The notes beneath the pieces were generated by a model. The model did not search any database and was not told the origin of the DNA. It worked only from the letters and a program-made list of their open reading frames with translations. A stretch of 64,000 bases of DNA from Micromonospora purpureochromogenes (GTDB lineage: Bacteria > Actinomycetota > Actinomycetes > Mycobacteriales > Micromonosporaceae): the NCBI RefSeq assembly GCF_900091515.1, contig NZ_LT607410.1, positions 4,278,001-4,342,000 on the forward strand. Direction: 5' to 3'. Below are positions 1 through 64,000 of this stretch, in pieces. Made by a program: the position numbers and the translations under genes. The first letter of the stretch is position 1; the number at the start of each line of letters is the position of its first letter.

Positions 1-1073
1 CCGCACCAGCCCCGGTCGTCGGTGTCCCGGGTGTAGACGGCGGAGAGGGCGGCGACCTCGATCGGGTCGCCCATCGCGGTGCCGGTGCCGTGCGCCTCGA
101 CGTAGCTGATGCTGCGCGGGTCGATCCCGGCCATCCCGACGGCCTGGGCGATCGCCTCCATCTGCCCGTCGATGCTGGGAGCGGTGAAGCCGACCTTGCC
201 GGCGCCGTCGTTGTTGACGGCGTTGCCGAGCACCACGGCCCGGATGGCGTCGCCGTCGGCGATCGCGTCGGAGAGGCGCTTGAGCAGGGTGACGCCGACG
301 CCGCTGCCCCAGACCGTGCCGTTGGCGGCGGCGTCGAACGGCCGGCACCGCCCGTCCGGCGAGGTGAAGCCCTCCATGCCCAGGTAGCCGACGTGCGGCA
401 GCTCGATGTTGACCCCGCCGGCGAGCGCCATGTCGCACTCGCCGTTGCGCAACGCCTCGCAGGCCAGGTGGAACGCGACCAGCGAGGTGGAGCAGGCGGT
501 GTGCACGGTCAGGCTCGGCCCGCGCAGGTCCAGCCGGTACGACACGTTGGTGGCCACGTAGTTCGGCGAGTTGCCGGTGGCGATGGAGACCGCCCCGTGC
601 GGGCTGCCGCCGACGCGCTTGTTGCGGATGACGTACCGGTGCAGGTAGGTGTTGCCGCCGGTGCCGGCGTACACGCCGACCGCGCCGTCGTAGCGGGCCG
701 GGTCGTAGCCGGCGTCCTGCAACGCGGTGTAGCAGCTCTCCAGGAACAGCCGGTGCTGCGGGTCGGTGATCTCCGCCTCCCGGGCGGTCATCCCGAACAG
801 CCCGGCGTCGAACTCGTCGTACCCGTCGACCAGCGGCGCCCGGTTGACCCACCCCGGGTCGTCGACCTCCTCCACCGTGGCGCCCCGCGCCAGCTGCTCC
901 TCCCGGCTCAGCTCGGTGACCGACTCGACGCCGTCGACCAGGTTGCGCCAGAACTGGCGGACGTCGGCCGCGCCGGGCAGCCGGGCGGCGAGCCCGACGA
1001 TCGCGATCGGCTCGATGCCGTCGTCGGCGGGGAGGTCGGATGCCATCGGGTTGTCCATCTGCGTGTCCTTCAT
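1..1073 (-). CDS. Polyketide synthase, N-terminal ketosynthase (partial, runs off the window)
   Basis: This is the first 357 codons of a modular PKS protein whose remainder lies left of the window. After a short N-terminal stretch (ATG at 1073), it reads straight into a KS domain (IAIVGLAARLPG, then DPQHRLFLE). The catalytic cysteine lies in TACSTSL (about residue 192), and the first catalytic histidine in EAHGTGT (about residue 328). The KSNIGH lysine/histidine motif would fall just past the edge. The ATG overlaps the stop of the upstream NRPS gene by 4 nt (ATGA), so the two should be translationally coupled. The KS probably takes the chain from the C-terminal PCP of that NRPS and elongates it. 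What follows the KS (AT, KR, TE) cannot be seen. Confidence 0.93.
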   Translation of the reverse strand, partial: MKDTQMDNPMASDLPADDGIEPIAIVGLAARLPGAADVRQFWRNLVDGVESVTELSREEQLARGATVEEVDDPGWVNRAPLVDGYDEFDAGLFGMTAREAEITDPQHRLFLESCYTALQDAGYDPARYDGAVGVYAGTGGNTYLHRYVIRNKRVGGSPHGAVSIATGNSPNYVATNVSYRLDLRGPSLTVHTACSTSLVAFHLACEALRNGECDMALAGGVNIELPHVGYLGMEGFTSPDGRCRPFDAAANGTVWGSGVGVTLLKRLSDAIADGDAIRAVVLGNAVNNDGAGKVGFTAPSIDGQMEAIAQAVGMAGIDPRSISYVEAHGTGTAMGDPIEVAALSAVYTRDTDDRGWC

Positions 1074-4000
1074 TGCGCGGTGCCGCCGGGGCGGCGGGGT
1101 GGGTTGCGGCGGGTGCGGCTGCGGCGGGCGGCGGCCCGCAGCGCGGCGCGGGCGAGTTCCGGCCGGTCGGCGGCGCCGTCGAGGCTGGCGGCGAGCGCCC
1201 GGACGGTGGGGTGGCGGAACAGGTCGAGCATGGTGATCGAGCGGCCGGTGGCGGCGGTGAGCCGGGCGTGCACCGCGGCCAGGGCGAGGGAGTGCCCGCC
1301 GATGTCGAAGAAGTTGTCGCTGACCCCGACCCGGTCGGTGTCGAGCACCTCCCGCCAGATGCCGGCGATCAGCTCCTCGGTGTCGGTCAGCCCGCCCGGG
1401 CCGGCCGGCATCGGGGTGCGGGGCGCCTCGGCGGCCGCCACGGTCATCGCGCCGAGCTGCGGCGTGCGCACGGTGGGCCGGGGCAGCGCGGCGGCGACCG
1501 CGTCGGCCGGCGCGTGCGGGTCGGCGGCGAGCGCGCCGACCAGCTCGGCCAGGTCGGTCAGGAGCGCGTCGATCCGGTCGGTGTCGAACAGGTCCGGGTT
1601 GTGGACCACCTCGACGCCGAAGCGGCCGTCGGACTCCACCACGTAGACGGTGATGTCGAAGGGCGAGCCGGGCTTGGGCACCGGTACCGGCACGGCGGTC
1701 AGCCCGGTCAGCGCCAGCCGGGGCGGGTCGAAGTTGAGCACGTTGAACAGCACCTGCACCAGCGGCGCGCGGGAGGTGTCCCGGCCGACGCCGAGGGCCT
1801 CGACGAGGCGTTCCAACGGCGCGCCCGGGTGGGCGGTGACCTCGTGCAGCTCGGCGGCGCACCGGTCGACCAGCTCGGCGAAGGTGGCCCCGCCGGTACG
1901 CAGCCGCACCGGCACGGTGTCGATGAAGAAGCCCACCACGTCGTCGAAGGCGGCCAGCCGGCGGTCGGCGACGATCGCCCCGACCACGTGGTCGTCGCCG
2001 CCGGTGAGCCGGCGCAGCAGCTCGCCGAAGCCGGCGAGCAGCACCGCGGCGACCGTGGTGCCGCGCCGGGCGGCCAGGGCGCGGACCGCGCGGTCGGCGG
2101 GCTCCGGAAGGCGCACCGCGGCCTCGGCGCCGGCGTAGGTCTGCACCGCCGGGCGGGGCCGGTCGCGGGGCAGCTCCAGCACGGTGGGCACGCCGCGCAG
2201 GTGCTCGGCCCACCAGGTGAGGTCCGCCGCGCCCCGGCGGGCGTCACGCCCGGCCCGCCAGACCGCGTAGTCGGCGTACGTGGCGGCCGGCGGCGGCAAC
2301 GTCGGGGTCGCCCCGGTGACGGCCTGGGTGTACGCGGCGGCGAGGTCGTCGTAGAGGACCGCCTCGGACCAGCCGTCGAAGACCGCGTGGTGCATCGTCA
2401 TCGCCAGCACGTGCGCGTCGGTGCCGAGCCGGTAGACGGTCACCTGCCAGGGCGGCCCGGTGGCCAGGTCGAAGGCGTGCGCGGCGCCGGCGGCGAGCAT
2501 CCCGGCCAGCTCCCCCTCGGCGTCGGCGCTGCCGGTCAGGTCGACCACCGGCACGGCCACGTCGGTGGGTTCCGCGCAGACCGCGTACGGCACCCCGGCG
2601 GTCTGCGGGATCCGCCAGCGCAGCACGTCGTGCCGCTCGGCGACGGCCCGCAGCGCCGCACCGAGGGCGGCGATGTCCAGCGGGCCGCGCAGCCGGTGCG
2701 CGACGGCGATGTTGTACGGGGCGCTGGAGGGGGCGAGCTGGTCGACGAACCAGAGCCGGCGCTGCGGTGGGGACAGGGTGGGCGGGTTGCCGGTGGTCAG
2801 CGGCTCGATGTCGGCCGGGTCGGCGGCACGCAGCCGGGCGACCAGGCCGCCGAGGGTGCGTCCGGCGAGCACGTCCCGGATCTCGACGTGCCGGCCCAGC
2901 TCGGCGCGGAGCGCGGCGACCAGGCGCATCGCGGCGATCGAGTTGCCGCCGGCGGCGAGGAAGTCGGTGTCCGGGCCGGGAGTCGCACCGAGCAGCCGGG
3001 CCCAGATCCGGGTCACCGTCCCCGTCACCGGGTCGGCCGCACCGGCCGGCTCCTCGGCGGTGGGTCCGGCGGTCAGCGCGGCCACGGCCAGGGCGCGCAA
3101 CGCCGGCCGGTCCAGCTTGCCGGTGACGGGGCTGACCGGCAGGTCGTCGCGGCGCAGCAGCCGGGCCGGCAGCATCGCGGCGGTCAGCCGCGCCCGGGCG
3201 TACGCCCGGACCGTGTCGTCGCCGGGTGCGCCGGCCGGGGTGAGGACCGCGACCAGCTCGGTACCGGCCGGCCCGGGCACCGCCTCGACGGCGACCCGGT
3301 CGACGCCGGGGGCCTCGGCCAGCACCGCCTCGACCTCGCCCAGCTCGATGCGCTGGCCCCGGATCTTCACCTGCCGGTCGGTGCGTCCGAGGTAGACGAT
3401 CCGCCCGTCGGCCGCCTGGCGGACCAGGTCACCGGTGCGGTACAGCCGCTCGCCGGGCAGCCCGGAGAACGGGTCGGGGACGAACCGGTCGGCGGTCAGC
3501 CCCGGCCGGTCGAGGTAGCCGTCGGCCAGTCCGGGGCCACCGATCAGCAGCTCGCCGGTCTCCCCCGGCGGCACCGCCCGCAGCTCGGCGTCGACGACGT
3601 ATGCCCGGTGGTTGGGCAGCGGCAGGCCGATCGGCACCGGATCGCTCTCGGCGCCGCTCAGCTCGCCGGTGACCGCGAGCACGGTGGTCTCGGTGGGGCC
3701 GTAGCCGTTGAGGAAACGCCGCCCCGGCGCCCAGCGGGCGGCCAGCTCGGCGGGGACCGCCTCGCCGCCGCAGAGCACGGTACGCCAGCCCGGCACGTCG
3801 GCCGGGTCCAGCATGGACAGCACGGTCGGGGTGATGAAGCCCCAGTTCACCTCGTGCGCGGCGATGAACCGGGCGAGCCGGGCCGGGTCGGCGCGGTCCT
3901 CGGCGCCGAGCAGTTGCACCGCCCCGCCCAGCAGCAACGGCAGGAAGAGGTCCATGGTGGCCGCGTCGAAGCCGAGCGAGGCGATGCCGAGGCTGCGCAC

Positions 4001-4585
4001 CCCGGCGTCGGCGCCGCTGACCGTGGCGCACCCGGTGACGAACTCGACCACGTTGCGGTGAGTGGTCAGCACCCCCTTCGGGCGGCCGGTGGAGCCGGAG
4101 GTGAACAGCACGTACGCCGGGTCGCCGGACCGGGCCGGGCAGGGCGCCAGCGGGGCCGGGCCGGCCGACTCGACCACCTCGACGCCCGGCAGGTCGGCCA
4201 GCTCGGCCGCCGCGTCACCCACCAGCAGCGACACCCCGGCGTCGGCGACGATCTCGCGTTGCCGCTCGCGGGGGCCGTCCGGCTCCAGCGGCACGTAGCA
4301 GCCACCGGCCAGGAGCACCCCGAGCACGTCCACGACCAGCCGGGGCCGGCGCCGGCCGCAGACCCCGACCCGGGTCTGCCGGCCCACGCCGTGGGCCCGC
4401 AGCGCGGCGGCCACCCCGGCCGCCCGGCCGATGAGTTCCCGGTAGGTGAGCCGGTCGTCCCACTGGCGGACCGCGACCGCGTCGGGGCAGCGCGCGGCCC
4501 GGGCGGCGATCAGGTCGGCCAGCGTCCCGTCCGGCCAGGGCAGCTGCGGCCCGGCGACGGCGCTGATGGACAGGATGTCGGTCAC
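1070..4585 (-). CDS. Non-ribosomal peptide synthetase, A-PCP-C-PCP
   Basis: The product has 1171 aa from a GTG that overlaps the previous stop (GTGA). Domains in order: adenylation (residues ~10-500, FTSGSTGRPKG at ~162, NGYGPTE at ~295), PCP with GGNS at ~547, condensation with an intact HHAVFDG at ~732, and a second PCP with GGHS at ~1095. Reading the ten specificity positions by eye against GrsA gives D-A-M-F-L-G-G-V-L-K. This looks like an aliphatic (Leu-like) pocket, a tentative reading. The layout is odd: there is one A domain but two PCPs, and the second PCP follows C without its own A domain, so it must be loaded in trans. The downstream partner is the KS protein, which overlaps its stop by 4 nt. 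Confidence 0.93.
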   Translation of the reverse strand: MTDILSISAVAGPQLPWPDGTLADLIAARAARCPDAVAVRQWDDRLTYRELIGRAAGVAAALRAHGVGRQTRVGVCGRRRPRLVVDVLGVLLAGGCYVPLEPDGPRERQREIVADAGVSLLVGDAAAELADLPGVEVVESAGPAPLAPCPARSGDPAYVLFTSGSTGRPKGVLTTHRNVVEFVTGCATVSGADAGVRSLGIASLGFDAATMDLFLPLLLGGAVQLLGAEDRADPARLARFIAAHEVNWGFITPTVLSMLDPADVPGWRTVLCGGEAVPAELAARWAPGRRFLNGYGPTETTVLAVTGELSGAESDPVPIGLPLPNHRAYVVDAELRAVPPGETGELLIGGPGLADGYLDRPGLTADRFVPDPFSGLPGERLYRTGDLVRQAADGRIVYLGRTDRQVKIRGQRIELGEVEAVLAEAPGVDRVAVEAVPGPAGTELVAVLTPAGAPGDDTVRAYARARLTAAMLPARLLRRDDLPVSPVTGKLDRPALRALAVAALTAGPTAEEPAGAADPVTGTVTRIWARLLGATPGPDTDFLAAGGNSIAAMRLVAALRAELGRHVEIRDVLAGRTLGGLVARLRAADPADIEPLTTGNPPTLSPPQRRLWFVDQLAPSSAPYNIAVAHRLRGPLDIAALGAALRAVAERHDVLRWRIPQTAGVPYAVCAEPTDVAVPVVDLTGSADAEGELAGMLAAGAAHAFDLATGPPWQVTVYRLGTDAHVLAMTMHHAVFDGWSEAVLYDDLAAAYTQAVTGATPTLPPPAATYADYAVWRAGRDARRGAADLTWWAEHLRGVPTVLELPRDRPRPAVQTYAGAEAAVRLPEPADRAVRALAARRGTTVAAVLLAGFGELLRRLTGGDDHVVGAIVADRRLAAFDDVVGFFIDTVPVRLRTGGATFAELVDRCAAELHEVTAHPGAPLERLVEALGVGRDTSRAPLVQVLFNVLNFDPPRLALTGLTAVPVPVPKPGSPFDITVYVVESDGRFGVEVVHNPDLFDTDRIDALLTDLAELVGALAADPHAPADAVAAALPRPTVRTPQLGAMTVAAAEAPRTPMPAGPGGLTDTEELIAGIWREVLDTDRVGVSDNFFDIGGHSLALAAVHARLTAATGRSITMLDLFRHPTVRALAASLDGAADRPELARAALRAAARRSRTRRNPPRRPGGTAQ

Positions 4586-6885
4586 CCGTGCTCTCCCCGG
4601 TAGGTGGCTGGATCGGTGATCTGCAGGCGCAGCTCGCTGACGTGTCCGCGCCCGGCGGCGTCCGGCACCCAGGCGTCCGCCGGCGTGGGCAGCAGCTCGG
4701 TGACCACCACCGCCACGTCGGAGCCGGTCTTCGCGGCGGCGTCGGCCATGGCGCACAGCGACTGGGCGTACAGCGGGCCGGTCAGGTCGACGTAGCAGGG
4801 CTTGACCTCGGTGCCGACCTTGACGAACACCCGTTCGGGCAGGCCGAGGGCCGTCCGGAAGCGGCGCGCCGCGAGGTAGCGCGCGGTCTCGTCGCCGTGC
4901 CCGGCCAGCCCGCTGTCGGCCACGGTGGTCCGCCAGGTGCGCCGGGCCACCACCAGCCGGTCGATGGTGATCCGGGGCGTGTGCGGGGCCGGGTCGAGCA
5001 GCTTGAAGGTGTCCACCAGCAGCGAGCCGAGCAGGTTGGCGAAGATCTCCATCACCGGCCAGCGGGACCCGTCGGGGAAGACCGCGGTCAGCGCGTCGCC
5101 GTCGCGGACCACGGTGACGGCGGTGGCCGGGACCAGCCGGTCGACGTCGCCGCCGCGGGCGGTGTCGATGCCGAGCTGGCGGTCCGCGGGGCCGGTGAGG
5201 GCGTACGTGGTGCGGGTGGTCAGCCGGGGCCAGCTCGCCGGGTAGAGCACCCGGAGCCGGGCCGGTCCCAGGTCGGCGTCGAGCGCCGCCCGCAGCGCCG
5301 CCGGGTCGGGGTGGAACGGGGTGAGCACCGCGCTGTCGTAGGCGACGGTGGCCGGGTGCAGCTCGCCGAGGACGAGCAGGAACTCGCCCCGGTCGATCGC
5401 CTCGGCGGAGACGGCGCTGACCTGGAGGTCGGGGTTGTGGATCCGGGCGGACGGCCAGCCGGGCCGCTCGGCGGGGAAGAGCGCGCGGACCGGGCCGGCC
5501 AGGTCCTCGGCGCGCAGCCGCAGCTCCACGGTGCGGGCCGGCAGGTGCCGCAGCCCGAACAGCTGGGCCCACCGGTCGGTGAAGCCGGCCCCGGCGCGGG
5601 CGACGGGGCCGTCCGGGGCGATCAGCATCCCCTGGGCCAGCGACCAGATGTCGGCCAGCCGTACCGGACCGTCGGCGGCGAGCTCGTCGTGCAGGTCGGC
5701 GAGGATCTCCTCGCAGCCGGCGCCGATCTCGGCGGTGAGCCAGCGGGCCGCCTGGAGGACCACGGCGAGCGGGGCGGCCAGCGCGTCCAGCACGGTGGCG
5801 CCGACGGTGACGTCGAGGTCGCGGGCGGTCTCCTCGTAGCAGACGGTGCGCCCGGCGTACATCTGGCCGCTCTGCCGGGTGGCGGGGCGGCCGGTGACCG
5901 CGGTGAACCCGTTGTTGAGCGCGGCCAGCGCGGCGCCCAGCCGGTCCGGGTCGCCGGCGGCGGCCGCGACCGCGTCCCGGGCGGCGCGGAGCCGGTCGAA
6001 GTCGGCGGCCACCGCCGCCCGCACGGCCTCCTCGCCGATCGCCGCGATCCGCTCGGCCAGCACCCGTTCCGCGTCCGGGCTGTTCGGCAGGTTCGCGTCC
6101 CAGGTCAGCTGGCCGCGTTCGACGAACCGGTCCAGCAGCAGGTACCCGTCGTCGACGGTGCGGACATCGCCGTCGGCGCGGGCCCGCTCGGCCAGCTCGA
6201 CGGCGGCGGTGCGCCCGTCGCAGGACGCCAGCAGCCGGGCCTCCACCGCGGACAGCGGGATCGGCGGGTGCAGCGGCCAGCGCAGCTGCCGGCCCTGGAC
6301 ACTCAGGTGCGGTTGCAGCGCCGGGGCCCACCAGCGGCGGACCGCCAGGTCGTCGGCGAGCCGGTCGGCGTACGCGATCAGTGCCCAGGCCTCGAACCCG
6401 ACGTGCCGGCGGGTGACCAGCCCGGGTCCGGGCGTCAGCCGGGTACGCGGCTCGTCCGGGTCGAAGGTGCCCCAGCAGACCGGGCCGAAGAAGCCGATTG
6501 TCTCGGCCTTGCCGCAGTAGCGCTGCCAGTAGCGCAGCATGCTCAGCTCACGCTTGCGGCGACGCACGTTGCGTACCGCCGGGTCGGTGCGCAGCAGCCC
6601 GTCCAGCGCGATCAGCATGTCCGGGTTCTGCCAGGTGACCGCCTCGCGCAGCAGCGGGTCGGCGGCCAGGTCACCGGCCACCGCCGAGGAGTCGGCGAAC
6701 GCCTCGCGCAGCGCCTTGTCGACGACCTCCGGGGCGACCTCCCCGGCGAGCAGCGCGTCGGCGGCGGCGGCCGCGTCGGGCGCCGCGAAGCGGTCCAGGC
6801 CGGCGGCGGGGAAGCCGGCGGTACGCAGCACCAGGTCGCGCCAGACCGACCAGCCGGTGTCGCCGAGGGGGATGCGGTGGCTCAT
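4582..6885 (-). CDS. Lantibiotic dehydratase-like protein (LanB N-terminal domain only)
   Basis: A 767-aa protein from ATG 6885, overlapping the upstream stop (ATGA). It follows the LanB N-terminal pattern: DPLLREAVTWQNP, then a basic stretch and RYWQRYCGKAETIGFFGP near residue 132 (the TPFGLFAG region of LanB), HNPDL..GEFLLVLGELH, RITIDRLVVARRTW near 635, and VKVGTEVKPCYVDL near the C-terminus. At this length it lacks the ~300-aa SpaB_C elimination domain of full LanB. Known families of this type use aminoacyl-tRNA, either glutamylating Ser/Thr (split LanB) or adding residues to a peptide C-terminus (PEARL). Here it lies between NRPS genes with no precursor peptide or LanC in view. A role on carrier-bound intermediates is inference. 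Confidence 0.85.
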   Translation of the reverse strand: MSHRIPLGDTGWSVWRDLVLRTAGFPAAGLDRFAAPDAAAAADALLAGEVAPEVVDKALREAFADSSAVAGDLAADPLLREAVTWQNPDMLIALDGLLRTDPAVRNVRRRKRELSMLRYWQRYCGKAETIGFFGPVCWGTFDPDEPRTRLTPGPGLVTRRHVGFEAWALIAYADRLADDLAVRRWWAPALQPHLSVQGRQLRWPLHPPIPLSAVEARLLASCDGRTAAVELAERARADGDVRTVDDGYLLLDRFVERGQLTWDANLPNSPDAERVLAERIAAIGEEAVRAAVAADFDRLRAARDAVAAAAGDPDRLGAALAALNNGFTAVTGRPATRQSGQMYAGRTVCYEETARDLDVTVGATVLDALAAPLAVVLQAARWLTAEIGAGCEEILADLHDELAADGPVRLADIWSLAQGMLIAPDGPVARAGAGFTDRWAQLFGLRHLPARTVELRLRAEDLAGPVRALFPAERPGWPSARIHNPDLQVSAVSAEAIDRGEFLLVLGELHPATVAYDSAVLTPFHPDPAALRAALDADLGPARLRVLYPASWPRLTTRTTYALTGPADRQLGIDTARGGDVDRLVPATAVTVVRDGDALTAVFPDGSRWPVMEIFANLLGSLLVDTFKLLDPAPHTPRITIDRLVVARRTWRTTVADSGLAGHGDETARYLAARRFRTALGLPERVFVKVGTEVKPCYVDLTGPLYAQSLCAMADAAAKTGSDVAVVVTELLPTPADAWVPDAAGRGHVSELRLQITDPATYRGEHG

Positions 6886-9800
6886 CGGCGAGGCTCCCCG
6901 GTGGTGTCGACGATGTGCAGTCGCAGCTCGCTGAGGTACCGGCGGCCGGCGGCGTCGGGCACCCAGGCGTCGTCGGGGCCGGGCAGCATCTCGCCCACCA
7001 CCAGCGGTACGCCGTCGCCGTGGGTCATGGCCGCCGAGCGGACCATTGCGCAGAGCATGTTGGCGTACCCGGGACTGGCCAGGTCCACGAAGCAGGGCTT
7101 CGTCTCGCTGCCGAGCTTGACGTAGACCTGTTCGGGCAGGCCGAGGCGGGCGCGCCAGCGGCGGACGGCGAGGAACCGGTCGCGTTCCCCGGTGGCCGGC
7201 CCCAGCCCGCTCTCCCCGACGGTGGTGCGCCAGGTGCGCCGGGCCACCACCAGCCGGTCGATGGTGATCCGGGGCGTGTACGGGGCTGCGGCGACCAGCT
7301 TGAACCCGTCCACCGCGTGCGCGCTGAGCAGCTCGGCGAAGACCTCGGTCAGCGACCAGCGCTGCCCGTCGGGGCCGGTGGCCACCAGCCGGTCGCCGTC
7401 GGCGGTGACGGTGAGGTCCACCGTGGGCAGCACCCGCGCCCGGTCGGCGCCGGGCGCCGCGCCGAACGCCAACTGCCGGTCGGTCGGCGCGGCGAGGGCC
7501 TCGGCGACCCGGCTGGTCCGGCGGGGCCAGTCGGCCGGGTAGAGCAGTCGCAGCCGCCGCCCGCCGACGTCGGCGGCGAGCGCCGCGCGCAGCCGCTCGG
7601 CGTCCGGATGGCCGGTGACCAGCGGTGCGGTGTCGAAGGACGCCCAGGCGGCGTGCAGCTCGCCGAGCACCACGGTGTAGTCGCCACGGGCCAGCGCGGC
7701 GCTGTCGGTGGCGCAGATCTGCAGGTCGGGGCTGTGCAGCCGGGCCAGCGGCCAGTCCGAGGGGCCGGGCGGCGGGAAGGCGGCGTCGACCCGGTCGACC
7801 AGGTCGGCGACCGCGACCCTCACCTCGGTGGTGTCGGCGGACAGGGCGTCCAGCCCGAACAGCCCGGCCCAGCGGGCGGCGAAGTCGGCGGCGACCCGGT
7901 CCACCGGCCGCTCCCCGTCGCCCCAGAACAGCCCCTGGGCCAGGAACCACAGGTCGGCCAGGGACACCGGGGCGTCGCCCGGCCCGCCGCGCAGGTCGTC
8001 GTAGAGCTCGCGGAACACCGCCGCGTACGCCTGCTCCAGCGCGCCGACCAGCCAGCGGGCGGCGCGCAGCAGCACGTCGAGCGGGGCGGCGATCCCGTCC
8101 AGCAGCGGCCGGCCGAAGATCACGTCGAGGTCCCGGCTGGTGTCCTCGTAGCAGAGGGTCCGGCCGGCGTACATCTGGCCGTCGCGGCGCCGCGCGGCCT
8201 GCCCGGTCAGCCCGGTGAAGGTGGCGTCGAGCGCGTCCAGGGCGGCCCGTAGCCGCCCCGGCTCACCGGCGGCCGCGGCGACCGCGTCCCGGGCGGCGAC
8301 GAGCCGGTCCAGCCCGGCCCGGGCGCCGGCCCGTACGGCCTCGTCGCCGATCGCGTCGATCCGCTCGGCCAGCACCCGTTCGGCGTCCGGGCTGACCGGC
8401 AGGGCGGCGTCCCAGCTGATCAGCTCCCGCTCGACCAGCCGGTCGAGCAGCGCGTAGCCGTCTTCGGGGCGGCGCAGCCCGGCGGCCGGGTCGCGGACCA
8501 GCTGGTGGGCGGGGCGGCCGTCGGCGGCGGCGAGCAGGGCCGCCTCCACCGGGGTGAGGGTGACCGGTGGGCGGCCGGGGCGCAGCACGGTCCGGCCGCG
8601 CAGGCTCAGGTGCGGGGCGAGCAGCGGCGGCCACCACCGGCGGACGGCCAGGTCCCCGGCGAGCCGGTCGGCGTACGCGGCCAGCGCCCAGGACTCGAAC
8701 GGCACCCAGCGGCGGCGGGTCAGGTCGGGCCCGGGACGGACGTCGGCCATCTCGGCTCGCGTCGGGTCCACGGTCACCCAGCAGCCGGGGCCGAAGAAGC
8801 CCACGGTCTCGTTCTTGCCGCAGTAGCGCTGCCAGTACTTCAGCAGGGCCCGTTCCCGGTCCCGGTGCTTGTTGTTGCGCCGCGGCTCGGGGCCGCCGGC
8901 GACCAGCGCGTCGAGGATGACCAGGGCGCCCCGGTTCTGCCAGGTGACCGCCTCGCGCAGCAGCGGGTCGGCGGCCAGCTCGGCGAGCCGCCGGGCGGCG
9001 GCCGAGGTGGCCTCCGCGAACTCCTTGTCGAAGCGTTCCTCGCCGGTGCCGGTGGCGATCAGCTCGTCGGCGGCCGCGGCGGCCGACGGCGCGGCGAACA
9101 TGGTCAGCCCGTCGGCGGGGAAGCCGGTGGTGCGCAGGACCGCGTCCCGCCACACCGACCAGCCGGTCTCGCCCAGCGGCACCCGGTGCGCCCCGGTCGA
9201 CCCGGCACCCTCCGCACCCTCCGCACCGGCAGCGCCGCCTGCGGCAACGCCGGACGCGGCAGTACCGGACCCGGCGGCGGCCGAAGCGGCGGCGGCCGGC
9301 GCGGCGACAGCACCGGCCAGGTCGGCGCGGATCGCGGCGAGCAGCTCGGGCAGCCGGTCGGTGAGGAAGAAGTGCCCGCCGTCGATCTCGTGCAGGGTGA
9401 ACCCGGCGGCGGTGTGCGCGGCCCACGCGGCGCTCTGCTCCCGGCTGACCGCCCGGTCGTGCCGGCCGCTGAACGCGACGAGCGGCACCGGCAGCGGCTC
9501 GCCGGGGACGTACCGGTAGCTGTCCACCCGGCCGAAGTCGGCGCGCAGCAGCGGCAGCAGCAGCTGCACCAGCTCGGGGTGTTCCAGCAGCTCGGCGGGG
9601 AGCCCGCCGCCGGCGCCGAGGCGGCGCAGCAGCTCGTCGTCGTCCACCCGGGACAGCCCGTCGAAGAGGCTGGGGGCGGTGACGTGCGGTGCCCGCGCGC
9701 CGCCGACGTAGAGCCGCAGCGGCAGCGGGCGGCCGGTGCGGCGCAGCTCGCGGACCACCTCGAAGCCGACCCGGCCGCCCATCGAGTGGCCGTAGATCGC

Positions 9801-10034
9801 GTACGGGCGATCGGCCCGACCGGCGATGGCGGCGGCGACGTCGGGCACGGTGAACCGGGGGTCCTCGCTGATCCGGTTCTCCCGGCCGGGCAGCTGCACC
9901 GCGAGCACCTCGACGTCCGGTCCGATCCCCTCCTGCCAGCGCCGGAAGGCGCTCGCGCCGGCCCCGGCGTAGGGCAGGCAGAACAGTTGCACCGGCGCCT
10001 GGGGTCGGCTTCCGGGCGAGACGAACCAGTTCAC
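6882..10034 (-). CDS. Thioesterase fused to a LanB-like protein
   Basis: One 1050-aa reading frame from GTG 10034 (4-nt overlap with the upstream stop). Residues ~1-238 are a type II (editing) thioesterase of the alpha/beta-hydrolase fold, with FCLPYAGAGASAF, nucleophile GHSMGG at ~83, acid in SGRHDRA and histidine in IDGGHFF. Residues ~240-280 are an Ala/Gly-rich linker. Residues ~281-1050 are a second LanB N-terminal-type domain (RYCGKNETVGFFGP at ~415), clearly paralogous to the free-standing downstream copy; the two share ITIDRLVVARRTWRTTV exactly. No start codon or ribosome site is visible in the linker, so the fusion looks genuine. Joining a TE that acts on carrier thioesters to a tRNA-dependent-type enzyme suggests a joint role on the assembly line. 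I know of no described example. Confidence 0.88.
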   Translation of the reverse strand: MNWFVSPGSRPQAPVQLFCLPYAGAGASAFRRWQEGIGPDVEVLAVQLPGRENRISEDPRFTVPDVAAAIAGRADRPYAIYGHSMGGRVGFEVVRELRRTGRPLPLRLYVGGARAPHVTAPSLFDGLSRVDDDELLRRLGAGGGLPAELLEHPELVQLLLPLLRADFGRVDSYRYVPGEPLPVPLVAFSGRHDRAVSREQSAAWAAHTAAGFTLHEIDGGHFFLTDRLPELLAAIRADLAGAVAAPAAAASAAAGSGTAASGVAAGGAAGAEGAEGAGSTGAHRVPLGETGWSVWRDAVLRTTGFPADGLTMFAAPSAAAAADELIATGTGEERFDKEFAEATSAAARRLAELAADPLLREAVTWQNRGALVILDALVAGGPEPRRNNKHRDRERALLKYWQRYCGKNETVGFFGPGCWVTVDPTRAEMADVRPGPDLTRRRWVPFESWALAAYADRLAGDLAVRRWWPPLLAPHLSLRGRTVLRPGRPPVTLTPVEAALLAAADGRPAHQLVRDPAAGLRRPEDGYALLDRLVERELISWDAALPVSPDAERVLAERIDAIGDEAVRAGARAGLDRLVAARDAVAAAAGEPGRLRAALDALDATFTGLTGQAARRRDGQMYAGRTLCYEDTSRDLDVIFGRPLLDGIAAPLDVLLRAARWLVGALEQAYAAVFRELYDDLRGGPGDAPVSLADLWFLAQGLFWGDGERPVDRVAADFAARWAGLFGLDALSADTTEVRVAVADLVDRVDAAFPPPGPSDWPLARLHSPDLQICATDSAALARGDYTVVLGELHAAWASFDTAPLVTGHPDAERLRAALAADVGGRRLRLLYPADWPRRTSRVAEALAAPTDRQLAFGAAPGADRARVLPTVDLTVTADGDRLVATGPDGQRWSLTEVFAELLSAHAVDGFKLVAAAPYTPRITIDRLVVARRTWRTTVGESGLGPATGERDRFLAVRRWRARLGLPEQVYVKLGSETKPCFVDLASPGYANMLCAMVRSAAMTHGDGVPLVVGEMLPGPDDAWVPDAAGRRYLSELRLHIVDTTGEPRR

Positions 10035-13000
10035 CGCGCGCCTTTCTGAGGGGGGTCGATCCAGTACCGCCGGCGCTGGAACGGGTAGCCGGGCAGTCCG
10101 GTGCGGCGGACGCCCTCGTCGGGGTGCAGCGCGGCCCAGTCGACGTCGCGGCCGGCGACCCAGTCGGCGGCGAGGTCTCGCAGCCGGCCGGCCGGGCCGG
10201 CGATCCGGGTGTCGGCGTGCAGCAGCTCGTCCAGCGCGGCGATCGCGCCGGCCGGGGCGGTGGCGACCACCGCCGCCCGGCAGTCGAAGGCCCGCCGGCC
10301 CAGCGCCAGGGTGGCGGCCACCTCGGACAGCACCGGTGCCGCGCCGGCCAGGTGGGCCCGCAGCCGGGTGAGCGCCGCGCGCAACGCCCCGGGGGTACGC
10401 GCCGAGACCGGCAGCAGGTACGCGACCCCCTCGGGCGCCTCGACCGGCTCGACCGGCGGGGGCTGCTCGACCACCACGTGCGCGTTGGTGCCGCCGAGGC
10501 CGAACGAGCTGACCCCGGCGACCCGGCGCGGGCCCGGCGGCCAGTCGCGCGCCTTGGTCGGCACGTAGAACGGGCCGCCGGCCAGGTCGATCTCCGGGTG
10601 CGGCCGGGTGAAGTGCAGGTTCGGCGGGATCACCCCGTGCTGCACGGCGAGCACGGTCTTGATCAGCCCGGCCACGCCGGCTCCGGCGTCGAGGTGACCG
10701 ATGTTGGTCTTGACCGAGCCGAGCGCGCAGGACTCGGCGGGGGCGGCCCCGCCGTACACCTCGTGCAGCGCGGCGACCTCGATGGCGTCGCCGAGCGGCG
10801 TACCGCTGCCGTGGGCCTCGATGAAGCGGACCTCGCCGGGCGCGACCTCGGCGGCGGCGAGGGCGTTCGCGACGGCGGCGGCCTGCCCGGCGGGGCCGGG
10901 GACGGCGAAGCCGGCCCGGTCGGGCCCGTCGTTGGTGACCGCCCAGCCGGGCAGCACCGCGTAGATCCGGTCGCCGTCGGCCTGGGCGTCGGCGAGGCGG
11001 CGCAGCGCGACGACCCCGACGCCGGAGCCGAACCCGGCCCCGTCGGCGGCCTCGTCGAAGGCGCGGCAGCGGCCGTCGGGTGAGGCGAGGCCGCCCGGGG
11101 TGTGCCGGTATCGGGGCCAGGTGACGTTGACGCCGCCGGCGAGGGCGAGGTCGCACTGGTAGTCGGCGAGGCTCTGCGCGGCGAGGCAGACCGCGACCAG
11201 CGAGCTGGAGCAGGCGCTCTGCACGGCGACCGCCGGCCCGGTCAGTCCCAGCCGGTACGCCACCTGGCCGGGCAGGTGGTCGGTGAACTGCCGCCCGATC
11301 AGCCGGGCCTCCCAGTCGTCCGGGTCCACGTCGCCCACCACCGCCGGGTTGTCCAGCAGGTGGAACAGGAAGTACCGGTTGGCCGAGGTGGCCGAGTAGA
11401 CCCCGACCAGCCCGGGGAACCGGGTCGGGTCGTGCCCGGTGTCCTCCAGCGCCTCCCACGCGGTCTCCAGGAAGAGCCGGTGCTGCGGGTCGGTGCGGGC
11501 GGCCTCCTGCTCGCCCATGGCGAAGAACTCGGCGTCGAAGTCCGCGACGCCGTCGAGCCGGCCGGCGGCCCGGACGTGCCGGGGGTCGGCCCGCAGGCCG
11601 GGCCCGATGCCCAGGGCGGCCAGCTCGCCGTCGCTGTGGTCGTGGATCGAGTCGACCCCGGCGCAGAGGTTCCACCAGAAGGTGGCCAGGTCGGGGCCGC
11701 CCGGGAACCGCCCGGCGAGCCCGACCACGGCGATCTCGTCGCCGGTGTACTCGCGGGCGGCGACGGTCGGCGCGGCCGGGGTGGGCAGGCTCGGCGCGGG
11801 GGCGGGTGCGGCCGGCCGGTCACCGGTGGCCGCCGCGTCGAGCAGCCGGGCCTGCGCCGCCACGGTGGGGTGCGCGAAGAGCCGCACCATCGGCAGCGCC
11901 ACCCCGAACCGCTCGGCGAGGCGCTGCTGCACCTGGCCGAGCAGGAGGGACTGGCCGCCCGCGTCGAAGAAGCTCTCCTGCCGGGCGACCGCCTCGCGGC
12001 CGAGCACCGCGCACCAGATGTCGTGCACCGCCCGCTCGGTCTCGGTCCGCGGGCCCTGCCCGGCCGGGACGTCCCGGGGCGGGTCGGGCAGCGCCCGCTC
12101 GTCGACCTTGCCGGTGACGGTGAGCGGGAAGGCGTCGAGCGCGACCACCGCGCGGGGCAGGGCGTACTCCGGCAGCCGTCGGGCGAGGGCGGCGCGCAGG
12201 GCCGCCGGGTCGAGGGGCCCGCCGGCGGGTGTCGCGTACGCCAGCAGCTCGCCGTCGCGGGCGATGGCCCGGACGGCGGCGACGCCGGGCTGGGCGGCGA
12301 GGATTGCCTCGATCTCGGTCAGCTCGACCCGGAACCCGCGCACCTTGACCTGCCGGTCGAGCCGGCCGAGGCAGACCAGCTCGCCGCCGGGCAGCCGCGC
12401 GCCGAGGTCCCCGGTGCGGTACGCCCGGGTGACGCCGTCGTCCTCGAGGCTGAACCGGTCGCTGTCCTGCCCCAGGTAGCCCGGGGCGAGGTACCGGCTG
12501 CGTACCACGATCTCGCCGGTGTCCCGGTCCAGCGACAGCTCGTACCCGGGCAGCGGGGTGCCGATCGGCAGCGGCCCGGTGGCGCTCGGGTCGGCCTGGG
12601 CGAACGGCAGCGGGTGCCGGGCGGCGAAGGTCATCTCGGTGGCGCCGTAACCGTTGACCAGGACGCAGTCCGGCGCGAACCGGTCCCGACCGCGCGCGGC
12701 GTCGGCGTGGGTGGCCTGCTCGCCGCCGAGCAGCACCACCCGCACGGAGTCGAGCCGGCGCGCGCCGAGGGTGTCGAGCAGGAACCGGTAGACCGTCGGG
12801 GTGGAGTGGTAGACGGTCACCCGACGCCGGAGCAGCTGGTCGGCGGCGTGGGCCAGCCCGTGCCGGCGCAGGTCCACCGGGACGACGGCGGCGCCGGTGA
12901 GCAGGGCCGGATACAGGTCGGGGATGGCGGCGTCGAAGCTGAACGAGGCGAGCAGGCTGAGCCGGTCGTCCGGGCCGAGGGCGAGGTCGCGGATCTGGTT

Positions 13001-13528
13001 GTCCACGACGTGCGCCAGGTTTCGGTGGGTCTGCGCGACGGCCTTGGGCGTGCCGGTGGAGCCCGAGGTGAACAGCACGTACGCCGGCGCGTCCGGGTCG
13101 ACCGGCACGGGACGCAGCGGGGCGGGCCCGATCCCGTCGAGCACGATCACGGGCGTGCCGGGCCGGTCGGCGCACAGCCGCTCGGCCAGTTCCCGGTGCG
13201 CGGCGGCGCAGGCGACGGCGCGCACGTCGGCGGCGGCGAGCAGGTGGCACAGCCGCGCGTCCGGGAACCCCGGGTCCAACGGCACGTACGCGCAGCCGGT
13301 GGCGAGGGCGCCGAGGACGGCGGCGACGGTGGGCGCGCCGTGCCCGGTGAGCAGGGCGACCCGGTCGCCGGCGCGCAGGCCCGCGGCGGTGAGCGCCGCG
13401 GCGTGGCCACCGGCGCTGCCGGCCAGCTCGGCGTAGTCGACCTCGTGGGTCTCGCCCAGGATCGCCGGCCGGTCGGGATGGGCGGCAGCGACGTCCACGA
13501 AACGCTGGATGATCATTGGTTGCGCCAT
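10031..13528 (-). CDS. Hybrid NRPS/PKS, A-PCP-KS with AT absent
   Basis: The product has about 1165 aa. The A domain has FTSGSTGTPKA at ~156 and the atypical GYGATEMT at ~295 (normally YGPTE). Its pocket reads roughly D-A-P-H-L-G-G-F-A-K, which I cannot match to a substrate. A PCP follows (GGQS ~522), then a complete KS with SACSSSL (~768), EAHGSGT (~904; Ser replaces the usual Thr) and KTNIGHLDA (~946). After the KS comes a KS-AT linker remnant and, at once, the post-AT sequence GLPGYPFQRRRYW at the C-terminus. There is no AT, as in trans-AT modules, so the extender must come from a separate acyltransferase. Start uncertain: ATG 13528 directly follows a 19-codon ORF, but ATG 13573 and TTG 13579 are also in frame. 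This is the first gene of the visible operon. Confidence 0.9.
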   Translation of the reverse strand: MAQPMIIQRFVDVAAAHPDRPAILGETHEVDYAELAGSAGGHAAALTAAGLRAGDRVALLTGHGAPTVAAVLGALATGCAYVPLDPGFPDARLCHLLAAADVRAVACAAAHRELAERLCADRPGTPVIVLDGIGPAPLRPVPVDPDAPAYVLFTSGSTGTPKAVAQTHRNLAHVVDNQIRDLALGPDDRLSLLASFSFDAAIPDLYPALLTGAAVVPVDLRRHGLAHAADQLLRRRVTVYHSTPTVYRFLLDTLGARRLDSVRVVLLGGEQATHADAARGRDRFAPDCVLVNGYGATEMTFAARHPLPFAQADPSATGPLPIGTPLPGYELSLDRDTGEIVVRSRYLAPGYLGQDSDRFSLEDDGVTRAYRTGDLGARLPGGELVCLGRLDRQVKVRGFRVELTEIEAILAAQPGVAAVRAIARDGELLAYATPAGGPLDPAALRAALARRLPEYALPRAVVALDAFPLTVTGKVDERALPDPPRDVPAGQGPRTETERAVHDIWCAVLGREAVARQESFFDAGGQSLLLGQVQQRLAERFGVALPMVRLFAHPTVAAQARLLDAAATGDRPAAPAPAPSLPTPAAPTVAAREYTGDEIAVVGLAGRFPGGPDLATFWWNLCAGVDSIHDHSDGELAALGIGPGLRADPRHVRAAGRLDGVADFDAEFFAMGEQEAARTDPQHRLFLETAWEALEDTGHDPTRFPGLVGVYSATSANRYFLFHLLDNPAVVGDVDPDDWEARLIGRQFTDHLPGQVAYRLGLTGPAVAVQSACSSSLVAVCLAAQSLADYQCDLALAGGVNVTWPRYRHTPGGLASPDGRCRAFDEAADGAGFGSGVGVVALRRLADAQADGDRIYAVLPGWAVTNDGPDRAGFAVPGPAGQAAAVANALAAAEVAPGEVRFIEAHGSGTPLGDAIEVAALHEVYGGAAPAESCALGSVKTNIGHLDAGAGVAGLIKTVLAVQHGVIPPNLHFTRPHPEIDLAGGPFYVPTKARDWPPGPRRVAGVSSFGLGGTNAHVVVEQPPPVEPVEAPEGVAYLLPVSARTPGALRAALTRLRAHLAGAAPVLSEVAATLALGRRAFDCRAAVVATAPAGAIAALDELLHADTRIAGPAGRLRDLAADWVAGRDVDWAALHPDEGVRRTGLPGYPFQRRRYWIDPPQKGAR

Positions 13529-13529
13529 C

Positions 13530-13589
13530 TCAGCGAGTCGGCTCGACTCCACTGTGGACAGGCGCGCAGGCATCGACAATTGTGATCAT
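13530..13589 (-). CDS. Possible upstream leader ORF before the NRPS/PKS operon
   Basis: A 19-codon ORF begins at ATG 13589 just after a run of seven G. It ends with TGA one base before the ATG at 13528. It overlaps the N-terminal extension of the synthetase in another frame, so only one of the two readings can be used. If it is translated, termination next to ATG 13528 would couple the two. It could equally be chance. Confidence 0.3.
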   Translation of the reverse strand: MITIVDACAPVHSGVEPTR

Positions 13590-13612
13590 GATCCCCCCCA
13601 GGACTTCACAAT
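13579..13612. repeat. Inverted repeat ATTGTGA-N20-TCACAAT upstream of the biosynthetic operon
   Basis: Perfect 7-bp arms lie at 13579-13585 and 13606-13612. Inside is a 10-bp palindrome GATCATGATC at 13584-13593. It could be an operator or a 5'-UTR stem-loop over the start region of the first synthetase gene. It is seen in the sequence; its function is unknown. Confidence 0.5.
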
Positions 13613-13858
13613 GGAGCCAGAATAGGCCTCGATGCCTCCTGGAACAGGCCATTGATCGGAGTCAGCCCGAAGGGGCCACGGCGCCTCGGTGATCGGGCGT
13701 CGAAATTCGGCCGATCATCCCCCTAGCGCGGAGAGGAGTTTCAGCCTAAGGGGATTTCAGCGAGCAAATTTCCGGCGAAAGGGGTCGCAGGCCGGGGATC
13801 TTCCACCCAGACGGCTCCCGTAACGGCAGCTCAGACGGGGTGCGCAGTGGCGGCGACG
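13613..13858. other. Intergenic region carrying the promoter side of the NRPS/PKS operon
   Basis: This non-coding stretch separates the synthetase operon from the 3' end of the DUF2267 gene. It is less GC-biased than its surroundings and includes AT-rich patches (AAATTTCC, GAAATTCGG). The operon promoter should be here. I could not assign convincing -35/-10 boxes. Confidence 0.4.
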
Positions 13859-14269
13859 TCACTCATCGTACGGCCGCGGCGGCGCTGGATCGACGTCCCT
13901 GGTGAAACTTTTCGGCAACTGCGCCACCAGGTCCTGGAACTCGCCGACCGTGACCGCCTCGCGCAGGGTGGCGAAGACCGCCCGGACTCCGACCTGGGCG
14001 GTGGCCGGCTCGACGCCGGCCCGGTCGGCCACCCGGCGCAGGAACTCGACCGGCCCGAAGGTCTCCGCCGCGCCCGGCGTGGTCTCCGGCGGCGGCCCGG
14101 CCAGGTATGCGCTGAGCTCGTCCGGGAGCTGGGCGCTCAGGTCGTCGACCTCCCCGGCCTGGACCCGCTCGGCCACCGTCACCAGCACGGCACGGGCGAT
14201 CGCGGCGGCCCGCTCCGGCGGCAACTCTGCCCGCCGGGCGACCGCGTCGACGAAGAGGGGAAAGCGCAC
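13859..14269 (-). CDS. DUF2267 domain protein
   Basis: A 136-aa soluble protein. GTG 14269 is chosen because AGGAGG lies just upstream; a longer frame exists but is low-complexity Arg/Pro/Gly. Two similar helical halves (FVDAVARRAELPPERAAAIARAVLVTVAERV and, near residue 80, FLRRVADRAGVEPATAQ) match the DUF2267 pattern, including the closing DLVAQLPKSF. Function unknown; such proteins often sit near CBS-domain and stress genes in actinomycetes, as here. It lies next to the NRPS/PKS cluster but is probably not part of it. Confidence 0.8.
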   Translation of the reverse strand: MRFPLFVDAVARRAELPPERAAAIARAVLVTVAERVQAGEVDDLSAQLPDELSAYLAGPPPETTPGAAETFGPVEFLRRVADRAGVEPATAQVGVRAVFATLREAVTVGEFQDLVAQLPKSFTRDVDPAPPRPYDE

Positions 14270-14509
14270 CCGGTCCTCCTCTCGCTCCGCCGATCGGCCG
14301 CACCTCCGACCCGGCGTCCGCGGGTCGTCCGTCGGAAGTCCGACCCTCGGCGGCCGTCCCGCCCAGTCGGGAATCCGACCGCGGTTACCCGCCCCGGCGG
14401 GGCGCAAACGACCGCCGCACCCGACCGGTTCCGGCCCGGCTCACGCCCGCCGGAGGAGCGGGGAACCGCCGCGTCGGCATCGACTCGTGGCGCAGCACCC
14501 GCGAGTCGC

Positions 14510-14908
14510 TCACGCCAGCAGGGCCCGCCGGCGCAGGTCGTCGAAGATGATCCGGTCGACCGGGGAGACCTGGTCCCGGTCGGCGTACCCGAGCCAGGCC
14601 ACCTCCTCGATCTCGTGGTCCGGCCGGGGCTCGCCGTGGTGCTCGGCGGTGTAGCAGGTCATCCGCACCAGCGTGCCCGCCGGGTGGCCGTGCGCCTGGG
14701 CGGTGAACGTGCCGACGTGCACGGCCGTCTCCGCGTCGATCACCACACCCAACTCCTCGGCGATCTCGCGGGTCAGCGTCTCCCGGTCGGTCTCGCCGGG
14801 CTCGCGCTTGCCGCCGGGCAGGTACCAGAGGTCCCTGCCCCGGGACCGGGTGCTGAGAATCCGGCCGTGCTCGATCCGGATCCAGGCGATCTTGTCGATG
14901 GGGTCCAC
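14510..14908 (-). CDS. NUDIX hydrolase
   Basis: A 132-aa protein from GTG 14908, preceded by GGAGG at good spacing. The NUDIX box (residues ~40-62) reads GGKREPGE with REIAEELG, giving the GX5EX7REUXEEXGU signature with all metal-binding glutamates. The N-terminal WIRIEHGRILSTRS and the YLPGGK loop are typical of MutT-like pyrophosphohydrolases of nucleoside diphosphate-X compounds. The substrate cannot be inferred. It is monocistronic, with the plus-strand gene at 15031 divergent from it. Confidence 0.9.
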   Translation of the reverse strand: MDPIDKIAWIRIEHGRILSTRSRGRDLWYLPGGKREPGETDRETLTREIAEELGVVIDAETAVHVGTFTAQAHGHPAGTLVRMTCYTAEHHGEPRPDHEIEEVAWLGYADRDQVSPVDRIIFDDLRRRALLA

Positions 14909-15030
14909 GGGCGGTCCTCCGGTGCGGGCGGGCACCCACCATAGACGGCGTCCCGGACGGGCCGGGTTTGGCGGCGGGGACCGGCGGGGCAATCGGAGCG
15001 CACGGCATGCTCCCGGAGGGAGGGACACGA

Positions 15031-15417
15031 ATGGGCTGGTGGCGCAACCGGCGGCGGCGGACGCCGCCGGAGAACGTGGCCGAACTCCTGTCCAGCAGCG
15101 GGCCGTTCCGGGTCGCCAGCGAACAGGTGGAGATCGGCGACTGGGAGACCGTCCGTCGGTGGCTGCGCGAGCTCGATCCGGACCTGGGGCAGCAGGTCTT
15201 CGTGCACCGCCCTTGGGGCACGGTCGCCGCGGTCAGCGACCACCGCGATCCGGTGGCCGTGGTGATGTCGGATGCCGAGGGACGTCCGTGGGCCGCCTAC
15301 GTCCCCGGCGCGGACCACCGCGAACACCTCACACCCGAGCAGGTCGAGTCGGTGATGCTGGCGGCGCTCACCTCGGACGGGCCTCCGGCCGGCCCCGACT
15401 GGCGGCGGCTGGACTGA
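15031..15417 (+). CDS. Hypothetical protein
   Basis: A 128-aa protein; ATG 15031 follows GGAGGGAGGG at a suitable distance. The N-terminus is very basic (WWRNRRRRTPP). The rest is a small acidic alpha/beta-looking domain with VAVVMSDAEGRPWAAYVPG and ending DWRRLD. There are no membrane segments or cysteines. I do not recognise a family. Confidence 0.65.
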   Translation: MGWWRNRRRRTPPENVAELLSSSGPFRVASEQVEIGDWETVRRWLRELDPDLGQQVFVHRPWGTVAAVSDHRDPVAVVMSDAEGRPWAAYVPGADHREHLTPEQVESVMLAALTSDGPPAGPDWRRLD

Positions 15418-15594
15418 CGGCCGCGGCCTCCCCGCGATGGACCTCCCACCGCCCCGCACCGCCCCGCACCGGCCCGCACCGCCTGGGAGCTGGCAGCCGA
15501 GGGCGGGACTTCCGGCCCGTGCGGCCGGTCCCTGCGCCCCTGCCCGGTCCGACCCGCCGCGCCTAGCGTCGAGGGCGGACACGAGGAGGTCGCC

Positions 15595-16299
15595 ATGCGG
15601 ACGTGGCAGGTGCAGGACGTGATGACGACGGACGTCGCGGCGGTTCGGGAGGGCACCGCGTACCGGGAGATCGTGGACGTGCTGACCGGCCGGCACGTCA
15701 CCGCGGTCCCCGTGGTGGACGGCGCCCGGCGGGTGCTCGGCGTGGTCTCCGAGGCCGACCTGCTGCACAAGGTGGAGCTGCTCGGGCAGCCGCACGAGCG
15801 GCGGATCCTTCCCGGCCGCCGGCACCGCGAGGCGCGGATCAAGGCCGGCGCCACCCTGGCCGCCGACCTGATGACCACCCCCGCGGTCACCGTCCCCGCC
15901 GAACTGTCCCTGGTGGAGGCGGCGAGCATCATGGACAAGCGGCAGGTGAAGCGGCTGCCGGTGACCGACGACCTGGGTCGGCTGGTCGGCATCGTGACCC
16001 GGGGCGACCTGCTCAAGGTGCACCTGCGCCCGGACGCGGACATCCGCCGCGACGTGGTCGACGACGTGCTGCGCCGGGTGCTGGGCGTCGGCGACGACGT
16101 GGTGGAGGTGACCGTGCACGGTGGCGTGGTCACCCTCACCGGTCAGCTCGACCGCTGGTCGACGGTGCACCTGGCGCTGCGGCTCACCGCGCAGGTCAGC
16201 GGGGTAATCGAGGTGGTCGACGCGCTCGGGTACGCGGTCGACGACGCGCCGTTCGCCGCCCTGCGTGCCGGCGGCGCCACCCCGGCCGGCATCGCCTGA
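15595..16299 (+). CDS. CBS-domain pair with C-terminal BON domain
   Basis: A 234-aa cytoplasmic protein from ATG 15595 (GAGGAGG just upstream). Two CBS motifs are visible: VQDVMTTDVAAVREGT (residues ~6-65) and ADLMTTPAVTVPAELSLVEAASIM (~85-145). A BON domain follows (~150-215; DDVVEVTVHGGVVTLTGQLDRW). CBS pairs usually bind adenine nucleotides, and BON domains occur in stress and envelope proteins. In actinomycetes this architecture is typical of universal-stress/dormancy regulons. The target is unknown. Confidence 0.9.
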   Translation: MRTWQVQDVMTTDVAAVREGTAYREIVDVLTGRHVTAVPVVDGARRVLGVVSEADLLHKVELLGQPHERRILPGRRHREARIKAGATLAADLMTTPAVTVPAELSLVEAASIMDKRQVKRLPVTDDLGRLVGIVTRGDLLKVHLRPDADIRRDVVDDVLRRVLGVGDDVVEVTVHGGVVTLTGQLDRWSTVHLALRLTAQVSGVIEVVDALGYAVDDAPFAALRAGGATPAGIA

Positions 16300-16316
16300 C
16301 GGCGCTGCGAACCGTC

Positions 16317-16374
16317 GCGCCCGACTCCGGCCGGCTCGGATCGGTGGTCGACCCGCGCCGGCCGGGTCGGGCGC
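16317..16374. terminator. Bidirectional terminator-like inverted repeat
   Basis: Arms 16317-16334 and 16358-16374 (GCGCCCGAC..CCGGCCGG and its complement) pair over 17 bp with one extra T. They fill the gap between the convergent CBS-BON and glycosidase genes. There is no T tract, as is common in high-GC actinomycetes. Confidence 0.7.
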
Positions 16375-16377
16375 CGC

Positions 16378-17790
16378 TCACCCCTCAGCGAGGGTGTCGA
16401 GCAGCAGCGAGGCGGTCCAACTGAACGCCGCCGAGCCGAGCCCCGCCGCGGTGTCCGGGTGGAAGTACTCGTGGCAGCCGCCGGTGGCGACCAGCGCCAG
16501 CATCGACTGGCGCAGCCCGGCGGCCAGGTCCGGCCGGTGGTGCGCCCGCAGCCCCCGCCAGAGCAGCCAGTTGGTGTTCATCCAACTGGGACCGCGCCAG
16601 TAGCGCAGCGGCTCGAAGTCCGGCGCGCTCCGGTCGTGGGTGGGCAGCGGACGCGGCATGCGCGGGGCCAGGCCGAACCGCGCCGAGCACGCCTCGGTCA
16701 GCACCGCCCGCACCTGGCGCGCCGGCAGGTCGGGCAGGATCAGCGGCATCAGCCCGAGCACGGTACGGGTCGGGACCAGCCGGTCGGTGCGCAGGTCGCG
16801 CGGGTGGAAGGTGCCGGTGACCGGGTCGTAGAGCCGGCGGACCACGGCCTCGGTGATCCGGGCCGCGCGGTCCCGGTGCGGGCCGGGATCGGCCCCGACC
16901 ACGGCGGCGATCCGAGCCAGGGCCTGCTCGGCCGCGCCCAGCGCCGCGTTGAACAGCGGACACTCCACCAGGAACGGATGCCACCCGGCCAGCGCCTGGT
17001 CCGTGTAGCGACGGTCGCGGTAGGAGGCGACGATCGCGACGTACCGCGCGTAGTCCAGGTCCGTGGGGCGGTGCGCGGCGTCGGCGTGCGCCGTGTCGTG
17101 CCGACGGTACGCCCGCATGACGGCGGCGTCGGCCGGTACCGCCGCCATCGGCGCATCCCAGGCCGGGCTGTTGTCCAGGCCGGACTCCCAGGGGTGCACG
17201 ATGGCCGCCAGCCCGGCCCCGCCGACGTCCCGCCGGCCGGTGAGGTAACGCTGCTGGGCGACCAGCCTCGGGTACAGCCAGCGCAGCGCCTGGGCCGACG
17301 CCTCGGAGGGGGCACGGCGGTGCACCAGCCAGGCCGCCTGGGCGTGCACCGGCGGCTGGACGATGCCGGAGGTGGCGGCGGCCGGGGCGCCCTCGGCGCC
17401 GGCGGAGCCCCAGAACTCCGGCCCGGGGAAGTACGAGCCGACCCGCAGCGCCGGGTTGAAGACGATGTGCGGCACCCGCCCGTCGGCCCACTGGGCGGCG
17501 AACAGGGTACGCAGCTCCCGCCAGGCCCGGTCGGGGCGGACGTGGGCCAGCCCGATCGCGATGAACGCCGAGTCCCAGCTCCACTGGTGCGGGTAGAGGG
17601 TGCGCGAGGGCACCGTGTGGTCGTGCTCCCAGTTGGCGTCGAGGGTGGCGATGGCCAGCCGGCGCAGGTCGGCGAGGTGCCCGGCGGGCGCCGGACGGGC
17701 CGGCGCGCCGGCCCTCGGGGCGGGGCCGCCGTCCGGGTCGTCGGCGGGGGGCGCGCCGAGGCCGGACGGGCCGGCGGCGCCGGTGCTCAC
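16378..17790 (-). CDS. GH63-like glycosidase (glucosyl/mannosylglycerate hydrolase-type)
   Basis: A 470-aa (alpha/alpha)6-barrel type protein. GTG 17790 overlaps the isomerase stop (GTGA); the first ~45 residues are a disordered Pro/Ala tract. Motifs: YPHQWSWDSAFIAIGLAHV, HPWESGLDNSPAWD, YWRGPSWMNTNWLLWRGL and EYFHPDTAAGLGSAAFSWTASL. These are the hallmarks of the GH63-related mannosylglycerate/glucosylglycerate hydrolases and of trehalase-like enzymes. There is no signal peptide, so it should cleave an imported alpha-glycoside in the cytoplasm. It is the last gene of a three-gene operon divergent from an ABC sugar importer, which supports a catabolic role. The exact substrate is inference. 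Confidence 0.82.
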   Translation of the reverse strand: MSTGAAGPSGLGAPPADDPDGGPAPRAGAPARPAPAGHLADLRRLAIATLDANWEHDHTVPSRTLYPHQWSWDSAFIAIGLAHVRPDRAWRELRTLFAAQWADGRVPHIVFNPALRVGSYFPGPEFWGSAGAEGAPAAATSGIVQPPVHAQAAWLVHRRAPSEASAQALRWLYPRLVAQQRYLTGRRDVGGAGLAAIVHPWESGLDNSPAWDAPMAAVPADAAVMRAYRRHDTAHADAAHRPTDLDYARYVAIVASYRDRRYTDQALAGWHPFLVECPLFNAALGAAEQALARIAAVVGADPGPHRDRAARITEAVVRRLYDPVTGTFHPRDLRTDRLVPTRTVLGLMPLILPDLPARQVRAVLTEACSARFGLAPRMPRPLPTHDRSAPDFEPLRYWRGPSWMNTNWLLWRGLRAHHRPDLAAGLRQSMLALVATGGCHEYFHPDTAAGLGSAAFSWTASLLLDTLAEG

Positions 17791-18605
17791 GCCGCCGCCT
17801 GCCGGGGCTGGGCGTGCCGGAGCACGGTCGCCGCCTGTTGCAGCGCCCGGACCGGGTCGCCGCGCAGCCGGCACTCCAGCGCCAGCCAGCCCGGGTAGCC
17901 GATGTCGCGCAGCGTGCGCAGCAGCGCCGGCCAGTCCAGGTGCCCGGCGCCGGGCTGGAACCGGTTGGAGTCGCTGACCTGCACGTGCCCCAGGTACGGC
18001 GCGGCGGCACGCAGGGCGGCGTGCACGTCGTCCTCCTCGATGTTCATGTGGAAGGTGTCGGCGACCACCCGCACCGAGGGCAGGCCGACGGCGGCGCAGA
18101 GCGTGACCGCCTCGTCGAGCCGGTTGACCATGTGGTCCTCGTACCGGTTGAGCGGTTCCAGGAAGAGGGTGACGCCCTCGGCGCGGGCGTGCTCGCCGAG
18201 GTCACCGAGGGCGTCGACGAGCACCTGCCGGTCGCCGCCGGGCGGGCGGGGCGGCTCGAACGGGGGCAGCCGGCGGGAGAACATCCCCCACGCGGCGGGG
18301 GTCATCGCGCCGATCCCGCCGAGTTCGGCGATCACGGTGAGCTGGGAGCGCAGGTTGGCGACCGCGTCACGGGAGCGCGCCGGGTCGAAGTCGCCGATGA
18401 AGTGGTCCATCTCCACGCAGACGGTGGGCATGACCACCCCCTCGGCGCGGGCCCGGCGCAGCTCCGGCAGCCGGCGGGCGAGGGCGAGGTCGCCCCGGCC
18501 GCGCAGCTCGATGCCCTGGTAGCCGAGGGCGGTGGCGAGGGCGAACTTCTGGGGCAGGCTGGTGCCGGGGAGCAGTTGCTCCTGGCAGGCGAGCGGGATG
18601 GACAT
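17787..18605 (-). CDS. Sugar phosphate isomerase/epimerase (xylose isomerase-like TIM barrel)
   Basis: A 272-aa protein from ATG 18605, overlapping the dehydrogenase stop by ATGA. The AP-endonuclease-2 fold is recognised by its metal ligands: Glu in LFLEPLNRYEDHMVN (~150), Asp/His in VADTFHMNIEE (~185), His in LGHVQVSDSNR (~210) and Glu in LALEC (~245). Family members isomerise or epimerise keto-sugars, or dehydrate inosose-type compounds. It sits between the dehydrogenase and the glycosidase, so it probably handles the sugar released or oxidised by them. Confidence 0.88.
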   Translation of the reverse strand: MSIPLACQEQLLPGTSLPQKFALATALGYQGIELRGRGDLALARRLPELRRARAEGVVMPTVCVEMDHFIGDFDPARSRDAVANLRSQLTVIAELGGIGAMTPAAWGMFSRRLPPFEPPRPPGGDRQVLVDALGDLGEHARAEGVTLFLEPLNRYEDHMVNRLDEAVTLCAAVGLPSVRVVADTFHMNIEEDDVHAALRAAAPYLGHVQVSDSNRFQPGAGHLDWPALLRTLRDIGYPGWLALECRLRGDPVRALQQAATVLRHAQPRQAAA

Positions 18606-19642
18606 CAGAACTCCAGCACGACTTGTAGGACGTCACCGGCACCGTGGTCGAGCAACGCGAGCGCGTCGGCCACCGCGCGGGCGTCCACGACGTGGCTCAC
18701 CAGCGGCAGCGGGTCGACGCTGCCCTCGGCCACCAGGTCCATGAAGGTGTGGGCGATGCGGGTACCGGACCACCGGCCGGCCAGGCCGGGCGCCGGGGCG
18801 GGTCCGGAGACCTGGGCCGCCACCAGCTGGATCCGGTTGTGGTGGAACTCCTCGCCGAGGCCGAGCCCGTCGGCCTGGCCCTGGTAGAAGCCGCCGGCCA
18901 CGACGCGGCCGGCGTGGGTGGTGGCGCGGATCGCCTCGTGCAGCGCCGGGTACGCCCCGGACAGCTCCAGGCAGACGTCCGCGCCCCGGCCGGCGGTGGC
19001 CTCGCGCAGCACCGCGGCGGCGGAGTCGACACCGGCGTCGACGGTGCGCCGGGCCCCGAGGCGGGCGGCCCGTTCCAGCCGGGCGGGCACCTGGTCGACG
19101 GCGACCACCCGGGCCCCGGAGAGGCTGGCCAGCCGGGTGGCGAGCAGCCCGATGACGCCCTGCCCGAAGATCCCGACCCAGTCGCCGAGGTGCAGGTCCC
19201 CGGCGAGCACGGCGGTCAGCGCGATGGCGCCGGGGCGGGCGAAGACGGCGGCGAGCGGGTCGAGCCCGGGGGCGAGCGGGTTGACCGCGCCGGCCGGCAG
19301 GACGGCCTCGGCCCGGTGCCCCCAGATGCCCCAGACGAGCTGGCCCGGATGTCGGTCGGCCACGTCGTCGGCGACCTCGACGATCTCGCCGACCTCTTCG
19401 TAGCCGAACCCGACCAGCGGGTACGGCACGGGGGTCTGCCGGGGGACGAACATCCGGCTGGTGTCGTCCCAGTCCTTGCTGAGCCGGGGGTTGCTCCCGC
19501 GGAACAGGGTGAGCTCGGTGCCAGCCGAGATGCCGGAATAGCAGGTGCGGACCCGGACCTGGCCCGGGCCGAGCGGATCGGTGGGGCAGGGCTCGAGGCT
19601 CACGCGCCGCGGCCCGGCCAGCGAGACAACCCAGTTGCCCAT
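18605..19642 (-). CDS. Medium-chain (MDR) zinc-type alcohol/polyol dehydrogenase
   Basis: A 345-aa protein. ATG 19642 has GGGAG upstream and begins the conserved domain; an extended frame upstream runs into the promoter. The N-terminal GroES-like half carries SGISAGTELTLFRG, characteristic of the MDR branch related to bacteriochlorophyllide and polyol dehydrogenases. It lacks the four-cysteine structural zinc loop. The Rossmann NAD(P) motif is GIFGQGVIGLLATRLA (~165). First gene of the sugar catabolic operon; likely oxidises a hydroxyl of the imported sugar. Confidence 0.87.
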   Translation of the reverse strand: MGNWVVSLAGPRRVSLEPCPTDPLGPGQVRVRTCYSGISAGTELTLFRGSNPRLSKDWDDTSRMFVPRQTPVPYPLVGFGYEEVGEIVEVADDVADRHPGQLVWGIWGHRAEAVLPAGAVNPLAPGLDPLAAVFARPGAIALTAVLAGDLHLGDWVGIFGQGVIGLLATRLASLSGARVVAVDQVPARLERAARLGARRTVDAGVDSAAAVLREATAGRGADVCLELSGAYPALHEAIRATTHAGRVVAGGFYQGQADGLGLGEEFHHNRIQLVAAQVSGPAPAPGLAGRWSGTRIAHTFMDLVAEGSVDPLPLVSHVVDARAVADALALLDHGAGDVLQVVLEF

Positions 19643-19671
19643 GGCGCTACTCCCGGGACGTACCGGGCTCA

Positions 19672-19713
19672 ATCTTAACAAAAAATCGTTATATGTCTTG
19701 TGATTGATCAATC
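19672..19713. promoter_or_regulatory. Divergent promoter with 12-bp palindrome
   Basis: The 116-bp gap between the dehydrogenase and the solute-binding protein is strikingly AT-rich for this genome. It holds the perfect palindrome GATTGATCAATC (19702-19713) and an interrupted TAAC..GTTA repeat just before it. This is a likely operator for a sugar-responsive regulator controlling both sides. The regulator is not adjacent. Confidence 0.6.
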
Positions 19714-19758
19714 CAGCACGTTGAATCCCTCATGTACCCTTCGAGAGGAGTGCCACAG

Positions 19759-21153
19759 ATGTCATCCCCTCCGATGCGGATGCTGGCCGCCACCCTGATC
19801 CTCGCAGTAACCGGGGCGAGCCTGCTGGCCTGCAGCGACGACGAGTCGAAAAGCGACAGTTCCGAAATAACCGTCTGGAGCCTGGAGGACGTGGCCGACC
19901 GGGTCACCGCCACCAAGGCGATCATCGCCGACTACACGGCCAAGACCGGCGTGAAGGTCAAGCTGGTCACCGTCAACGAGGACCAGTTCCCCTCGCTCAT
20001 CGCCTCCAGCGCCGCCGCCGGGGAACTGCCCGACGTCGTCGGGTCGGTGTCGCTCGCCGGCATCCGCACCCTCGCCGGCAACGAGCTGCTGCATCCCGAC
20101 GCCAACAAGGAGATCGTCGACAAGCTGGGGCGGGACACCTTCTCGCCACGGGCCCTGGAGCTGACCTCCGACGACGGGAAGCAGCTCTCGGTACCCAGCG
20201 ACGGGTGGGGGCAGCTGCTGGTCTACCGCAAGGACCTGTTCGACGCCGCCGGCCTGCCCGCCCCCGACACGTACGAGAAGATCGCCGCCGCCGCGGCGAA
20301 GCTGAACACCGGCGGGGTCGCCGGCATCACCGCGGCGACCGCCCCGGGCGACGTCTTCACCCAGCAGACCTTCGAACACCTGGCGCTGGCCAACAACTGC
20401 CAGCTCACCGACGACTCCGGCGCGGTCAAACTCGACTCACCGGAGTGCGTGGAGGCGTTCCGGTTCTACGGCGACCTGATGCGCAACCACTCCGTCAAGG
20501 GCGCGCAAGACGTCGACACCACCCGGGCCACCTACTTCGCCGGCAAGGCCGCCATGCTGATCTGGTCGCCGTTCATCCTCGATGAGCTGGCCGGGCTGCG
20601 CAACGACGCCAAGCCGACCTGTCCCCAGTGCGCGAAGGATCCGAGCTGGCTGGCGAAGAACAGCGGCTTCGTCACCGCCATCAAAGGCCCGAACGGCGCC
20701 GAGCCGGCCCAGTACGGCGAGATCAGCTCCTGGGCGGTGCTCGACGGCGCCGCCGCCGACCCGGCGAAGTCCTTCGTGGAGTACCTGCTCTCCGACGGCT
20801 ACCCGCGCTGGTTCGGCATGTCCCCCGAGGGGCGCTTCCCGGTCCGCAAGGGCACCGCCGACGACCGGGAGAAGTTCCTCACCGCCTGGAACACCAGCCA
20901 GGCCGGGGTGGACGCGAAGAAGCCACTCTCCGAGGTGTACGGCGACGAGGTGCTGACCGGCCTGCGCACGAGCCCGGACACCTTCCAGCGCTGGGGCCTG
21001 ACCCAGGGCCAGGGCAAGCTGGTTGGCGCGATCCTGGGCGAACTGCCCGTACCCAGGGCCCTCGCGGACGTCGTCGGCGGCAAGAGCGACGCCGGCGCGG
21101 CGGCCGCCCGGGCGAAGAAGGACGTGGAGGCCATCAAGGCGGGCGTCAATTGA
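19759..21153 (+). CDS. ABC sugar transporter, extracellular solute-binding lipoprotein
   Basis: A 464-aa protein. ATG 19759 follows GAGAGGAG by 8 nt. A lipoprotein signal peptide (MRMLAATLILAVTGASLLAC) ends in lipobox LLAC, so it is anchored on the outer face of the membrane. The mature part is a family 1 (MalE-like) binding protein: EITVWSLEDVADRV, YTAKTGVKVKLVTV, KAAMLIWSPF. Cys pairs (PTCPQCAKD) may form a disulfide. It should capture an oligosaccharide or glycoside for the two permeases that follow with a 4-nt overlap. Confidence 0.93.
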   Translation: MSSPPMRMLAATLILAVTGASLLACSDDESKSDSSEITVWSLEDVADRVTATKAIIADYTAKTGVKVKLVTVNEDQFPSLIASSAAAGELPDVVGSVSLAGIRTLAGNELLHPDANKEIVDKLGRDTFSPRALELTSDDGKQLSVPSDGWGQLLVYRKDLFDAAGLPAPDTYEKIAAAAAKLNTGGVAGITAATAPGDVFTQQTFEHLALANNCQLTDDSGAVKLDSPECVEAFRFYGDLMRNHSVKGAQDVDTTRATYFAGKAAMLIWSPFILDELAGLRNDAKPTCPQCAKDPSWLAKNSGFVTAIKGPNGAEPAQYGEISSWAVLDGAAADPAKSFVEYLLSDGYPRWFGMSPEGRFPVRKGTADDREKFLTAWNTSQAGVDAKKPLSEVYGDEVLTGLRTSPDTFQRWGLTQGQGKLVGAILGELPVPRALADVVGGKSDAGAAAARAKKDVEAIKAGVN

Positions 21154-22109
21154 CCACCGCGCCGCCGGAGACCGGCCGCTCCCCCACCCGGGAGCGGCCC
21201 GGCCCCGGCCGCCGACGCCCGCTCACGCTGCGCCGCCGGGAGTCGCGCGCCGGGCTCGCACTGGTTACGCCGACCCTGCTCGTCGTGGTCGCGGTGATCG
21301 GCATCCCGATCGTCTGGACGGTGGTGCTGGCCTTCCAACGGGTACGCCTGGCCACCCTGCGCAAGACCGGGCTCTTCGGTGAGCTGACGCTGAGCAACTT
21401 CGACCGGGTGCTGAATACGCCGGGCTTCGCCGACACCCTCTGGACCACCGTTCTCTACAGCCTCGGCGGCACCCTCGGGTCGATCGCGCTCGGTCTCGCG
21501 GCGGCGCTGGTGGTCCGCCGGCCGTTCCGGGGCCGAACGCTGGTCCGGGCCTCGATGCTGCTGCCGTACGTGGCGCCGGTGGTCGCGGTGGCCTTCGTCT
21601 GGCAGGTGATGCTCGACCCCCAGCTCGGCATCGTCAACGACTGGGGGCAGCGCTTCCTCGGTTGGGACGCCCCGATCCCCTTCCTGTCCCAGGACTCGAC
21701 CGCCCTGGCCACGGTGATCGCGTTCGAGGCGTGGCGCTACTTCCCGTTCGCCTTCCTGTTCCTGCTGGCCCGGCTCCAGGCGGTCCCCGGCGAGCTGGAG
21801 GAGGCCGCCCGGGTGGACGGAGCCACCCCGACCCAGCGGTTCCGGCACATCCTGCTGCCCCAGCTGATGCCGGTGATCGCCCTGCTGGGGGTGCTGCGAT
21901 TCATCATGACGTTCAACAAGTTCGACGACGTCTACCTGCTCACCGGCGGCTCCGCCGGCACCGAGGTGGTCAGCGTCCGGGTCTACCAGTTCCTCACCGC
22001 GCGGACCGACATCGGGGCGGCGGCGGCGCAGGCCGTCGTGCTGGCGGTGGTGCTGATCGTCTTCGTCGCGATCTACCTGCGCTTCTTCGCCGGACGCAGG
22101 GAGGCGTGA
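21150..22109 (+). CDS. ABC sugar permease 1 (MalF-type)
   Basis: A 319-aa integral membrane protein. TTG 21150 overlaps the stop of the binding protein (TTGA); no better start is in frame. After a basic cytoplasmic N-terminus there are about six membrane helices (first LALVTPTLLVVVAVIGIPIVW). The EAA loop EEAARVDGATPTQRFRHILLPQL (~210) contacts the ATPase. No ATPase gene is adjacent, so a shared MsiK-like ATPase elsewhere is probably used, as is common for actinomycete sugar importers. Confidence 0.92.
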   Translation: MTTAPPETGRSPTRERPGPGRRRPLTLRRRESRAGLALVTPTLLVVVAVIGIPIVWTVVLAFQRVRLATLRKTGLFGELTLSNFDRVLNTPGFADTLWTTVLYSLGGTLGSIALGLAAALVVRRPFRGRTLVRASMLLPYVAPVVAVAFVWQVMLDPQLGIVNDWGQRFLGWDAPIPFLSQDSTALATVIAFEAWRYFPFAFLFLLARLQAVPGELEEAARVDGATPTQRFRHILLPQLMPVIALLGVLRFIMTFNKFDDVYLLTGGSAGTEVVSVRVYQFLTARTDIGAAAAQAVVLAVVLIVFVAIYLRFFAGRREA

Positions 22110-22975
22110 TGGACCGCGACCAGGTCGAGACCGTCTCGCTGCGCTGGCTGCGCCGGCTGGTGATCGCCGCGTTCCTGCTGGTCACCGTGCTGCCGTTCTG
22201 GTACATGCTGGTGCTCTCGGTGCGCCCCATCGAACGGCTTTTGCTCGACCCCGGCTCGCTGTGGGTGCCGCTGGGTGAGCTCACCGTGGCCACGTACACC
22301 GAGGTGTTGAAGGCCGCCGAGGACGGCGGCCAGGGTTTCCTCACCTTCATCCGCAACAGCGGCCTGGTCGCCCTGGCCGCGACGCTGCTGACGCTGCTGG
22401 TGGCGATCCCCGGCGCGTACGCCGTCTCCCGGCTGCGGTTCTTCGGCCGCCGCCAGGTCAACGCCCTGTTCCTGGCCGTCTACCTGTTCCCGTCGATCGT
22501 CATCGCCATCCCGCTCTTCGTGATCTTCACCCGGGCCGGGCTGCGCGGGTCCCTGTTCGGGCTGGTGCTGGTCTACATCTCGCAGACCCTGCCGGTCTCG
22601 GTCTACATGCTGAAGAACTACTTCGAGACCATCCCGATCAGCCTGGAGGAGTCCGCGGCGATCGACGGGGCCGGCCGGCTCGGCATCATCCGCCGGATCA
22701 GCCTGCCCCTGGCCGCCCCGTCGATCATGGCGGTCGCGCTCTACGACTTCATGATCGCCTGGAACGAGTTCCTCTTCGCGCTGCTCTTCCTGGTCGACAA
22801 GCCCGACCGGTGGACGGTGTCGCTGGGGCTCTCCCTGCTCGCCGACGGCGTCGAGGTGCCGAAGACCGTGCTGATGGCCGGGTCGGTGATCCTCACCCTG
22901 CCCATCGTGATCCTCTTCTTCGCCAGTGAGCGGCTGCTCACCGAGGGTCTCACCGCCGGTGCGGAGAAGGGCTGA
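22109..22975 (+). CDS. ABC sugar permease 2 (MalG-type)
   Basis: A 288-aa integral membrane protein with six predicted helices. ATG 22109 overlaps the preceding stop (TGATG arrangement). The EAA loop EESAAIDGAGRLGIIRRISLPL lies near residue 190, and the C-terminus has the usual FASERLLTEGLTAGAEKG of MalG-type subunits. With the preceding permease it forms the translocation pore. It is the last gene of the importer operon, followed immediately by a strong hairpin. Confidence 0.93.
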   Translation: MDRDQVETVSLRWLRRLVIAAFLLVTVLPFWYMLVLSVRPIERLLLDPGSLWVPLGELTVATYTEVLKAAEDGGQGFLTFIRNSGLVALAATLLTLLVAIPGAYAVSRLRFFGRRQVNALFLAVYLFPSIVIAIPLFVIFTRAGLRGSLFGLVLVYISQTLPVSVYMLKNYFETIPISLEESAAIDGAGRLGIIRRISLPLAAPSIMAVALYDFMIAWNEFLFALLFLVDKPDRWTVSLGLSLLADGVEVPKTVLMAGSVILTLPIVILFFASERLLTEGLTAGAEKG

Positions 22976-22983
22976 CCGCCCTC

Positions 22984-23020
22984 CCACGGACGGTGGCCGA
23001 CCTCCGGTCACCGTCCGTGG
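22984..23020 (+). terminator. Strong hairpin terminator of the sugar importer operon
   Basis: Perfect 12-bp arms CCACGGACGGTG (22984-22995) and CACCGTCCGTGG (23009-23020) lie 9 bp after the permease stop. Confidence 0.85.
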
Positions 23021-23201
23021 ACGCCGCGATCACGCCTCGACACGCCTGGTAGATCATCGTGCCGACCGGCCCCGTCATCCGTAGCATCGTTCGAAAACCC
23101 GCCCCGGCGGGTACGGGGGAGGCCGGTGGAACGCCCTGCGCGTGCCGCCGGCAGGTGCGCAAGCACCCCATCCGTATCCGCAACGGGCAAAGGGGCCGGC
23201 G

Positions 23202-23816
23202 ATGGGTCGAGCACGGCAGGAAGCTCCAACGGGCACCCAGGGTGAGGACTACACCCGTCGCTTGCAACGCCTGGGTGGCGCGCGCTGGAAGCAGCTGCTC
23301 GACGTGCAGGCGCCGTACCGGTGGAACCTGCGGCGGCTCGGCCTGGGCCGCACCCTCGACGTGGGCTGCGGGCTCGGCCGCAACCTCGCCAACCTCGGCG
23401 GCGGGGCGGTCGGGGTCGACCACAACGCCACGTCGATCGCGCACGCCCGGGCCGCCGGGCACGAGGCGTACACGGTCGAGGAGTTCTTCCGCTCCGAACA
23501 CGCCCGGCCGGACGCCTTCGACTCGCTGCTCGCCGCCCATCTGCTGGAGCACCTCCCGGCCGGCCAGGCGCTGGAGGTGGTCTCCTCGTACCTGCCGTTC
23601 GTCCGCCCCGGCGGCACCGCCGTCTTCATCACCCCACAGGAGCGCGGCTACGGCAGCGACGCCAGCCACGTCCGGTTCGTCGGGTTCGCCGAGGCGGCGG
23701 AGGCGGCCCGCGACCTCGGCATGACCGTGGTGCGGCAGTACTCGTTCCCCTTCCCTCGGGCACTCGGCAAGCTCTTCCCCTACAACGAGTTCGTCACCGT
23801 CGCCCGGCTGCCCTGA
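23202..23816 (+). CDS. Class I SAM-dependent methyltransferase
   Basis: A 204-aa protein. ATG 23202 is preferred (GGGGCC upstream, homologous part begins here); an upstream ATG at 23142 is in frame. The SAM-binding motif I is LDVGCGLGRNLANLGGGAVGVDHN (~48-70), followed by LAAHLLEHLPAGQ (post-motif II) and VRPGGTAVFITPQERG. Substrate unknown. Followed in 42 bp by another methyltransferase with its own leaderless promoter. Confidence 0.85.
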   Translation: MGRARQEAPTGTQGEDYTRRLQRLGGARWKQLLDVQAPYRWNLRRLGLGRTLDVGCGLGRNLANLGGGAVGVDHNATSIAHARAAGHEAYTVEEFFRSEHARPDAFDSLLAAHLLEHLPAGQALEVVSSYLPFVRPGGTAVFITPQERGYGSDASHVRFVGFAEAAEAARDLGMTVVRQYSFPFPRALGKLFPYNEFVTVARLP

Positions 23817-23845
23817 CCGCCGGCCCGCCCGACCGGGCGCCCGGT

Positions 23846-23851
23846 TACCGT
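23846..23851 (+). promoter_or_regulatory. -10 element TACCGT of a leaderless gene
   Basis: TACCGT lies exactly 6 nt before ATG 23858 and no Shine-Dalgarno sequence is present. This is the layout of leaderless actinomycete transcripts and recurs in this window. Confidence 0.6.
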
Positions 23852-23857
23852 GGCGGC

Positions 23858-24463
23858 ATGAGCAACCCGACCCGCTGGGCGACCGAGACCGGTCCCGGGC
23901 ACTCGCAGTGGTACATCGACCGGTTCCGCAAGCTCGCCGCCGAGGGCGCCGACCTCGCCGGCGAGGCGCGCCTGGTGGACGCCACGGTCGCGCCCGGCTC
24001 ACGGATCCTGGACGCCGGCTGCGGCACCGGCCGGGTCGGCGCCGCGCTGGCCGCCCGCGGTCACCAGGTGGTCGGGGTGGACGCCGACCCCGCGCTGGTC
24101 GAGGCCGCCCGGGCCGACCATCCCGGCCCGCGCTGGCTGGTCGGCGACCTCGCCGAACTGGACCTGGCCGCGGCCGGCGAGCCGGAGCCCTTCGACGCGG
24201 CCGTGGTGGCGGGCAACGTGATGGCGTTCGTCGCTCCGGGCACCGAACGGGACGTGCTGGCCCGGATCGCCGCGCACCTGCGCCCCGACGGGATGGTGCT
24301 GGTCGGCTTCGGCACCGACCGGGGCTACCGGCTGGCGGACTTCGACGGCGACGCGGTCTCCGCCGGGCTGCGCCCCGAGCACCGCTTCGCCACCTGGGAC
24401 CTGCGTCCGTGGCGCGACGACGCCGACTTCGCGGTCAGCGTGCTCCGGCGCCCCGCGCCCTGA
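23858..24463 (+). CDS. Class I SAM-dependent methyltransferase (leaderless)
   Basis: A 201-aa protein from ATG 23858, six bases after a TACCGT -10 box. Motif I ILDAGCGTGRVGAALAARGHQVVGVDAD (~50-77), motif II DAAVVAGNVMAFV and LRPDGMVLVGFG are complete. The N-terminal HSQWYIDRFRKLAAEG is typical of small-molecule methyltransferases. Convergent with eccB. Confidence 0.88.
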   Translation: MSNPTRWATETGPGHSQWYIDRFRKLAAEGADLAGEARLVDATVAPGSRILDAGCGTGRVGAALAARGHQVVGVDADPALVEAARADHPGPRWLVGDLAELDLAAAGEPEPFDAAVVAGNVMAFVAPGTERDVLARIAAHLRPDGMVLVGFGTDRGYRLADFDGDAVSAGLRPEHRFATWDLRPWRDDADFAVSVLRRPAP

Positions 24464-24517
24464 CCCACTCGCGGCGGGCGCCCCTGGGGCCGACCATCGC
24501 CGGGCCCGGGTCAGGCG
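24456..24517. terminator. Inverted repeat between convergent methyltransferase and eccB
   Basis: Arms at 24456-24466 and 24508-24517 pair as CGCC(C)TGACCC with GGGTCAGGCG and include both stop codons. Probably a weak bidirectional terminator; the loop is long (41 nt). Confidence 0.4.
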
Positions 24518-25902
24518 GGGGCGGCCACCGCGCGCGCGGCGGCCGGGTCGAGCGGGCTGCCGGCAGGCACCAGGCTGACCAGGCCGGCGGGTAGCCGCAC
24601 CGGGCGCACGTCGCGGTAGCCGAGCATGCCCAGCACCTCGGTGCCGGCCAGCACGTACCGCCGGCCCAGGTCGGTGACGACGGAGACCGCGCCGCCGGTC
24701 GCCCCGGGCGCGGCGACGGACTCCACCACCGCGCCCCGGCCGGGTTCGACCACCACGTGGTCGGCGAGCACCGCGCCCCGCCCGGTGGCGGCGCCGGTGC
24801 GGGCCACGGCGGTCAGGTCGGGCAGGGTGGCGCCGACACGGACGTCACGGACGTCGCCGTCGTCGCCGACGCGCGCGCAGAGCCCGCCACCGTCCACGGC
24901 GGCCAGCCGGGGCGGCGACGCGGGTGGGGCGGTGGGGCCGCTGGGCACCAGGTCCGGCAGCTTGGGCAGGGCGGCGAACCGGCCGAGGGTGATCGGCTTC
25001 GGGTCGCCCTGACCGGTGCGGGCCATCAGCAGGGCCGCCTGCAGCTCGGTGATGCCGGCGAGGCCGTCGGACTCGGCGACCGCGTACTGCCGGCCGCCGC
25101 CGGAGTTGCGGACCAGGTAGACGTCGCCGACCGCGGCGCCGGCGACCCGCGCGGCGGGCTGACCCAGCTCGGGCAGGGCCGGCGGGGCCAGGTCGGCGCC
25201 CGCGGGCAGGGCGTTGAGCAGGGCGGGCGCGACCGGCACGGCCCGCTCCCGGGTGGCGGCCAGGGCCGCCAGCACCCGGCTGGTGTCGCGCAGCAGGAAG
25301 CGCCGCTGACGCCAGACGAGATGCAGTGTGCCGTCCGGGTGCCGGACCAGCACCCCCTCCTCGCCGGTCGGCCGCCCGCCGGTGGCCTCCCGGCCGATGA
25401 GCAGGGCCGAGCGGGGCGTCGGACGCCCGGTCTCGGCCGGCCCGACCGAGCAGACCGTCCACGCGGCGGTCGAGAGCCGCCCAGGGGCGGGCAGCGAGTC
25501 CGGCGCGTCGGCGATGCCCAGCGGCAGGCCCCGGGGCACCCCGTCGATGGACCGGCGGGAGACCAGCACCGTGCTGGACCGCTCGGCGCCGATGATGAGC
25601 AGCGCGGAGGCGTAGTTGAGCACCGGGTGCAGCTTGCCGTCCCGGTAGACGAACCGGGCGCCGGACTCCTTCTCCACGATCACCGCGCCCGGGTCGCGCC
25701 ACTTGCTGCCGCCACCGGCGAAGAGGCCGTACAGGGCGAAGCCCCCGAGCCCGATCGCAGCCACCAGCACGCTCGCCAGACCGGCGCCGGCGAGCCGCCG
25801 GAACGGCGACCGCGCCGGGTCGGTCTCGCGCATCACCAGCGCGGCGACCGCCCGCTGCACGGTGAACTGGTACGAGTGGAGCTGGTCCTGCCGCGACGGC
25901 AT
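24511..25902 (-). CDS. eccB: Type VII (ESX) secretion protein EccB
   Basis: A 463-aa membrane-anchored protein from ATG 25902 (GGAAGG upstream). It begins MPSRQDQLHSYQF, typical of EccB: a short cytoplasmic N-terminus (QRAVAALVMRETDPARSPFRRL), one helix (VLVAAIGLGGFALYGLF, ~45-65) and a large extracellular domain of repeats with RRYVLAGTEVLGMLGYRDV near the end. In ESX systems EccB is a core subunit alongside EccC, EccD, EccE and MycP. None of those, nor any WXG100 gene, is adjacent, so it is an orphan or its partners lie elsewhere. Confidence 0.92.
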   Translation of the reverse strand: MPSRQDQLHSYQFTVQRAVAALVMRETDPARSPFRRLAGAGLASVLVAAIGLGGFALYGLFAGGGSKWRDPGAVIVEKESGARFVYRDGKLHPVLNYASALLIIGAERSSTVLVSRRSIDGVPRGLPLGIADAPDSLPAPGRLSTAAWTVCSVGPAETGRPTPRSALLIGREATGGRPTGEEGVLVRHPDGTLHLVWRQRRFLLRDTSRVLAALAATRERAVPVAPALLNALPAGADLAPPALPELGQPAARVAGAAVGDVYLVRNSGGGRQYAVAESDGLAGITELQAALLMARTGQGDPKPITLGRFAALPKLPDLVPSGPTAPPASPPRLAAVDGGGLCARVGDDGDVRDVRVGATLPDLTAVARTGAATGRGAVLADHVVVEPGRGAVVESVAAPGATGGAVSVVTDLGRRYVLAGTEVLGMLGYRDVRPVRLPAGLVSLVPAGSPLDPAAARAVAAPA

Positions 25903-25972
25903 GGCGTCCCTTCCGGCGAGTCGTCGGCGGACAGGATATGCGCTGCGTCGATGTCCCGGCGACCCTGCGTCG

Positions 25973-26596
25973 TCACGGCTCCAGCGGTGCCGTTACGGCC
26001 AGCCGGGCGTCCACGGCGGCCACCAGCGGACCGGCCAGCCCGGGTACGGCAGCGCGGGCCCAGCCGTCCAGTTCGGCCAGCAGACCGGTGAGGTCCCGCC
26101 GCACCCCCCGGAGCAGGCCGGGGAACTGCGCGCGCGGGATGTCGACGTGCGGCCCGGCCAGGTCGGCATCGCCGGGCGGGACGGCCGCTACGTGCTGCCA
26201 CAGCCGCAGTACCGCCCCGCGGTCCTCCAGGAACACGTCGGGATCGTGCCCGAGGTAGGGCGGCTGTCCGTGCAGCACGCTCCCCCACTCCCGCCACTCG
26301 TCGAGCCCCACGCAGCAGCCCGGGTCGATCACCACGTTCCCGTCGCTGACCCGCAGACCGCCGGCGGCGTAGCCATTGTCCCCGGCGGCCAGGTACGCCT
26401 CGATCGCCTCCGCCGCGCTCGTCGCGATGGCCGACAGGTCGTCGTCGGTGACGGCGGGTGCCACGAGCGCCCACAGCACCGCGCCGACCTGCTCCGGCGC
26501 GGCACGGCAAGGCACCGCGACGAGGTGCGGCCCCGGGGCCACCGGCCAGAACGGACAGTCGCCGGACCACCGCTCCAGCACGGGCGTCATCGTCAC
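25973..26596 (-). CDS. Hypothetical protein
   Basis: A 207-aa soluble protein. GTG 26596 sits 7 nt after AGGAG; ATG 26590 is the alternative. It is rich in W/D/G with VVIDPGCCVGLDEWREW near residue 100 and IPRAQFPGLLRGVRRDL near 160. There are no membrane segments or nucleotide-binding motifs. I do not recognise the family. It is upstream of and on the same strand as eccB, with a 70-bp gap. Confidence 0.65.
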   Translation of the reverse strand: MTMTPVLERWSGDCPFWPVAPGPHLVAVPCRAAPEQVGAVLWALVAPAVTDDDLSAIATSAAEAIEAYLAAGDNGYAAGGLRVSDGNVVIDPGCCVGLDEWREWGSVLHGQPPYLGHDPDVFLEDRGAVLRLWQHVAAVPPGDADLAGPHVDIPRAQFPGLLRGVRRDLTGLLAELDGWARAAVPGLAGPLVAAVDARLAVTAPLEP

Positions 26597-26680
26597 AGTC
26601 CGGCTCCTGGTCACCGGGGCAGCATCCCGGCCGGGGGTCGACACCGCACGCGATTTCGCGCCTCCGGTCGCCGGTTGGCG

Positions 26681-26686
26681 TATAAC
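26681..26686 (+). promoter_or_regulatory. -10 element TATAAC of a leaderless gene
   Basis: TATAAC is followed by 6 nt and then GTG 26693, with no ribosome-binding sequence. It is the closest match to consensus among the leaderless promoters in this window. Confidence 0.65.
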
Positions 26687-26692
26687 CGGACG

Positions 26693-27295
26693 GTGGACAG
26701 CAGTGAATGGGACGCGCGGTACGCCGCCTCGACGGAGCTGGTGTGGACCGCCGAGCCGAACCGTTTCGTGGTGGAGGCGGCCGCCGACCTGCCCCCGGGT
26801 GACGCGCTCGACCTCGCCGCCGGGGAGGGGCGCAACGCGGTCTGGCTGGCCGGGCGGGGCTGGCGGGTGACCGCGGTCGACTTCTCACCGGTGGCGGTGG
26901 CCCGCGGCCGGGAACTGGCCGCGCGCCGGGGCGTACCGGTGGACTGGCGGGTCGCGGACGTCACCGCCGACGCGCCCGAGCCCGGCCGGTACGACCTGGT
27001 GCTGGTCGCCTACCTGCACCTGCCCCCGGCCGCGCGAGCGACGGTGCTGGCCGGGGCGGGCGACGCGCTGCGGCCCGGCGGCACGGTCGTGGTGGTCGGG
27101 CACGACCGGGCCAACCTGGAGGGCGGGGTGGGCGGCCCGCGCGAGCCGACGATCCTGCTCACCCCGGAGGAGGTGACCGCCGGTCTCGACGGGCTCCGGG
27201 TGTGGCGGGCGGAGACGGCCCGCCGCCCGGTGACCATCGACGGCGACGCCGTGGACGCGCTCGACACGGTGGTGGTGGCGACCCGACCGGCGTGA
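26693..27295 (+). CDS. Class I SAM-dependent methyltransferase (leaderless)
   Basis: A 200-aa protein. GTG 26693 is chosen because it lies six bases after TATAAC and starts the family sequence SSEWDARYAAS. SAM motif I is ALDLAAGEGRNAVWLAGRGWRVTAVDFS (~36-63), of the TehB/thiopurine-methyltransferase-like type (AAGEGRN), with LVLVAYLHLP and LRPGGTVVVVGHD following. Such proteins often detoxify tellurite or thiol-reactive compounds; the substrate here is unknown. Confidence 0.88.
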   Translation: MDSSEWDARYAASTELVWTAEPNRFVVEAAADLPPGDALDLAAGEGRNAVWLAGRGWRVTAVDFSPVAVARGRELAARRGVPVDWRVADVTADAPEPGRYDLVLVAYLHLPPAARATVLAGAGDALRPGGTVVVVGHDRANLEGGVGGPREPTILLTPEEVTAGLDGLRVWRAETARRPVTIDGDAVDALDTVVVATRPA

Positions 27296-27399
27296 CTGCC
27301 GGGTGGGGGCGCCGGAGAGCGCGCCGACCGGTCAGGGTCGCGGGATGAGCCGGATCCGACCGGTAGCATCCCGCACGACGGTGGCGGCGAGGAGGCCGG

Positions 27400-28113
27400 G
27401 TGGGCGCGCGATTCGAGGAACTGGCCTGGCGGGAGACCCCGATCGGCGAGATCAGCCTGCGCCGGCGCCGCGACCCGGCGCTCGACGTCGACGTGTACGA
27501 GGTGAAGCTCGACGACGAGTTCCTGATGTCCAGCCTCTTCCCGGTGGCGGAGATCGAGCTGGCCCGGTTGGGCCTGGCCCCGCTGACCGGGGACACCCTG
27601 GACGTGGCGGTCGGCGGCCTCGGCCTCGGGTACACCGCGCGGACCGCGCTGGAGGATCCCCGGGTGCGCTCGCTGGTGGTGGTCGAGGCGATCGAGGACG
27701 TCATCGACTGGCACCGCCGGCAGCTGTTCCCCTTCGCCGCCGGGCTGGCGCCCGACCCGCGTACCCGGTTCGTGCGGGCCGACTTCTTCGCCGCCGTCGC
27801 GGGCGGCACCGGCCTCGACCCGGCGGATCCGGACCGCCGCTTCCACGCCGTGCTGCTGGACGTGGACCACTCGCCGCGGCACGTCCTGCACCCCAGCCAC
27901 GCCCCCTTCTACCGGCCGGACGGGCTGCGCCGGCTGGCCGACCTGCTGCACCCGGACGGGGTGTTCGCCCTCTGGTCGGACGACCCGCCGGACGAGGAGT
28001 TCGGCCGGGTACTGGCCGAGGTGTTCCCGACCTCGCAGGCCCACGTCGTCCGCTTCGCCAATCCGTTGACCGGCGGCGAGAGCGCCAACACCGTCTACGT
28101 CGCCCGACGCTGA
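27400..28113 (+). CDS. Spermidine synthase-like protein
   Basis: A 237-aa protein from GTG 27400 (GAGGAGG upstream). The Rossmann part is VAVGGLGLGYTARTAL (~70-85), VVVEAIEDVIDWHRRQLFP (~92-110) and HAVLLDVDHSPRHVLHP (~150). This matches actinomycete 'spermidine synthase' relatives with a GGxGLGYT loop. The polyamine-site residues of true SpeE are not obvious, so it may transfer another group using SAM or a decarboxylated SAM. Not in an evident polyamine operon. Confidence 0.8.
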   Translation: MGARFEELAWRETPIGEISLRRRRDPALDVDVYEVKLDDEFLMSSLFPVAEIELARLGLAPLTGDTLDVAVGGLGLGYTARTALEDPRVRSLVVVEAIEDVIDWHRRQLFPFAAGLAPDPRTRFVRADFFAAVAGGTGLDPADPDRRFHAVLLDVDHSPRHVLHPSHAPFYRPDGLRRLADLLHPDGVFALWSDDPPDEEFGRVLAEVFPTSQAHVVRFANPLTGGESANTVYVARR

Positions 28114-28190
28114 CCGACCTTCCTGCGCCCGGGCGGCATGTCCGGCCATCCAGGGGGAAGGCGCGCGGACAGTCGATCAGGGAGGCGAAG

Positions 28191-28370
28191 ATGCGGACCG
28201 TGCTCTGGATCGTCGGCATTGTCGGCGGCGCGCTCGTCCTGCTGGGGCTGCTCCTCGAGGCGGTCCGCTGGCTGGTCCTCATCGGGGCGGTCGCGCTGGT
28301 CGTGGTGATCGTGCTGGCGTTCGTGCGGGGCCGGCAACTGATGCGACAGCACTCCCCCGGTCGCCGATAG
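28191..28370 (+). CDS. Small membrane protein
   Basis: A 59-aa protein from ATG 28191 with GGGAGG 5-10 nt upstream. Two hydrophobic segments (LWIVGIVGGALVLLGLLL and WLVLIGAVALVVVIVLAFV) form a hairpin; the C-terminus is basic and hydrophilic (RGRQLMRQHSPGRR). Family unknown; typical of small actinomycete envelope-stress peptides. Confidence 0.75.
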   Translation: MRTVLWIVGIVGGALVLLGLLLEAVRWLVLIGAVALVVVIVLAFVRGRQLMRQHSPGRR

Positions 28371-28512
28371 GCGAACGCCTGGGCCGGCCGCGGGCGCGGG
28401 CCGGAACGCGAACGGGTTGTCAGGTATCGGACAGATCGCAACCCGACGTGGTCGTCGAGGGTTTCACCGTCACATCGTCCGGAGCACCCGGACCGACCAC
28501 GGGGAGATACCG

Positions 28513-29517
28513 ATGACCCACCTCGCTCGACGCAGGATGCTGGCGGCGGCCACCGCCGGGCTGCTGTCCGCCGCGCTCGGCGTCGCCACCGCGCCGGCGA
28601 CCGCCGCACCGCGGACGGCCACCGCCAGCGCCTGCAAGCTGACCACCCTGACGTATCCCGCCGGGGTCTACCGGGCCGAGGCGAACGCCGTCGACCCGAC
28701 CGGCCGGTTCATCGCCGGCAAGGCCCTGCGGGTTCGCGAGGAGGGCAACCAGAACTTCCTGCTGGTCTGGGACCGAAGGCGGCTCACCACCATCGAGTCC
28801 TCGCTCGCCGAGAACGTGGCGGACGTCAACACCGCGGGCACGGTGGTCGGCAGCGGCTGGGCCGACGGCAGGCTGCGGCCGTGGGTGCTGCGCGACGGCG
28901 CCGTCGCGCCCCTTCCGACACCCCCGGGCGGCGCGGGGGCGACAGCCATCAACACGACGGGAGACGTCGTCGGCAGCGGGGTGGACCCGGACACCGGCGA
29001 CCCCTTCCCGGTGCGGTGGCCGGCCGCCCGGCCCGGCACGTTCGAGGTGCTCGACCTCCCGGCCTTCGCCGAGCCGGCGGGCATCACCGAGGACGGGACC
29101 ATCGTCGGCACCGCCGGCGAGTTCGCAGCGTGGACCGGCTGGGTGCGGTACCCGGACGGTCGTGTCGAGGCACTCACCGTGCCGGGGGCCCTCACCACGA
29201 TCGTCTTCGCGGCGCAGGGCCACTGGGCGATCGGTCGGGTCAACCTCGGTGACGGCAACCAGGTGAAGGTGCGCTGGGACCTGCGCGACGGCTCCTGGTC
29301 GCGGCTCGCCGACGAGCTGCCGTTGCTGACCGACGTCAACAGCCGCGGGACGGTGGTCGGCGGCGACCGCATCGCCCGCGGCGACACCTCCCGGCTGCTG
29401 CCCGGCGGTGGAGCACAAGTGGGCGTCGGGGCGCGGGCCATCGCGGACACCGGCACGGTGGTCGGCTTCCGCAACGACGACGGCCGACTCACCCCGGTGC
29501 GCTGGACCGGCTGCTGA
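28513..29517 (+). CDS. Secreted HAF-repeat beta-propeller-like protein (copy 1)
   Basis: A 334-aa exported protein. ATG 28513 has GGGGAGA upstream. The signal peptide has a twin-Arg-like start (RRRMLAAATAGLLSAALGV) and a cleavage region near ATAAP. The mature part is six or so repeats of the HAF type, (I/V)NxxGxVVG: VNTAGTVVGSG, INTTGDVVGSG, ITEDGTIVGTA, VNSRGTVVGGD, IADTGTVVGF. It ends RWTGC, with a single C-terminal Cys possibly paired with the Cys in SACKLTT. Function unknown; predicted extracellular. Its tandem paralogue follows. Confidence 0.82.
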   Translation: MTHLARRRMLAAATAGLLSAALGVATAPATAAPRTATASACKLTTLTYPAGVYRAEANAVDPTGRFIAGKALRVREEGNQNFLLVWDRRRLTTIESSLAENVADVNTAGTVVGSGWADGRLRPWVLRDGAVAPLPTPPGGAGATAINTTGDVVGSGVDPDTGDPFPVRWPAARPGTFEVLDLPAFAEPAGITEDGTIVGTAGEFAAWTGWVRYPDGRVEALTVPGALTTIVFAAQGHWAIGRVNLGDGNQVKVRWDLRDGSWSRLADELPLLTDVNSRGTVVGGDRIARGDTSRLLPGGGAQVGVGARAIADTGTVVGFRNDDGRLTPVRWTGC

Positions 29518-29765
29518 CTCCAGCGACTGCGCCGCCGGCAGCGGCGGCGTCAGTCGCGTCGTCGACGGTGCGGGTGTCCGCCCGCACCGCCGACGACCGG
29601 CGGACCGCAGCGACCTGACCGCCGAGGGGCCCGGTCGCCGCCACGCCGGTCCGATCCGCCCGCCGCGGCACGCTCGGCGGCCCCGGCGGTGCAACCGGGA
29701 TCGTCCCTCATCCGTGAACAGGGCATGGACGCCCGGAAACCCGGGCGCCCGTGCCGGAGGCAGCC

Positions 29766-30770
29766 ATGACGCGGACCATCCCGAACAGCCTCCTCGCCAG
29801 CCTCACCGCCGGCGTCCTCACCGCGACGCTGGGCGCGCCCGGCGTCGCCACGGCGGCGACGAGGCCGCGGAGCGCGACGCTCTGCACGAGCCGCCCACTG
29901 CCCATGCCGGCCGACGTGACGCACGGCGAGGCGTGGGCGATCGACCCGGTCGGCCGGTTCGTCGCCGGCCGGGGCCTGCGGGTTACCGGGAACGGGTCGG
30001 AGGAGCTGCTGCTGCTCTGGGACGGGCCGCGGGTCAGCGTCCTGCCGGCCGACCCGTCCCGCCGCGTCGCCGCCGTCAACCGGTACGGCGTGGTGGTCGG
30101 CAGCGCGTTCGTCGACGGCGCGTACCGTCCCTGGCGCTACCGGGGCGGCCGGTGGGAGTGGTTGCCGGTGCCGGCGACCGTCTCCCAGGCCTGGCCGGCG
30201 GGCATCAACGCCCGCGGGGACGTGGTGGGTCACGGCTCGGTGGAAGAGAGCGAGTCCGCCCTGCCGCTGCTCTGGCCGGTGGACCGGCCGGGCACCGTGG
30301 AGGCGGTCGGCGGGGTGGCGACCGGGGCCGCGCAGGAGATCTTCGACGACGGCACCATCGTCGGCACCTCGGCCGGCGCGACCACCCTGACCGCCTGGGT
30401 CCGCCGGCCCGACGGACGGATCGACCCGCTCACCGCGCCGGGCACGACGCGGACCTGGCTACGGGCCGCTCAGGGGGACTGGGCGGTCGGCGGCGCCGGC
30501 CCGGCGGAGGACCAGGCGCCGATACGCTGGAACCTGCGCACCGGCGCGCCGTTGCCGGTGCACCCGGGGCTGCTGGCGGTGCGGGACGTCAACGCGCGGG
30601 GCGCGGTGCTCGGCGACCGGGCGGTCGACCGCGACGGCCGGCTCGTCCCGCTCCCCGGTGCGGTCCCGGGCGCGGTGACCGTCAACGCCTGGGCGATCGC
30701 GGACAACGGCACCATCGTCGGTTCCCTGAACGGCTCCACGTTGCGTCCGGTGCGCTGGACCGGCTGCTGA
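29766..30770 (+). CDS. Secreted HAF-repeat protein (copy 2)
   Basis: Also exactly 334 aa from ATG 29766 (GGAGG 6 nt upstream; an in-frame GTG at 29751 lacks one). Signal peptide NSLLASLTAGVLTATLGAPGVATAA; mature repeats AIDPVGRFVAG, VNRYGVVVGSA, INARGDVVGHG, FDDGTIVGTS, VNARGAVLGDR, IADNGTIVGSL; same C-terminal VRWTGC. A clear tandem duplication of the preceding gene, now well diverged. A 248-bp gap separates them, so each may have its own promoter. Confidence 0.82.
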   Translation: MTRTIPNSLLASLTAGVLTATLGAPGVATAATRPRSATLCTSRPLPMPADVTHGEAWAIDPVGRFVAGRGLRVTGNGSEELLLLWDGPRVSVLPADPSRRVAAVNRYGVVVGSAFVDGAYRPWRYRGGRWEWLPVPATVSQAWPAGINARGDVVGHGSVEESESALPLLWPVDRPGTVEAVGGVATGAAQEIFDDGTIVGTSAGATTLTAWVRRPDGRIDPLTAPGTTRTWLRAAQGDWAVGGAGPAEDQAPIRWNLRTGAPLPVHPGLLAVRDVNARGAVLGDRAVDRDGRLVPLPGAVPGAVTVNAWAIADNGTIVGSLNGSTLRPVRWTGC

Positions 30771-30775
30771 CCGAG

Positions 30776-30801
30776 ACCTACGCAGGCGTAGGTTACCGGT
30801 A
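30776..30801. promoter_or_regulatory. Palindromic operator upstream of the acyl-CoA ligase
   Basis: ACCTACGC-AG-GCGTAGGT (30776-30793) is a perfect 18-bp inverted repeat. It is followed at once by the palindrome TACCGGTA (30794-30801) and two GTAGG repeats. The spacing before ATG 30878 suits an operator for a TetR-type fatty-acid regulator; the regulator is not next door. Confidence 0.6.
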
Positions 30802-30877
30802 GGTAGGTTAGGCTGGGGGGTGGTGCGCCCGGTCGCGACCGGCGGGCGGACCGTCGTGCCCAGCGAGGGGAGACCCG

Positions 30878-32560
30878 ATGGACCTGACCGCCGAGCGGCC
30901 CTGGCTGCGCAGCTACGCCCCCGACGTGCCGGCGACCATCGCGCCGTCGGAGGAGTCCCTGGTCGACCTGCTGCGCGCGGCGGCCGGCCGGTTCGGCTCC
31001 CGGGTCGCGCTCGACTTCTTCGGGTCCACCACCACCTACGCCGAGCTGGACGCCCAGGTGGCGCGGGCGGCGGAGGCGCTGCGCCGGCTCGGCGTCGGCG
31101 CGGGCGACCGGGTGGCCCTGGTGCTGCCGAACTGCCCGCAGCACGTGATCGCCTTCTACGCGGCGCTGCGCCTCGGCGCGGTGGTGGTCGAGCACAACCC
31201 GCTCTACACGCCGCAGGAGCTGGCCCACCAGCTCGCCGACCACGGCGCCCGGGTCGCCGTCGTCTGGGACCGGGCGGTGTCGCGGGTGCGGGGCGCGGGC
31301 GCGGTGGAGACAGTGGTCGCGGTGGACCTCACCCGCGCGCTGCCCCGGTCCAAGCGCTGGGCGCTGCGGCTGCCGCTGGCGAAGGCGCGGGCCGCCCGGG
31401 CGGCGATGACCGCTCCGGCGCCGGACGCGCTGAGCTGGGACGCGCTGCTGGCCGCCGCGCCGCCGCTGGCCGCCGGGCACCCCTCGCCCCGTCCGGACGA
31501 CACCGCGCTGCTGCAGTACACCGGCGGCACCACCGGCATCCCCAAGGGCGCCGTGCTGACCCACCGCAACCTGCGTGCCAACGCCGCGCAGGGCCGCGCC
31601 TGGGTGCCGGGGCTACGCGACGGCGAGGAGACGGTGTACGCCGTCCTGCCGCTGTTCCACGCGTACGGGCTGACGCTCTGCCTGACCTTCGCGGTGAGCA
31701 TCGGCGCCACCCTGGTGCTGCTGCCCCGCTTCGACGTCGACCAGGTGCTCGACGCGGTCCGCCGCCGCCCGCCGACGTTCCTGCCCGCCGTCCCGCCGAT
31801 CTACGAGAAGGTGGCCACCGCCGCCCGCGAGCGCGGCGTCGACCTCACCTCCGTCCGGTACGCCATTTCCGGCGCGATGGCCCTGCCGCCGTCCACGGTC
31901 CAGCTCTGGGAGTCGGTCACCGGCGGGCTGCTGGTCGAGGGGTACGGCATGACCGAGACCTCCCCGGTGGCGCTGGGCAACCCGGTCTCGCCCGCCCGCC
32001 GGCCGGGCACCGTCGGGGTGCCGTTCCCGTCCACCGAGGTCCGCATCGTCGACCCCGAGGACCCGTCGGTCGACCGGGGCCCCGGCGAGGCCGGAGAGCT
32101 GCTGATCCGCGGCCCGCAGGTGTTCTCCGGCTACTGGAACCGCCCGGAGGAGACCGCGGTGGTGCTGCTGCCGGGCGGCTGGCTGCGTACCGGGGACGTG
32201 GTGGTGATGGACCCGGCCGGGTTCGTCACCGTGGTCGACCGGATCAAGGAACTGATCATCACCGGCGGCTTCAACGTCTACCCGTCCGAGGTGGAGGACG
32301 CGCTGCGCCGGGTGCCCGGGGTGGCCGACGCCGCCGCGGTGGGGCTGCCCGGCGAGCACGGCGGCGAGGAGGTCGTCGCGGCCGTGGTGCTGAACGAGGA
32401 CTGCACGGCCGATCCGGAGAGCCTGCGCACGTCCTGCCGGCAGCACCTGACGGCGTACAAGGTGCCGCGCCGGGTGGTGGTGGTCGAGGAGCTGCCCCGT
32501 TCGCAGATCGGCAAGGTCCTGCGCCGCGAGGTCCGCGAGCGGCTGCTCGCGCAGGACTGA
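30878..32560 (+). CDS. fadD: Long-chain fatty-acid--CoA ligase (FadD-type)
   Basis: A 560-aa ANL-superfamily enzyme from ATG 30878 (GAGGGGAG upstream). AMP-binding motif YTGGTTGIPKGAVLTHRN (~210), YGMTETSP (~355), GWLRTGDVVVMD (~430) and the hinge and C-terminal lysine motif DRIKELIITGGFNVYPSEVE and RSQIGKVLRRE (~545). It activates fatty acids to acyl-CoA with ATP for beta-oxidation or lipid synthesis. The palindrome just upstream suggests fatty-acid-responsive control. Confidence 0.9.
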   Translation: MDLTAERPWLRSYAPDVPATIAPSEESLVDLLRAAAGRFGSRVALDFFGSTTTYAELDAQVARAAEALRRLGVGAGDRVALVLPNCPQHVIAFYAALRLGAVVVEHNPLYTPQELAHQLADHGARVAVVWDRAVSRVRGAGAVETVVAVDLTRALPRSKRWALRLPLAKARAARAAMTAPAPDALSWDALLAAAPPLAAGHPSPRPDDTALLQYTGGTTGIPKGAVLTHRNLRANAAQGRAWVPGLRDGEETVYAVLPLFHAYGLTLCLTFAVSIGATLVLLPRFDVDQVLDAVRRRPPTFLPAVPPIYEKVATAARERGVDLTSVRYAISGAMALPPSTVQLWESVTGGLLVEGYGMTETSPVALGNPVSPARRPGTVGVPFPSTEVRIVDPEDPSVDRGPGEAGELLIRGPQVFSGYWNRPEETAVVLLPGGWLRTGDVVVMDPAGFVTVVDRIKELIITGGFNVYPSEVEDALRRVPGVADAAAVGLPGEHGGEEVVAAVVLNEDCTADPESLRTSCRQHLTAYKVPRRVVVVEELPRSQIGKVLRREVRERLLAQD

Positions 32561-32796
32561 GCCGGGCGAGGCAGGGACGCGCCGTCAGCGGACGGGCGGC
32601 CCCAGCGCAGGATGCGGCGGGCCCGCCGCCGGTCGAGCCAGTGCGGAGCCGGCGGGTCGTTCGGCGTGGTCTCCGCGACCAGAGGTCTACCAGGACCTCG
32701 GTCCAGAATCCGAGGGCGCTGAGGAGGTGGCGCGCCCGTCCGGGCTCCGGCGCACCAGGCGGCAGGACAACCTCGGCCACGCCGTCCAGGCCCGTC

Positions 32797-32971
32797 TCAG
32801 ACGAGCCGCCGGATGCGTACCTTGGGACGCTCGGCGCGCAGGTGACCCAGCTTGTGCTGGCGGACCTGCTCGTCCCAGACCGCCTGGTCGTAGTCCGGGT
32901 CCGGGGGGGATCCACCGGTGCGAGCCGTCGCTGTAGTGGAACTTCTCGTCGCCGACCCGAAGAATGCTCAC
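32797..32971 (-). pseudogene. Frameshifted small gene, fifth in the overlapping train
   Basis: GTG 32971 overlaps the stop of the preceding gene (GTGA). The frame reads ILRVGDEKFHYSDGSHRW, then meets a run of seven C (coding strand, about 32903-32909) and shifts. Removing one C restores DPDYDQAVWDEQV...KVRIRRLV and a stop at 32797, giving a 57-aa protein. This is either a real homopolymer frameshift or a sequencing error. Downstream to 32561 I see only degraded coding-like sequence (for example ALGFWTEVLVDLW on the minus strand) and no intact gene. Confidence 0.6.
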
Positions 32972-33186
32972 CGCAGCCAACCGAGGAAACGCCGGTGCAG
33001 CGTGCCGGCCGGCGCCCAGGTCAGATCCTCAGTGGCGCGGACGAGCTGCGCCCCCATGTAGAGCGCCAACGAGACGGGGGCATCCGCGAACTCCGCCCGC
33101 AGCTCCCGCCGCCGGGTCGGGCACGGCCACGGCGCGCCGCAGCCGCCGCAGCTCCAAATCGGCAGCACCGGCCCGTGGGTGGTCAC
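32968..33186 (-). CDS. Small Cys-containing hypothetical protein
   Basis: A 72-aa protein from GTG 33186 (overlap GTGA with the preceding stop). It carries PIWSCGGCGAPWPCPTRRREL, which suggests a small metal site (CxxC...C), and ends RFLGWLR. Short proteins of this W-x-C-x-x-C-x-x-P-W-P-C type are common in actinomycetes beside GntR regulators. Some are labelled flavin reductase without evidence. Function unknown. Confidence 0.7.
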   Translation of the reverse strand: MTTHGPVLPIWSCGGCGAPWPCPTRRRELRAEFADAPVSLALYMGAQLVRATEDLTWAPAGTLHRRFLGWLR

Positions 33187-33362
33187 GCGCCACCTCCCAG
33201 GAACCGCGTGGTGATCGCCCGGGCCTGCCGGCTGGTCACCCACTCCACCTGCCAGCACGGGTACGGAGTCAGCCGCGACCACCACGCCCGGCAGCCGACG
33301 CACATCCCGTCGAGCCCTGGCACGTGCACCGCGAGAATCGCCTGATCGTGGTCGCTGCTCAC
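33183..33362 (-). CDS. Small hypothetical protein
   Basis: A 59-aa protein from GTG 33362, overlapping stops on both sides by GTGA. It reads HVPGLDGMCVGCRAWWSRLTPYPCWQVEW, with three cysteines around a Trp-rich core, echoing its neighbour, so it may bind a metal. It has no recognised family. Third gene in the train. Confidence 0.68.
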   Translation of the reverse strand: MSSDHDQAILAVHVPGLDGMCVGCRAWWSRLTPYPCWQVEWVTSRQARAITTRFLGGGA

Positions 33363-33589
33363 TCGGCTTCTCCGTCCGGCCAGTGACCCCGATTGATCGG
33401 AATCCGGTGGCGGGCACGGCAGGGCAGGTCGGCACCGCAGCGACAGACCCGTTGCCATTTGCGCCAGGACCAGACCGGCCGGTGTCGCCGGGCGAGCGTC
33501 AGCGCGGTCGCGAATAGGAAGTCGTTGTACGAGACGCGCCGCTGGTCGGGAGTCGACGTGCCAGGAGAGCCTGCTTCCGCTTCGCTCAC
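33359..33589 (-). CDS. Small hypothetical protein
   Basis: A 76-aa protein from GTG 33589 (GTGA overlap). The C-terminal half is basic with paired cysteines: WSWRKWQRVCRCGADLPCRARHRIPI. A longer upstream frame lies inside the previous gene and is not used. Second gene in the train; function unknown. Confidence 0.66.
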   Translation of the reverse strand: MSEAEAGSPGTSTPDQRRVSYNDFLFATALTLARRHRPVWSWRKWQRVCRCGADLPCRARHRIPINRGHWPDGEAE

Positions 33590-33822
33590 CCGAGGCCCCT
33601 CGTCCCGTAGCCGGTCCGCTGGCCCAGCGTCATCGGCACAGCCGGCAGAATCTGTGTCGGCTCGCTGTACCACCGCGTTTCCCGCAGCCGCTTCGCCTGG
33701 TCGAGGAGCCGCCGCTGGGCCTCCGCTTGCGCGCGTTCCTGAATGACCTGCCCGATGGCGGGCCGCGTGGGTTCAGGCTGACGTATCAGCTTGCGGATCA
33801 CGTCGCGGATCGACGTTGCCAA
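33586..33822 (-). CDS. Small hypothetical protein, first gene of the train
   Basis: A 78-aa protein. TTG 33822 is chosen because GGGGAGG lies 5 nt upstream; the only ATG in frame (33906) would reach into the promoter repeats. A helical, basic product: IRDVIRKLIRQPEPTRPAIGQVIQERAQAEAQRRLLDQAKRLRE. Divergent from the GntR regulator, which probably controls the train. Confidence 0.66.
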   Translation of the reverse strand: MATSIRDVIRKLIRQPEPTRPAIGQVIQERAQAEAQRRLLDQAKRLRETRWYSEPTQILPAVPMTLGQRTGYGTRGLG

Positions 33823-33884
33823 GGGACCTCCCCTGCCTCGGCGGGCGCAGGCCGTCCTCTGGGGACGAGCACTGTTTACGGCGG

Positions 33885-33941
33885 GGCGTCCCGCTACCGG
33901 AGGCATGGTTGCTGACCGGAGCCGACCGGTAACGGGACGCC
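33885..33941. repeat. Long imperfect inverted repeat in the divergent promoter
   Basis: GGCGTCCCGCTACCGG (33885-33900) and CCGGTAACGGGACGCC (33926-33941) pair over 16 bp with one mismatch, separated by 25 bp. It lies between the small-gene train and the GntR gene. Candidate operator for a dimer pair, or a stem-loop in the leader of the train. Confidence 0.6.
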
Positions 33942-33948
33942 ATCGAAG

Positions 33949-34003
33949 CCTAGTGCACTAGGTATGCTCGGGCAAGGGAGGCACGCAAACTTGGCGCACT
34001 AGG
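33949..34003. promoter_or_regulatory. GntR-type operator pair
   Basis: CCTAGTGCACTAGG (33949-33962) is a perfect 14-bp palindrome; a second half-site GCACTAGG recurs at 33996-34003. TATGCT directly after the first copy could be the -10 box of the regulator gene, which fits autorepression. GntR/HutC-family proteins bind palindromes of this size. Confidence 0.65.
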
Positions 34004-34047
34004 TTGTCTGTGATCGACTGGGTGGGCTGACCGGAGGTACTGCCTAC

Positions 34048-34794
34048 ATGCCGACGCCGCCCGCCTACCTGAAGATCGCTGCCGACCTACGCGCCGCGAT
34101 CATGTCCGACGACCTTCCCGCCGGAGCCAAGCTGCCATCCGAGACCGCCCTGATGCGCCAGTACGGCATAAGCCGGACCGTGGCCAAATGGGCCATCGCC
34201 GTACTCAAGGGCGAGGGCATCGTGGAGGGCCGCGCCGGGTCCGGCGTCTACGTCCGCGATACCCGCCGGCTGGTCCGCCACGCCTTGGGCCGGGACGTAC
34301 GCGCCGGCAAGGGCCCTACCTCGCCGTTCGCCCGTGACGCAGCTCGCGCCGGGCAGCCGGGCACCTGGGAGCACGACAGCCGCCACGACCAGGCGGATGA
34401 ACGGATCGCTGCCCGGCTCGGCGTCGAGCCGGGCGCGCCGGTGATGCGCACGGCGTACCGCTTCCTCGCCGGCGGCGAGCCGATCCAGCTCTCCACCTCG
34501 TACGAACCGCTGGCCATCACGCAGGGCACGCCCGTGGAGTGGCCGGAGGACGGTGCCGCGGTGGGCGTGGTCGCCCGCATGGACGCGATTGGCGTCCGCG
34601 TGGATGAGGTCGTGGAGCGCGTGAGCCTACGGGCAGCGGCGGCCGGCGAGGTCGAAGCACTCCAGCTGCCCGCGCGGACGTTCGTGCACACCATCGAGCG
34701 GACCTACCTCGCCAGCAGCGTGCCGGTCGAGACAGCGGACATCGTGCTGCCGGGCGGCCGGTACGACCTCGTCTACCGGATCCCCATCGACTGA
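34048..34794 (+). CDS. GntR/HutC-family transcriptional regulator
   Basis: A 248-aa protein from ATG 34048 (CCGGAGG upstream). N-terminal winged HTH: YLKIAADLRAAIMSDDLPAGAKLPSETALMRQYGISRTVAKWAIAVLKGEGIVEGRAGSG (~5-65). C-terminal UTRA effector domain (~95-248; PGAPVMRTAYRFLAGGEPIQLSTSYEP). KorSA-like members control integrative elements and small accessory genes. Divergent from the tiny-gene train, with palindromes between. Confidence 0.92.
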   Translation: MPTPPAYLKIAADLRAAIMSDDLPAGAKLPSETALMRQYGISRTVAKWAIAVLKGEGIVEGRAGSGVYVRDTRRLVRHALGRDVRAGKGPTSPFARDAARAGQPGTWEHDSRHDQADERIAARLGVEPGAPVMRTAYRFLAGGEPIQLSTSYEPLAITQGTPVEWPEDGAAVGVVARMDAIGVRVDEVVERVSLRAAAAGEVEALQLPARTFVHTIERTYLASSVPVETADIVLPGGRYDLVYRIPID

Positions 34795-34843
34795 GGCACC
34801 AGGTCGGCCAGTCAGGTGAGGTGACGTCTGGCATGTGCCGATG

Positions 34844-36652
34844 TCAGAACCAGCTCTCCTGCATGTCCGAGGTGGTGCGGTCCAGGCTGTCCAGCAGGTC
34901 GAACTGCGCCGCCGTCCGGGGCAGCTCGTACCGGAAGAAGTACCGGGCCGCCTGCCGCTTGCCGGCGTAGAAGTCCGGGTCGACGCTCGGGGGCGCGGCG
35001 TCCACGACTAGGAGCTGCTCCAGCCACATCCAGGCGACCACCACATGCCCGACGGCCTCCAGGTAGAGGCTGGCGTTGGCCAGGGCGAGCGCAGGATCAC
35101 CTTTGGCCCACAGCCGGCGGGTGGTGCCGGCGATCCGGTCCACCGCGGCGCCGAGCTGGGCGGCCAGCTCGGCGGCCTCCCCGTCGGCCTTCCAGGCCCG
35201 GCTCACCGTCGCGGAGATCGTCTCCAACAGCAGGGACAGGCCCGCTCCGCCGTCCATGGTCGCCTTGCGCCCGAGCAGGTCCAGCGCCTGGATGCCGTGC
35301 GTACCCTCGTGGATCGGGTTGAGCCGGTTGTCCCGCCAGTGCTGCTCGACGTCGTAGTCGCGGGTGTAGCCGTAGCCGCCGTGCACCTGGATGGCCAGGT
35401 CGTTGGCGGTCAGGCACCACTGCGACGGCCAGCTCTTGGTGATCGGCGTGAGCATGTCCAGCAGCAGATGCGCCCGGGCCCGGTCGGCCGGGTCGGGGGC
35501 GGTCTTCTCCTCGTCCAGCAGCCGCCCGCAGTAGAGCACCAGCGCGAGGGCGCCCTCCACGTAGCTCTTCTGGGCCAGCAGCATCCGGCGCACGTCGGGG
35601 TGCGCGACGATCGGCACCTGCGGCACCGTCGGGTCCTTGTCGGCGATCGGCCGGCCCTGGGGGCGCTGGCGGGCGTACGCCAGGGACTTCAGGTAGCCGG
35701 TGTAGCCGAGCGCGGTCGCGCCGGCCCCGACGCCGATGCGCGCCTCGTTCATCATGTGGAACATCTGGGTCAGGCCCTGGTGGGGCTCGCCCACCAGGTA
35801 GCCGACCGCCCCGGGGCGGCCGTCCGGCCGGTGCACGCCCTCGCCGAAGTTGAGCAGGGTGTTGGTGGTCCCCCGGTACCCCATCTTGTGGTTGAGGCCG
35901 ACCAGCACCACGTCGTTGCGGGCGCCGAGCGTGCCGTCGGCGCCGACCAGCACCTTCGGCACGATGAACAGCGAGATGCCCTTCACCCCGGGCGGCCCGC
36001 CGGGGATCCGGGCGAGCACCAGGTGGACGATGTTCTCGGCGAGTTCGTGGTCTCCCCCGGAGATCCACATCTTGGTGCCGAAGAGCCGGTGGCTGCCGTC
36101 GTCCTGTGGTTCGGCGCGGGTGGTGATGTCGGCCAGCGAGCTGCCGGCCTGCGGCTCGGACAGGCACATGGTGCCGAAGAACCGGCCCTCGACCATCGGC
36201 CGGACGAAGGTGTCGATCTGGTCGGCGCTGCCGTGGGCGAGCAGCAGGTTGGCGTTGCCCAGGGTCAGGAACGGGTACGCCGCGGTGCTCACGTTCGCGG
36301 CCTGGAGGAAGCCGAACGCGGCGGCGGAGACGACGTGCGGCAGCTGCAACCCGCCGACGCTCTCGTCCATGCTCGCGCCGAGCAGCCCGGTGCCGGCGAA
36401 GACGTCCAGGGCGGCCTTGACCTGCGGGATCATGCGGACCCGTCCGCCGTCGACGACGGGCTCGCTGGTGTCCGCGGCCCGGTTGTGCGGGGCGAAGTGC
36501 TCGGCGGCCACCCGTTCGGCGAGGTCGAGCACGTCGTCGAAGGTCTCCCGGGAGTGCTCCGCGTAGCGGGGGCGCTCGGTCAGCCGGGGCGCGTCCAGCC
36601 ACTCGTACAGCAGGAAGCGCAGGTCACGACGGGACAGCAGGCTGGACGACAC
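34844..36652 (-). CDS. Acyl-CoA dehydrogenase (FadE5-like)
   Basis: A 602-aa flavoenzyme; GTG 36652 follows AAGGAGA at ideal spacing. Signatures: FGTMCLSEPQAGSSLADI (FAD site, ~165), TKMWISGGDHEL, MFHMMNEARIGVGAGATALG (~300), QVHGGYGYTRDYDVEQHWRDNRLNPIHEGTHGIQALDLLGR (~435-475, with the catalytic Glu in IHEG). The extended C-terminal helical domain marks the large FadE5-type subfamily. It oxidises acyl-CoA to the enoyl-CoA with electrons to ETF. It lies 22 bp after the AAA+ gene, same strand. Confidence 0.92.
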   Translation of the reverse strand: MSSSLLSRRDLRFLLYEWLDAPRLTERPRYAEHSRETFDDVLDLAERVAAEHFAPHNRAADTSEPVVDGGRVRMIPQVKAALDVFAGTGLLGASMDESVGGLQLPHVVSAAAFGFLQAANVSTAAYPFLTLGNANLLLAHGSADQIDTFVRPMVEGRFFGTMCLSEPQAGSSLADITTRAEPQDDGSHRLFGTKMWISGGDHELAENIVHLVLARIPGGPPGVKGISLFIVPKVLVGADGTLGARNDVVLVGLNHKMGYRGTTNTLLNFGEGVHRPDGRPGAVGYLVGEPHQGLTQMFHMMNEARIGVGAGATALGYTGYLKSLAYARQRPQGRPIADKDPTVPQVPIVAHPDVRRMLLAQKSYVEGALALVLYCGRLLDEEKTAPDPADRARAHLLLDMLTPITKSWPSQWCLTANDLAIQVHGGYGYTRDYDVEQHWRDNRLNPIHEGTHGIQALDLLGRKATMDGGAGLSLLLETISATVSRAWKADGEAAELAAQLGAAVDRIAGTTRRLWAKGDPALALANASLYLEAVGHVVVAWMWLEQLLVVDAAPPSVDPDFYAGKRQAARYFFRYELPRTAAQFDLLDSLDRTTSDMQESWF

Positions 36653-36674
36653 GGATCTCCTTCCGTCGTACGCC

Positions 36675-38156
36675 TCAGCCGAGCCGCAGCCCGCCGATGG
36701 CGTCACGCAGGTCATCCTGACTGATCGGGCCGGCCGGCGCACCGTCAGATACCTCACGCATCGCCTTGGCGAGTTGCACCCGGCGCAGCACCTCGCGGAG
36801 GTCCGCGCCGGTGAGTCCCGCGGTGAGCGCGGCCAGCCCACGCGGGTCGACGTCGTCGGCGAACATCCGGAAGCCGGGGCGCTCGTGCCGGTCGATCAGC
36901 TCGCGGACCATCTTGGCGATGATCTCGGCGCGGCCGCTCTCGTCGGGCGCCGGGATGGCCAGCTTGACGTCGAAGCGCCCGGAGCGGGTCAGCGAGGCGT
37001 CCACCCGGTGCGGGAAGTTGGTGGTGGCCACCACGATGACGTTCGGGTTCTCCTCGATGAGGGTGTTCATCTCCTGCTTGAAGATGCCGGCGACCGCGTT
37101 GACGGCCTGGCTGGCGGCGTCGCCGCCCGCGCCGGCGTAGCTGATGATGCTGTCGAACTCGTCGAAGAGCATCACCGTGGGTTGCCGGTAGCCGCGCGCC
37201 TCGCGGAAGATCTGCTTGATGTTGCGCTCGGAGCCACCGAGGTACTTGTCGAGGATCTCCGGGGTGCGGATCTCCCGGAAGTCGGCGCCGATCTCGTTGG
37301 CCAGCGCGCGGGCCAGCATGGTCTTGCCGGTGCCGGGCGGGCCGTACAGCAGGATGCCCTGGGGGCGGCGCGCGCCCCAGCGGGCCATCACCTGGGGGTG
37401 CCGGAACGACACGGCGATCTCCCGGAACCGGGCCACCACCTCGTCGAGGCCGCCGACCTGGTCGAGGGTCACCGCCGCGCTGCCCGACGGCGTCGCGGCC
37501 GGTTCCGGCCGAACCCCGAGGGTGTACGCCCGGCCACGCAGCACCGCCGGTTCCGGAGTGTCGCCGGCCAGCTCACGGACGGCCTGGAGCACCAGGGCGA
37601 CCATCGCCGCCAGGTGCGCCGGGGTGACGTCGGCGCTGGGCGTCGCGCCGCGCACGGTGACCAGCCGCCCGCCGGGCTCGGCGTGGTGGCTGATCTCGGG
37701 GCGGAGCCCCAGCTCGCGGGCGCGGTCGAGCACGGCCGTCCCGGCGGCGTCGGCTGGTGGCGCGGGCGCGGGCGGCCGGAACCCGAGCCGGCGGGACGCC
37801 CCGGCGGCCACCCGGCCGGTGGCGGCGGCCACCCGGTCGGCGCGGGGATCGCCGGCGGCCAGCCGCTGGGCCAACAGCATCCCGGCCGGGCCGGCCAGGC
37901 CGAGCGCGAGCAGCCCCATCGCCGTGGCCGGCACGCCGGCGCGCACCGAGGCGTCGAACCGGTGCTCCCCCGCCTCGACCCGCACGGTGAACCGCACCCG
38001 GCGCACCGGGTCGGGGAAGGTGGCGTCGGCCAGCAGCGCGACGGGGCCGGCGGCGGCCGCCGCGAGCAGGGCGGCCGGGTCGACGAGGGTCACCCGGGCG
38101 CCGAGCAGCGTCACGGTCTCGGTGTCCGGCCGGAGTGCGTACCCGTGTCCCGTCAT
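36675..38156 (-). CDS. AAA+ ATPase with an uncharacterised N-terminal domain
   Basis: A 493-aa protein from ATG 38156 (GAGGGA upstream). The first ~230 residues are an unrecognised domain with a hydrophobic stretch (AMGLLALGLAGPAGMLLAQRL, ~100) that may touch a membrane. The ATPase follows: Walker A GPPGTGKT (~270), Walker B VMLFDEFD, sensor region VVATTNFPHRVD, SRH arginines SLTRSGRFD, and a C-terminal lid. It resembles the FtsH/Cdc48 group but has no protease domain. Probably a remodelling ATPase; the partner is unknown. Confidence 0.87.
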   Translation of the reverse strand: MTGHGYALRPDTETVTLLGARVTLVDPAALLAAAAAGPVALLADATFPDPVRRVRFTVRVEAGEHRFDASVRAGVPATAMGLLALGLAGPAGMLLAQRLAAGDPRADRVAAATGRVAAGASRRLGFRPPAPAPPADAAGTAVLDRARELGLRPEISHHAEPGGRLVTVRGATPSADVTPAHLAAMVALVLQAVRELAGDTPEPAVLRGRAYTLGVRPEPAATPSGSAAVTLDQVGGLDEVVARFREIAVSFRHPQVMARWGARRPQGILLYGPPGTGKTMLARALANEIGADFREIRTPEILDKYLGGSERNIKQIFREARGYRQPTVMLFDEFDSIISYAGAGGDAASQAVNAVAGIFKQEMNTLIEENPNVIVVATTNFPHRVDASLTRSGRFDVKLAIPAPDESGRAEIIAKMVRELIDRHERPGFRMFADDVDPRGLAALTAGLTGADLREVLRRVQLAKAMREVSDGAPAGPISQDDLRDAIGGLRLG

Positions 38157-38521
38157 GCGTCCACGTCCCTCGCCGCTGGGGTCCCCCGCCGGCAAGTCTG
38201 ACACCCGGCCACCCCGGCTGCCACCGGGCGGACGTCGTGGGCAGGGGTGCGGCACGGCGTACCGCACCCCTGCGGCGGGCCGGGCCCCAGCCCCCCCGCC
38301 CGCGTCCCGTGGTGATTCCGACGGACCCCCGATGGCGCATGGCTGCGCGCTCCCGTCGAACCTGCCAGGACGCCCCTGGCATTGGGCGGTGCCATGATCA
38401 CACCAAAGTGTCCACTCCCCATGCCAGCGGTGGTAATGCTATACATACTCCCGGTAGTGGCGTCAACGGTCGGTGCCACCGTCCCCGGCCGGTGTCATCG
38501 CGCGTGTGCGGAGGAGTCCCC
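38157..38521. promoter_or_regulatory. Divergent promoter region of the AAA+ gene and the XRE operon
   Basis: A 365-bp stretch with no credible gene. Toward the XRE operon it holds a TATACAT box (38440-38446) and a short inverted repeat AGTG-TC-CACT (38407-38416), a candidate XRE binding site. GGAGGAG at about 38510 serves the TTG start. The left half is GC-rich and featureless. Confidence 0.5.
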
Positions 38522-38977
38522 TTGCCCCAGGTCACCGAGCCGCACGACGACTCCTTCGCCGCCCGCCTGGACTGGCTCTTCCGGACGGTGACCGACCCGC
38601 AGGGCCGGCCGTACAGCGTCCGGCACGTGGCCCAGGAGCTGACCCGGCGCGGCTGCCGCATCTCGCACACCCACCTGAGCAACCTGCGGCAGGGGCGCGC
38701 GCCGGACCCGCGGCAGTCGGTGGTGGACGCCATCGCCGCCTTCTTCGGCCAGCCGTCGAGCTTCTTCGCCCCCGGTCAGGACGACGTGGACGGTGGGCGC
38801 GACCTCGCGCACGCCCTGGCCAACCCGCACATCAAGCAGGTGGCCATGCGGCTGGCCGACGCCCGGCTCTCCCCCGAGGGCCACGCCGCCGTGGTGGCCA
38901 TGATCGAGCAGGTGGAGCGCCTGGAGGCCGCCGCCCGCGCCCGCCGCTCCGGCGAGCGTCCGGCGGAGGCGAGGTGA
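38522..38977 (+). CDS. XRE-family transcriptional regulator
   Basis: A 151-aa protein; TTG 38522 follows GGAGGAG with 5-6 nt. The HTH is YSVRHVAQELTRRGCRISHTHLSNLRQGRAPDPRQSVVDAIAAFFGQPSSFF (~28-80). A helical C-terminal half (MRLADARLSPEGHAAVVAMIEQVERLEAA) probably dimerises. This type is found with IrrE-like and MAB_1171c-like genes in actinomycetes, as here. First gene of a tight five-gene operon that it probably regulates. Confidence 0.88.
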   Translation: MPQVTEPHDDSFAARLDWLFRTVTDPQGRPYSVRHVAQELTRRGCRISHTHLSNLRQGRAPDPRQSVVDAIAAFFGQPSSFFAPGQDDVDGGRDLAHALANPHIKQVAMRLADARLSPEGHAAVVAMIEQVERLEAAARARRSGERPAEAR

Positions 38978-39543
38978 GGACGGAGCGGGCCACCGGCGGC
39001 GGCTGCGTCCGGCTGCGCCGCTGGTGGCTGCCGGCCGACCCGGCCGACGGGCCCGGCGAGCACGACCGGCTGCTGCGCGAAATCACCGTGCCCCGCCCGT
39101 TCGACCTGCGCCGGTTCGTGTTGGAGGTGGCCCGCGCCCGGGGGCGGCGGCTGGTGGTCAGCAGCGTGCCCACCCGGCTGCCCGAGCCGCGGGCGATGTG
39201 GTGCCGCCGCGGCGACACCGACCACGTGCTCGTCGGCGCTACCCCCTCCCGGCACCACCGCGACCACCTCGCCCTGCACGGCATCGGCCACCTGCTCCTC
39301 GGCCATCAGGGCGTGCCGGCGGTGGCCGGAGCGATCGTCGAGTTCCTCGGTGCCGGCACGCTCGACCGGCTGCGGGCCCAGCTCACCCGGCTGACCTGCA
39401 CCGACGAGCAGGAACGCGAGGCCGAACTGTTCGCCACCCGGGTGCAGCTGGCGGCCGCGGCCGACCACCGCCGGCCCGGCGCCGGTTCCCCGCCGCGGGC
39501 GCCGCGGGACGGGTACGCCCACCATCCGGCGCGGGTCCGATGA
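38974..39543 (+). CDS. ImmA/IrrE-like protein with degenerate active site (HGxxH)
   Basis: A 189-aa protein from GTG 38974 (GTGA overlap with the XRE stop). The fold is recognised by PFDLRRFVLEVARARGRRLVV and by LHGIGHLLLGHQG near residue 112, where the usual catalytic HExxH reads HGIGH. The Glu is lost, so peptidase activity is unlikely, though both zinc-binding histidines remain. The late DEQEREAELFATRVQLAA matches the ImmA E-AE-FA helix, so the third ligand is kept. It may be a regulatory or binding partner of the next gene. Confidence 0.78.
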   Translation: MRTERATGGGCVRLRRWWLPADPADGPGEHDRLLREITVPRPFDLRRFVLEVARARGRRLVVSSVPTRLPEPRAMWCRRGDTDHVLVGATPSRHHRDHLALHGIGHLLLGHQGVPAVAGAIVEFLGAGTLDRLRAQLTRLTCTDEQEREAELFATRVQLAAAADHRRPGAGSPPRAPRDGYAHHPARVR

Positions 39544-40058
39544 TCCGGCGACGACGCGCGGCGGGCGAGGAGCAGCTGCGGCTGCTGCGCCGCCAGTCCG
39601 AGCAGGCCCTGGACGCGCTCGGACTGACCGGCGGCTTCACCTTCGGCGAGCTGCACGAGCGGGTGGAACGCCGACGCGGCCGGCCGGTGCACCTCATTCC
39701 CCGCGAGCTGCCCGCACTGGCCCCGCACGGGCTCTGGGTCGCCGGCGAGCACGCCGACTACATCTTCTACGCCGCCAACGCCAGCCCGGTGCGCCAGCGC
39801 CTGATCATCGGGCACGAGTACGGCCACGCCCTCTTCGACGACGTCTCCCCCGCGTCCGAGCTGGACCGGGCCGCCGCCGCGCCGGCGCCGCTGGCCCGCA
39901 GCTCGTACGACGTGCCGCAGGAGCGGCGGGCGGAGATCTTCGGCAGCCTCGCCGTGCAGCGCGCGGAGAGCTGGTCGGAGCCACCGGTGACCGCCCCGGC
40001 CGACATCGCCCTCGCCGACCGGCTCGCCGCCACCCTCGAAGGACGCCGCCACCCGTGA
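39540..40058 (+). CDS. ImmA/IrrE-family zinc metallopeptidase-like protein
   Basis: A 172-aa protein from ATG 39540 (ATGA overlap). The active site is intact, LIIGHEYGHALFDD (~83-96; HEYGH), with ERRAEIFGSLAV providing the later Glu. The N-terminal LTGGFTFGELHERVERRRGRPVHLIPRELP is typical of the family. ImmA-type proteases cleave XRE repressors of mobile elements. The adjacent XRE gene is the obvious candidate substrate, by inference. Confidence 0.82.
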   Translation: MIRRRRAAGEEQLRLLRRQSEQALDALGLTGGFTFGELHERVERRRGRPVHLIPRELPALAPHGLWVAGEHADYIFYAANASPVRQRLIIGHEYGHALFDDVSPASELDRAAAAPAPLARSSYDVPQERRAEIFGSLAVQRAESWSEPPVTAPADIALADRLAATLEGRRHP

Positions 40059-41329
40059 TCAGCCTCGTCCGTGACCTGATGATCGGCGTGACGCTGACCT
40101 GCTGGGTGATGAGCCTCTACAAGCTGCGCGACCTGGCCCGCAACCCGCGCTACCGGCCGCTGCGGGCGCTCTGCCTGGCCCTGGTCGGCATCACGGTGTC
40201 GCTGACCATCCAGCCGTTCATGCCGGCCCTGGACCGGGCGCTCGGCGTGCTCGACCTGGCCCGGCTGCTGTCCAACTGCCTCACCCTGGTCTCGGCCACC
40301 GCCGCGCAGGCCTTCCTGCTGCACATGACCGGGGACGACGAGCGGACCCGGCGCCGGGTCCGCCGCCGCACCGTCGCGCTGCTGGTCAGCATCGCCGCGA
40401 TCGCGGTGCTCTTCGCGCTGACCCCGGCGCGGACGGCCCTGGACGACCCCCGGGTGGCCAGCGGCCGCTACTACGGCGACCCGTTCGACGCCCCCTTCCT
40501 CTACGTCTACCTGACCTACCTGGGCTGGTCGATGACGCAGGTGGTGGCCCTGGCCCACCGGTACGCGCGGCAGGCCGGCCGGCCGCTGCTCCGCCTCGGC
40601 CTGCGACTGATCGTGGCGGGCGCCGCCTGGGGCCTGGTCTACGTGCTGGGCAAGCTGACCGCGGTCGCCGCCGGCGCGCTCTGGCCCGGCTCCGCGCTCG
40701 TCTCCGACGCGGTGGTGGTGTTCAGCTTCACCGTCTCCATCCTGCTCATCCTGATCGGCTCGACGCTGCCGTCCTGGGGGCCGCTGGTCGGTCTCGACCG
40801 GCTCGGCGCGCGGCTGGGGGCCGTCGTCGACCATCACCGGCTGCGCCCGCTCCAGGCGGCGGTGCACCGGGTGCTGCCGGAGATCGCGCTGCTGCCCGAG
40901 CCGCGCGGACCCGCCGGGCTGCTGGCGGTGCTGCGCGACCCGTACCTGCGCCGGGTCCGCGCCACCGTGGAGGTCCTCGACGGGTACGCCACCCTGCGCC
41001 CCTGGATGTCCGCCGCGCTGCTGCGCGCCGCCGAGGCGGCCGGCCGCCGGGCCGGCTGGAGCGGTGCACGGCTCGCCGCCGCCACCGAGGCGACGGTGCT
41101 GGCCGCCGCGCTGGAGGCACGGGCCGCCGGGGCGCCGCCGGCCGCCGACCACGAGGAGCTGCCCGACCTGCCCGCCGGGGGCGCCGACGGCGGGGAGGCC
41201 GCGGAGCAGGTCGCCTGGCTCGCCCGGGTGGCGAGGGCCTACCGTTCCCCGGAGGTCACCCGGTTACGGGCCGGGCTGGGCCCGGCGACCGGCGCCGACG
41301 ACAGCGAGAGGGAACACCGTGTCCAGTGA
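40055..41329 (+). CDS. MAB_1171c-like integral membrane protein
   Basis: A 424-aa protein from GTG 40055 (GTGA overlap). About seven hydrophobic helices fill residues 1-240 (for example LMIGVTLTCWVMSLYKL, ALLVSIAAIAVLFAL, AVVVFSFTVSILLILIGSTL). A cytoplasmic C-terminal half contains VRATVEVLDGYATLRPWM. That pattern is the hallmark of the MAB_1171c putative transporter family, regularly linked to XRE/IrrE genes. The role is unknown; it may be the membrane sensor or effector of this operon. Confidence 0.8.
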   Translation: MISLVRDLMIGVTLTCWVMSLYKLRDLARNPRYRPLRALCLALVGITVSLTIQPFMPALDRALGVLDLARLLSNCLTLVSATAAQAFLLHMTGDDERTRRRVRRRTVALLVSIAAIAVLFALTPARTALDDPRVASGRYYGDPFDAPFLYVYLTYLGWSMTQVVALAHRYARQAGRPLLRLGLRLIVAGAAWGLVYVLGKLTAVAAGALWPGSALVSDAVVVFSFTVSILLILIGSTLPSWGPLVGLDRLGARLGAVVDHHRLRPLQAAVHRVLPEIALLPEPRGPAGLLAVLRDPYLRRVRATVEVLDGYATLRPWMSAALLRAAEAAGRRAGWSGARLAAATEATVLAAALEARAAGAPPAADHEELPDLPAGGADGGEAAEQVAWLARVARAYRSPEVTRLRAGLGPATGADDSEREHRVQ

Positions 41330-41930
41330 GACCAGGGTCATCGCGCCCGCCGACCCCGGCGCCGCGCGGATCGTCACCGAGGTGTTCGCCCCGGCCGTGT
41401 GGGCGGCGGCGATGCCGGTGGTCGTGGCGCTGCACGCCACCGCGCCGGCCTGGCTGACCGGCCTCGGCTGGGCGCTGCTGGCGATGCTGTTCAGCGCGGT
41501 GGTGCCGTACGGGATCATCTGGCTCGGGGTGCGGCGGGGCCGGCTCACCGACCACCACATCGGGGTACGCGAGCAGCGGCGCGGGCCGCTGGTCGGCGGC
41601 CTGCTCTCGGTGCTGGCGGGTATCGCGGCACTGGTCCTGCTCGGGGCGCCCCGGGCGCTGGTGGCGATGGTGGTGGTGATGTTCGCGGTGCTGCTCGTGG
41701 TCACCGCGGTCAACCAGGTCTGGAAGCTCAGCGCGCACGCGGCCGTCGCCGCCGGGGCGGTCGGGGTGCTGGTGGTCGTCTTCGGGCCGGCGCTGCTGGT
41801 GGCGTTCGGCCTGGTGGCCCTGATCGGCTGGTCCCGGGTGCGGCTGGGTGACCACACCACCGCCCAGGTGCTCGCCGGCGGCGTGGCCGGCGTGCTGGTC
41901 GGGGTGCCGACGTACCTGCTGCTCGGCTAG
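41319..41930 (+). CDS. PAP2-like integral membrane phosphatase
   Basis: A 203-aa membrane protein with about six helices. GTG 41319 overlaps the previous gene by 11 nt. Relics of the PAP2 signature are present: KLSAHAAVAAGAV (PSGH-type motif 2 with Ser and His) and SRVRLGDHTTAQVLAGGVAG (motif 3, SRxxxxxH). The first motif, KxxxxxxRP, is weak (REQRRGPL). It may dephosphorylate a lipid phosphate, or be inactive. Last gene of the XRE operon, followed by a hairpin. Confidence 0.78.
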   Translation: MSSETRVIAPADPGAARIVTEVFAPAVWAAAMPVVVALHATAPAWLTGLGWALLAMLFSAVVPYGIIWLGVRRGRLTDHHIGVREQRRGPLVGGLLSVLAGIAALVLLGAPRALVAMVVVMFAVLLVVTAVNQVWKLSAHAAVAAGAVGVLVVVFGPALLVAFGLVALIGWSRVRLGDHTTAQVLAGGVAGVLVGVPTYLLLG

Positions 41931-41931
41931 G

Positions 41932-41950
41932 CCACCGGTCCCGCCGGTGG
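41932..41950 (+). terminator. Terminator of the XRE/IrrE/MAB_1171c operon
   Basis: CCACCGG-TCCCG-CCGGTGG hairpin two bases after the stop codon, then GGCCCTTTCGG. Confidence 0.75.
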
Positions 41951-42020
41951 GGCCCTTTCGGCCCTGTCCGCGCCGAGATCCGGGCGGGCAGGGTGGTGGC
42001 ATCAGCCAGGAGGTGTCCCG

Positions 42021-43019
42021 ATGACCCAGCCGTCCACCGGCATGACGCAGCTGCCGACCGTCCGCGAACTCGAAGCCGCCGCCCGGCTGTCGCTGTACGC
42101 CCCCTCGGTGTTCAACACCCAGCCGTGGCGCTGGCGGGTCACCCGGCAGGCGCTGGAGCTGCACGCCGACCCGGCCCGGCAGTTGGCCATTACCGACCCG
42201 GACGGGCGGCTGCTGACCCTGAGCTGCGGCGCCGCGCTGCACCACGCCCGGGTGACGCTGGCCGCGGGCGGCTGGGCGGTGACCGTCGAGCGGTTCCCCG
42301 ACCGGGCCGAGCCGGGGCTGCTGGCCCGGCTGCGGGCCAGCGGCCCGGAGCGGCTCGACCTGGCCGCCGCCCGGCTGATGGACGCCATCCCGGTACGGCG
42401 CACGGACCGGCGCGCGTACGGGGACCGGCCGGTGCTGCCGGAGCAGGTGGCGCGACTGCGCGCGGCGGTCGAGGCCCAGGGCGCGTACCTGCACGTGGTG
42501 CGCACCGACCAGATGCCGATGCTGGCCGTGTCCGTCGCCCGGGCCGGCGACGCCGAGCTGGCCGATCCGGCGTACCGGGCGGAGCTGCACCACTGGACGC
42601 ACCGCCCCGAGTCCACCGGGGACGGCGTGCCGGCCGCGACCGCCGTCCGCCCGGCGCCCCGCCGGGTGCCGGTGCGCGATCACGCCCCCGGTGGTGCGGC
42701 CGGGCTACGGGCCGGCGCCGGCTTCGACCGGGGCGCCGCGTACGTGATCCTCTTCGGTGAGCGGGACGACCCGGCGGGTTGGCTGCGCGGCGGTGAGGCG
42801 CTGTCGGCGCTGCTGCTGACCGCGACCGCCGACGGGCTGGCGACCGCGCCGATCAGCGACACCATCGAGCTGACCTGGCCCCGGCAGATGATGCGGGACC
42901 TGCTGGCCGGCGTCGGCGAGCCCTACCTGGTGGTCCGGGTGGGCTGGGGGCCGCCGGCCGGTGACCTGCCGGCGGCACCGCGCCGCCGCAGCGCCGAGGT
43001 GATCGAGGTCGACGAGTGA
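42021..43019 (+). CDS. Acg-type FMN-binding nitroreductase-like protein
   Basis: A 332-aa protein from ATG 42021 (AGGAGG upstream). APSVFNTQPWRWRV near residue 32 and GEALSALLLTATADGLATAPISDTIEL near 265 are signatures of the mycobacterial Acg/Rv3127 family. Members are FMN-sequestering relatives of nitroreductases in dormancy and nitrosative-stress regulons. Both halves of the pseudo-dimeric fold are present. Likely part of a DosR-like stress response, by family analogy. Confidence 0.87.
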   Translation: MTQPSTGMTQLPTVRELEAAARLSLYAPSVFNTQPWRWRVTRQALELHADPARQLAITDPDGRLLTLSCGAALHHARVTLAAGGWAVTVERFPDRAEPGLLARLRASGPERLDLAAARLMDAIPVRRTDRRAYGDRPVLPEQVARLRAAVEAQGAYLHVVRTDQMPMLAVSVARAGDAELADPAYRAELHHWTHRPESTGDGVPAATAVRPAPRRVPVRDHAPGGAAGLRAGAGFDRGAAYVILFGERDDPAGWLRGGEALSALLLTATADGLATAPISDTIELTWPRQMMRDLLAGVGEPYLVVRVGWGPPAGDLPAAPRRRSAEVIEVDE

Positions 43020-43023
43020 CGGG

Positions 43024-43788
43024 TCAGCTGTTGACGAACTCGTAGACCTCCGCCGGGGCCGGGCCGATCTTCCCGTCGAACGGCGCGCTCAGGTCGGGCT
43101 TGAAGCCGTGCCCGGAGTAGCTGATCTCGGACGGCTGCTCCGGTCGGCCCGCGGCGGCCGGCAGGGTGAACCGCAGGCCCAGCAGCCGCCGCTGGGAGTC
43201 CACGGTCGCCTCGAACGGCACCGCCCTGGTCTGCTCGGGGGTGAGCGACCGCAGGTACGCGTCGTCGATGAGGCGGCTGGCGCCCGGTTCTCTCGCCCGG
43301 GTCAGGTCCAACGTGCCCCGATAGCCGCGCTCGCCGTTGCGTTCGGCGGTGCCGACCCCGGCGAGCAGGTCCTCGGCGTGGGCCGGGTCGCCGAACCGCT
43401 CCAGCGTGGCCCGGCGCGCCGGGCTCACCTTCGTCATGTCCAGCCGGGTCCACCGGTCCTCGGTCAGCGGGTTGCTGCGGACCAGGTGCTGGCCGTCCCG
43501 GTGCAGCACCTCGAAGGTCACCCGGGCCTTGGCGATCTCGCCGCCCACCACCCTGATCCGCAGCCAGCCGTCGCGTCCGTCGACCGCGCCGGCGCCGATG
43601 GTGGTGGGCGTGCGGAACTGGAAGCTGTAGGGGCCCCGGTCCAACGCCTGCGCCGCCTGGCGCAGCTCGTCGGGCGCGGACGGCCCGGACGGGGTCGCGG
43701 CGTCGCCGCGGGCGAGGTCCCGCGCCACGCCGCAGCCGGTCAGGGTGAGCAGGAGGGCGAGCACGCTCGCCGAGGCACGGACGGTCAC
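43024..43788 (-). CDS. Secreted lipoprotein of unknown function
   Basis: A 254-aa protein from GTG 43788 (GGGGAGG upstream). The lipobox LTGC ends the signal VRASASVLALLLTLTGC. The mature part resembles the LppX/LprG-like beta-sandwich lipoproteins of actinomycetes (YSFQFRTPTTIGAGAVDG; ends EVYEFVNS). Probably a periplasmic carrier or sensor. Convergent with the nitroreductase, 4 bp apart. Confidence 0.82.
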   Translation of the reverse strand: MTVRASASVLALLLTLTGCGVARDLARGDAATPSGPSAPDELRQAAQALDRGPYSFQFRTPTTIGAGAVDGRDGWLRIRVVGGEIAKARVTFEVLHRDGQHLVRSNPLTEDRWTRLDMTKVSPARRATLERFGDPAHAEDLLAGVGTAERNGERGYRGTLDLTRAREPGASRLIDDAYLRSLTPEQTRAVPFEATVDSQRRLLGLRFTLPAAAGRPEQPSEISYSGHGFKPDLSAPFDGKIGPAPAEVYEFVNS

Positions 43789-43894
43789 CGGACACCTCCC
43801 CGAGGGCGGACCGCCGCCGGCCGTCCGACGGCGGTCCACAGCGGATACCCAGGTGGTGGCGTCCGCAATCCTCCCCCTCGGGCCCGCGCCCGGG

Positions 43895-45067
43895 TCAGCC
43901 CGCCGCGCCGAGCGGCCCGTCGACCAGCTCGCGGGGCAGCCCGTGGGTGTCGTGCAGCCACGCGTAGTCGGTGTCGGTCAGCGGCCCCCGGGACCGGCAC
44001 CGCTCGACCACCGGCCGCCCCCGGCGGAGCAGGGCCCGGAACCGCCGTTCCTCGTCGACCAGCACCTGGCGCAGCGGCCCGACGTCGCCGCGCTGGCGGA
44101 ACCGGCGCAGCGTGTCCGCGTACGGCTGGTCGGGCAGCTCGGCGAGGGTCCGGGACTCATCGTCGCGCCACAGCGTGGTCAGCGCCCGCCGGACCAGCCG
44201 GCGCAGCACGTAGCCCCGGCCGGTGTTGGCGGGCCGGACGCCGTCGCCGAGCACCACGACCGCCGAGCGCAGGTGGTCGCAGACGATCCGGTGCGCCGTC
44301 TCGTCCAGCGGCCACCGGTCGCGGACCGCCTCGACCCAGGGGGTCAGGCCGGCGCACTCGAAGACCGAGCGGCCGCCGCGCAGCACCATCTCCAGCCGCT
44401 CCAGGCCCATCCCGGTGTCGATGTTGGGCTGCGGCAGCGGCTCCAGCCGGCCGTCGTCGTGCCGGTGGTACCGCATCCGCACGTGGTTCCAGACCTCCAT
44501 CCACCGGTCGTCGCCGCCCGGGGTGCCGGTCGGCGGCCCGTCGCCGGTCCAGACGAAGATCTCCGAGTCCGGCCCGCACGGCCCGGTGGGGCCGTTGGAC
44601 CACCAGTTCTCCGCGCGGGTCAGCTCCACCGGCACGCCGAGCTCGGTCCACGTCGCCAGCGCGGTCTCGTCGGGGCCGACCTGGTCGTCGCCGCCGAAGA
44701 CGGTGGCGTGCAGCCGGCCCGGGTCGACGCCGAAACCGTCGGTGAGCAGCTCGTAGCCCCAGCGCAGGCTCGGCCCGATGCCGTAGTCGCCGAGCGACCA
44801 GGTGCCGAGCATGTCGAAGACGGTCAGGTGGGTCGGGTCGCCGACCTCGTCCAGGTCGGTGGTGCGCAGGCAGCGCTGCACGTTGACCAGGCGCCGGCCG
44901 GACGGATGGGGACGGCCCGCGAGGTACGGCGTCAGCGGGTGCATCCCGGAGGTGGTGAAGAGGACCGGATCGCCCGGCGGTGGGATCAGCGGGCTCTCCG
45001 GCGCGGACCGGTGGCCCCGCCGGTGGAAGTGGTCGACGAAGGTGCGGACGATCTGCTCGGGTGTCAT
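43895..45067 (-). CDS. Alanyl-tRNA synthetase-like protein, catalytic part only
   Basis: A 390-aa class II synthetase core from ATG 45067. AlaRS motifs: LVNVQRCLRTTDLDEVGD, FDMLGTWSLGDYG, WWSNGPTGPCGPDSEIF (~165), NIDTGMGLERLEM (~225, motif 3) and RGYVLRRLVRRAL (~285). It stops in the helical tRNA-recognition region and lacks the editing and C-Ala domains of the ~880-aa cellular enzyme, so it is a paralogue. It may activate Ala (or an analogue) for a non-canonical acceptor, or resist an inhibitor. The alanine-rich leader ORF and hairpin upstream suggest control by Ala-tRNA charging. Confidence 0.88.
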   Translation of the reverse strand: MTPEQIVRTFVDHFHRRGHRSAPESPLIPPPGDPVLFTTSGMHPLTPYLAGRPHPSGRRLVNVQRCLRTTDLDEVGDPTHLTVFDMLGTWSLGDYGIGPSLRWGYELLTDGFGVDPGRLHATVFGGDDQVGPDETALATWTELGVPVELTRAENWWSNGPTGPCGPDSEIFVWTGDGPPTGTPGGDDRWMEVWNHVRMRYHRHDDGRLEPLPQPNIDTGMGLERLEMVLRGGRSVFECAGLTPWVEAVRDRWPLDETAHRIVCDHLRSAVVVLGDGVRPANTGRGYVLRRLVRRALTTLWRDDESRTLAELPDQPYADTLRRFRQRGDVGPLRQVLVDEERRFRALLRRGRPVVERCRSRGPLTDTDYAWLHDTHGLPRELVDGPLGAAG

Positions 45068-45138
45068 GGCGTAGGGCCTTCCGGTGAGGGTGCGACCGGT
45101 ACGGCCCGCCGCGCGGACGCGGGGGTGCTGACGCGCGA

Positions 45139-45169
45139 ACGCCGGCGGACCGTTTCCGGTCGCCGGCGT
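45139..45169 (-). promoter_or_regulatory. GAAA-loop hairpin after the alanine leader (putative attenuator)
   Basis: On the minus strand ACGCCGGCG-ACCG-GAAA-CGGT-C-CGCCGGCGT forms a 13-bp stem with one bulge and a GNRA tetraloop. It lies 13 nt after the leader stop and about 70 nt before the AlaRS-like start. A ribosome stalled on the last Ala codons could cover or free it. Confidence 0.65.
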
Positions 45170-45181
45170 GGGGTCAGGTGA

Positions 45182-45247
45182 TCAGGCGGCGGCAACCGGC
45201 GAGCGGGAAGCTCGCGCGGCCGCGGCGGTGGTGCGCCTGATCTGCAT
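45182..45247 (-). CDS. Alanine-rich leader peptide of the AlaRS-like gene
   Basis: A 21-codon ORF, ATG 45247 to TGA 45182, begins MQIRRTTAAAARAS and ends PVAAA. Eight of 21 residues are Ala, in blocks of four and three, the last at the stop codon. The ATG lies six bases after TACGGT, so the transcript would be leaderless and start with this peptide. Ribosome-mediated attenuation by leader peptides is known for Trp, Leu and Cys; an Ala version before an AlaRS-like gene fits the same logic but is inference. Confidence 0.65.
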   Translation of the reverse strand: MQIRRTTAAAARASRSPVAAA

Positions 45248-45253
45248 GGCCCG

Positions 45254-45259
45254 ACCGTA
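45254..45259 (-). promoter_or_regulatory. -10 element TACGGT of the leader peptide transcript
   Basis: TACGGT (minus strand) lies exactly 6 nt before ATG 45247, matching the leaderless module seen elsewhere in the window. It directly follows the terminator of the desaturase gene. Confidence 0.6.
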
Positions 45260-45264
45260 CCGCG

Positions 45265-45315
45265 ACGACGGCGCCGCCGACCACCGCATTCCGGGTGGGT
45301 CGGCGGCGCCGTCGT
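45265..45315 (-). terminator. Strong terminator after the desaturase gene
   Basis: Perfect 18-bp arms (45265-45282 and 45298-45315) with a 15-nt loop lie 6 bp after the desaturase stop. They insulate the AlaRS-like leader from upstream transcription. Confidence 0.85.
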
Positions 45316-45321
45316 GGGTGC

Positions 45322-46470
45322 TCAGGCCCCCGAGGGAGCGAGGGTACGCGTCGACAGGTCGTCGGCGGGCTTCGGCGCGGCCGGGGTCCGGTTGGGCAGC
45401 GACAGCCGGATGACCTTCCACCAGGCCGAGGCGACCTGCCTGGGCAGCGGGCCGGTGGTGTACTTCAGCCCGTACCGGTCGAACAGCGCCCGGACCTGCG
45501 GGGCGATCTCCTGGTAGCGCTTGCTCGGCAGGTCTGGGAAGAGGTGGTGCTCGATCTGGAAGGACAGGTTGCCGGTCATGATGTGCATCAGCCGGCTGCC
45601 GCTGATGTTGGCCGAGCCGAGCATCTGCCGCAGGTACCACTCGCCGCGCGTCTCGCCCTCGATGCTGGTCTTCTCGAAGGTCTCCACGCCGTTCGGGAAG
45701 TGCCCGCACATGATCACCGAGTGGCTCCACACGTTGCGGATCAGGTTCGCGGTGAAGGTGGCGGCCAGGGTGCTGAGGAAGGACGGGCCGGACAGCAGCG
45801 GGTGCACGACGTAGTCCTTGAGCACCTGGCGGCGGATCTTGCGGCCGACGGCGCGGGCCCGGGCCCGGAACTCCGGGGCCTTGCGCCGGTCCTTCTGCAG
45901 GTTGCGGCCGAGCTCCAGGTCGTACGCGGCGATGCCGTACTCGAAGAAGCAGGCGTTGACGAAGTTCCACAGCGGCTGGCCGAGGTGCATCGGGTGCCAC
46001 TTCTGGTCCTCGTCGACGCGCATGATGCCGTACCCGAGGTCGTTGTCCTTGCCGAGCACGTTGGTGTACGTGTGGTGCAGCTGGTTGTGCGAGTGCTTCC
46101 ACTGATCGGCCGGGGAGACGTGGTCCCACTCCCAGGTGGTGGAGTGGATCTTCGGGTCCCGCATGAAGTCGTACTGGCCGTGCAGGATGTTGTGGCCGAT
46201 CTCCATGTTCTCCAGGATCTTGGCCACCGCCAGGCCGGCGGTGCCGACCACCCACGCCGGCGGGAAGAGCGAGAAGAGCAGCACCGCGCGACTGCTGATC
46301 TCCAGCGTCCGCTGGGTCTTGATGACCTTGCGGATGTACCGGGCGTCGGACTCACCGCGCTCGGCGATCACCCGGTCCCGGATGGCGTCGAGCTCCTTGC
46401 CCAGGATCTCGATGTCCTCCGCACTGAGGTGGGCGATCGGGTTGTCCGGCTTCTTCTGGATCGCGGTCAC
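45322..46470 (-). CDS. Acyl-lipid/acyl-CoA fatty-acid desaturase (DesA3-like)
   Basis: A 382-aa membrane di-iron enzyme from GTG 46470 (AGGAGG upstream). The three His boxes are HNILHGQ (~93), HSHNQLHHTYTN (~125) and QIEHHLFP (~310), with hydrophobic segments between (LFSLFPPAWVVGTAGLAVA). It introduces a cis double bond into long-chain acyl groups, using electrons from the oxidoreductase encoded just upstream. Mycobacterial DesA3 with its reductase Rv3230c is the known parallel. Confidence 0.93.
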   Translation of the reverse strand: MTAIQKKPDNPIAHLSAEDIEILGKELDAIRDRVIAERGESDARYIRKVIKTQRTLEISSRAVLLFSLFPPAWVVGTAGLAVAKILENMEIGHNILHGQYDFMRDPKIHSTTWEWDHVSPADQWKHSHNQLHHTYTNVLGKDNDLGYGIMRVDEDQKWHPMHLGQPLWNFVNACFFEYGIAAYDLELGRNLQKDRRKAPEFRARARAVGRKIRRQVLKDYVVHPLLSGPSFLSTLAATFTANLIRNVWSHSVIMCGHFPNGVETFEKTSIEGETRGEWYLRQMLGSANISGSRLMHIMTGNLSFQIEHHLFPDLPSKRYQEIAPQVRALFDRYGLKYTTGPLPRQVASAWWKVIRLSLPNRTPAAPKPADDLSTRTLAPSGA

Positions 46471-46484
46471 GTCCGGCCTCCTGT

Positions 46485-47576
46485 CTACAGGTCGATGTCG
46501 CAGGTACCGGCCGCCGCCGACACGCAGGTCTGGATGAGTACGCCGTCACCGGGGACGGCCGTGGTGAGGTCCCCGGTACGCAGGTCGCGGACCGCCCCCT
46601 GGCGCAGCGGGAGGACGCAGCCGTAGCAGATGCCCATCCGGCAGCCCGACGGCATCAGCGCACCGGCGGCCTCCCCGGCATCCAGGATGGGGGTCGCGCC
46701 GTCGGCCCGCACGCTGAGACCGGCCCTGGTGAAGGTGACGGTGCCGCCCTCCCCCGGTGAGATCACGGTCGGCCGGAACCGCTCGGTGTGCAGCCGCTGC
46801 GCCGCGCCGGCCGCCCGCCAGTGCTCCTCCACCGCGTCGAGCATCCCGATCGGGCCGCAGGCCCAGGTCTCGCGCTCCAGGTGGTCGGGGACCAGCCCGG
46901 CCAGTTCGTCGACGCCGAGCAGCCCGTCGGTGTCGGTGTGCCGCTCGACCAGCCGGATCGCGCCCTGCGCGGCGAGCGCCCGCAGCTCGGCGCCGAAGAC
47001 CACGTCGGCCGGGGTGGGTGCGGAGTGCACGACCACCACGTCCGAGTGGGTGTGCGCGCCGGCGCGCAGCATCCCCATGACCGGGGTGACGCCGCTGCCG
47101 GCGGTGAGGAACAGGACCCGGGCCGGCGCGGGGTCGGGCAGGACGAAGTCCCCCTGCGCCTGGTCGAGCTGGACGATGGCGCCCGGGCGGATGCGCCGGA
47201 CCAGGTGGTTGCTGACCGTCCCGTCGGGGATCGCCTTCACGGTGACGCAGATACGGCCGTCGGGACGACCGGGAGCCGAGGTGACCGAGTACGCCCGCCA
47301 CTGCCGGACCCCGTCGACGTCCACGCCGAGGCGCACGTACTGCCCGGCGGTGTGGCCGCGCCAGGCGCGACCGGGCTGGATGGTCAGCGTGGCGGCGTCG
47401 CGGGTCTCGGCGTCGACGGCGACCACGCGACCGCGCAGCGCGGCCCCGGCGCGCAGCGGCGCGACCAGGTCGAGATAGTCCTCGGGGAGGAGCGGGGTGG
47501 TGACCGTCTCGGCGAGCCGGAGGAGCCGGTCCCGGACGGAGAGCCTCGTCGGGGGACGCGGGACGGTGGTGGTCAT
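46485..47576 (-). CDS. Flavin/[2Fe-2S] ferredoxin reductase partner of the desaturase
   Basis: A 363-aa soluble protein from ATG 47576. FAD domain RAYSVTSAPG (~97), NAD domain LTAGSGVTPVMGMLR (~160) and TWACGPIGMLDAVE (~240), then a plant-type [2Fe-2S] domain with CRMGICYGC and the distal Cys in IQTCVSA (~290-360). It passes electrons from NAD(P)H to the desaturase, which starts 14 bp after its stop. Same order as in mycobacterial desA3 loci. Confidence 0.92.
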   Translation of the reverse strand: MTTTVPRPPTRLSVRDRLLRLAETVTTPLLPEDYLDLVAPLRAGAALRGRVVAVDAETRDAATLTIQPGRAWRGHTAGQYVRLGVDVDGVRQWRAYSVTSAPGRPDGRICVTVKAIPDGTVSNHLVRRIRPGAIVQLDQAQGDFVLPDPAPARVLFLTAGSGVTPVMGMLRAGAHTHSDVVVVHSAPTPADVVFGAELRALAAQGAIRLVERHTDTDGLLGVDELAGLVPDHLERETWACGPIGMLDAVEEHWRAAGAAQRLHTERFRPTVISPGEGGTVTFTRAGLSVRADGATPILDAGEAAGALMPSGCRMGICYGCVLPLRQGAVRDLRTGDLTTAVPGDGVLIQTCVSAAAGTCDIDL

Positions 47577-47641
47577 ATGTCCAGGATCGTCGCCCGTTCG
47601 GATAACATCTTGGCCAGCAAAGGTGAATTGACCACGGGTTC

Positions 47642-47658
47642 TTGTTCGGGGAGAACAA
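47642..47658 (+). promoter_or_regulatory. Hairpin with the Shine-Dalgarno sequence in its loop
   Basis: TTGTTC-GGGGA-GAACAA is a perfect inverted repeat. The loop GGGGA is the only plausible ribosome-binding sequence for ATG 47660. It could serve as an operator for the regulator itself, or as a translational switch. Confidence 0.5.
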
Positions 47659-47659
47659 C

Positions 47660-48880
47660 ATGACCGATCCTTCCGGGGCCACCAGCCGCCGGGCGGCGCA
47701 CCTGGAGCTGGACGGGCGGGTGGCCGACCGGCTGCGCGGCCAGCTCCCCGCGGTGGCCGAGCGGACGGTCACCGCGATCACCGCCGAGGTCCCCGACTAC
47801 TCGGGCACCCTCACCGGGCAGATGCGCGAGAAGATCGAGAACGCCGTCCGCATCGCGCTGGGCACGTTCCTCCAGCTCATCGAGCGGGCCGACGCCGCCG
47901 ACCCGAGCACCCCGCTGAGCCGGGCGCTGGAGGCGGCGTACGCCCTCGGCAGCGGCGAGGCCCGGTCGGGGCGGAGCATGGACGCGCTGCTGGCCGCGTA
48001 CCGGGTGGGGGCCCGGGTCGCCTGGCGGGAGGTCTCCGCCACCACCGTGCGCGACGGGCTCTCCGCCGAGCGGGTGGCCGAGTTCGCCGAGCTGATGTTC
48101 GCCTACATCGACGAGCTCTCCGCCGCCAGCGTGGCCGGGCACACCGACGAGCTGGCCAGCGCCGGCCGGGTGCACCGGCGCTACCTGGAACGGCTGGTCC
48201 AGCAACTGCTCGCCGGCGAGCTGGAGGAGGTGCTGCGCCGCAGCGCCGAGCGGGCGGAGTGGCCGCCCCCGCAGACCCTCACCGTCGCGGTGCTCCCCCG
48301 CAGCAACCTGCGCGCGGTGCTCGCGATGCTCAGCCCGCACACCCTGGAGAGCGGCGAGGACCTGCCCGGGGTGGAGCTGGCCGAGGAGTCCGCCGTGCTG
48401 CTCGTCCCCGACGTGCACGGTGGGCGCCGGCGGCGGCTCACCGGCGCGGTGCAGGGGCACCGGGCGGTGGTGGGGCCGGCACGGCCGTGGACCCGGGTCG
48501 CCGAGTCGTACCAGCGGGTGCTGCGGGCGCTGGCGCTCGGGTTGGACCGGCCGGCGGACGGCGCGCCGCTGGACACCGAGCAGCACCTGGCCCGGCTGGT
48601 GCTCAGCACCGACCCGGAGGCCCTGGCGGACCTGCGCGCGCAGGTGCTGCAACCGCTGTCGGCGCTGCCCCCGGCGACCGCCCGGCGGCTGGCCGAGACG
48701 CTGCGCTCCTGGCTGCTGCACCAGGGCCGGCGCGACGACGTCGCCGGCGACCTCTTCGTCCACCCGCAGACCGTGCGCTACCGGATGGGTCAGCTGCGCG
48801 AGCTGTACGGCGAGCGCCTCAACGACCCGGCGACGGTGCTGGAGCTGACCCTGGCGCTGGCCTTCCTGCCGGCGGAGTGA
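47660..48880 (+). CDS. PucR-type transcriptional regulator
   Basis: A 406-aa protein from ATG 47660. The N-terminal ~170 residues are helical (RsbRD-like). Residues ~180-330 are a GGDEF-related region, and the C-terminal PucR HTH is RDDVAGDLFVHPQTVRYRMGQLRELYG (~365-392). It is divergent from the reductase/desaturase operon with an 83-bp gap. By position it is the likely regulator of lipid desaturation, as in other actinomycetes. Confidence 0.87.
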   Translation: MTDPSGATSRRAAHLELDGRVADRLRGQLPAVAERTVTAITAEVPDYSGTLTGQMREKIENAVRIALGTFLQLIERADAADPSTPLSRALEAAYALGSGEARSGRSMDALLAAYRVGARVAWREVSATTVRDGLSAERVAEFAELMFAYIDELSAASVAGHTDELASAGRVHRRYLERLVQQLLAGELEEVLRRSAERAEWPPPQTLTVAVLPRSNLRAVLAMLSPHTLESGEDLPGVELAEESAVLLVPDVHGGRRRRLTGAVQGHRAVVGPARPWTRVAESYQRVLRALALGLDRPADGAPLDTEQHLARLVLSTDPEALADLRAQVLQPLSALPPATARRLAETLRSWLLHQGRRDDVAGDLFVHPQTVRYRMGQLRELYGERLNDPATVLELTLALAFLPAE

Positions 48881-48907
48881 GCCGGCCGGGTCGGTGATTC
48901 GGCCGGC
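48881..48907 (+). terminator. Hairpin terminator of the PucR-type gene
   Basis: GCCGGCC (48881-48887) and GGCCGGC (48901-48907) pair directly after the stop codon, with a 13-nt loop. Confidence 0.6.
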
Positions 48908-49127
48908 CCACCTCAGTGGAGCCCGCCGGCTTCCGCCGCCCCGCCGCCGGGCCCGTCGACGCCGCGGTCAGACCACCGTCACGCGCGGGCCGGCACACAC
49001 ACCGAGCTTGTCATCAGTTCGGCGACGCTGCGTCGCCCATCGTTCACAAAGTTGATCTGGATATTGGCCGTCTTCTCTGTCCATATGTACGCAGGCGATC
49101 CCGCCCATCCTCATCGGACGGAGCACC

Positions 49128-49787
49128 ATGACCCGTACCCTGCGCGCGACGGCCACCATCCTCGCCGCCGCCCTGGCCGCCACCCTCGGCCTCGCCCACC
49201 CCGCCTGGGCCGCCAGCTACTCCGCCTCGCTGACCACCGCGGTCGCCGGCCTTCCGGTCGCCACCGAGGTCCGCACCGGCTACAGCCGCGACCTATTCCC
49301 CCACTGGGTCGACGCCGACGGCGACGGCTGCAACACCCGCAACGAGGTGCTGATCGCCGAGGCCGTCTCCGCGCCGACGGTCGGCGGGAGCTGCACGCTG
49401 TCCGGCGGGCGCTGGTACTCCTACTACGACAACGCGTACTGGACCCTGACCGGCGACCTCGACATCGACCACATGGTGCCGCTCGCCGAGGCCTGGGACT
49501 CCGGGGCGCGCAGCTGGACCACCAGCCGCCGTCAGGCGTACGCCAACGACCTGGGCGACAGCCGCCCGCTGGCCGCCGTCACCGACAACGTCAACCAGGC
49601 CAAGGGCGACCAGGACCCGGCCACCTGGCTGCCCCCGTACGCCTCGGCCCGCTGCCGCTACGTCAAGGAGTGGGTCGCCACCAAGATCCGCTGGCGGCTC
49701 ACCGTGGACAGCGCCGAGAAGAGCACCCTGACCAGCTGGGCGAACAACTGCCCCGCCACCACCGTCTCGGTCACCTACGCCTGGTGA
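49128..49787 (+). CDS. Secreted HNH-family nuclease (GmrSD/DUF1524-like)
   Basis: A 219-aa exported protein from ATG 49128 (GGAGC upstream). Signal peptide LRATATILAAALAATLGLAHPAWA, cleaved after AWA. The mature nuclease has GDLDIDHMVPLAEAWDSGA (~105-125) and AAVTDNVNQAKGDQDPATWLPP (~145-168), the His and Asn of the HNH site. Four Cys (DGCNT, GSCTL, ARCRY, NNCPA) probably form disulfides outside the cell. Likely a nutritional or competitive DNase. Confidence 0.9.
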   Translation: MTRTLRATATILAAALAATLGLAHPAWAASYSASLTTAVAGLPVATEVRTGYSRDLFPHWVDADGDGCNTRNEVLIAEAVSAPTVGGSCTLSGGRWYSYYDNAYWTLTGDLDIDHMVPLAEAWDSGARSWTTSRRQAYANDLGDSRPLAAVTDNVNQAKGDQDPATWLPPYASARCRYVKEWVATKIRWRLTVDSAEKSTLTSWANNCPATTVSVTYAW

Positions 49788-49794
49788 CGCCCCC

Positions 49795-49822
49795 GGCCGG
49801 CCCGCCGCCCGGCGGGCCGGCC
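49795..49822 (+). terminator. Terminator of the secreted nuclease gene
   Basis: Perfect 12-bp arms GGCCGGCCCGCC / GGCGGGCCGGCC with a GCCC loop, 8 bp after the stop. Confidence 0.85.
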
Positions 49823-49892
49823 CCGACACCGTCGCACAGTCGGCCGGGGGCGCAGCGCCTGAACGGCTTGCGGTGCAAGCGGTTCCACCCCG

Positions 49893-49898
49893 TACCGT
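49893..49898 (+). promoter_or_regulatory. -10 element TACCGT of the GNAT gene
   Basis: TACCGT lies 6 nt before ATG 49905 with no Shine-Dalgarno; TTGCGG (49868-49873) is a possible -35 at 19 bp. Confidence 0.6.
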
Positions 49899-49904
49899 CC
49901 TGGC

Positions 49905-50549
49905 ATGGACAGCAGCGCCACCGCCATCCGCCGCTACCGGGACCGCGACCACGACGCGGTCTACGACATCTGCGTCCGCACGGCCGACGCCGGCGGCGAC
50001 GCCCGCGGCCGGTACGCCAGCGACGACCTGATGCCCGATCTCTTCGCCGGGCCGTACCTGCACCTGGAGCCGGAGCTGGCGTTCGTGCTCACGCACCGGG
50101 ACGTCGTCGTCGGCTACGTGATCGGCACGGCGGACACGCCCGCGTTCGTGCGGGCCTACCGGCGGGTGTGGGTACCCCGGCTGGCCGACAGGTACCCGGT
50201 GCCGACCCGGCCGCCGGCCACCCCGGACGACGAGATGATCGCGCTGCACCACCGGCCGGAGCGGATGCTGCTGCCGGAACTCGCCGGCTACCCCGCCCAC
50301 CTGCACATCGACCTGCTGCCCGAACACCAGGGCCGGGGTCACGGCCGCCGGCTCGTCGAGACGTTCCTGCGCGCCGCCGCCCGCGCCGGAGCGCCCGGGC
50401 TGCACGTCGGCATGGTCACCGCCAACGTGCGGGCCCGCGGCTTCTACGACTGGCTGGGCTTCCACGAGATCCCGGTGCCCGACCCCGGTCCGGTCACCTA
50501 CCTCGGCCGGACCACGCGGGTGCCGGCACCCGTCGAGACCGCCCGGTAG
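49905..50549 (+). CDS. GNAT-family N-acetyltransferase (leaderless)
   Basis: A 214-aa protein from ATG 49905. Acetyl-CoA site LHIDLLPEHQGRGHGRRLVETFL (~130-152, the Q/RxxGxG/A loop), with GLHVGMVTANVRARGFYDWLGF in the C-terminal half. The N-terminal IRRYRDRDHDAVYDICVRTADAGGDA is typical of the group. Substrate unknown. Its last 52 bp overlap the 3' end of the opposite-strand sulfotransferase. Confidence 0.9.
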   Translation: MDSSATAIRRYRDRDHDAVYDICVRTADAGGDARGRYASDDLMPDLFAGPYLHLEPELAFVLTHRDVVVGYVIGTADTPAFVRAYRRVWVPRLADRYPVPTRPPATPDDEMIALHHRPERMLLPELAGYPAHLHIDLLPEHQGRGHGRRLVETFLRAAARAGAPGLHVGMVTANVRARGFYDWLGFHEIPVPDPGPVTYLGRTTRVPAPVETAR

Positions 50550-51298
50550 CGGCGGACCCACTCCCGGTTGAGCTGGTCGGCCTGCCGCCGGTGCCGGGGT
50601 ACGACGGCGGCCCCGGCGGGCAGCGTGAGCCCGAGGAAGTCGAGGACGGCGTGGGTGACGCCGACCAGGTCCGCGTCGAGGTCCTCGTAGGACACCACGT
50701 ACGGCCGGACGCCGGACGCGGCGAACCACGCCCGCCACGCCGCGTCGTGCCGGCCGATCACCTCGACCAGCCGGCCGATGGCGTCCGCGTCGAAGGCCGG
50801 CGCGCCCCCGCCGCCGTCGCCGCCGCTGATCTCACCGTCGCCACCCAGGTACCAGGCGCCGGTCTGTTCGGCCCGCAGCCAGGACACCGCCTGCGCGACG
50901 ACGTCGTCGCGCCGCAGGTACACGAATCGGGTACGCCCGAAGGCGCGTTCCAGCAGCGACAGGTCCCCGCCGGCGAGGTCCGGGTACACCGTGGCCAGCC
51001 GGTCGACCAGCTCGTCCAGCGTCCCCCACATCAGCTTCGCGCCGAAGACGCCGTTGTCGGTACGCCCGGTCGCCAGCGCCGCCGCCAGGTACTCCCGGTA
51101 GTCGACGTTCCCGTCGGGATGCCGGGCGATCCCCCAGCGCTCGGCCCACAGCGGCTCGTCCGGCACCCGGAAGTACGCCTGCGGGCGGCCGGCGACCCCG
51201 GTGGAGGCGAGCAGCCCGAGCAGCAGCGAACTACCGGTGCGGGGCGTGGCGCAGACCAGGTAGGAGTCGACGGGCTCGCGCCCGGGTCGGGTGGTCAC
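50498..51298 (-). CDS. Stf0-family sulfotransferase
   Basis: A 266-aa protein; GTG 51298 begins the family sequence, and a GTG at 51340 is in frame. The PAPS 5'-phosphosulfate loop YLVCATPRTGSSLLLGLL is at ~15-30. VFGAKLMWGTLDELVDRL, FVYLRRDDVVAQAVSWLRAEQTGAWY and the late VVPRHRRQADQLNREWVRRYR match Stf0, which sulfates trehalose in mycobacteria. The acceptor in this organism is unknown. Convergent overlap with the GNAT gene. Confidence 0.9.
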   Translation of the reverse strand: MTTRPGREPVDSYLVCATPRTGSSLLLGLLASTGVAGRPQAYFRVPDEPLWAERWGIARHPDGNVDYREYLAAALATGRTDNGVFGAKLMWGTLDELVDRLATVYPDLAGGDLSLLERAFGRTRFVYLRRDDVVAQAVSWLRAEQTGAWYLGGDGEISGGDGGGGAPAFDADAIGRLVEVIGRHDAAWRAWFAASGVRPYVVSYEDLDADLVGVTHAVLDFLGLTLPAGAAVVPRHRRQADQLNREWVRRYRAVSTGAGTRVVRPR

Positions 51299-51552
51299 GC
51301 CGCCGAGGGTAGGCCGGCCGGGTGGGCGCGTTTCAACCACTTTTCCGGGTGCCGGCCAATGGTGGGGCGGCGCACTGGCGCGCGGGTCCCGTCACGCCAG
51401 GTCGGCCGGCAGCGCCTCGACCGCCCGCCGGCCCAGGGCCGCCATCACCGGATTGGCCTCCCGGTGGCGGCGCCGCAAGGGCCACCGGGCCCGAGCGGGC
51501 GGCCCCGACGGGAGGGGCGACTAGCCGCCCGCTCGGCGGGTACGCGCTGCCC

Positions 51553-51774
51553 ATGGGTAGCCAGAAGCACAACAAACACGACAGCGGTGGCCAATCGGCT
51601 CGGGCCCACCGGCACCCGGGCAGCGGCGCGCCGGGGCGGCAGGGCTCCGAGGTCGAACGCTCGCCCAAGCGCCGGCACGAGCGGACCGCGACCGGCCCCT
51701 CGGGCAGTGAGCGCGACCACGGCCGGTCCAAGGTCGCGCACGAGGGGCGGGTGCACCGGCAGGGCACCGGCTGA
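51553..51774 (+). CDS. Small hydrophilic hypothetical protein
   Basis: A 73-aa, highly charged, Gly/His/Arg/Ser-rich protein (GSQKHNKHDSGGQSARAHRHPGS...). No hydrophobic core, so probably disordered. No strong ribosome site. A hairpin 8 bp downstream supports a transcript end here. Function unknown. Confidence 0.5.
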   Translation: MGSQKHNKHDSGGQSARAHRHPGSGAPGRQGSEVERSPKRRHERTATGPSGSERDHGRSKVAHEGRVHRQGTG

Positions 51775-51782
51775 CCCCGCCG

Positions 51783-51830
51783 CCGCCGTACGCGCGTCCC
51801 GGTTCCACCGGCGGGCAGTGCGTACGGCGG
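51783..51830 (+). terminator. Hairpin terminator after the small hydrophilic gene
   Basis: CCGCCGTACGC (51783-51793) and GCGTACGGCGG (51820-51830) are perfect 11-bp arms. Confidence 0.6.
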
Positions 51831-51910
51831 TGCAGCGGCGGAAACTGCCGGTGTGACCGACGACCGCACCTTCCGCGACGGCCAGCCCGTCCCCTGGTGA
51901 TCCCGGGGCG

Positions 51911-53548
51911 TCAGTCGAGCTCGGGCGCGCCGGTCTCCCGCAGCTCGCCCCCGGCGAGCCGCAGCCAGCGGTTCACCCCGATCTCGGTGAGGAACCGCTG
52001 GTCGTGGCTGACCACCACGAACGCGCCCTGGTACGCGCCGAGCGCGCTCTCCAACTGGGCGACGCTGACCAGGTCGAGGTTGTTGGTCGGCTCGTCCAGC
52101 AGCAGCAGCTGAGGTGCCGGCTCGGCGCAGAGCACGCAGACCAGGGTGGCGCGCAGCCGCTCCCCGCCGGAGAGCACCCCGACCGGCAGGTGGCTGCGGG
52201 AGCCCCGGAACAGGAAGCGGGCGAGCAGGTTCATCCGCTCCGCCTCCGGCGTCCCGGGCGCGAACGCGGCCAGGTTCTCCGCCACCGTGCGATCGAGGTC
52301 CAGCAGGTCCAGCCGCTGCGACAGGTACGCGATCCGCCCGTCGGCCCGCCGCACCTGGCCGCCGTCGGCGGCCAGGTCACCGTGGACCAGGCGGAGCAGG
52401 GTGGACTTGCCGGCGCCGTTGGGCCCGGTCAACGCGATCCGTTCGGGCCCCCGGATCGCCAGGTCGACACCGTCGGCGGCGAAGAGCGCCCGGTCGCCGT
52501 AGCGGACCTGCATCCGCTCGCCGAGGAAGACGGTGCGCCCGGCGGGAACGTTGGTGCCGGGCAGGTCCAGCACGATCCGCTGCTCGTCGCGCAGGGCGCG
52601 ACCGGCCTCGTCGAGCCGGGCCCGCGCCTGGCTGACCCGGGCCGCGTGGGTCTCGCCGGCCCGGCCGGCCGACTCCTGGGCGCCGCGCTTCATCGTCCCG
52701 GCGAAGATCTTCGGCAGACCGGCGCTCTTGAGGTTGCGGCTGGCGTTGCTGGCCCGCCGCTCGGCCCGCTCGCGGGCCTGCTGCATCTCCCGCTTCTCCC
52801 GCTTGACCTCCTGCTCGGCGTTGCGGACGTTGCGCTCGGCGACCTCCTGCTCGGCCCGCACGGCCTCCTGGTACGCGGTGAAGTTGCCGCCGTAGGAGCG
52901 GACCTCGCCCCGGTCGAGTTCGAGGATGCGGTCCATCCGGTCGAGCAGCGCCCGGTCGTGGCTGACCAGCAGCAGGCAGCCGGGCCAGTCGTCGAGCAGG
53001 TGGTAGAGCGTGCGCCGCGCGTCGAGGTCGAGGTTGTTGGTGGGTTCGTCGAGCAGCAGGACGTCGGGCCGCTTCAGCAGCTGCGCGGCGAGGCCGAGCG
53101 AGACGACCTGACCGCCGCTGAGGGTGTCCAGGCGACGGGTCAGCGCGACCCCGGCGAGGCCCAGCCGGTCCAGCTGGGCCTGGCTGCGCTCCTCGACGTC
53201 CCAGTCGTTGCCGATCGTGGTGAAGTGCTCCTCGCTCGCGTCGCCGGCCTCGATGGCGTGCAGCGCCCGGAGGACGGGGGCGACCCCCAGCACCTCGGAG
53301 ACGGTCAGGTCGCCGGCCAGGGGCAGGCTCTGCGGGAGGTAGCCGAGCACCCCCTCGACGGTCACCGATCCGCCGGTGGGCCGGCACTCCCCGGCGATCA
53401 GCTTGAGCAGGGTGCTCTTGCCGGCGCCGTTGGGGGCGACCAGACCCGTGCGACCACCGCCGACGGTGAACGACAGGTCCTCGAAGACGGGAGTGTCGTC
53501 GGGCCAGGAGAAGGAGAGGTTGGAGCAGATGACGTACGCATCGGACAT
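51911..53548 (-). CDS. ABC-F family ATPase (ribosome-protection type)
   Basis: A 545-aa soluble protein from ATG 53548 with two NBDs and no membrane domain. NBD1: LVAPNGAGKSTLL (~43), LSGGQ, LLLDEPTNNLDLD. A long K/R/E-rich helical linker (~240-300). NBD2: LTGPNGAGKSTLL (~380), LSGGERLRATLV, LLLDEPTNNLDL. Actinomycete ABC-F proteins of this type protect ribosomes from macrolides, lincosamides or pleuromutilins. The ~190-nt 5' leader with a 9-codon ORF and hairpin is what is expected of an antibiotic-induced attenuator. The drug cannot be named from sequence. Confidence 0.92.
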   Translation of the reverse strand: MSDAYVICSNLSFSWPDDTPVFEDLSFTVGGGRTGLVAPNGAGKSTLLKLIAGECRPTGGSVTVEGVLGYLPQSLPLAGDLTVSEVLGVAPVLRALHAIEAGDASEEHFTTIGNDWDVEERSQAQLDRLGLAGVALTRRLDTLSGGQVVSLGLAAQLLKRPDVLLLDEPTNNLDLDARRTLYHLLDDWPGCLLLVSHDRALLDRMDRILELDRGEVRSYGGNFTAYQEAVRAEQEVAERNVRNAEQEVKREKREMQQARERAERRASNASRNLKSAGLPKIFAGTMKRGAQESAGRAGETHAARVSQARARLDEAGRALRDEQRIVLDLPGTNVPAGRTVFLGERMQVRYGDRALFAADGVDLAIRGPERIALTGPNGAGKSTLLRLVHGDLAADGGQVRRADGRIAYLSQRLDLLDLDRTVAENLAAFAPGTPEAERMNLLARFLFRGSRSHLPVGVLSGGERLRATLVCVLCAEPAPQLLLLDEPTNNLDLVSVAQLESALGAYQGAFVVVSHDQRFLTEIGVNRWLRLAGGELRETGAPELD

Positions 53549-53626
53549 GCGAAGGACCTCGGGTGTGATGCGGGCGTGCCACAGCAGCCCGGCGGGCAAC
53601 AGGGATTGGTCGACGACGGCACGGCC

Positions 53627-53663
53627 CACCGGCGGCGGGGCGCTTCCCACGCGCCTGCCGGTG
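53627..53663 (-). promoter_or_regulatory. Leader hairpin of the ABC-F gene
   Basis: CACCGGC...GCCGGTG outer arms with GGCGC/GCGCC inner arms form a strong stem, 18 nt after the leader-peptide stop and 78 nt before the ABC-F start. Consistent with an attenuator. Confidence 0.6.
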
Positions 53664-53680
53664 GCCGACCATGTCCGGTC

Positions 53681-53710
53681 TCACCCGGAGATGTCGTCGT
53701 CACCCGCCAT
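53681..53710 (-). CDS. Leader peptide of the ABC-F gene
   Basis: A 9-codon ORF, MAGDDDISG, from ATG 53710 with AGGGAG upstream; TAATGT at 53744-53749 could be the -10 box. Short acidic leader followed by a hairpin, as in drug-inducible erm and ABC-F genes. Role by analogy. Confidence 0.55.
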   Translation of the reverse strand: MAGDDDISG

Positions 53711-53960
53711 GTCTGGTCTCCCTGTCCCGATCACTCGCCGCCGACATTACCAGCTGCCGATCGGGTGTCCCGGCGGGCGACGGGACGCGGGAGGTGAGCG
53801 GCGCCGGTCGATGCCCGGCCGGGATGTCCATCCCTCCGCGTGACCTTCCCGGTTGGCGCCCGCCTGCGCGGGTAGTCACCCCCGCCAGCCGGCTGCCGGG
53901 TGGCTCGTCCCTCGGCAGCCGTCCCGAACTGCTGGCCGCGCCGCCGGGGGTCGCAGGCCG

Positions 53961-56201
53961 ATGACGGACACCGCACCGCCGTCCGGAGAGCAGCACGCGC
54001 CGGACGACGTCGTCGAACTGCGGGTACACGGGGTCTCGGGCGCCCGCGCCGACCAGGTGCTCGACCGGCCGCACACCCACCAGGTCGCCGGCGACCGCAG
54101 CGGCGGCTTCTTCCGACCGAGGCCGGGCTACCCGGACAGCACCGGACCGGGAGGCGTGGTGCTGGAGGTGTACCGGTGGAGCGACCTGCCCTCCGGCACC
54201 GCCGCCCGGACGCTGTCCCTGGTCTTCCTGCTCCCGTTCATGCTGAGCAACGTGGTGATCTGGATGCGCCCGGCCCGGCGGGGGCCCGGCACGGGCGTCA
54301 AGGTGCTGTGCCGGCTCCTCGCGCTCAGCCTCACCGTGCTGTACGCCCTGTCCGCCGCCGGCGTCGCCCTGGACCTGATCGCCTGGAAGTGCATGGGCTC
54401 GTCCCGATGCCTGATGGGCCGCACCTGGCTGTCCTGGCTCGGCGGGCACCCGGTCGGCCTGCGGCTGGCGGTGCTGGCCGCGGTGCCGATCGGCGCGGTC
54501 GGGCTGGTCTGGCTGCTGGGCGCCCGCCCCGGCCGCTCCTACGAGGGCTTCCGGGTGCCGACCGGCGACCCGGAGGGCGACCGGCTCAGCGCCGTCGGCC
54601 AGTGGGACGCCATGCCGATGGTGGGTCGGCTGCGGGCGATCCACATCGCCGTCGCGCTCGCGGTGCTCGACCTGACCCTGCTCACCGCGCGCGGTGCCGG
54701 CCACCCCTCGGTCGCGACGGTCGGCCTGGCCGTCCTGGCCGTGCTGGTGCTGGCGGCCGGCGCGGCGCTGCTCTGCACGCCCGAGCTGCTGGAACGGCCG
54801 GGCACGGCGCGCACCACCGACCGGCTGACCGTGGCGCTGCGCACGGTGGCCTGCGGCCTGACCGTGGCGACCCTCGGGGTGGTCGCACTGGACCAGACCC
54901 CGTGGCCGGTCTCGGGCGCGCTGCCCGGGTACGGCCTGATCGTCGGTTGGGCCTTCCTCGCGCAGATGGCACTGCTGGCGGCCCTCGCCGTGCTGGCCCC
55001 GTGGCGCAGCCGCCGGGACGGCGGCCCGGCGCTGCTGCACGGCCTGGGCGCGCCGGTGATCGCGGCCTTCGCGGTCGGCCTGTCGAGCGCGTTCTCCGCC
55101 GAGCTGGTCTACCGGACGGCGTACTTCCTCAACCGCCGGGCGATCACCGGACGCCCGGAGGATCTGGCGGCCCCGCCACTGGCCTACAAGTGGGCGTTGT
55201 TCACCTTCTTCCTGAGCATGATCGTGGCGGTGCTGGTCGCCGCCGGGCTGACCCTGCTCTCCCGCCGGAGTCGCCGACGGGCGGCGGCCGCCATCGTCGC
55301 CAGGGACTTCCCGGCAGCCCCACCCGAGGCCGCCGACCGGATGCGACGGGTGGAGAAGACGATCGCGCGGGCGCGGTTCACCGAGTGGCTCGGCCCGCTG
55401 GCCGTCGCGTGCGCCTGCCTCGCCACGGTCGGCCTGGCCACGAGCTTGCTCGCACTGTTCGGGCTGCAGCCGAGCCCGCTGGCGGAACGGCTGCTCGGGG
55501 TGCCGTCCGGGTTCGTGAACTTCGGGCTGACCGTGGGCAGCTATCTCATCGCCGGGCTCGTGCTCGCCCTGGTGATGGGCGGACTGTTCGCCTACCGGAC
55601 GGCGGAGTTCCGCCGGTACGTCGGCGTGGTGTGGGACCTGGGCACGTTCTGGCCCCGGGCGGCCCACCCCTTCGCGCCGCCGTGCTACGCCGAACGGGCC
55701 GTACCCGAGCTGGCGAAGCGGATCTGCTACCTGGCGGAGCGGCACACCGGCGTGCTGCTCAGCGGCCACAGCCACGGGTCGGTGCTGCTGGCGGCCACGG
55801 TGCTGCAACTGCCGCCGCAGGTACGCCGGCGGGTCGCGCTGCTGACCCACGGGTCCCCGCTCGACCGCCTGTACGCCCGACTCTTCCCCGCGTACCTGGG
55901 CCGGGACGTGCTGCACGAGGTGGGCGAGCGGGTCGGCTGGCGCTGGTTGAACCTGTGGCGGGAGACCGATCCCATCGGCGGCTGGGTGTTCGCCGCACAC
56001 CGGCCCGGTGACCCACCGACCCGGGCCGGCCCGAGCGACCGGGTCGACCGGCGGCTGCGGGACCCCGAGGACGTGGTGGCGCCCCCGAGCGACAGCGTCC
56101 CGCCCCCGGTCAAGGGGCACTGGCCGTGCGAATCCGACGAACGCTTCGCCGCCGCGGTCCGTGAGCTGGCCGACCGGCTCCGGGCCGAGCGCCGGACCTG
56201 A
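53961..56201 (+). CDS. Polytopic membrane protein with split alpha/beta-hydrolase motifs
   Basis: A 746-aa protein from ATG 53961. The N-terminus reads VVELRVHGVSGARADQVLD (~17-35), like the HGxxG oxyanion strand of lipases. A region of about ten membrane helices follows (~85-570, e.g. LSLVFLLPFMLSNVVIW, FGLTVGSYLIAGLVLALVMGGLF). Near the C-terminus comes GVLLSGHSHGSVLLAATVL (~605), a GxSxG nucleophile elbow, then VALLTHGSPLDRLYARLFPAYL and RWLNLWRETDPIGGW. This suggests a hydrolase fold whose first strand is separated from its nucleophile by a large membrane insertion. Family otherwise unrecognised; substrate probably lipid. Confidence 0.8.
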   Translation: MTDTAPPSGEQHAPDDVVELRVHGVSGARADQVLDRPHTHQVAGDRSGGFFRPRPGYPDSTGPGGVVLEVYRWSDLPSGTAARTLSLVFLLPFMLSNVVIWMRPARRGPGTGVKVLCRLLALSLTVLYALSAAGVALDLIAWKCMGSSRCLMGRTWLSWLGGHPVGLRLAVLAAVPIGAVGLVWLLGARPGRSYEGFRVPTGDPEGDRLSAVGQWDAMPMVGRLRAIHIAVALAVLDLTLLTARGAGHPSVATVGLAVLAVLVLAAGAALLCTPELLERPGTARTTDRLTVALRTVACGLTVATLGVVALDQTPWPVSGALPGYGLIVGWAFLAQMALLAALAVLAPWRSRRDGGPALLHGLGAPVIAAFAVGLSSAFSAELVYRTAYFLNRRAITGRPEDLAAPPLAYKWALFTFFLSMIVAVLVAAGLTLLSRRSRRRAAAAIVARDFPAAPPEAADRMRRVEKTIARARFTEWLGPLAVACACLATVGLATSLLALFGLQPSPLAERLLGVPSGFVNFGLTVGSYLIAGLVLALVMGGLFAYRTAEFRRYVGVVWDLGTFWPRAAHPFAPPCYAERAVPELAKRICYLAERHTGVLLSGHSHGSVLLAATVLQLPPQVRRRVALLTHGSPLDRLYARLFPAYLGRDVLHEVGERVGWRWLNLWRETDPIGGWVFAAHRPGDPPTRAGPSDRVDRRLRDPEDVVAPPSDSVPPPVKGHWPCESDERFAAAVRELADRLRAERRT

Positions 56202-56238
56202 CGCCACCGGGCGGGTACGCAGCCACCGCGGCTTACTG

Positions 56239-56403
56239 CTACCTGCCGCGTCGGACGGCCCGCACGCCGAACACCACGGCGCCGAGGACGAGCACGACGC
56301 CCAGGAACTGGAGGCCCGGCGAGTCGTCGGCCTCCCCGTACACGATGCCGGCGACGCCGATCGCGACGGCGAGGAGGGCGACGATGGCGAGGACGTACTT
56401 CAT
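56239..56403 (-). CDS. Small membrane protein, two-helix
   Basis: A 54-aa protein from ATG 56403, preceded by GGAAGGA. Two hydrophobic segments (VLAIVALLAVAIGVAGIVYG and LQFLGVVLVLGAVVFGV) flank a short acidic loop with EADDSP; the C-terminus is RAVRRGR. It is predicted by reading the minus strand directly and is conserved-looking in composition. Convergent with the preceding membrane hydrolase. Confidence 0.75.
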   Translation of the reverse strand: MKYVLAIVALLAVAIGVAGIVYGEADDSPGLQFLGVVLVLGAVVFGVRAVRRGR

Positions 56404-56487
56404 AAGTTTTCCTTCCGAGGCCGGATCCGGCCGGTGAGCGGGTCGACGTGGCTGAGGTGTGCAGTGGTTGGCGCGCGGTGCGCCGAG

Positions 56488-56694
56488 TCAGTCCTCGACC
56501 CACTCGAGCAGGTCACCGGGCTGGCAGTCGAGCACCCGGCACATGGCTTCCAGGGTGCTGAAACGGACGGCTTTGGCACGACCGTTCTTCAGCACCGCCA
56601 CGTTCGCCGGCGTGAGCCCGACGCGTTCGGCGAACTCACCGACGCTCATCTTGCGTTTGGCCAGCTCGACATCGATGCGGACGACGATGGGCAT
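56488..56694 (-). CDS. YozG-like HTH regulator paired with DUF2975
   Basis: A 68-aa Cro/CI-type HTH from ATG 56694 (ATGA overlap with the membrane gene): MPIVVRIDVELAKRKMSVGEF, GLTPANVAVLKNGRAKAVRFSTLEAMCRVLDCQPGDLLEW. Typical partner of DUF2975 membrane proteins in Gram-positive bacteria. It probably controls its own operon, perhaps with the membrane protein as sensor. Confidence 0.9.
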   Translation of the reverse strand: MPIVVRIDVELAKRKMSVGEFAERVGLTPANVAVLKNGRAKAVRFSTLEAMCRVLDCQPGDLLEWVED

Positions 56695-57173
56695 CAGATC
56701 ACCGCTTCCATGTCGGTGCGCAGTGTCGTGGCCTGCCGCAGCAGTGCCCGCATCACCACCATCAGCAGCCCCAGCACGGCGACGCCCACCAACATCAGGA
56801 AGAGCAGGAGCGGCAGTCCGGGGTCGGACGCGTTGAAGCCGACATAGAGAAATACGCCCAGCAGCACCACCCAGGCGGCGACGATCGCCCAGACGATCGC
56901 GTCCACCCACGCCAGCGAGGCGTCACTGAAGATGCGGTCGTTCTTGACCAGGGTGAGCAACTTCCAGGTGGACACGATCACCACCTGGATACACAGCAGC
57001 CAGAACACCGAGACGGCAGTCATCGGCCACCGGAGGTAGGCCTGGTCCGGGGACTCCTGGGCCATGTGCGCGAACTGCCCGGGCAGGGAGAAGGTCTGAA
57101 ACATGACCAGGATCCCGAACAGCAGCACGAGGAAGACTCTGAGCGGGGCCACCGCTCGATGCTCAGTGAACAT
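56694..57173 (-). CDS. DUF2975 membrane protein
   Basis: A 159-aa protein from ATG 57173 with four helices (VFLVLLFGILVMFQTFSL, AVSVFWLLCIQVVIVSTW, VWAIVAAWVVLLGVFLYVGF, LLLFLMLVGVAVLGLLMVVM). KNDRIFSDASLAWVDAI between helices 2 and 3 is the DUF2975 signature. The translationally coupled HTH gene follows. Function unknown. Confidence 0.88.
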   Translation of the reverse strand: MFTEHRAVAPLRVFLVLLFGILVMFQTFSLPGQFAHMAQESPDQAYLRWPMTAVSVFWLLCIQVVIVSTWKLLTLVKNDRIFSDASLAWVDAIVWAIVAAWVVLLGVFLYVGFNASDPGLPLLLFLMLVGVAVLGLLMVVMRALLRQATTLRTDMEAVI

Positions 57174-57380
57174 ACATCGACTATCGCTTGTAACCTATCG
57201 AAAGTCAATCGGTACGGCAATCTCCTGAGGGTTAGCCTCGTCCCGGTGCGACGCTCGTTCGTGGGGCGGCCCGCACCGCCGGACCGGCACCCTCGGCCGA
57301 GGACGGATACGGCCTCAGCGTGGCCGAAGATCAGCCAGGAACCAGGCCCCGCCCGGGCGGCCGCCGGCAGGCGGGTGCCG

Positions 57381-57878
57381 TCAGCAGGCCGGCCCGCCCG
57401 CGGCCGAGCACGACGGACCCTCCGCCGCCCCGGCGCAGGACGCCGGACCGCCACCGACCGCCCGCTCCAGCAGCTCGTAGAGCGTCTCGCGCTGCCGCGC
57501 GTCCAGCGCGCCGAGCACCTCGTCCTCCACCGCCGCGAGAGCGCACTCGGCCTCCCCGAGGCGCTTCTCTCCGGCGGGGGTGAGCTCGACGACGTGCCGA
57601 CGGCGGTCCTCGGGAGAACGGCGCCGTTCGATCAGCCGCTCCGCCTCCAACTCGTTGAGCAGCCCGACGATGTTGGTGCCGTCCATCTCCAGGGTGCCGG
57701 CGAGGGCCTGCTGGCTGCTGCCGCCCTGCGCCCGCAGCACCGTGAGCGCGACCAGGTGCCGGGGCCGCAGCCCCAGCGGCGCCAGCACCGTCTCGGCGCG
57801 CAGCCGCATCCGCCGCGCGAGGTGGTCGAGCAGGGGCGCCGAGCGGTGCTCGGGCTGGTCGACCGGTACGGCGGGCAT
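57381..57878 (-). CDS. MarR-family transcriptional regulator
   Basis: A 165-aa winged-HTH protein; ATG 57878 is chosen, since a longer frame overlaps the divergent promoter. RPRHLVALTVLRAQGGSSQQALAGTLEMDGTNIVGLLNELEAERLIERRRSPEDRRRHVVELTPAGEKRL (~45-110) is the full DNA-binding core. The C-terminal tail is Gly/Ala/Cys-rich (GGGPASCAGAAEGPSCSAAGGPAC); its three cysteines might sense oxidants. Divergent from the azoreductase gene. Confidence 0.9.
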   Translation of the reverse strand: MPAVPVDQPEHRSAPLLDHLARRMRLRAETVLAPLGLRPRHLVALTVLRAQGGSSQQALAGTLEMDGTNIVGLLNELEAERLIERRRSPEDRRRHVVELTPAGEKRLGEAECALAAVEDEVLGALDARQRETLYELLERAVGGGPASCAGAAEGPSCSAAGGPAC

Positions 57879-57926
57879 GTGACCAAGCCTACCGTCGCCG
57901 CCCACGACCCACGTGCTACAAATGGT

Positions 57927-57934
57927 TTGCGCAA
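57927..57934. promoter_or_regulatory. Palindrome TTGCGCAA between marR and azoR
   Basis: An 8-bp palindrome centred in the 83-bp divergent gap and flanked by near-symmetric bases; candidate MarR operator controlling both genes. Confidence 0.5.
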
Positions 57935-57961
57935 CATCAATGAATCGTGAAGGGTAAACCA

Positions 57962-58609
57962 ATGGCACACCTGTTGCACATCGACTCCAGCATCCAGGGG
58001 GACCGGTCGGTGAGCCGCCGGCTCACCGACCGTGCGGCCAGGGCCTGGCGCGCCGCGCACCCCGACGGCACGGTCCACTACCGGGACCTGGGCATCGATC
58101 CCCTCCCGCATCTGGACCAGGCCGGCGGCCTGGCGCGAATGACACCGCCGGAGCAGCACACCCCCGCCCAGCGGGAGTCCTGGGCGCTGACCGAGCAGCT
58201 GGTCGAGGAGGTGAGGCGGGCCGACACGGTCCTGCTGGGGCTGCCGCTGTACAACTTCGCCGCGCCCAGCAGCGTCAAGGCGTGGGTCGACCACCTGATC
58301 GCGCCCGGCCTGGCCTACGACCCGGAGACCCAGGCCGGCCTCCTGAACGACCGCGAGTTGATCGTGCTGGCCACGCGCGGCGGTGGGTACGCCCCCGGCA
58401 CGCCCCGCGAGGGCTGGGACCACGCCGAGCCGTGGCTGCCGCACGGCCTGGCGATGACCGGCCTCCAGCCGCGCTTCATCACGGTGGAGCTGACCCTCGC
58501 CGGCGTTAACCCGGCCATGGCCGGCCTGGTCCCGCTGGCCCAGGAGAGCCTCGCGGCGGCCGAGCGCGCCGTCGACGAACTCTGGGTCCCGGCCGCCGCC
58601 GCGGCCTAG
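57962..58609 (+). CDS. azoR: FMN-dependent NADH-azoreductase
   Basis: A 215-aa flavodoxin-fold enzyme from ATG 57962 (GAAGGG 8 nt upstream; GTG 57947 is an alternative). HLLHIDSSIQGDRSVSRRLTDR (FMN phosphate site), LLGLPLYNFAAPSSVKAWVDHLI (~87-110) and LATRGGGYAPG (~140) are diagnostic of AzoR. It reduces quinones and azo compounds. Divergent MarR control fits quinone/electrophile stress. Confidence 0.92.
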   Translation: MAHLLHIDSSIQGDRSVSRRLTDRAARAWRAAHPDGTVHYRDLGIDPLPHLDQAGGLARMTPPEQHTPAQRESWALTEQLVEEVRRADTVLLGLPLYNFAAPSSVKAWVDHLIAPGLAYDPETQAGLLNDRELIVLATRGGGYAPGTPREGWDHAEPWLPHGLAMTGLQPRFITVELTLAGVNPAMAGLVPLAQESLAAAERAVDELWVPAAAAA

Positions 58610-58622
58610 GCGAGGCCGCCAC

Positions 58623-58651
58623 GGGAGTGGTCCACGCACCGGGCCACTCCC
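58623..58651 (+). terminator. Terminator of azoR
   Basis: GGGAGTGG (58623-58630) pairs with CCACTCCC (58644-58651), 13 bp after the stop. Confidence 0.65.
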
Positions 58652-58697
58652 CCATCGCGCCGGCTCCGCTCGGGACGCGCGAACCCGCGGCAGGCAC

Positions 58698-58703
58698 TAC
58701 CCT
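58698..58703 (+). promoter_or_regulatory. -10 element TACCCT of the VOC gene
   Basis: TACCCT lies 7 nt before ATG 58711; no Shine-Dalgarno is present, so the gene is probably leaderless. Confidence 0.5.
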
Positions 58704-58710
58704 GCGCGGC

Positions 58711-59091
58711 ATGCATCGCAGCCGCGTCTACGCTCTTCTGATCGACGCCCCGCACGCGCAGGCCGCCCGGGCGGCGGCCTTCTGGTCGGCCGCCCTCGGC
58801 GTCCCCGCCGAGGCGGACCCGGAGCACCCGCAGTTCGTCGGTCTGCACGGCGCCCTGCCCGGGCTGGTCACCGCCGTGCAGGCCGTCGACGACGAGCCCC
58901 GCTTCCACCTCGACTTCGAGACGGACGACGTCGAGGCCGAGACGGCACGGCTGGTCGCTCTCGGCGCCACCGAGGTGGCCCGGTGGCTGGACTGTCGCAT
59001 CCTGCGGGTGCCGGGCGGGCACCTGGTCTGCGTCCTGCCGGTGGAGAGCCCGCCCGAGGTCTTCGACGCCCAGGCCCGAACCTGGCCCTGA
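58711..59091 (+). CDS. VOC-family (glyoxalase-like) protein
   Basis: A 126-aa protein from ATG 58711 with the paired beta-alpha-beta-beta-beta units of the VOC fold: RAAAFWSAALGVPAE, FHLDFETDDVEAETARLVALGATEVARWLDCRILRVPGGHLVCVLP. Metal ligands are uncertain. Similar proteins are common stand-alone actinomycete genes of unknown substrate. Confidence 0.82.
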   Translation: MHRSRVYALLIDAPHAQAARAAAFWSAALGVPAEADPEHPQFVGLHGALPGLVTAVQAVDDEPRFHLDFETDDVEAETARLVALGATEVARWLDCRILRVPGGHLVCVLPVESPPEVFDAQARTWP

Positions 59092-59146
59092 CAGCCACGG
59101 TTTGACCCGGTGCCGTGCGGGGCAGCCGGGTGGGGCCGCGCGTCGG

Positions 59147-59152
59147 TAGCGT
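59147..59152 (+). promoter_or_regulatory. -10 element TAGCGT of the DUF4184 gene
   Basis: TAGCGT is followed by exactly 6 nt and GTG 59159, the same leaderless layout as at four other genes here. Confidence 0.55.
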
Positions 59153-59158
59153 ACGGCG

Positions 59159-59860
59159 GTGCCGCTGACCTTCCCCTCACACGCCGCGCTGCCGCTGCCG
59201 CTGAAGCTCTGGCGCCCCCGCTGGTTCGACGGCGTGGCCCTGATCGTCGGCTCGGCCGCACCGGACCTGGCCTACGCGCTCGACGGTTCCGGACTGCCCG
59301 TCTTCCCGCTGTCGCACCAGCCAGCCGGGCTGATCCTGTTCTGCCTGCCCGTGACGCTGCTGTGCGCGGCCATCGTGCGCGCGGTCGCGCCGACCGTCGC
59401 CGTGCACCTGCCGCACCGGCCGGCCGCGCTGGCCCTGCGCGACTACGGCGTGCTCGGCGTCGCTCGACCCGGCATCGCGGTCAGCGCCGTCTCGGCGGTA
59501 CTCGCGGCCGCGACCCATCAGGCATGGGACCGGCTCACGGAGCACACAATGGCGTGGGACTGGGCCTCCACCGTGCTCGGTGCCTTCGCGGCGCTCGCCC
59601 TCGCCGTACACGTCGGGCACCGTCGGCTGCTGCGGAAGTGGCACGGCGAGCCGCCCGGCGCTCCGGCGCGGCCGCGCCTGTTCTGGACCGTCGCCGCGTC
59701 GGTCACCGCCGCCGGGGCGCTGGTCGCATCGCGCCTGCCGGGCGCGTTCCTGCCGCACACCACCGGGGCCCGGCTGATCGGGGCGCTGGCGCTCGGACTG
59801 GTCGCCGGGGCGGCGGCGACGGTCCTGCTCCCCCGACCCGCAGCCGCTGCTCGTCGATGA
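59159..59860 (+). CDS. DUF4184 membrane protein (leaderless)
   Basis: A 233-aa protein from GTG 59159. It begins PLTFPSHAALPLPLKLWRPRWFDGVALIVGSAAPDLAYAL, the DUF4184 signature (conserved His and Asp of a possible metal site). About six helices follow, with SHQPAGLILFCLPVTLLCAAIV and THQAWDRLTEH. Related to the YdjM/metal-dependent membrane hydrolases by its H...PD pattern. Function unknown. Confidence 0.85.
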   Translation: MPLTFPSHAALPLPLKLWRPRWFDGVALIVGSAAPDLAYALDGSGLPVFPLSHQPAGLILFCLPVTLLCAAIVRAVAPTVAVHLPHRPAALALRDYGVLGVARPGIAVSAVSAVLAAATHQAWDRLTEHTMAWDWASTVLGAFAALALAVHVGHRRLLRKWHGEPPGAPARPRLFWTVAASVTAAGALVASRLPGAFLPHTTGARLIGALALGLVAGAAATVLLPRPAAAARR

Positions 59861-60105
59861 CTGCTGTGCTGCACGACCAAGGCAGCCTCCAGTTCCCGCT
59901 CCACCTGCCTCTGCTCCGCCTGCCGCACCGACCGTACGTCCGCCCTCGACAACGAACGCCCCTGCCCCTCGGCCGGTACGCCGGCGGCGCGCGGTCCGCC
60001 GGGAGGGGCATCCGCGACGTACGGCACCGGGCGACTCGGTGCCGGTGGTAGCGTCCATACGCGCAGGCCAACACGCAGACCTCCGTTCGGACGGAAGGTT
60101 GAGCC

Positions 60106-60534
60106 ATGGACGAGACCGTCGCGCGGGCGATGATCAAAGCTCACTTCGAGGCCTCGAACGTCAGCGCACCCGGCGGCGGGCCGGGCGACGACATCGCTCG
60201 CGCTTCGGAGATCTACGCCGACGACGCGGTGCTGGAGTGGCCCCAGGGCGGCGAGCGCGTTCGCGGCAAGGCCAACATCACCGCCGTCAGGTCCAGCTAC
60301 CCCGCCCGGCAGGAGTTCGAGCTGCACCGGACCGTCGGCTGCGGGGACCTGTGGGTCAACGAGTACACCATCCGGTACGACGACCGGCCGATGATGGCCG
60401 TCGGGATCATGGAGTTCCGCGACGGCAAGGTGGCCCGCGAGCGGATCTACTTCGGGGGGCCTTGGGAGCCGCCGGCCTGGCGGGCGCAGTGGGTCGAGCG
60501 AATGGAACCGGCGGCCACCCAGGCATCCGCCTGA
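60106..60534 (+). CDS. SnoaL/NTF2-like protein
   Basis: A 142-aa protein from ATG 60106 (GGAAGG upstream). The cone-shaped NTF2 fold is suggested by ASEIYADDAVLEWPQGGERVRGKANI, VNEYTIRYDDRPMMAVGIMEFRDGKVARERIYFGGPW. Family members are small hydrolases, isomerases or ligand-binding proteins. The function here cannot be assigned. Confidence 0.82.
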   Translation: MDETVARAMIKAHFEASNVSAPGGGPGDDIARASEIYADDAVLEWPQGGERVRGKANITAVRSSYPARQEFELHRTVGCGDLWVNEYTIRYDDRPMMAVGIMEFRDGKVARERIYFGGPWEPPAWRAQWVERMEPAATQASA

Positions 60535-60588
60535 TCACCAGCGCCGGCCCCGGGCGCCGAATGCCGCGACGCGAGGATCGCTGAGCGT

Positions 60589-62433
60589 TCAGCCGCCCAG
60601 CGGGCTAGGGCGGGCGTCGAGGAGTCGGTCGAGGTTGACGGCGGTGCTGATCAGTGAGAGGTGGCTGAACGCCTGCGGGAAGTTGCCGGTCTGCTCGCCG
60701 GTCGGCGCGATCTCCTCCGAGTAGAGGCCCAGGTGGGTGCTGTAGGTGAGCATCTTCTCGAACGTGAGCCGGGCCTCGTCGAGCCGGCCGGACTGTGCGA
60801 GTGCTTCGACGTACCAGAAGCTGCACATGGTGAAGGTGCTCTCGTTGCCGGGCAGGCCGTCGGGCGAGGCGGCCGGGTCGTAGCGGTAGACGAGGCTGTC
60901 GGAGACGAGTTCGTCGTCCATGGCCCGCAACGTCGACTGCCACATCGGATCGGTCGGGGTCACGAATCCGATGGACGGCATCGCGAGCAGTGCCGCGTCC
61001 AGCACATCGGTCGCGTAGTGCTGCACGAAGGCACGGCGCCCGGGGTGGAAACCTCGGCTCATGATCTGGTCGTAGATCTGATTGCGCGTACTCACCCAGC
61101 GGGTCGTGTCGCCCGGTCGTCCGTGTCGGTGCGCGAGTCGGACCGCCCGGTCGAGGGCAACCCAGGACATCAGGCGGCCGTAGGTGAAGTCCTGGCGGCC
61201 GCCGCGGGTCTCCCAGATTCCGTCTTCGGGCTGGTCCCAGTTGTCGCAGAGCCAGTCCATGAGCCGCACCGTGTTCAGCCACCCCTGGTGGGAGGCCTGG
61301 AGTCCGTAACTGTCGCCGAGGTGGAGGGCGTTGAGCGCCTCGCCGTAGATGTCGAGTTGCAGCTGGTTGGCGGCATCGTTGCCGACCCGCACGGGTGCCG
61401 ATCGGCGATAGCCCTCCAGATGGTGAAGCGTCTCCTCGGTGAGATCGGGTGATCCGTCGACCCGGTACATGATCTGCAGTGGCACGCCGCCTTCCTCGGC
61501 GTCCTGGATCCGGTCGTTCACCCAGCGCATGTACTCAGTGGCTTCCTCGGTGAAGCCGAGGCCGAGCAGAGCGTGCACCGAGAACGAGGCGTCGCGGATC
61601 CAGGTGTAGCGGTAGTCCCAGTTGCGCTGCCCGCCGATCTGCTCCGGCAGTCCGGCGGTGGGGGCGGCGATCAGGGCCCCGGTGGGCGCGTAGGTCATGA
61701 GTTTCAGGGTGATCGCGGATCGTTCGACCATCTCCCGCCACCGCCCGGTGTAGCAGGAGCGGTCGAGCCAACGCCGCCAGTAGTCCCGGGTCTCCTCCAG
61801 CAGCTCACGGACCTCGCCGGGGGCGTAGGCGCGAGGCGGGTCGGCCGAGCCGGTCTCCAGTACCACCCCGCCGGCCTCGCCCTCGCGCAGCGTGGCCAGC
61901 ACACAGATGCCCTCCGTGCTTTGCCGCCGTTCGTGCTCCCCGGTCAAGCGCTCGGCGTACCGGACCACATTCACGGTGAGCGACAGCGTCGGACTGTGGA
62001 AGACGCCGCCCTCCGGGTACGCCTGCAGCTCGTGCGGGTCCCGGCCGTAGTTGAATCGGGGCCGGCAGTCGAAGCGGAACCGCATGCTGCCGCGTACCAC
62101 CCGCAGCATCCGGACCAGACGGTGCCGGTCGGTCGCCCGATCACCCGCGACCGGCATGAAGTCGATCAGCTCGCCCACCCCGTCCGCGCTGAGGAAGCGG
62201 GTGATCAGGATCGGCGTGCCGGGCAGGTAGAGCTGCTTGCTCACGTAGTCGACACCGTCCGGCGAGATCTGGAAGTAGCCGCCCTTGTGGCGATCGAGCA
62301 GGCCGCCGAACACGCTCGGCGAATCGAACCGCGGAGCGCAGAACCAGTCGATCGTCCCGTCCCTCGTCACCAGCGCCGCCGTCTGGAGATCACCGATCAG
62401 ACCATGGTTCTCCAGCGCAGGATATGACTCCAC
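60589..62433 (-). CDS. GH15 glycoside hydrolase (glucoamylase/trehalase type)
   Basis: A 614-aa enzyme; GTG 62433 follows GGGGAGGACAG. The N-terminal beta-sandwich starts YPALENHGLIGDLQTAALVTRDGTIDWFCAPRFDSPSVFGGLLD. The (alpha/alpha)6 catalytic barrel has NWDYRYTWIRDASFSVHALL (~310), GIWETRGGRQDFTYGRLMSWVALDRAV (~420, general acid) and LYSEEIAPTGEQTGNFPQAFSHL (~585, general base). No signal peptide, so cytoplasmic. Actinobacterial members of this type hydrolyse trehalose or malto-oligosaccharides. Confidence 0.93.
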   Translation of the reverse strand: MESYPALENHGLIGDLQTAALVTRDGTIDWFCAPRFDSPSVFGGLLDRHKGGYFQISPDGVDYVSKQLYLPGTPILITRFLSADGVGELIDFMPVAGDRATDRHRLVRMLRVVRGSMRFRFDCRPRFNYGRDPHELQAYPEGGVFHSPTLSLTVNVVRYAERLTGEHERRQSTEGICVLATLREGEAGGVVLETGSADPPRAYAPGEVRELLEETRDYWRRWLDRSCYTGRWREMVERSAITLKLMTYAPTGALIAAPTAGLPEQIGGQRNWDYRYTWIRDASFSVHALLGLGFTEEATEYMRWVNDRIQDAEEGGVPLQIMYRVDGSPDLTEETLHHLEGYRRSAPVRVGNDAANQLQLDIYGEALNALHLGDSYGLQASHQGWLNTVRLMDWLCDNWDQPEDGIWETRGGRQDFTYGRLMSWVALDRAVRLAHRHGRPGDTTRWVSTRNQIYDQIMSRGFHPGRRAFVQHYATDVLDAALLAMPSIGFVTPTDPMWQSTLRAMDDELVSDSLVYRYDPAASPDGLPGNESTFTMCSFWYVEALAQSGRLDEARLTFEKMLTYSTHLGLYSEEIAPTGEQTGNFPQAFSHLSLISTAVNLDRLLDARPSPLGG

Positions 62434-62742
62434 CTGTCCTCCCCCGCTCAGCCCGGCGATGTGCGCGACTACCCCTGGGCGGGCGGGACACACCTGGGCG
62501 CCTCCTGACCCGCGGACCGACGCCGAACGCGGCGGCTGGTGAAAAGCGCGACGCCTACCGGCCTGCGCGATCACAGATCGAGGCGGAACTGGTTAGCCGC
62601 TGTCCCGCTGCGGCGGCAACGCGGCGCCTGCTCGCTAGACGTCCCGGTCAGGCAACCGAGCGAGAGCGTCACCTGCACCAACTCCAGCCGGTACGCCTAG
62701 CCGGGCCGCCGCCACGGATCGGATCTTCGAGGAGGCCGGTCG
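62434..62742. other. Intergenic region upstream of the GH15 gene
   Basis: A 309-bp stretch with no gene I can support and somewhat lower GC than its flanks. Contains the GH15 ribosome site and presumably its promoter; no clear repeats. Confidence 0.4.
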
Positions 62743-62859
62743 GTGAGCGCAGCAGCGGGTCACCCGGACAAGCCGACGAATCCCCTAGAAGACACCCAAG
62801 GTCAGCCAGACCGGCCGGGTGACCCGCTCAACATCCTCACTGCCAGAGGACTTGAGTAG
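62743..62859 (+). CDS. Possible 38-aa peptide
   Basis: GTG 62743 lies 8 nt after GAGGAGG and opens a 38-codon hydrophilic frame (AAGHPDKPTNPLEDTQGQPDRPG...) ending 40 bp before the next gene's start. No family; kept because of the strong ribosome site. Confidence 0.3.
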   Translation: MSAAAGHPDKPTNPLEDTQGQPDRPGDPLNILTARGLE

Positions 62860-62899
62860 CTTCTATGCAACACGGACCACACGTCGAAGGAAGGCCGAA

Positions 62900-63316
62900 A
62901 TGCAACTACCGGTCAGGCGGGTCGAGCGCATCGAGACGCCGGTCATGTTCGTGGCCGCCAAAGACGGGTCCGACGAGATCGGGTCAGCCTGGGACCACCT
63001 GGAGACGGTGCTCGGGTCGCTGCGCGGGCGCAAATTCCTCGGCGTGTTCAACGACTCCGGCATCTACCGCTGCTGTGTGCAGGTCCGAGCCGGTGACGAC
63101 GCTGACCAACTCGGCCTGGAATCAGGCGTCGTTCCAGGAGGCCAGTACCTGTGCGCAACCGTGCGTGGTCCGCAACCCGCGGCCTACGCCCTGCTCACCC
63201 CGACGTTCCAACAGTTGCGGCGCTCGGGTGAGCGAGATGGCACTCGCCCCAGCATCGAGTACTACCGCCGCCACGACCGGATCGACCTGCTGATGCCCGC
63301 ACGAGGCGAAGCCTGA
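62900..63316 (+). CDS. GyrI-like / effector-binding domain protein
   Basis: A 138-aa protein from ATG 62900 (GAAGGAAGG upstream; an in-frame start further left lacks one). ERIETPVMFVAAKDGSDEIGSAWDHLETVLGSL and RAGDDADQLGLESGVVPGGQYLCATVRGP fit the SOUL/GyrI-like small-molecule-binding fold, as does YYRRHDRIDLLMPA at the end. No DNA-binding domain. May bind a drug or metabolite; role unknown. Confidence 0.75.
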   Translation: MQLPVRRVERIETPVMFVAAKDGSDEIGSAWDHLETVLGSLRGRKFLGVFNDSGIYRCCVQVRAGDDADQLGLESGVVPGGQYLCATVRGPQPAAYALLTPTFQQLRRSGERDGTRPSIEYYRRHDRIDLLMPARGEA

Positions 63317-63509
63317 GAACGACGGCCGTTACGGCAAACCCTTGTCCATTGCCTCAATTGATGATCGTCTAGCCGGACGTGTCACCCACGTCCCGAAACT
63401 GGTCTGTCAGGGACGTCCTGAGACCGACAACGGCAGCCGGCTGTCCGACTCCGGTTGATGCCGGACACGGCGGCTTCACTTGATGGCCGACAGGGTGGCC
63501 TGGTGATGT
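63317..63509. other. Intergenic region with near-palindrome, possible IS remnant
   Basis: No gene. Around 63406-63424 the sequence GTCAGGGACGTCCTGAGAC is nearly palindromic and reminiscent of insertion-sequence ends in actinomycetes. No transposase fragment is seen on either strand. Confidence 0.25.
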
Positions 63510-63920
63510 TCAGTCCCGTGCGAAGCGCACCTGGTCGATGATCGGCTCGCAGGGACATGTCGCGGCAACCTCGTTCATGAGCCCGAAGATCCGAGCGCTC
63601 AGCAGGACCAGCAGCAGGATGCCTACGACCATCCCGCTGAGCAGACCCGTGGCCATCTTTGGGCGCTGCTGCCGACGCGCACGACGGGCCGCTACCAGCA
63701 CAGCCGCTGATGCGAACAGGGCCACGACGTATGCCGCCGCGAGTCCGGACGCGAGTTGGTCTCCCGCGTCGGCTCCGCCCGTGAAGATCCCCACGTATCC
63801 GAAGGCGACGACCGCAACGAGATAGCCGAACAGCCCGAGCACGAAACCGACGCCTACACCAGGAACTAGAGGAAACTCTTCCGCTGGAGTCGCGGCCTCG
63901 GCAGCGTCAGTCGCGTCCAC
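63510..63920 (-). CDS. Hypothetical integral membrane protein
   Basis: A 136-aa protein from GTG 63920. Three helices: VGFVLGLFGYLVAVVAFGYVGIF, LASGLAAAYVVALFASAAVLVAA and MATGLLSGMVVGILLLVLLSARIFGL, separated by a basic loop (RRARRQQRPK). The C-terminus has ATCPCEPIIDQVRF, a CxC outside the last helix. Family unknown. Confidence 0.7.
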   Translation of the reverse strand: MDATDAAEAATPAEEFPLVPGVGVGFVLGLFGYLVAVVAFGYVGIFTGGADAGDQLASGLAAAYVVALFASAAVLVAARRARRQQRPKMATGLLSGMVVGILLLVLLSARIFGLMNEVAATCPCEPIIDQVRFARD

Positions 63921-64000
63921 GTCGACAGGCTAATGCGCGAGCCAAGCCTTCCGACCCGTCACGCTTCAAGTGGAGCCGATGGATCGCCCATCAAGAGCAG

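Follow-up and report, generated by a model that had tools for sequence, protein, structure and literature searches.

A thioesterase-LanB fusion and a second LanB-type protein as candidate aminoacyl-tRNA-dependent amide ligases in a Micromonospora NRPS-PKS operon

The 64,000-nucleotide stretch of Micromonospora purpureochromogenes DNA analysed here (contig NZ_LT607410.1, positions 4,278,001 to 4,342,000; referred to as the window) raises the question of what two adjacent LanB-type proteins, one of them fused to a thioesterase (TE), do inside an assembly-line operon. The initial annotation, made from the sequence alone, suggested that the pair might either dehydrate a carrier-bound residue via glutamylation or use aminoacyl-tRNA to append an aminoacyl group.

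The operon and its LanB-type pair

The pair, tentatively referred to as PEARL-1 (fused to the TE) and PEARL-2, is encoded at 4582-10034 on the minus strand between an A-T-KS and an A-T-C-T gene. The coordinates given in the initial annotation proved exact, its 4-nt overlaps were found at all three junctions (10031-10034, 6882-6885, and 4582-4585), and Pfam agrees with its description of the flanking genes as A-PCP-KS and A-PCP-C-PCP. The features are as follows:

13530-13610, minus strand: conserved 5' element with a 19-codon ORF, whose stop lies 1 nt before the A-T-KS start
10031-13528, minus strand: A-T-KS gene (Pfam), operon gene 1, start most likely at ATG 13528 (MAQPMIIQRF)
6882-10034, minus strand: TE-PEARL-1 fusion (TE-LanB), GTG start, 1050 aa, PF00975 and PF04738
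9300-10034, minus strand: type II TE domain of the fusion by Foldseek matches and motifs, residues about 1-245
9195-9299, minus strand: Ala/Gly-rich linker, residues 246-280, predicted to be disordered
6882-9194, minus strand: PEARL-1 domain of the fusion, 57% identical to PEARL-2, key residues present
4582-6885, minus strand: PEARL-2 (LanB-2), putative stand-alone PEARL-like ligase, ATG start, 767 aa, PF04738 only
1070-4585, minus strand: A-T-C-T NRPS (Pfam), C motif MHHAVFDG, not ureido-type
1-1058, minus strand: N-terminal part of a KS-AT-KR-DH-T PKS (1824 aa in whole), extending left to genome position 4273584

The start of the A-T-KS gene was read by eye from aligned upstream regions. The nine-gene NRPS-PKS operon is tightly packed and reaches about 14 kb past the window, where a TauD-family oxygenase, MbtH (the sole small gene inside the operon), C-A-T, and C-A-T-TE-MFS follow the PKS, to genome position 4263750. 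The initial annotation had proposed reading the sequence left of the window for a precursor or a separate elimination domain; the part of the operon there holds NRPS-PKS genes, the oxygenase, and MbtH, with no match to PF14028 or LanC. A-domain codes were extracted by motif anchoring, and by what we take to be the standard code table one is Asn-like (DLTKVGEVGK) and one Ser-like (DVWHISLIDK), while two others are uninterpretable.

Pfam assigns PF00975 (E 1.3e-35) and PF04738 (E 2.5e-31) to TE-LanB and PF04738 alone (E 3e-29) to LanB-2, and finds the elimination domain PF14028 in neither, as the initial annotation had described. Neither PF14028 nor LanC was found in the nine-gene operon. The genome has two PF14028 matches; the one listed belongs to a genuine lanthipeptide cluster at a distance of about 136 kb, two proteins of which carry PF14028 by Pfam. 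We therefore ruled out a lanthipeptide or thiopeptide cluster at this locus, in line with the earlier reading. Against PF04738 the window proteins score 102-109 bits and the genome's real LanB 716 bits. A profile of the group barely scores that LanB at the sequence level (4.6 bits), so hhalign was needed for their comparison. Likewise, a sequence search of the PDB with PEARL-2 alone returned no LanB (three chance-level rows), whereas a 17-sequence profile reached TbtB.

No conserved small peptide was found at the operon start. In the 19-codon ORF, which together with its 5' element occurs once in the genome, differences at codon positions 1, 2, and 3 number 1483, 1296, and 1238, and codons with a single difference are synonymous in 261 cases vs. 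non-synonymous in 683; the peptide is not conserved, and the ORF was ruled out as a precursor. The operon start gave no Rfam element up to E 1, and no sigma-70-type promoters or intrinsic terminators by a simple scan. Since PF14028 and LanC are absent from the operon and no conserved precursor was found at its start, the two LanB-type proteins are probably not dehydratases.

Predicted structures and signature residues

The AF2 models, whose input alignments were mostly of close kin, have pLDDT values of 91.8 for PEARL-2 and 86.6 for the fusion. PEARL-2 is predicted to adopt the fold of MibB, TbtB, and NisB, and all 11 PDB chains matching its model at E <= 1e-3 are LanB-type enzymes. Glutathione synthetase, a putative GspS, and RimK appear among the lower-ranked matches at low Z; the model may thus weakly resemble ATP-grasp ligases, with Z of 3.9-6.8 in a list where nickel superoxide dismutase, of unrelated fold, scores 5.7. 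A kinship between PEARLs and ATP-grasp enzymes has been proposed (PMC11117183). Residues 186-265 of the PEARL-2 model weakly match an RRE, and no leader peptide was found at the locus.

The TE domain matches RifR (3fla, 36% identity), BorB (31-32%), and RedJ (36-38%) in Foldseek, and is by its predicted fold a type II TE. It shares the fold of these enzymes but differs in being fused N-terminal to a PEARL. Its motifs place Ser84 in GHSMGG and His221 in GGHFF, and Asp193, counted by eye, is likely the third triad residue. The Ala/Gly linker, which the initial annotation had recognized as joining the TE in frame, separates two folded domains and has pLDDT < 50.

Both window proteins carry residues corresponding to Asp542 and Arg803 of TglB (A0A8T8BZ30), which PEARLs retain and for which split LanBs have other residues (PMC11117183). 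The ATP-site set of TglB (Asp542 and Arg803, with Glu564, a His, and Glu801) has its counterparts in D486, E508, H510, E751, and R753. Near the end of helix 107-125, Y119 and R122 are the putative tRNA 3'-end residues, three positions apart like Tyr205/Arg208 of BhaB7. These equivalences derive from published numbering, spacing, and an alignment to TbtB instead of direct alignment to characterised PEARLs. D486 and E508 are 22 residues apart, as are Asp542 and Glu564 in TglB; the corresponding distance in BhaB7 (Asp558-Glu575) is 17, and the spacing of the ATP site is thus not constant among PEARLs. K126 had been considered as the counterpart of BhaB7 Arg208 and was dropped for R122 by helix position and Tyr-Arg spacing; the residue at K126 is Arg in 30/30 LanBs.

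Across 130 related sequences, many of them close kin and with four carrier-fused or otherwise divergent clades among them, R21, R122, D486, H510, R648, K695, E751, and R753 are invariant (130/130), and E508 and Y119 are each found in 129. A second set of 16 sequences, two of which (G441) are already among the 130 as L151, conforms to this pattern except that K695 is replaced by R in four and Y119 by F in one, and that R21 falls in a gap in two. PEARL-2 has the full PEARL signature, and PEARL-1 keeps the key residues with Tyr instead of Phe687.

Compared with 30 class I LanBs from the family (hhalign probability 99.7 global and 98.8 local; the profile alignment has about 18% identity and its register may slip in places), Y119, R122, and E751 are common to all 30 and R21 to 29, whereas none has D486, H510, R648, K695, or R753 and at most one has E508. 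R648 is also present in TbtB, and thus does not discriminate PEARLs from split LanBs. By this comparison a dehydration function was rejected: both window proteins carry Asp486, Glu508, His510, Lys695, and Arg753, or a residue aligned with them, which the 30 real LanBs do not keep (for Glu508, at least 29 of the 30). The tRNA-end residues, whose complete loss in both proteins had been named as refuting the earlier interpretation, are kept in both. Of the earlier interpretation, a tRNA-type enzyme within a thiotemplate line is supported, and the appending of a tRNA-derived group is consistent with the residues, whereas dehydration by glutamylation is not upheld.

Relatives and their gene neighbourhoods

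Many Micromonospora and also Actinokineospora fastidiosa have the tandem pair together with its flanking genes, which excludes a chance arrangement. Among 299 other genomes of the family, 46 have a PEARL-2 orthologue of at least 72% identity, all Micromonospora and one partial. We further compared 75 named loci, taken from the 80 best-matching of 452 relatives and biased toward close kin; none covers more than about 23 kb, and contig ends truncate some of them. Two other sets, of 29 and 11 neighbourhoods, were picked from match lists for diversity rather than at random. The three sets overlap (e.g., G441 is L151, and G091 is L186). Genes were called with our own GC3 caller and domains by single-sequence phmmer using the window domains; PEARL pieces shorter than 690 aa were excluded from counts, and 3/75 loci had no full-length PEARL. 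Several long branches in the tree of 80 rows are of unsure placement.

TE and PEARL are recurrently neighbours or fused. The survey proposed in the initial annotation found the fusion at 41/75 loci, with 3-64 residues between the TE and PEARL matches and a linker length that varies between species; at 14/75 the TE is encoded separately, immediately upstream of a full-length PEARL. Operons contain one, two, or three PEARL genes, in tandem and with lineage-specific duplications; those of M. avicenniae (L147) and M. antibiotica (L168) have one, and that of Streptosporangium minutum has three. An A-T-C-type gene adjoins or lies one gene past a full-length PEARL at 62/75 loci, in most with a second T lacking its own A. 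No KS was found at 10/75 loci, and few or no assembly-line domains occur near L189, L190, L193, L194, and a Streptomyces NBC_00523 plasmid copy. In some relatives the PEARL is fused behind a carrier, as A-T-PEARL (G090, G067) or C-A-T-PEARL (G178, G352). A Streptomyces fungicidicus plasmid cluster consists of PEARL, A, PLP enzyme, ACP, and PEARL; its gene table, which is incomplete, lists neither a C domain nor a TE within 15 kb, and a LanM gene is located about 4 kb from the cluster. Sister clusters hold a DUF6002 gene (PF19465), a word for which a literature search found no paper, and a dehydrogenase-like gene.

The ureido signature EHHXXHDG is absent from the C domains of all three overlapping sets (0/75, 0/26, and 0/91; 0/192 in total). 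A half match (EHH or HHxxHD) occurs in 2/192, and even the basic HHxxxD motif is absent from 11/192 called C domains. Ureido chain reversal was thus rejected as the source of the acid, and the published source of a free carboxylate is missing here.

Candidate mechanism, alternatives, and known systems

We consider both LanB-type proteins to be ATP- and aminoacyl-tRNA-dependent amide ligases acting on an assembly-line product, with a probability of roughly 0.74. PEARL-1 and PEARL-2 would form peptide bonds outside the thiotemplate. The assembly line would give a free carboxylate through hydrolysis of a carrier-bound intermediate by the type II TE, a role in substrate supply that we propose only tentatively, or a chain still bound to its carrier could bear the carboxylate as a distal acid. 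The PEARL would then phosphorylate it with ATP in an ATP-grasp-like pocket, the conserved Tyr/Arg helix would hold an aminoacyl-tRNA whose amine attacks to form the amide, and the tRNA ester would be hydrolysed, each PEARL adding one proteinogenic residue.

Alternatively, the aminoacyl-tRNA amine might attack a carrier-bound thioester with no need of ATP, so that the PEARL would use tRNA to extend or release the chain where a C domain or TE would otherwise act. The PEARLs fused behind carriers and the S. fungicidicus cluster fit such aminolysis, but every copy examined retains the ATP-site residues, which an ATP-independent enzyme would be expected to lose. This holds also for all four carrier fusions and, with R for K695, for the S. 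fungicidicus pair, and we regard aminolysis as unlikely. A transfer of the tRNA-derived aminoacyl unit to the adjoining A-T-C-T protein, onto its second carrier that has no A domain of its own, is favoured by how often such a gene accompanies the PEARL; however, known PEARL chemistry uses the amine of aminoacyl-tRNA and not its acyl group, A-T-C-A-T versions with a second A domain (G009, G062) still have a PEARL, and one A domain could serve both carriers, which leaves this reading little weight.

Split LanB-type glutamylation of a Ser/Thr on a carrier, with the elimination step carried out elsewhere, could draw on the Ser-type code of the last module (which depends on the presumed code table) and on the tRNA-end residues common to LanBs. 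The presence of PEARL-specific residues and the lack of PF14028 in the operon, the listed genomic match belonging to the separate lanthipeptide cluster, make it highly improbable. A pearlin-like RiPP pathway whose small carrier peptide was missed would account for the retained, weak RRE-like stretch and for an operon opening with a short ORF, but the peptide of that ORF is not conserved and NRPS/PKS genes closely fill the remaining operon; we give this pathway hardly any credence.

As an extension of the amide-ligase reading, we speculate that a carrier domain replaces the scaffold peptide of PEARLs. The PEARLs might dock on T domains, perhaps by the RRE-like domain, and add tRNA-derived residues to carrier-bound or TE-freed acids in the absence of ureido chain reversal; the number of PEARL genes (one, two, or three) might set the number of residues, with the carrier-fused PEARLs and the PEARL-A-PLP-ACP-PEARL mini-cluster as the same logic stripped down. 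Operons with one, two, or three PEARLs occur naturally and would allow a direct test of "one PEARL, one tRNA-derived residue". If our main reading is right, "lantibiotic dehydratase" is a misleading label for such proteins, and products predicted from A domains alone are incomplete for such clusters.

GNAT-fold aminoacyl-tRNA transferases such as PacB reportedly acylate an amine instead of extending a carboxylate. They resemble the proposed system in joining a tRNA-derived residue to an NRPS product (PMC12945691) and differ from the LanB type in fold. The RiPP PEARLs TglB, BhaB7, and AmmB share with both window proteins the ATP- and tRNA-site residues (counterparts by spacing) and the LanB-type fold with its possible ATP-grasp likeness (PMC11962472, PMC11117183, PMC12945691); in contrast to them, the operon has no scaffold peptide gene that we could find and its PEARLs are embedded in an assembly line. 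Unlike the class I and split LanBs NisB, MibB, and TbtB, the window proteins lack PF14028 and have extra ATP-type residues.

The closest known system is SnaE (ADD43711.1), which adds Thr to an NRPS-PKS product in the threopeptin (sna) cluster of Stackebrandtia nassauensis; LanB-like proteins fused to a TE or T domain, and around two thousand such clusters, have also been described, with a model in which the PEARL acts after ureido chain reversal (PMC11212132). SnaE and the window pair are alike in being LanB-annotated proteins in actinobacterial NRPS-PKS clusters with TE and MbtH and no precursor. However, the operon lacks, by motif, the ureido-forming C domain of the published model, has two PEARLs instead of one with the TE fused to one of them, and contains A-T-KS and KS-AT-KR-DH-T genes, a TauD-family oxygenase, and Asn- and Ser-type modules. 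If right, our reading implies that the published model covers only part of the roles of LanB-like proteins in NRPS-PKS clusters. Aminoacyl-tRNA-dependent amide ligases of this kind are already in print; what differs here is the lack of a ureido signature, the tandem PEARLs with their duplications, and the TE-PEARL neighbours or fusions.

The operon and its start

The initial annotation described two adjacent LanB-type proteins, linked to their neighbours by 4-nt overlaps and lacking an elimination domain. This description holds: positions and overlaps are as claimed, and PF14028 is absent from both proteins in Pfam, which gives PF00975 then PF04738 for the first and only PF04738 for the second. 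Their LanB parts (referred to as PEARL-1 and PEARL-2, for peptide aminoacyl-tRNA ligase) are 57% identical. The window spans genome positions 4278001-4342000, and the features discussed are as follows.

Window 6882-10034, (-): TE-PEARL fusion containing PEARL-1
Window 4582-6885, (-): stand-alone PEARL-2
Genome 4291528 down to 4263750, all (-): operon A-T-KS, TE-PEARL, PEARL, A-T-C-T, KS-AT-KR-DH-T, TauD-family oxygenase, MbtH, C-A-T, C-A-T-TE-MFS
Window 13530-13610, (-): strongly conserved DNA block TGTGAAGTCCTGGGGGGGATCATGATCAC and a short ORF, from the alignment of upstream regions
Genome about 4.421-4.428 Mb (L009 7400-14130), outside the window and ~136 kb off: genuine class I lanthipeptide cluster

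The sequence left of the window, proposed as a place to look for a precursor or a separate elimination domain, continues the operon past the window edge with further NRPS-PKS genes; across the whole operon, this part included, LanC and elimination domains are lacking and MbtH is the only small gene. The genome's own lanthipeptide cluster served as the control, and encodes a putative 52-aa Cys/Thr-rich precursor, a PF04738+PF14028 protein (716 bits), LanC, and a PCMT-type methyltransferase that carries another PF14028. In the PKS module (L010 3584-9058, -), KR precedes DH, as in many relatives. The last NRPS gene (L007 5750-11302, -) encodes an 1850-aa C-A-T-TE protein fused to an MFS transporter, and TE-MFS fusions occur in 10 of 29 neighbourhoods of one compared set.

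The TGTGAAGTCCTGGGGGGGATCATGATCAC block is present in 20 of 43 upstream regions, the window included (21 with looser patterns), and in 12 of 200 genomes of the order, all Micromonospora; a search of this genome tolerating 3 mismatches gives a single copy. The ORF that follows has 19 codons in 18 of 21 cases, and its stop lies 1 nt ahead of the A-T-KS start. As its peptide is not conserved across the compared upstream regions, block and ORF likely form a regulatory leader or translational-coupling element.

Putative ligase residues and proposed chemistry

Asp542 and Arg803 of the RiPP PEARL TglB are retained in PEARLs and substituted in split LanBs, and their mutation affects ATP-dependent activation (PMC11117183). 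Two papers on BhaB7 add Glu575, His577, Arg715, Phe755, Lys763, Glu813, and Arg815, as well as the tRNA residues Tyr205 and Arg208 (PMC11962472, PMC12945691). By spacing and alignment with the split LanB TbtB, the putative counterparts here (PEARL-2 numbering) are D486, E508, H510, R648, F687 (Tyr in PEARL-1), K695, E751, and R753, plus Y119 and R122. R21, R122, D486, H510, R648, K695, E751, and R753 are the same in 130/130 sequences, and E508 and Y119 in 129. Another 16 sequences, including two (G441) that duplicate L151 of the 130, have a like pattern: K695 is R in four (the Streptomyces fungicidicus and G431 mini-clusters), Y119 is F in one, and two show a gap at R21. Among 30 LanBs of the same family aligned by hhalign, at 18% identity and with local slippage possible, Y119, R122, E751, and an Arg in place of K126 are common to all and R21 to 29, while none keeps D486, H510, R648, K695, or R753 and no more than one keeps E508. 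R648 is no PEARL marker, because TbtB carries it. From these residues, both window proteins are predicted to be PEARL-type ligases, not dehydratases.

The best-supported core of the mechanism is that the PEARL would activate a carboxylate with ATP, which the amine of an aminoacyl-tRNA would then attack. The carboxylate may belong to an intermediate freed by the TE or to the released product, or it may be a distal acid on a chain still bound to its carrier. In relatives, PEARLs are fused behind carrier domains as A-T-PEARL and C-A-T-PEARL (L097/L098 in G090, L119/L120 in G067, L099/L100 in G178, L108/L109 in G352), and a mini-cluster on S. fungicidicus plasmid NZ_CP023408.1 (L239, 9689-17250) comprises PEARL, stand-alone A, PLP enzyme, ACP, and PEARL, an arrangement similar to that in G431 (L114/L115). 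These cases suggest that, in relatives at least, the substrate is bound to a carrier. No C domain or TE is annotated within 15 kb of the S. fungicidicus mini-cluster in an incomplete gene table, and a LanM gene lies ~4 kb away.

In the AlphaFold model (pLDDT 86.6), the fusion consists of the TE, a disordered linker (246-280), and the PEARL. RifR, BorB, and RedJ, all type II thioesterases, match the TE; all TEs listed retain the serine motif, and most the histidine motif. Since the last operon gene has another TE, final release probably does not depend on the fused one, which may either supply the PEARL with its acid or serve only for editing. The product likely includes a vinylogous amino acid, given the KR and DH of the PKS module. 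The TauD-family oxygenase, together with a module whose A-domain code reads as Asn-type, suggests hydroxy-Asn.

Spread and probable duplication

Of 300 genomes sampled from the family, this one among them, 129 contain a relative; PEARL-2 orthologues of at least 72% identity, one partial, occur in 46 other genomes, all Micromonospora. Comparison with M. halophytica gives a dN/dS of 0.26 for the two genes, and comparison with M. yasonensis 0.45-0.49. Where a Micromonospora operon has a single PEARL, it is the TE-fused copy that remains, and gene content is otherwise the same as far as the stretch reaches.

The best 80 of 452 relatives represent 75 named loci from Micromonospora, Actinokineospora, Streptosporangium, Nonomuraea, Planomonospora, Actinophytocola, Catellatospora, and others. 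Within these 75, the TE is fused to the PEARL in 41 and encoded by its own gene immediately before a full-length PEARL in 14, and neither arrangement is seen in 20 (including three without a full-length PEARL); that the TE is sometimes a neighbour and sometimes a fusion partner hints at cooperation with the PEARL. Full-length PEARLs number two in 36 loci, three in one, one in 35, and none in three. An A-T-C-type gene lies at most two genes from the PEARL in 62 loci, and a KS is in the stretch in 65. Its absence from the stretch in the other 10 counts against a universal assembly-line link, as do L189, L190, L193, and L194, with few or no assembly-line domains. So does a Streptomyces plasmid copy (42% identity), within 15 kb of which an AMP-binding protein and an acyl carrier protein are annotated but no NRPS module. 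Divergent PEARL-like proteins in L118 (G107, 14887-20000), next to a gene resembling adenosylhomocysteinase by eye, have no NRPS domains around them in the 20 kb stretch. In sister clusters (L059, G233, 1723-4244), next to the A-T gene lie genes for a DUF6002 protein (PF19465) and for a dehydrogenase-like protein without a Pfam match; the two perhaps make the starter unit.

In a tree of 80 rows, Micromonospora PEARL-1 and PEARL-2 form two separate lines. PEARL-2 of Actinokineospora fastidiosa falls in its line and PEARL-1 outside its own, so there is no simple ancestral pair. The three PEARLs of Streptosporangium minutum stay within the lineage of that species, as do the two each of Microtetraspora fusca and Actinocrispum wychmicini within theirs, suggesting that local duplication happened repeatedly. 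The S. minutum genes (L154, 7722-14580) are full-length and in tandem behind a separate TE gene, and group with Streptosporangium canum.

Comparison with SnaE

SnaE, the LanB-like ligase of the threopeptin NRPS-PKS cluster, was the only characterized NRPS-associated PEARL found in a literature search mostly covering papers outside subscription, which also returned no paper on this TE-PEARL/PEARL operon family. According to the 2024 paper on SnaE, which followed a 2023 preprint, EHHXXHDG marks the chain reversal that supplies SnaE with a free carboxylate (PMC11212132). This ureido signature is found in none of 192 C domains (75 + 26 + 91, three overlapping sets), and half of it in two. The window feature is real, widespread, and of a kind already reported for SnaE; in contrast to SnaE, its operon family lacks the ureido logic, has tandem or multiplied PEARLs, and couples them to a TE.
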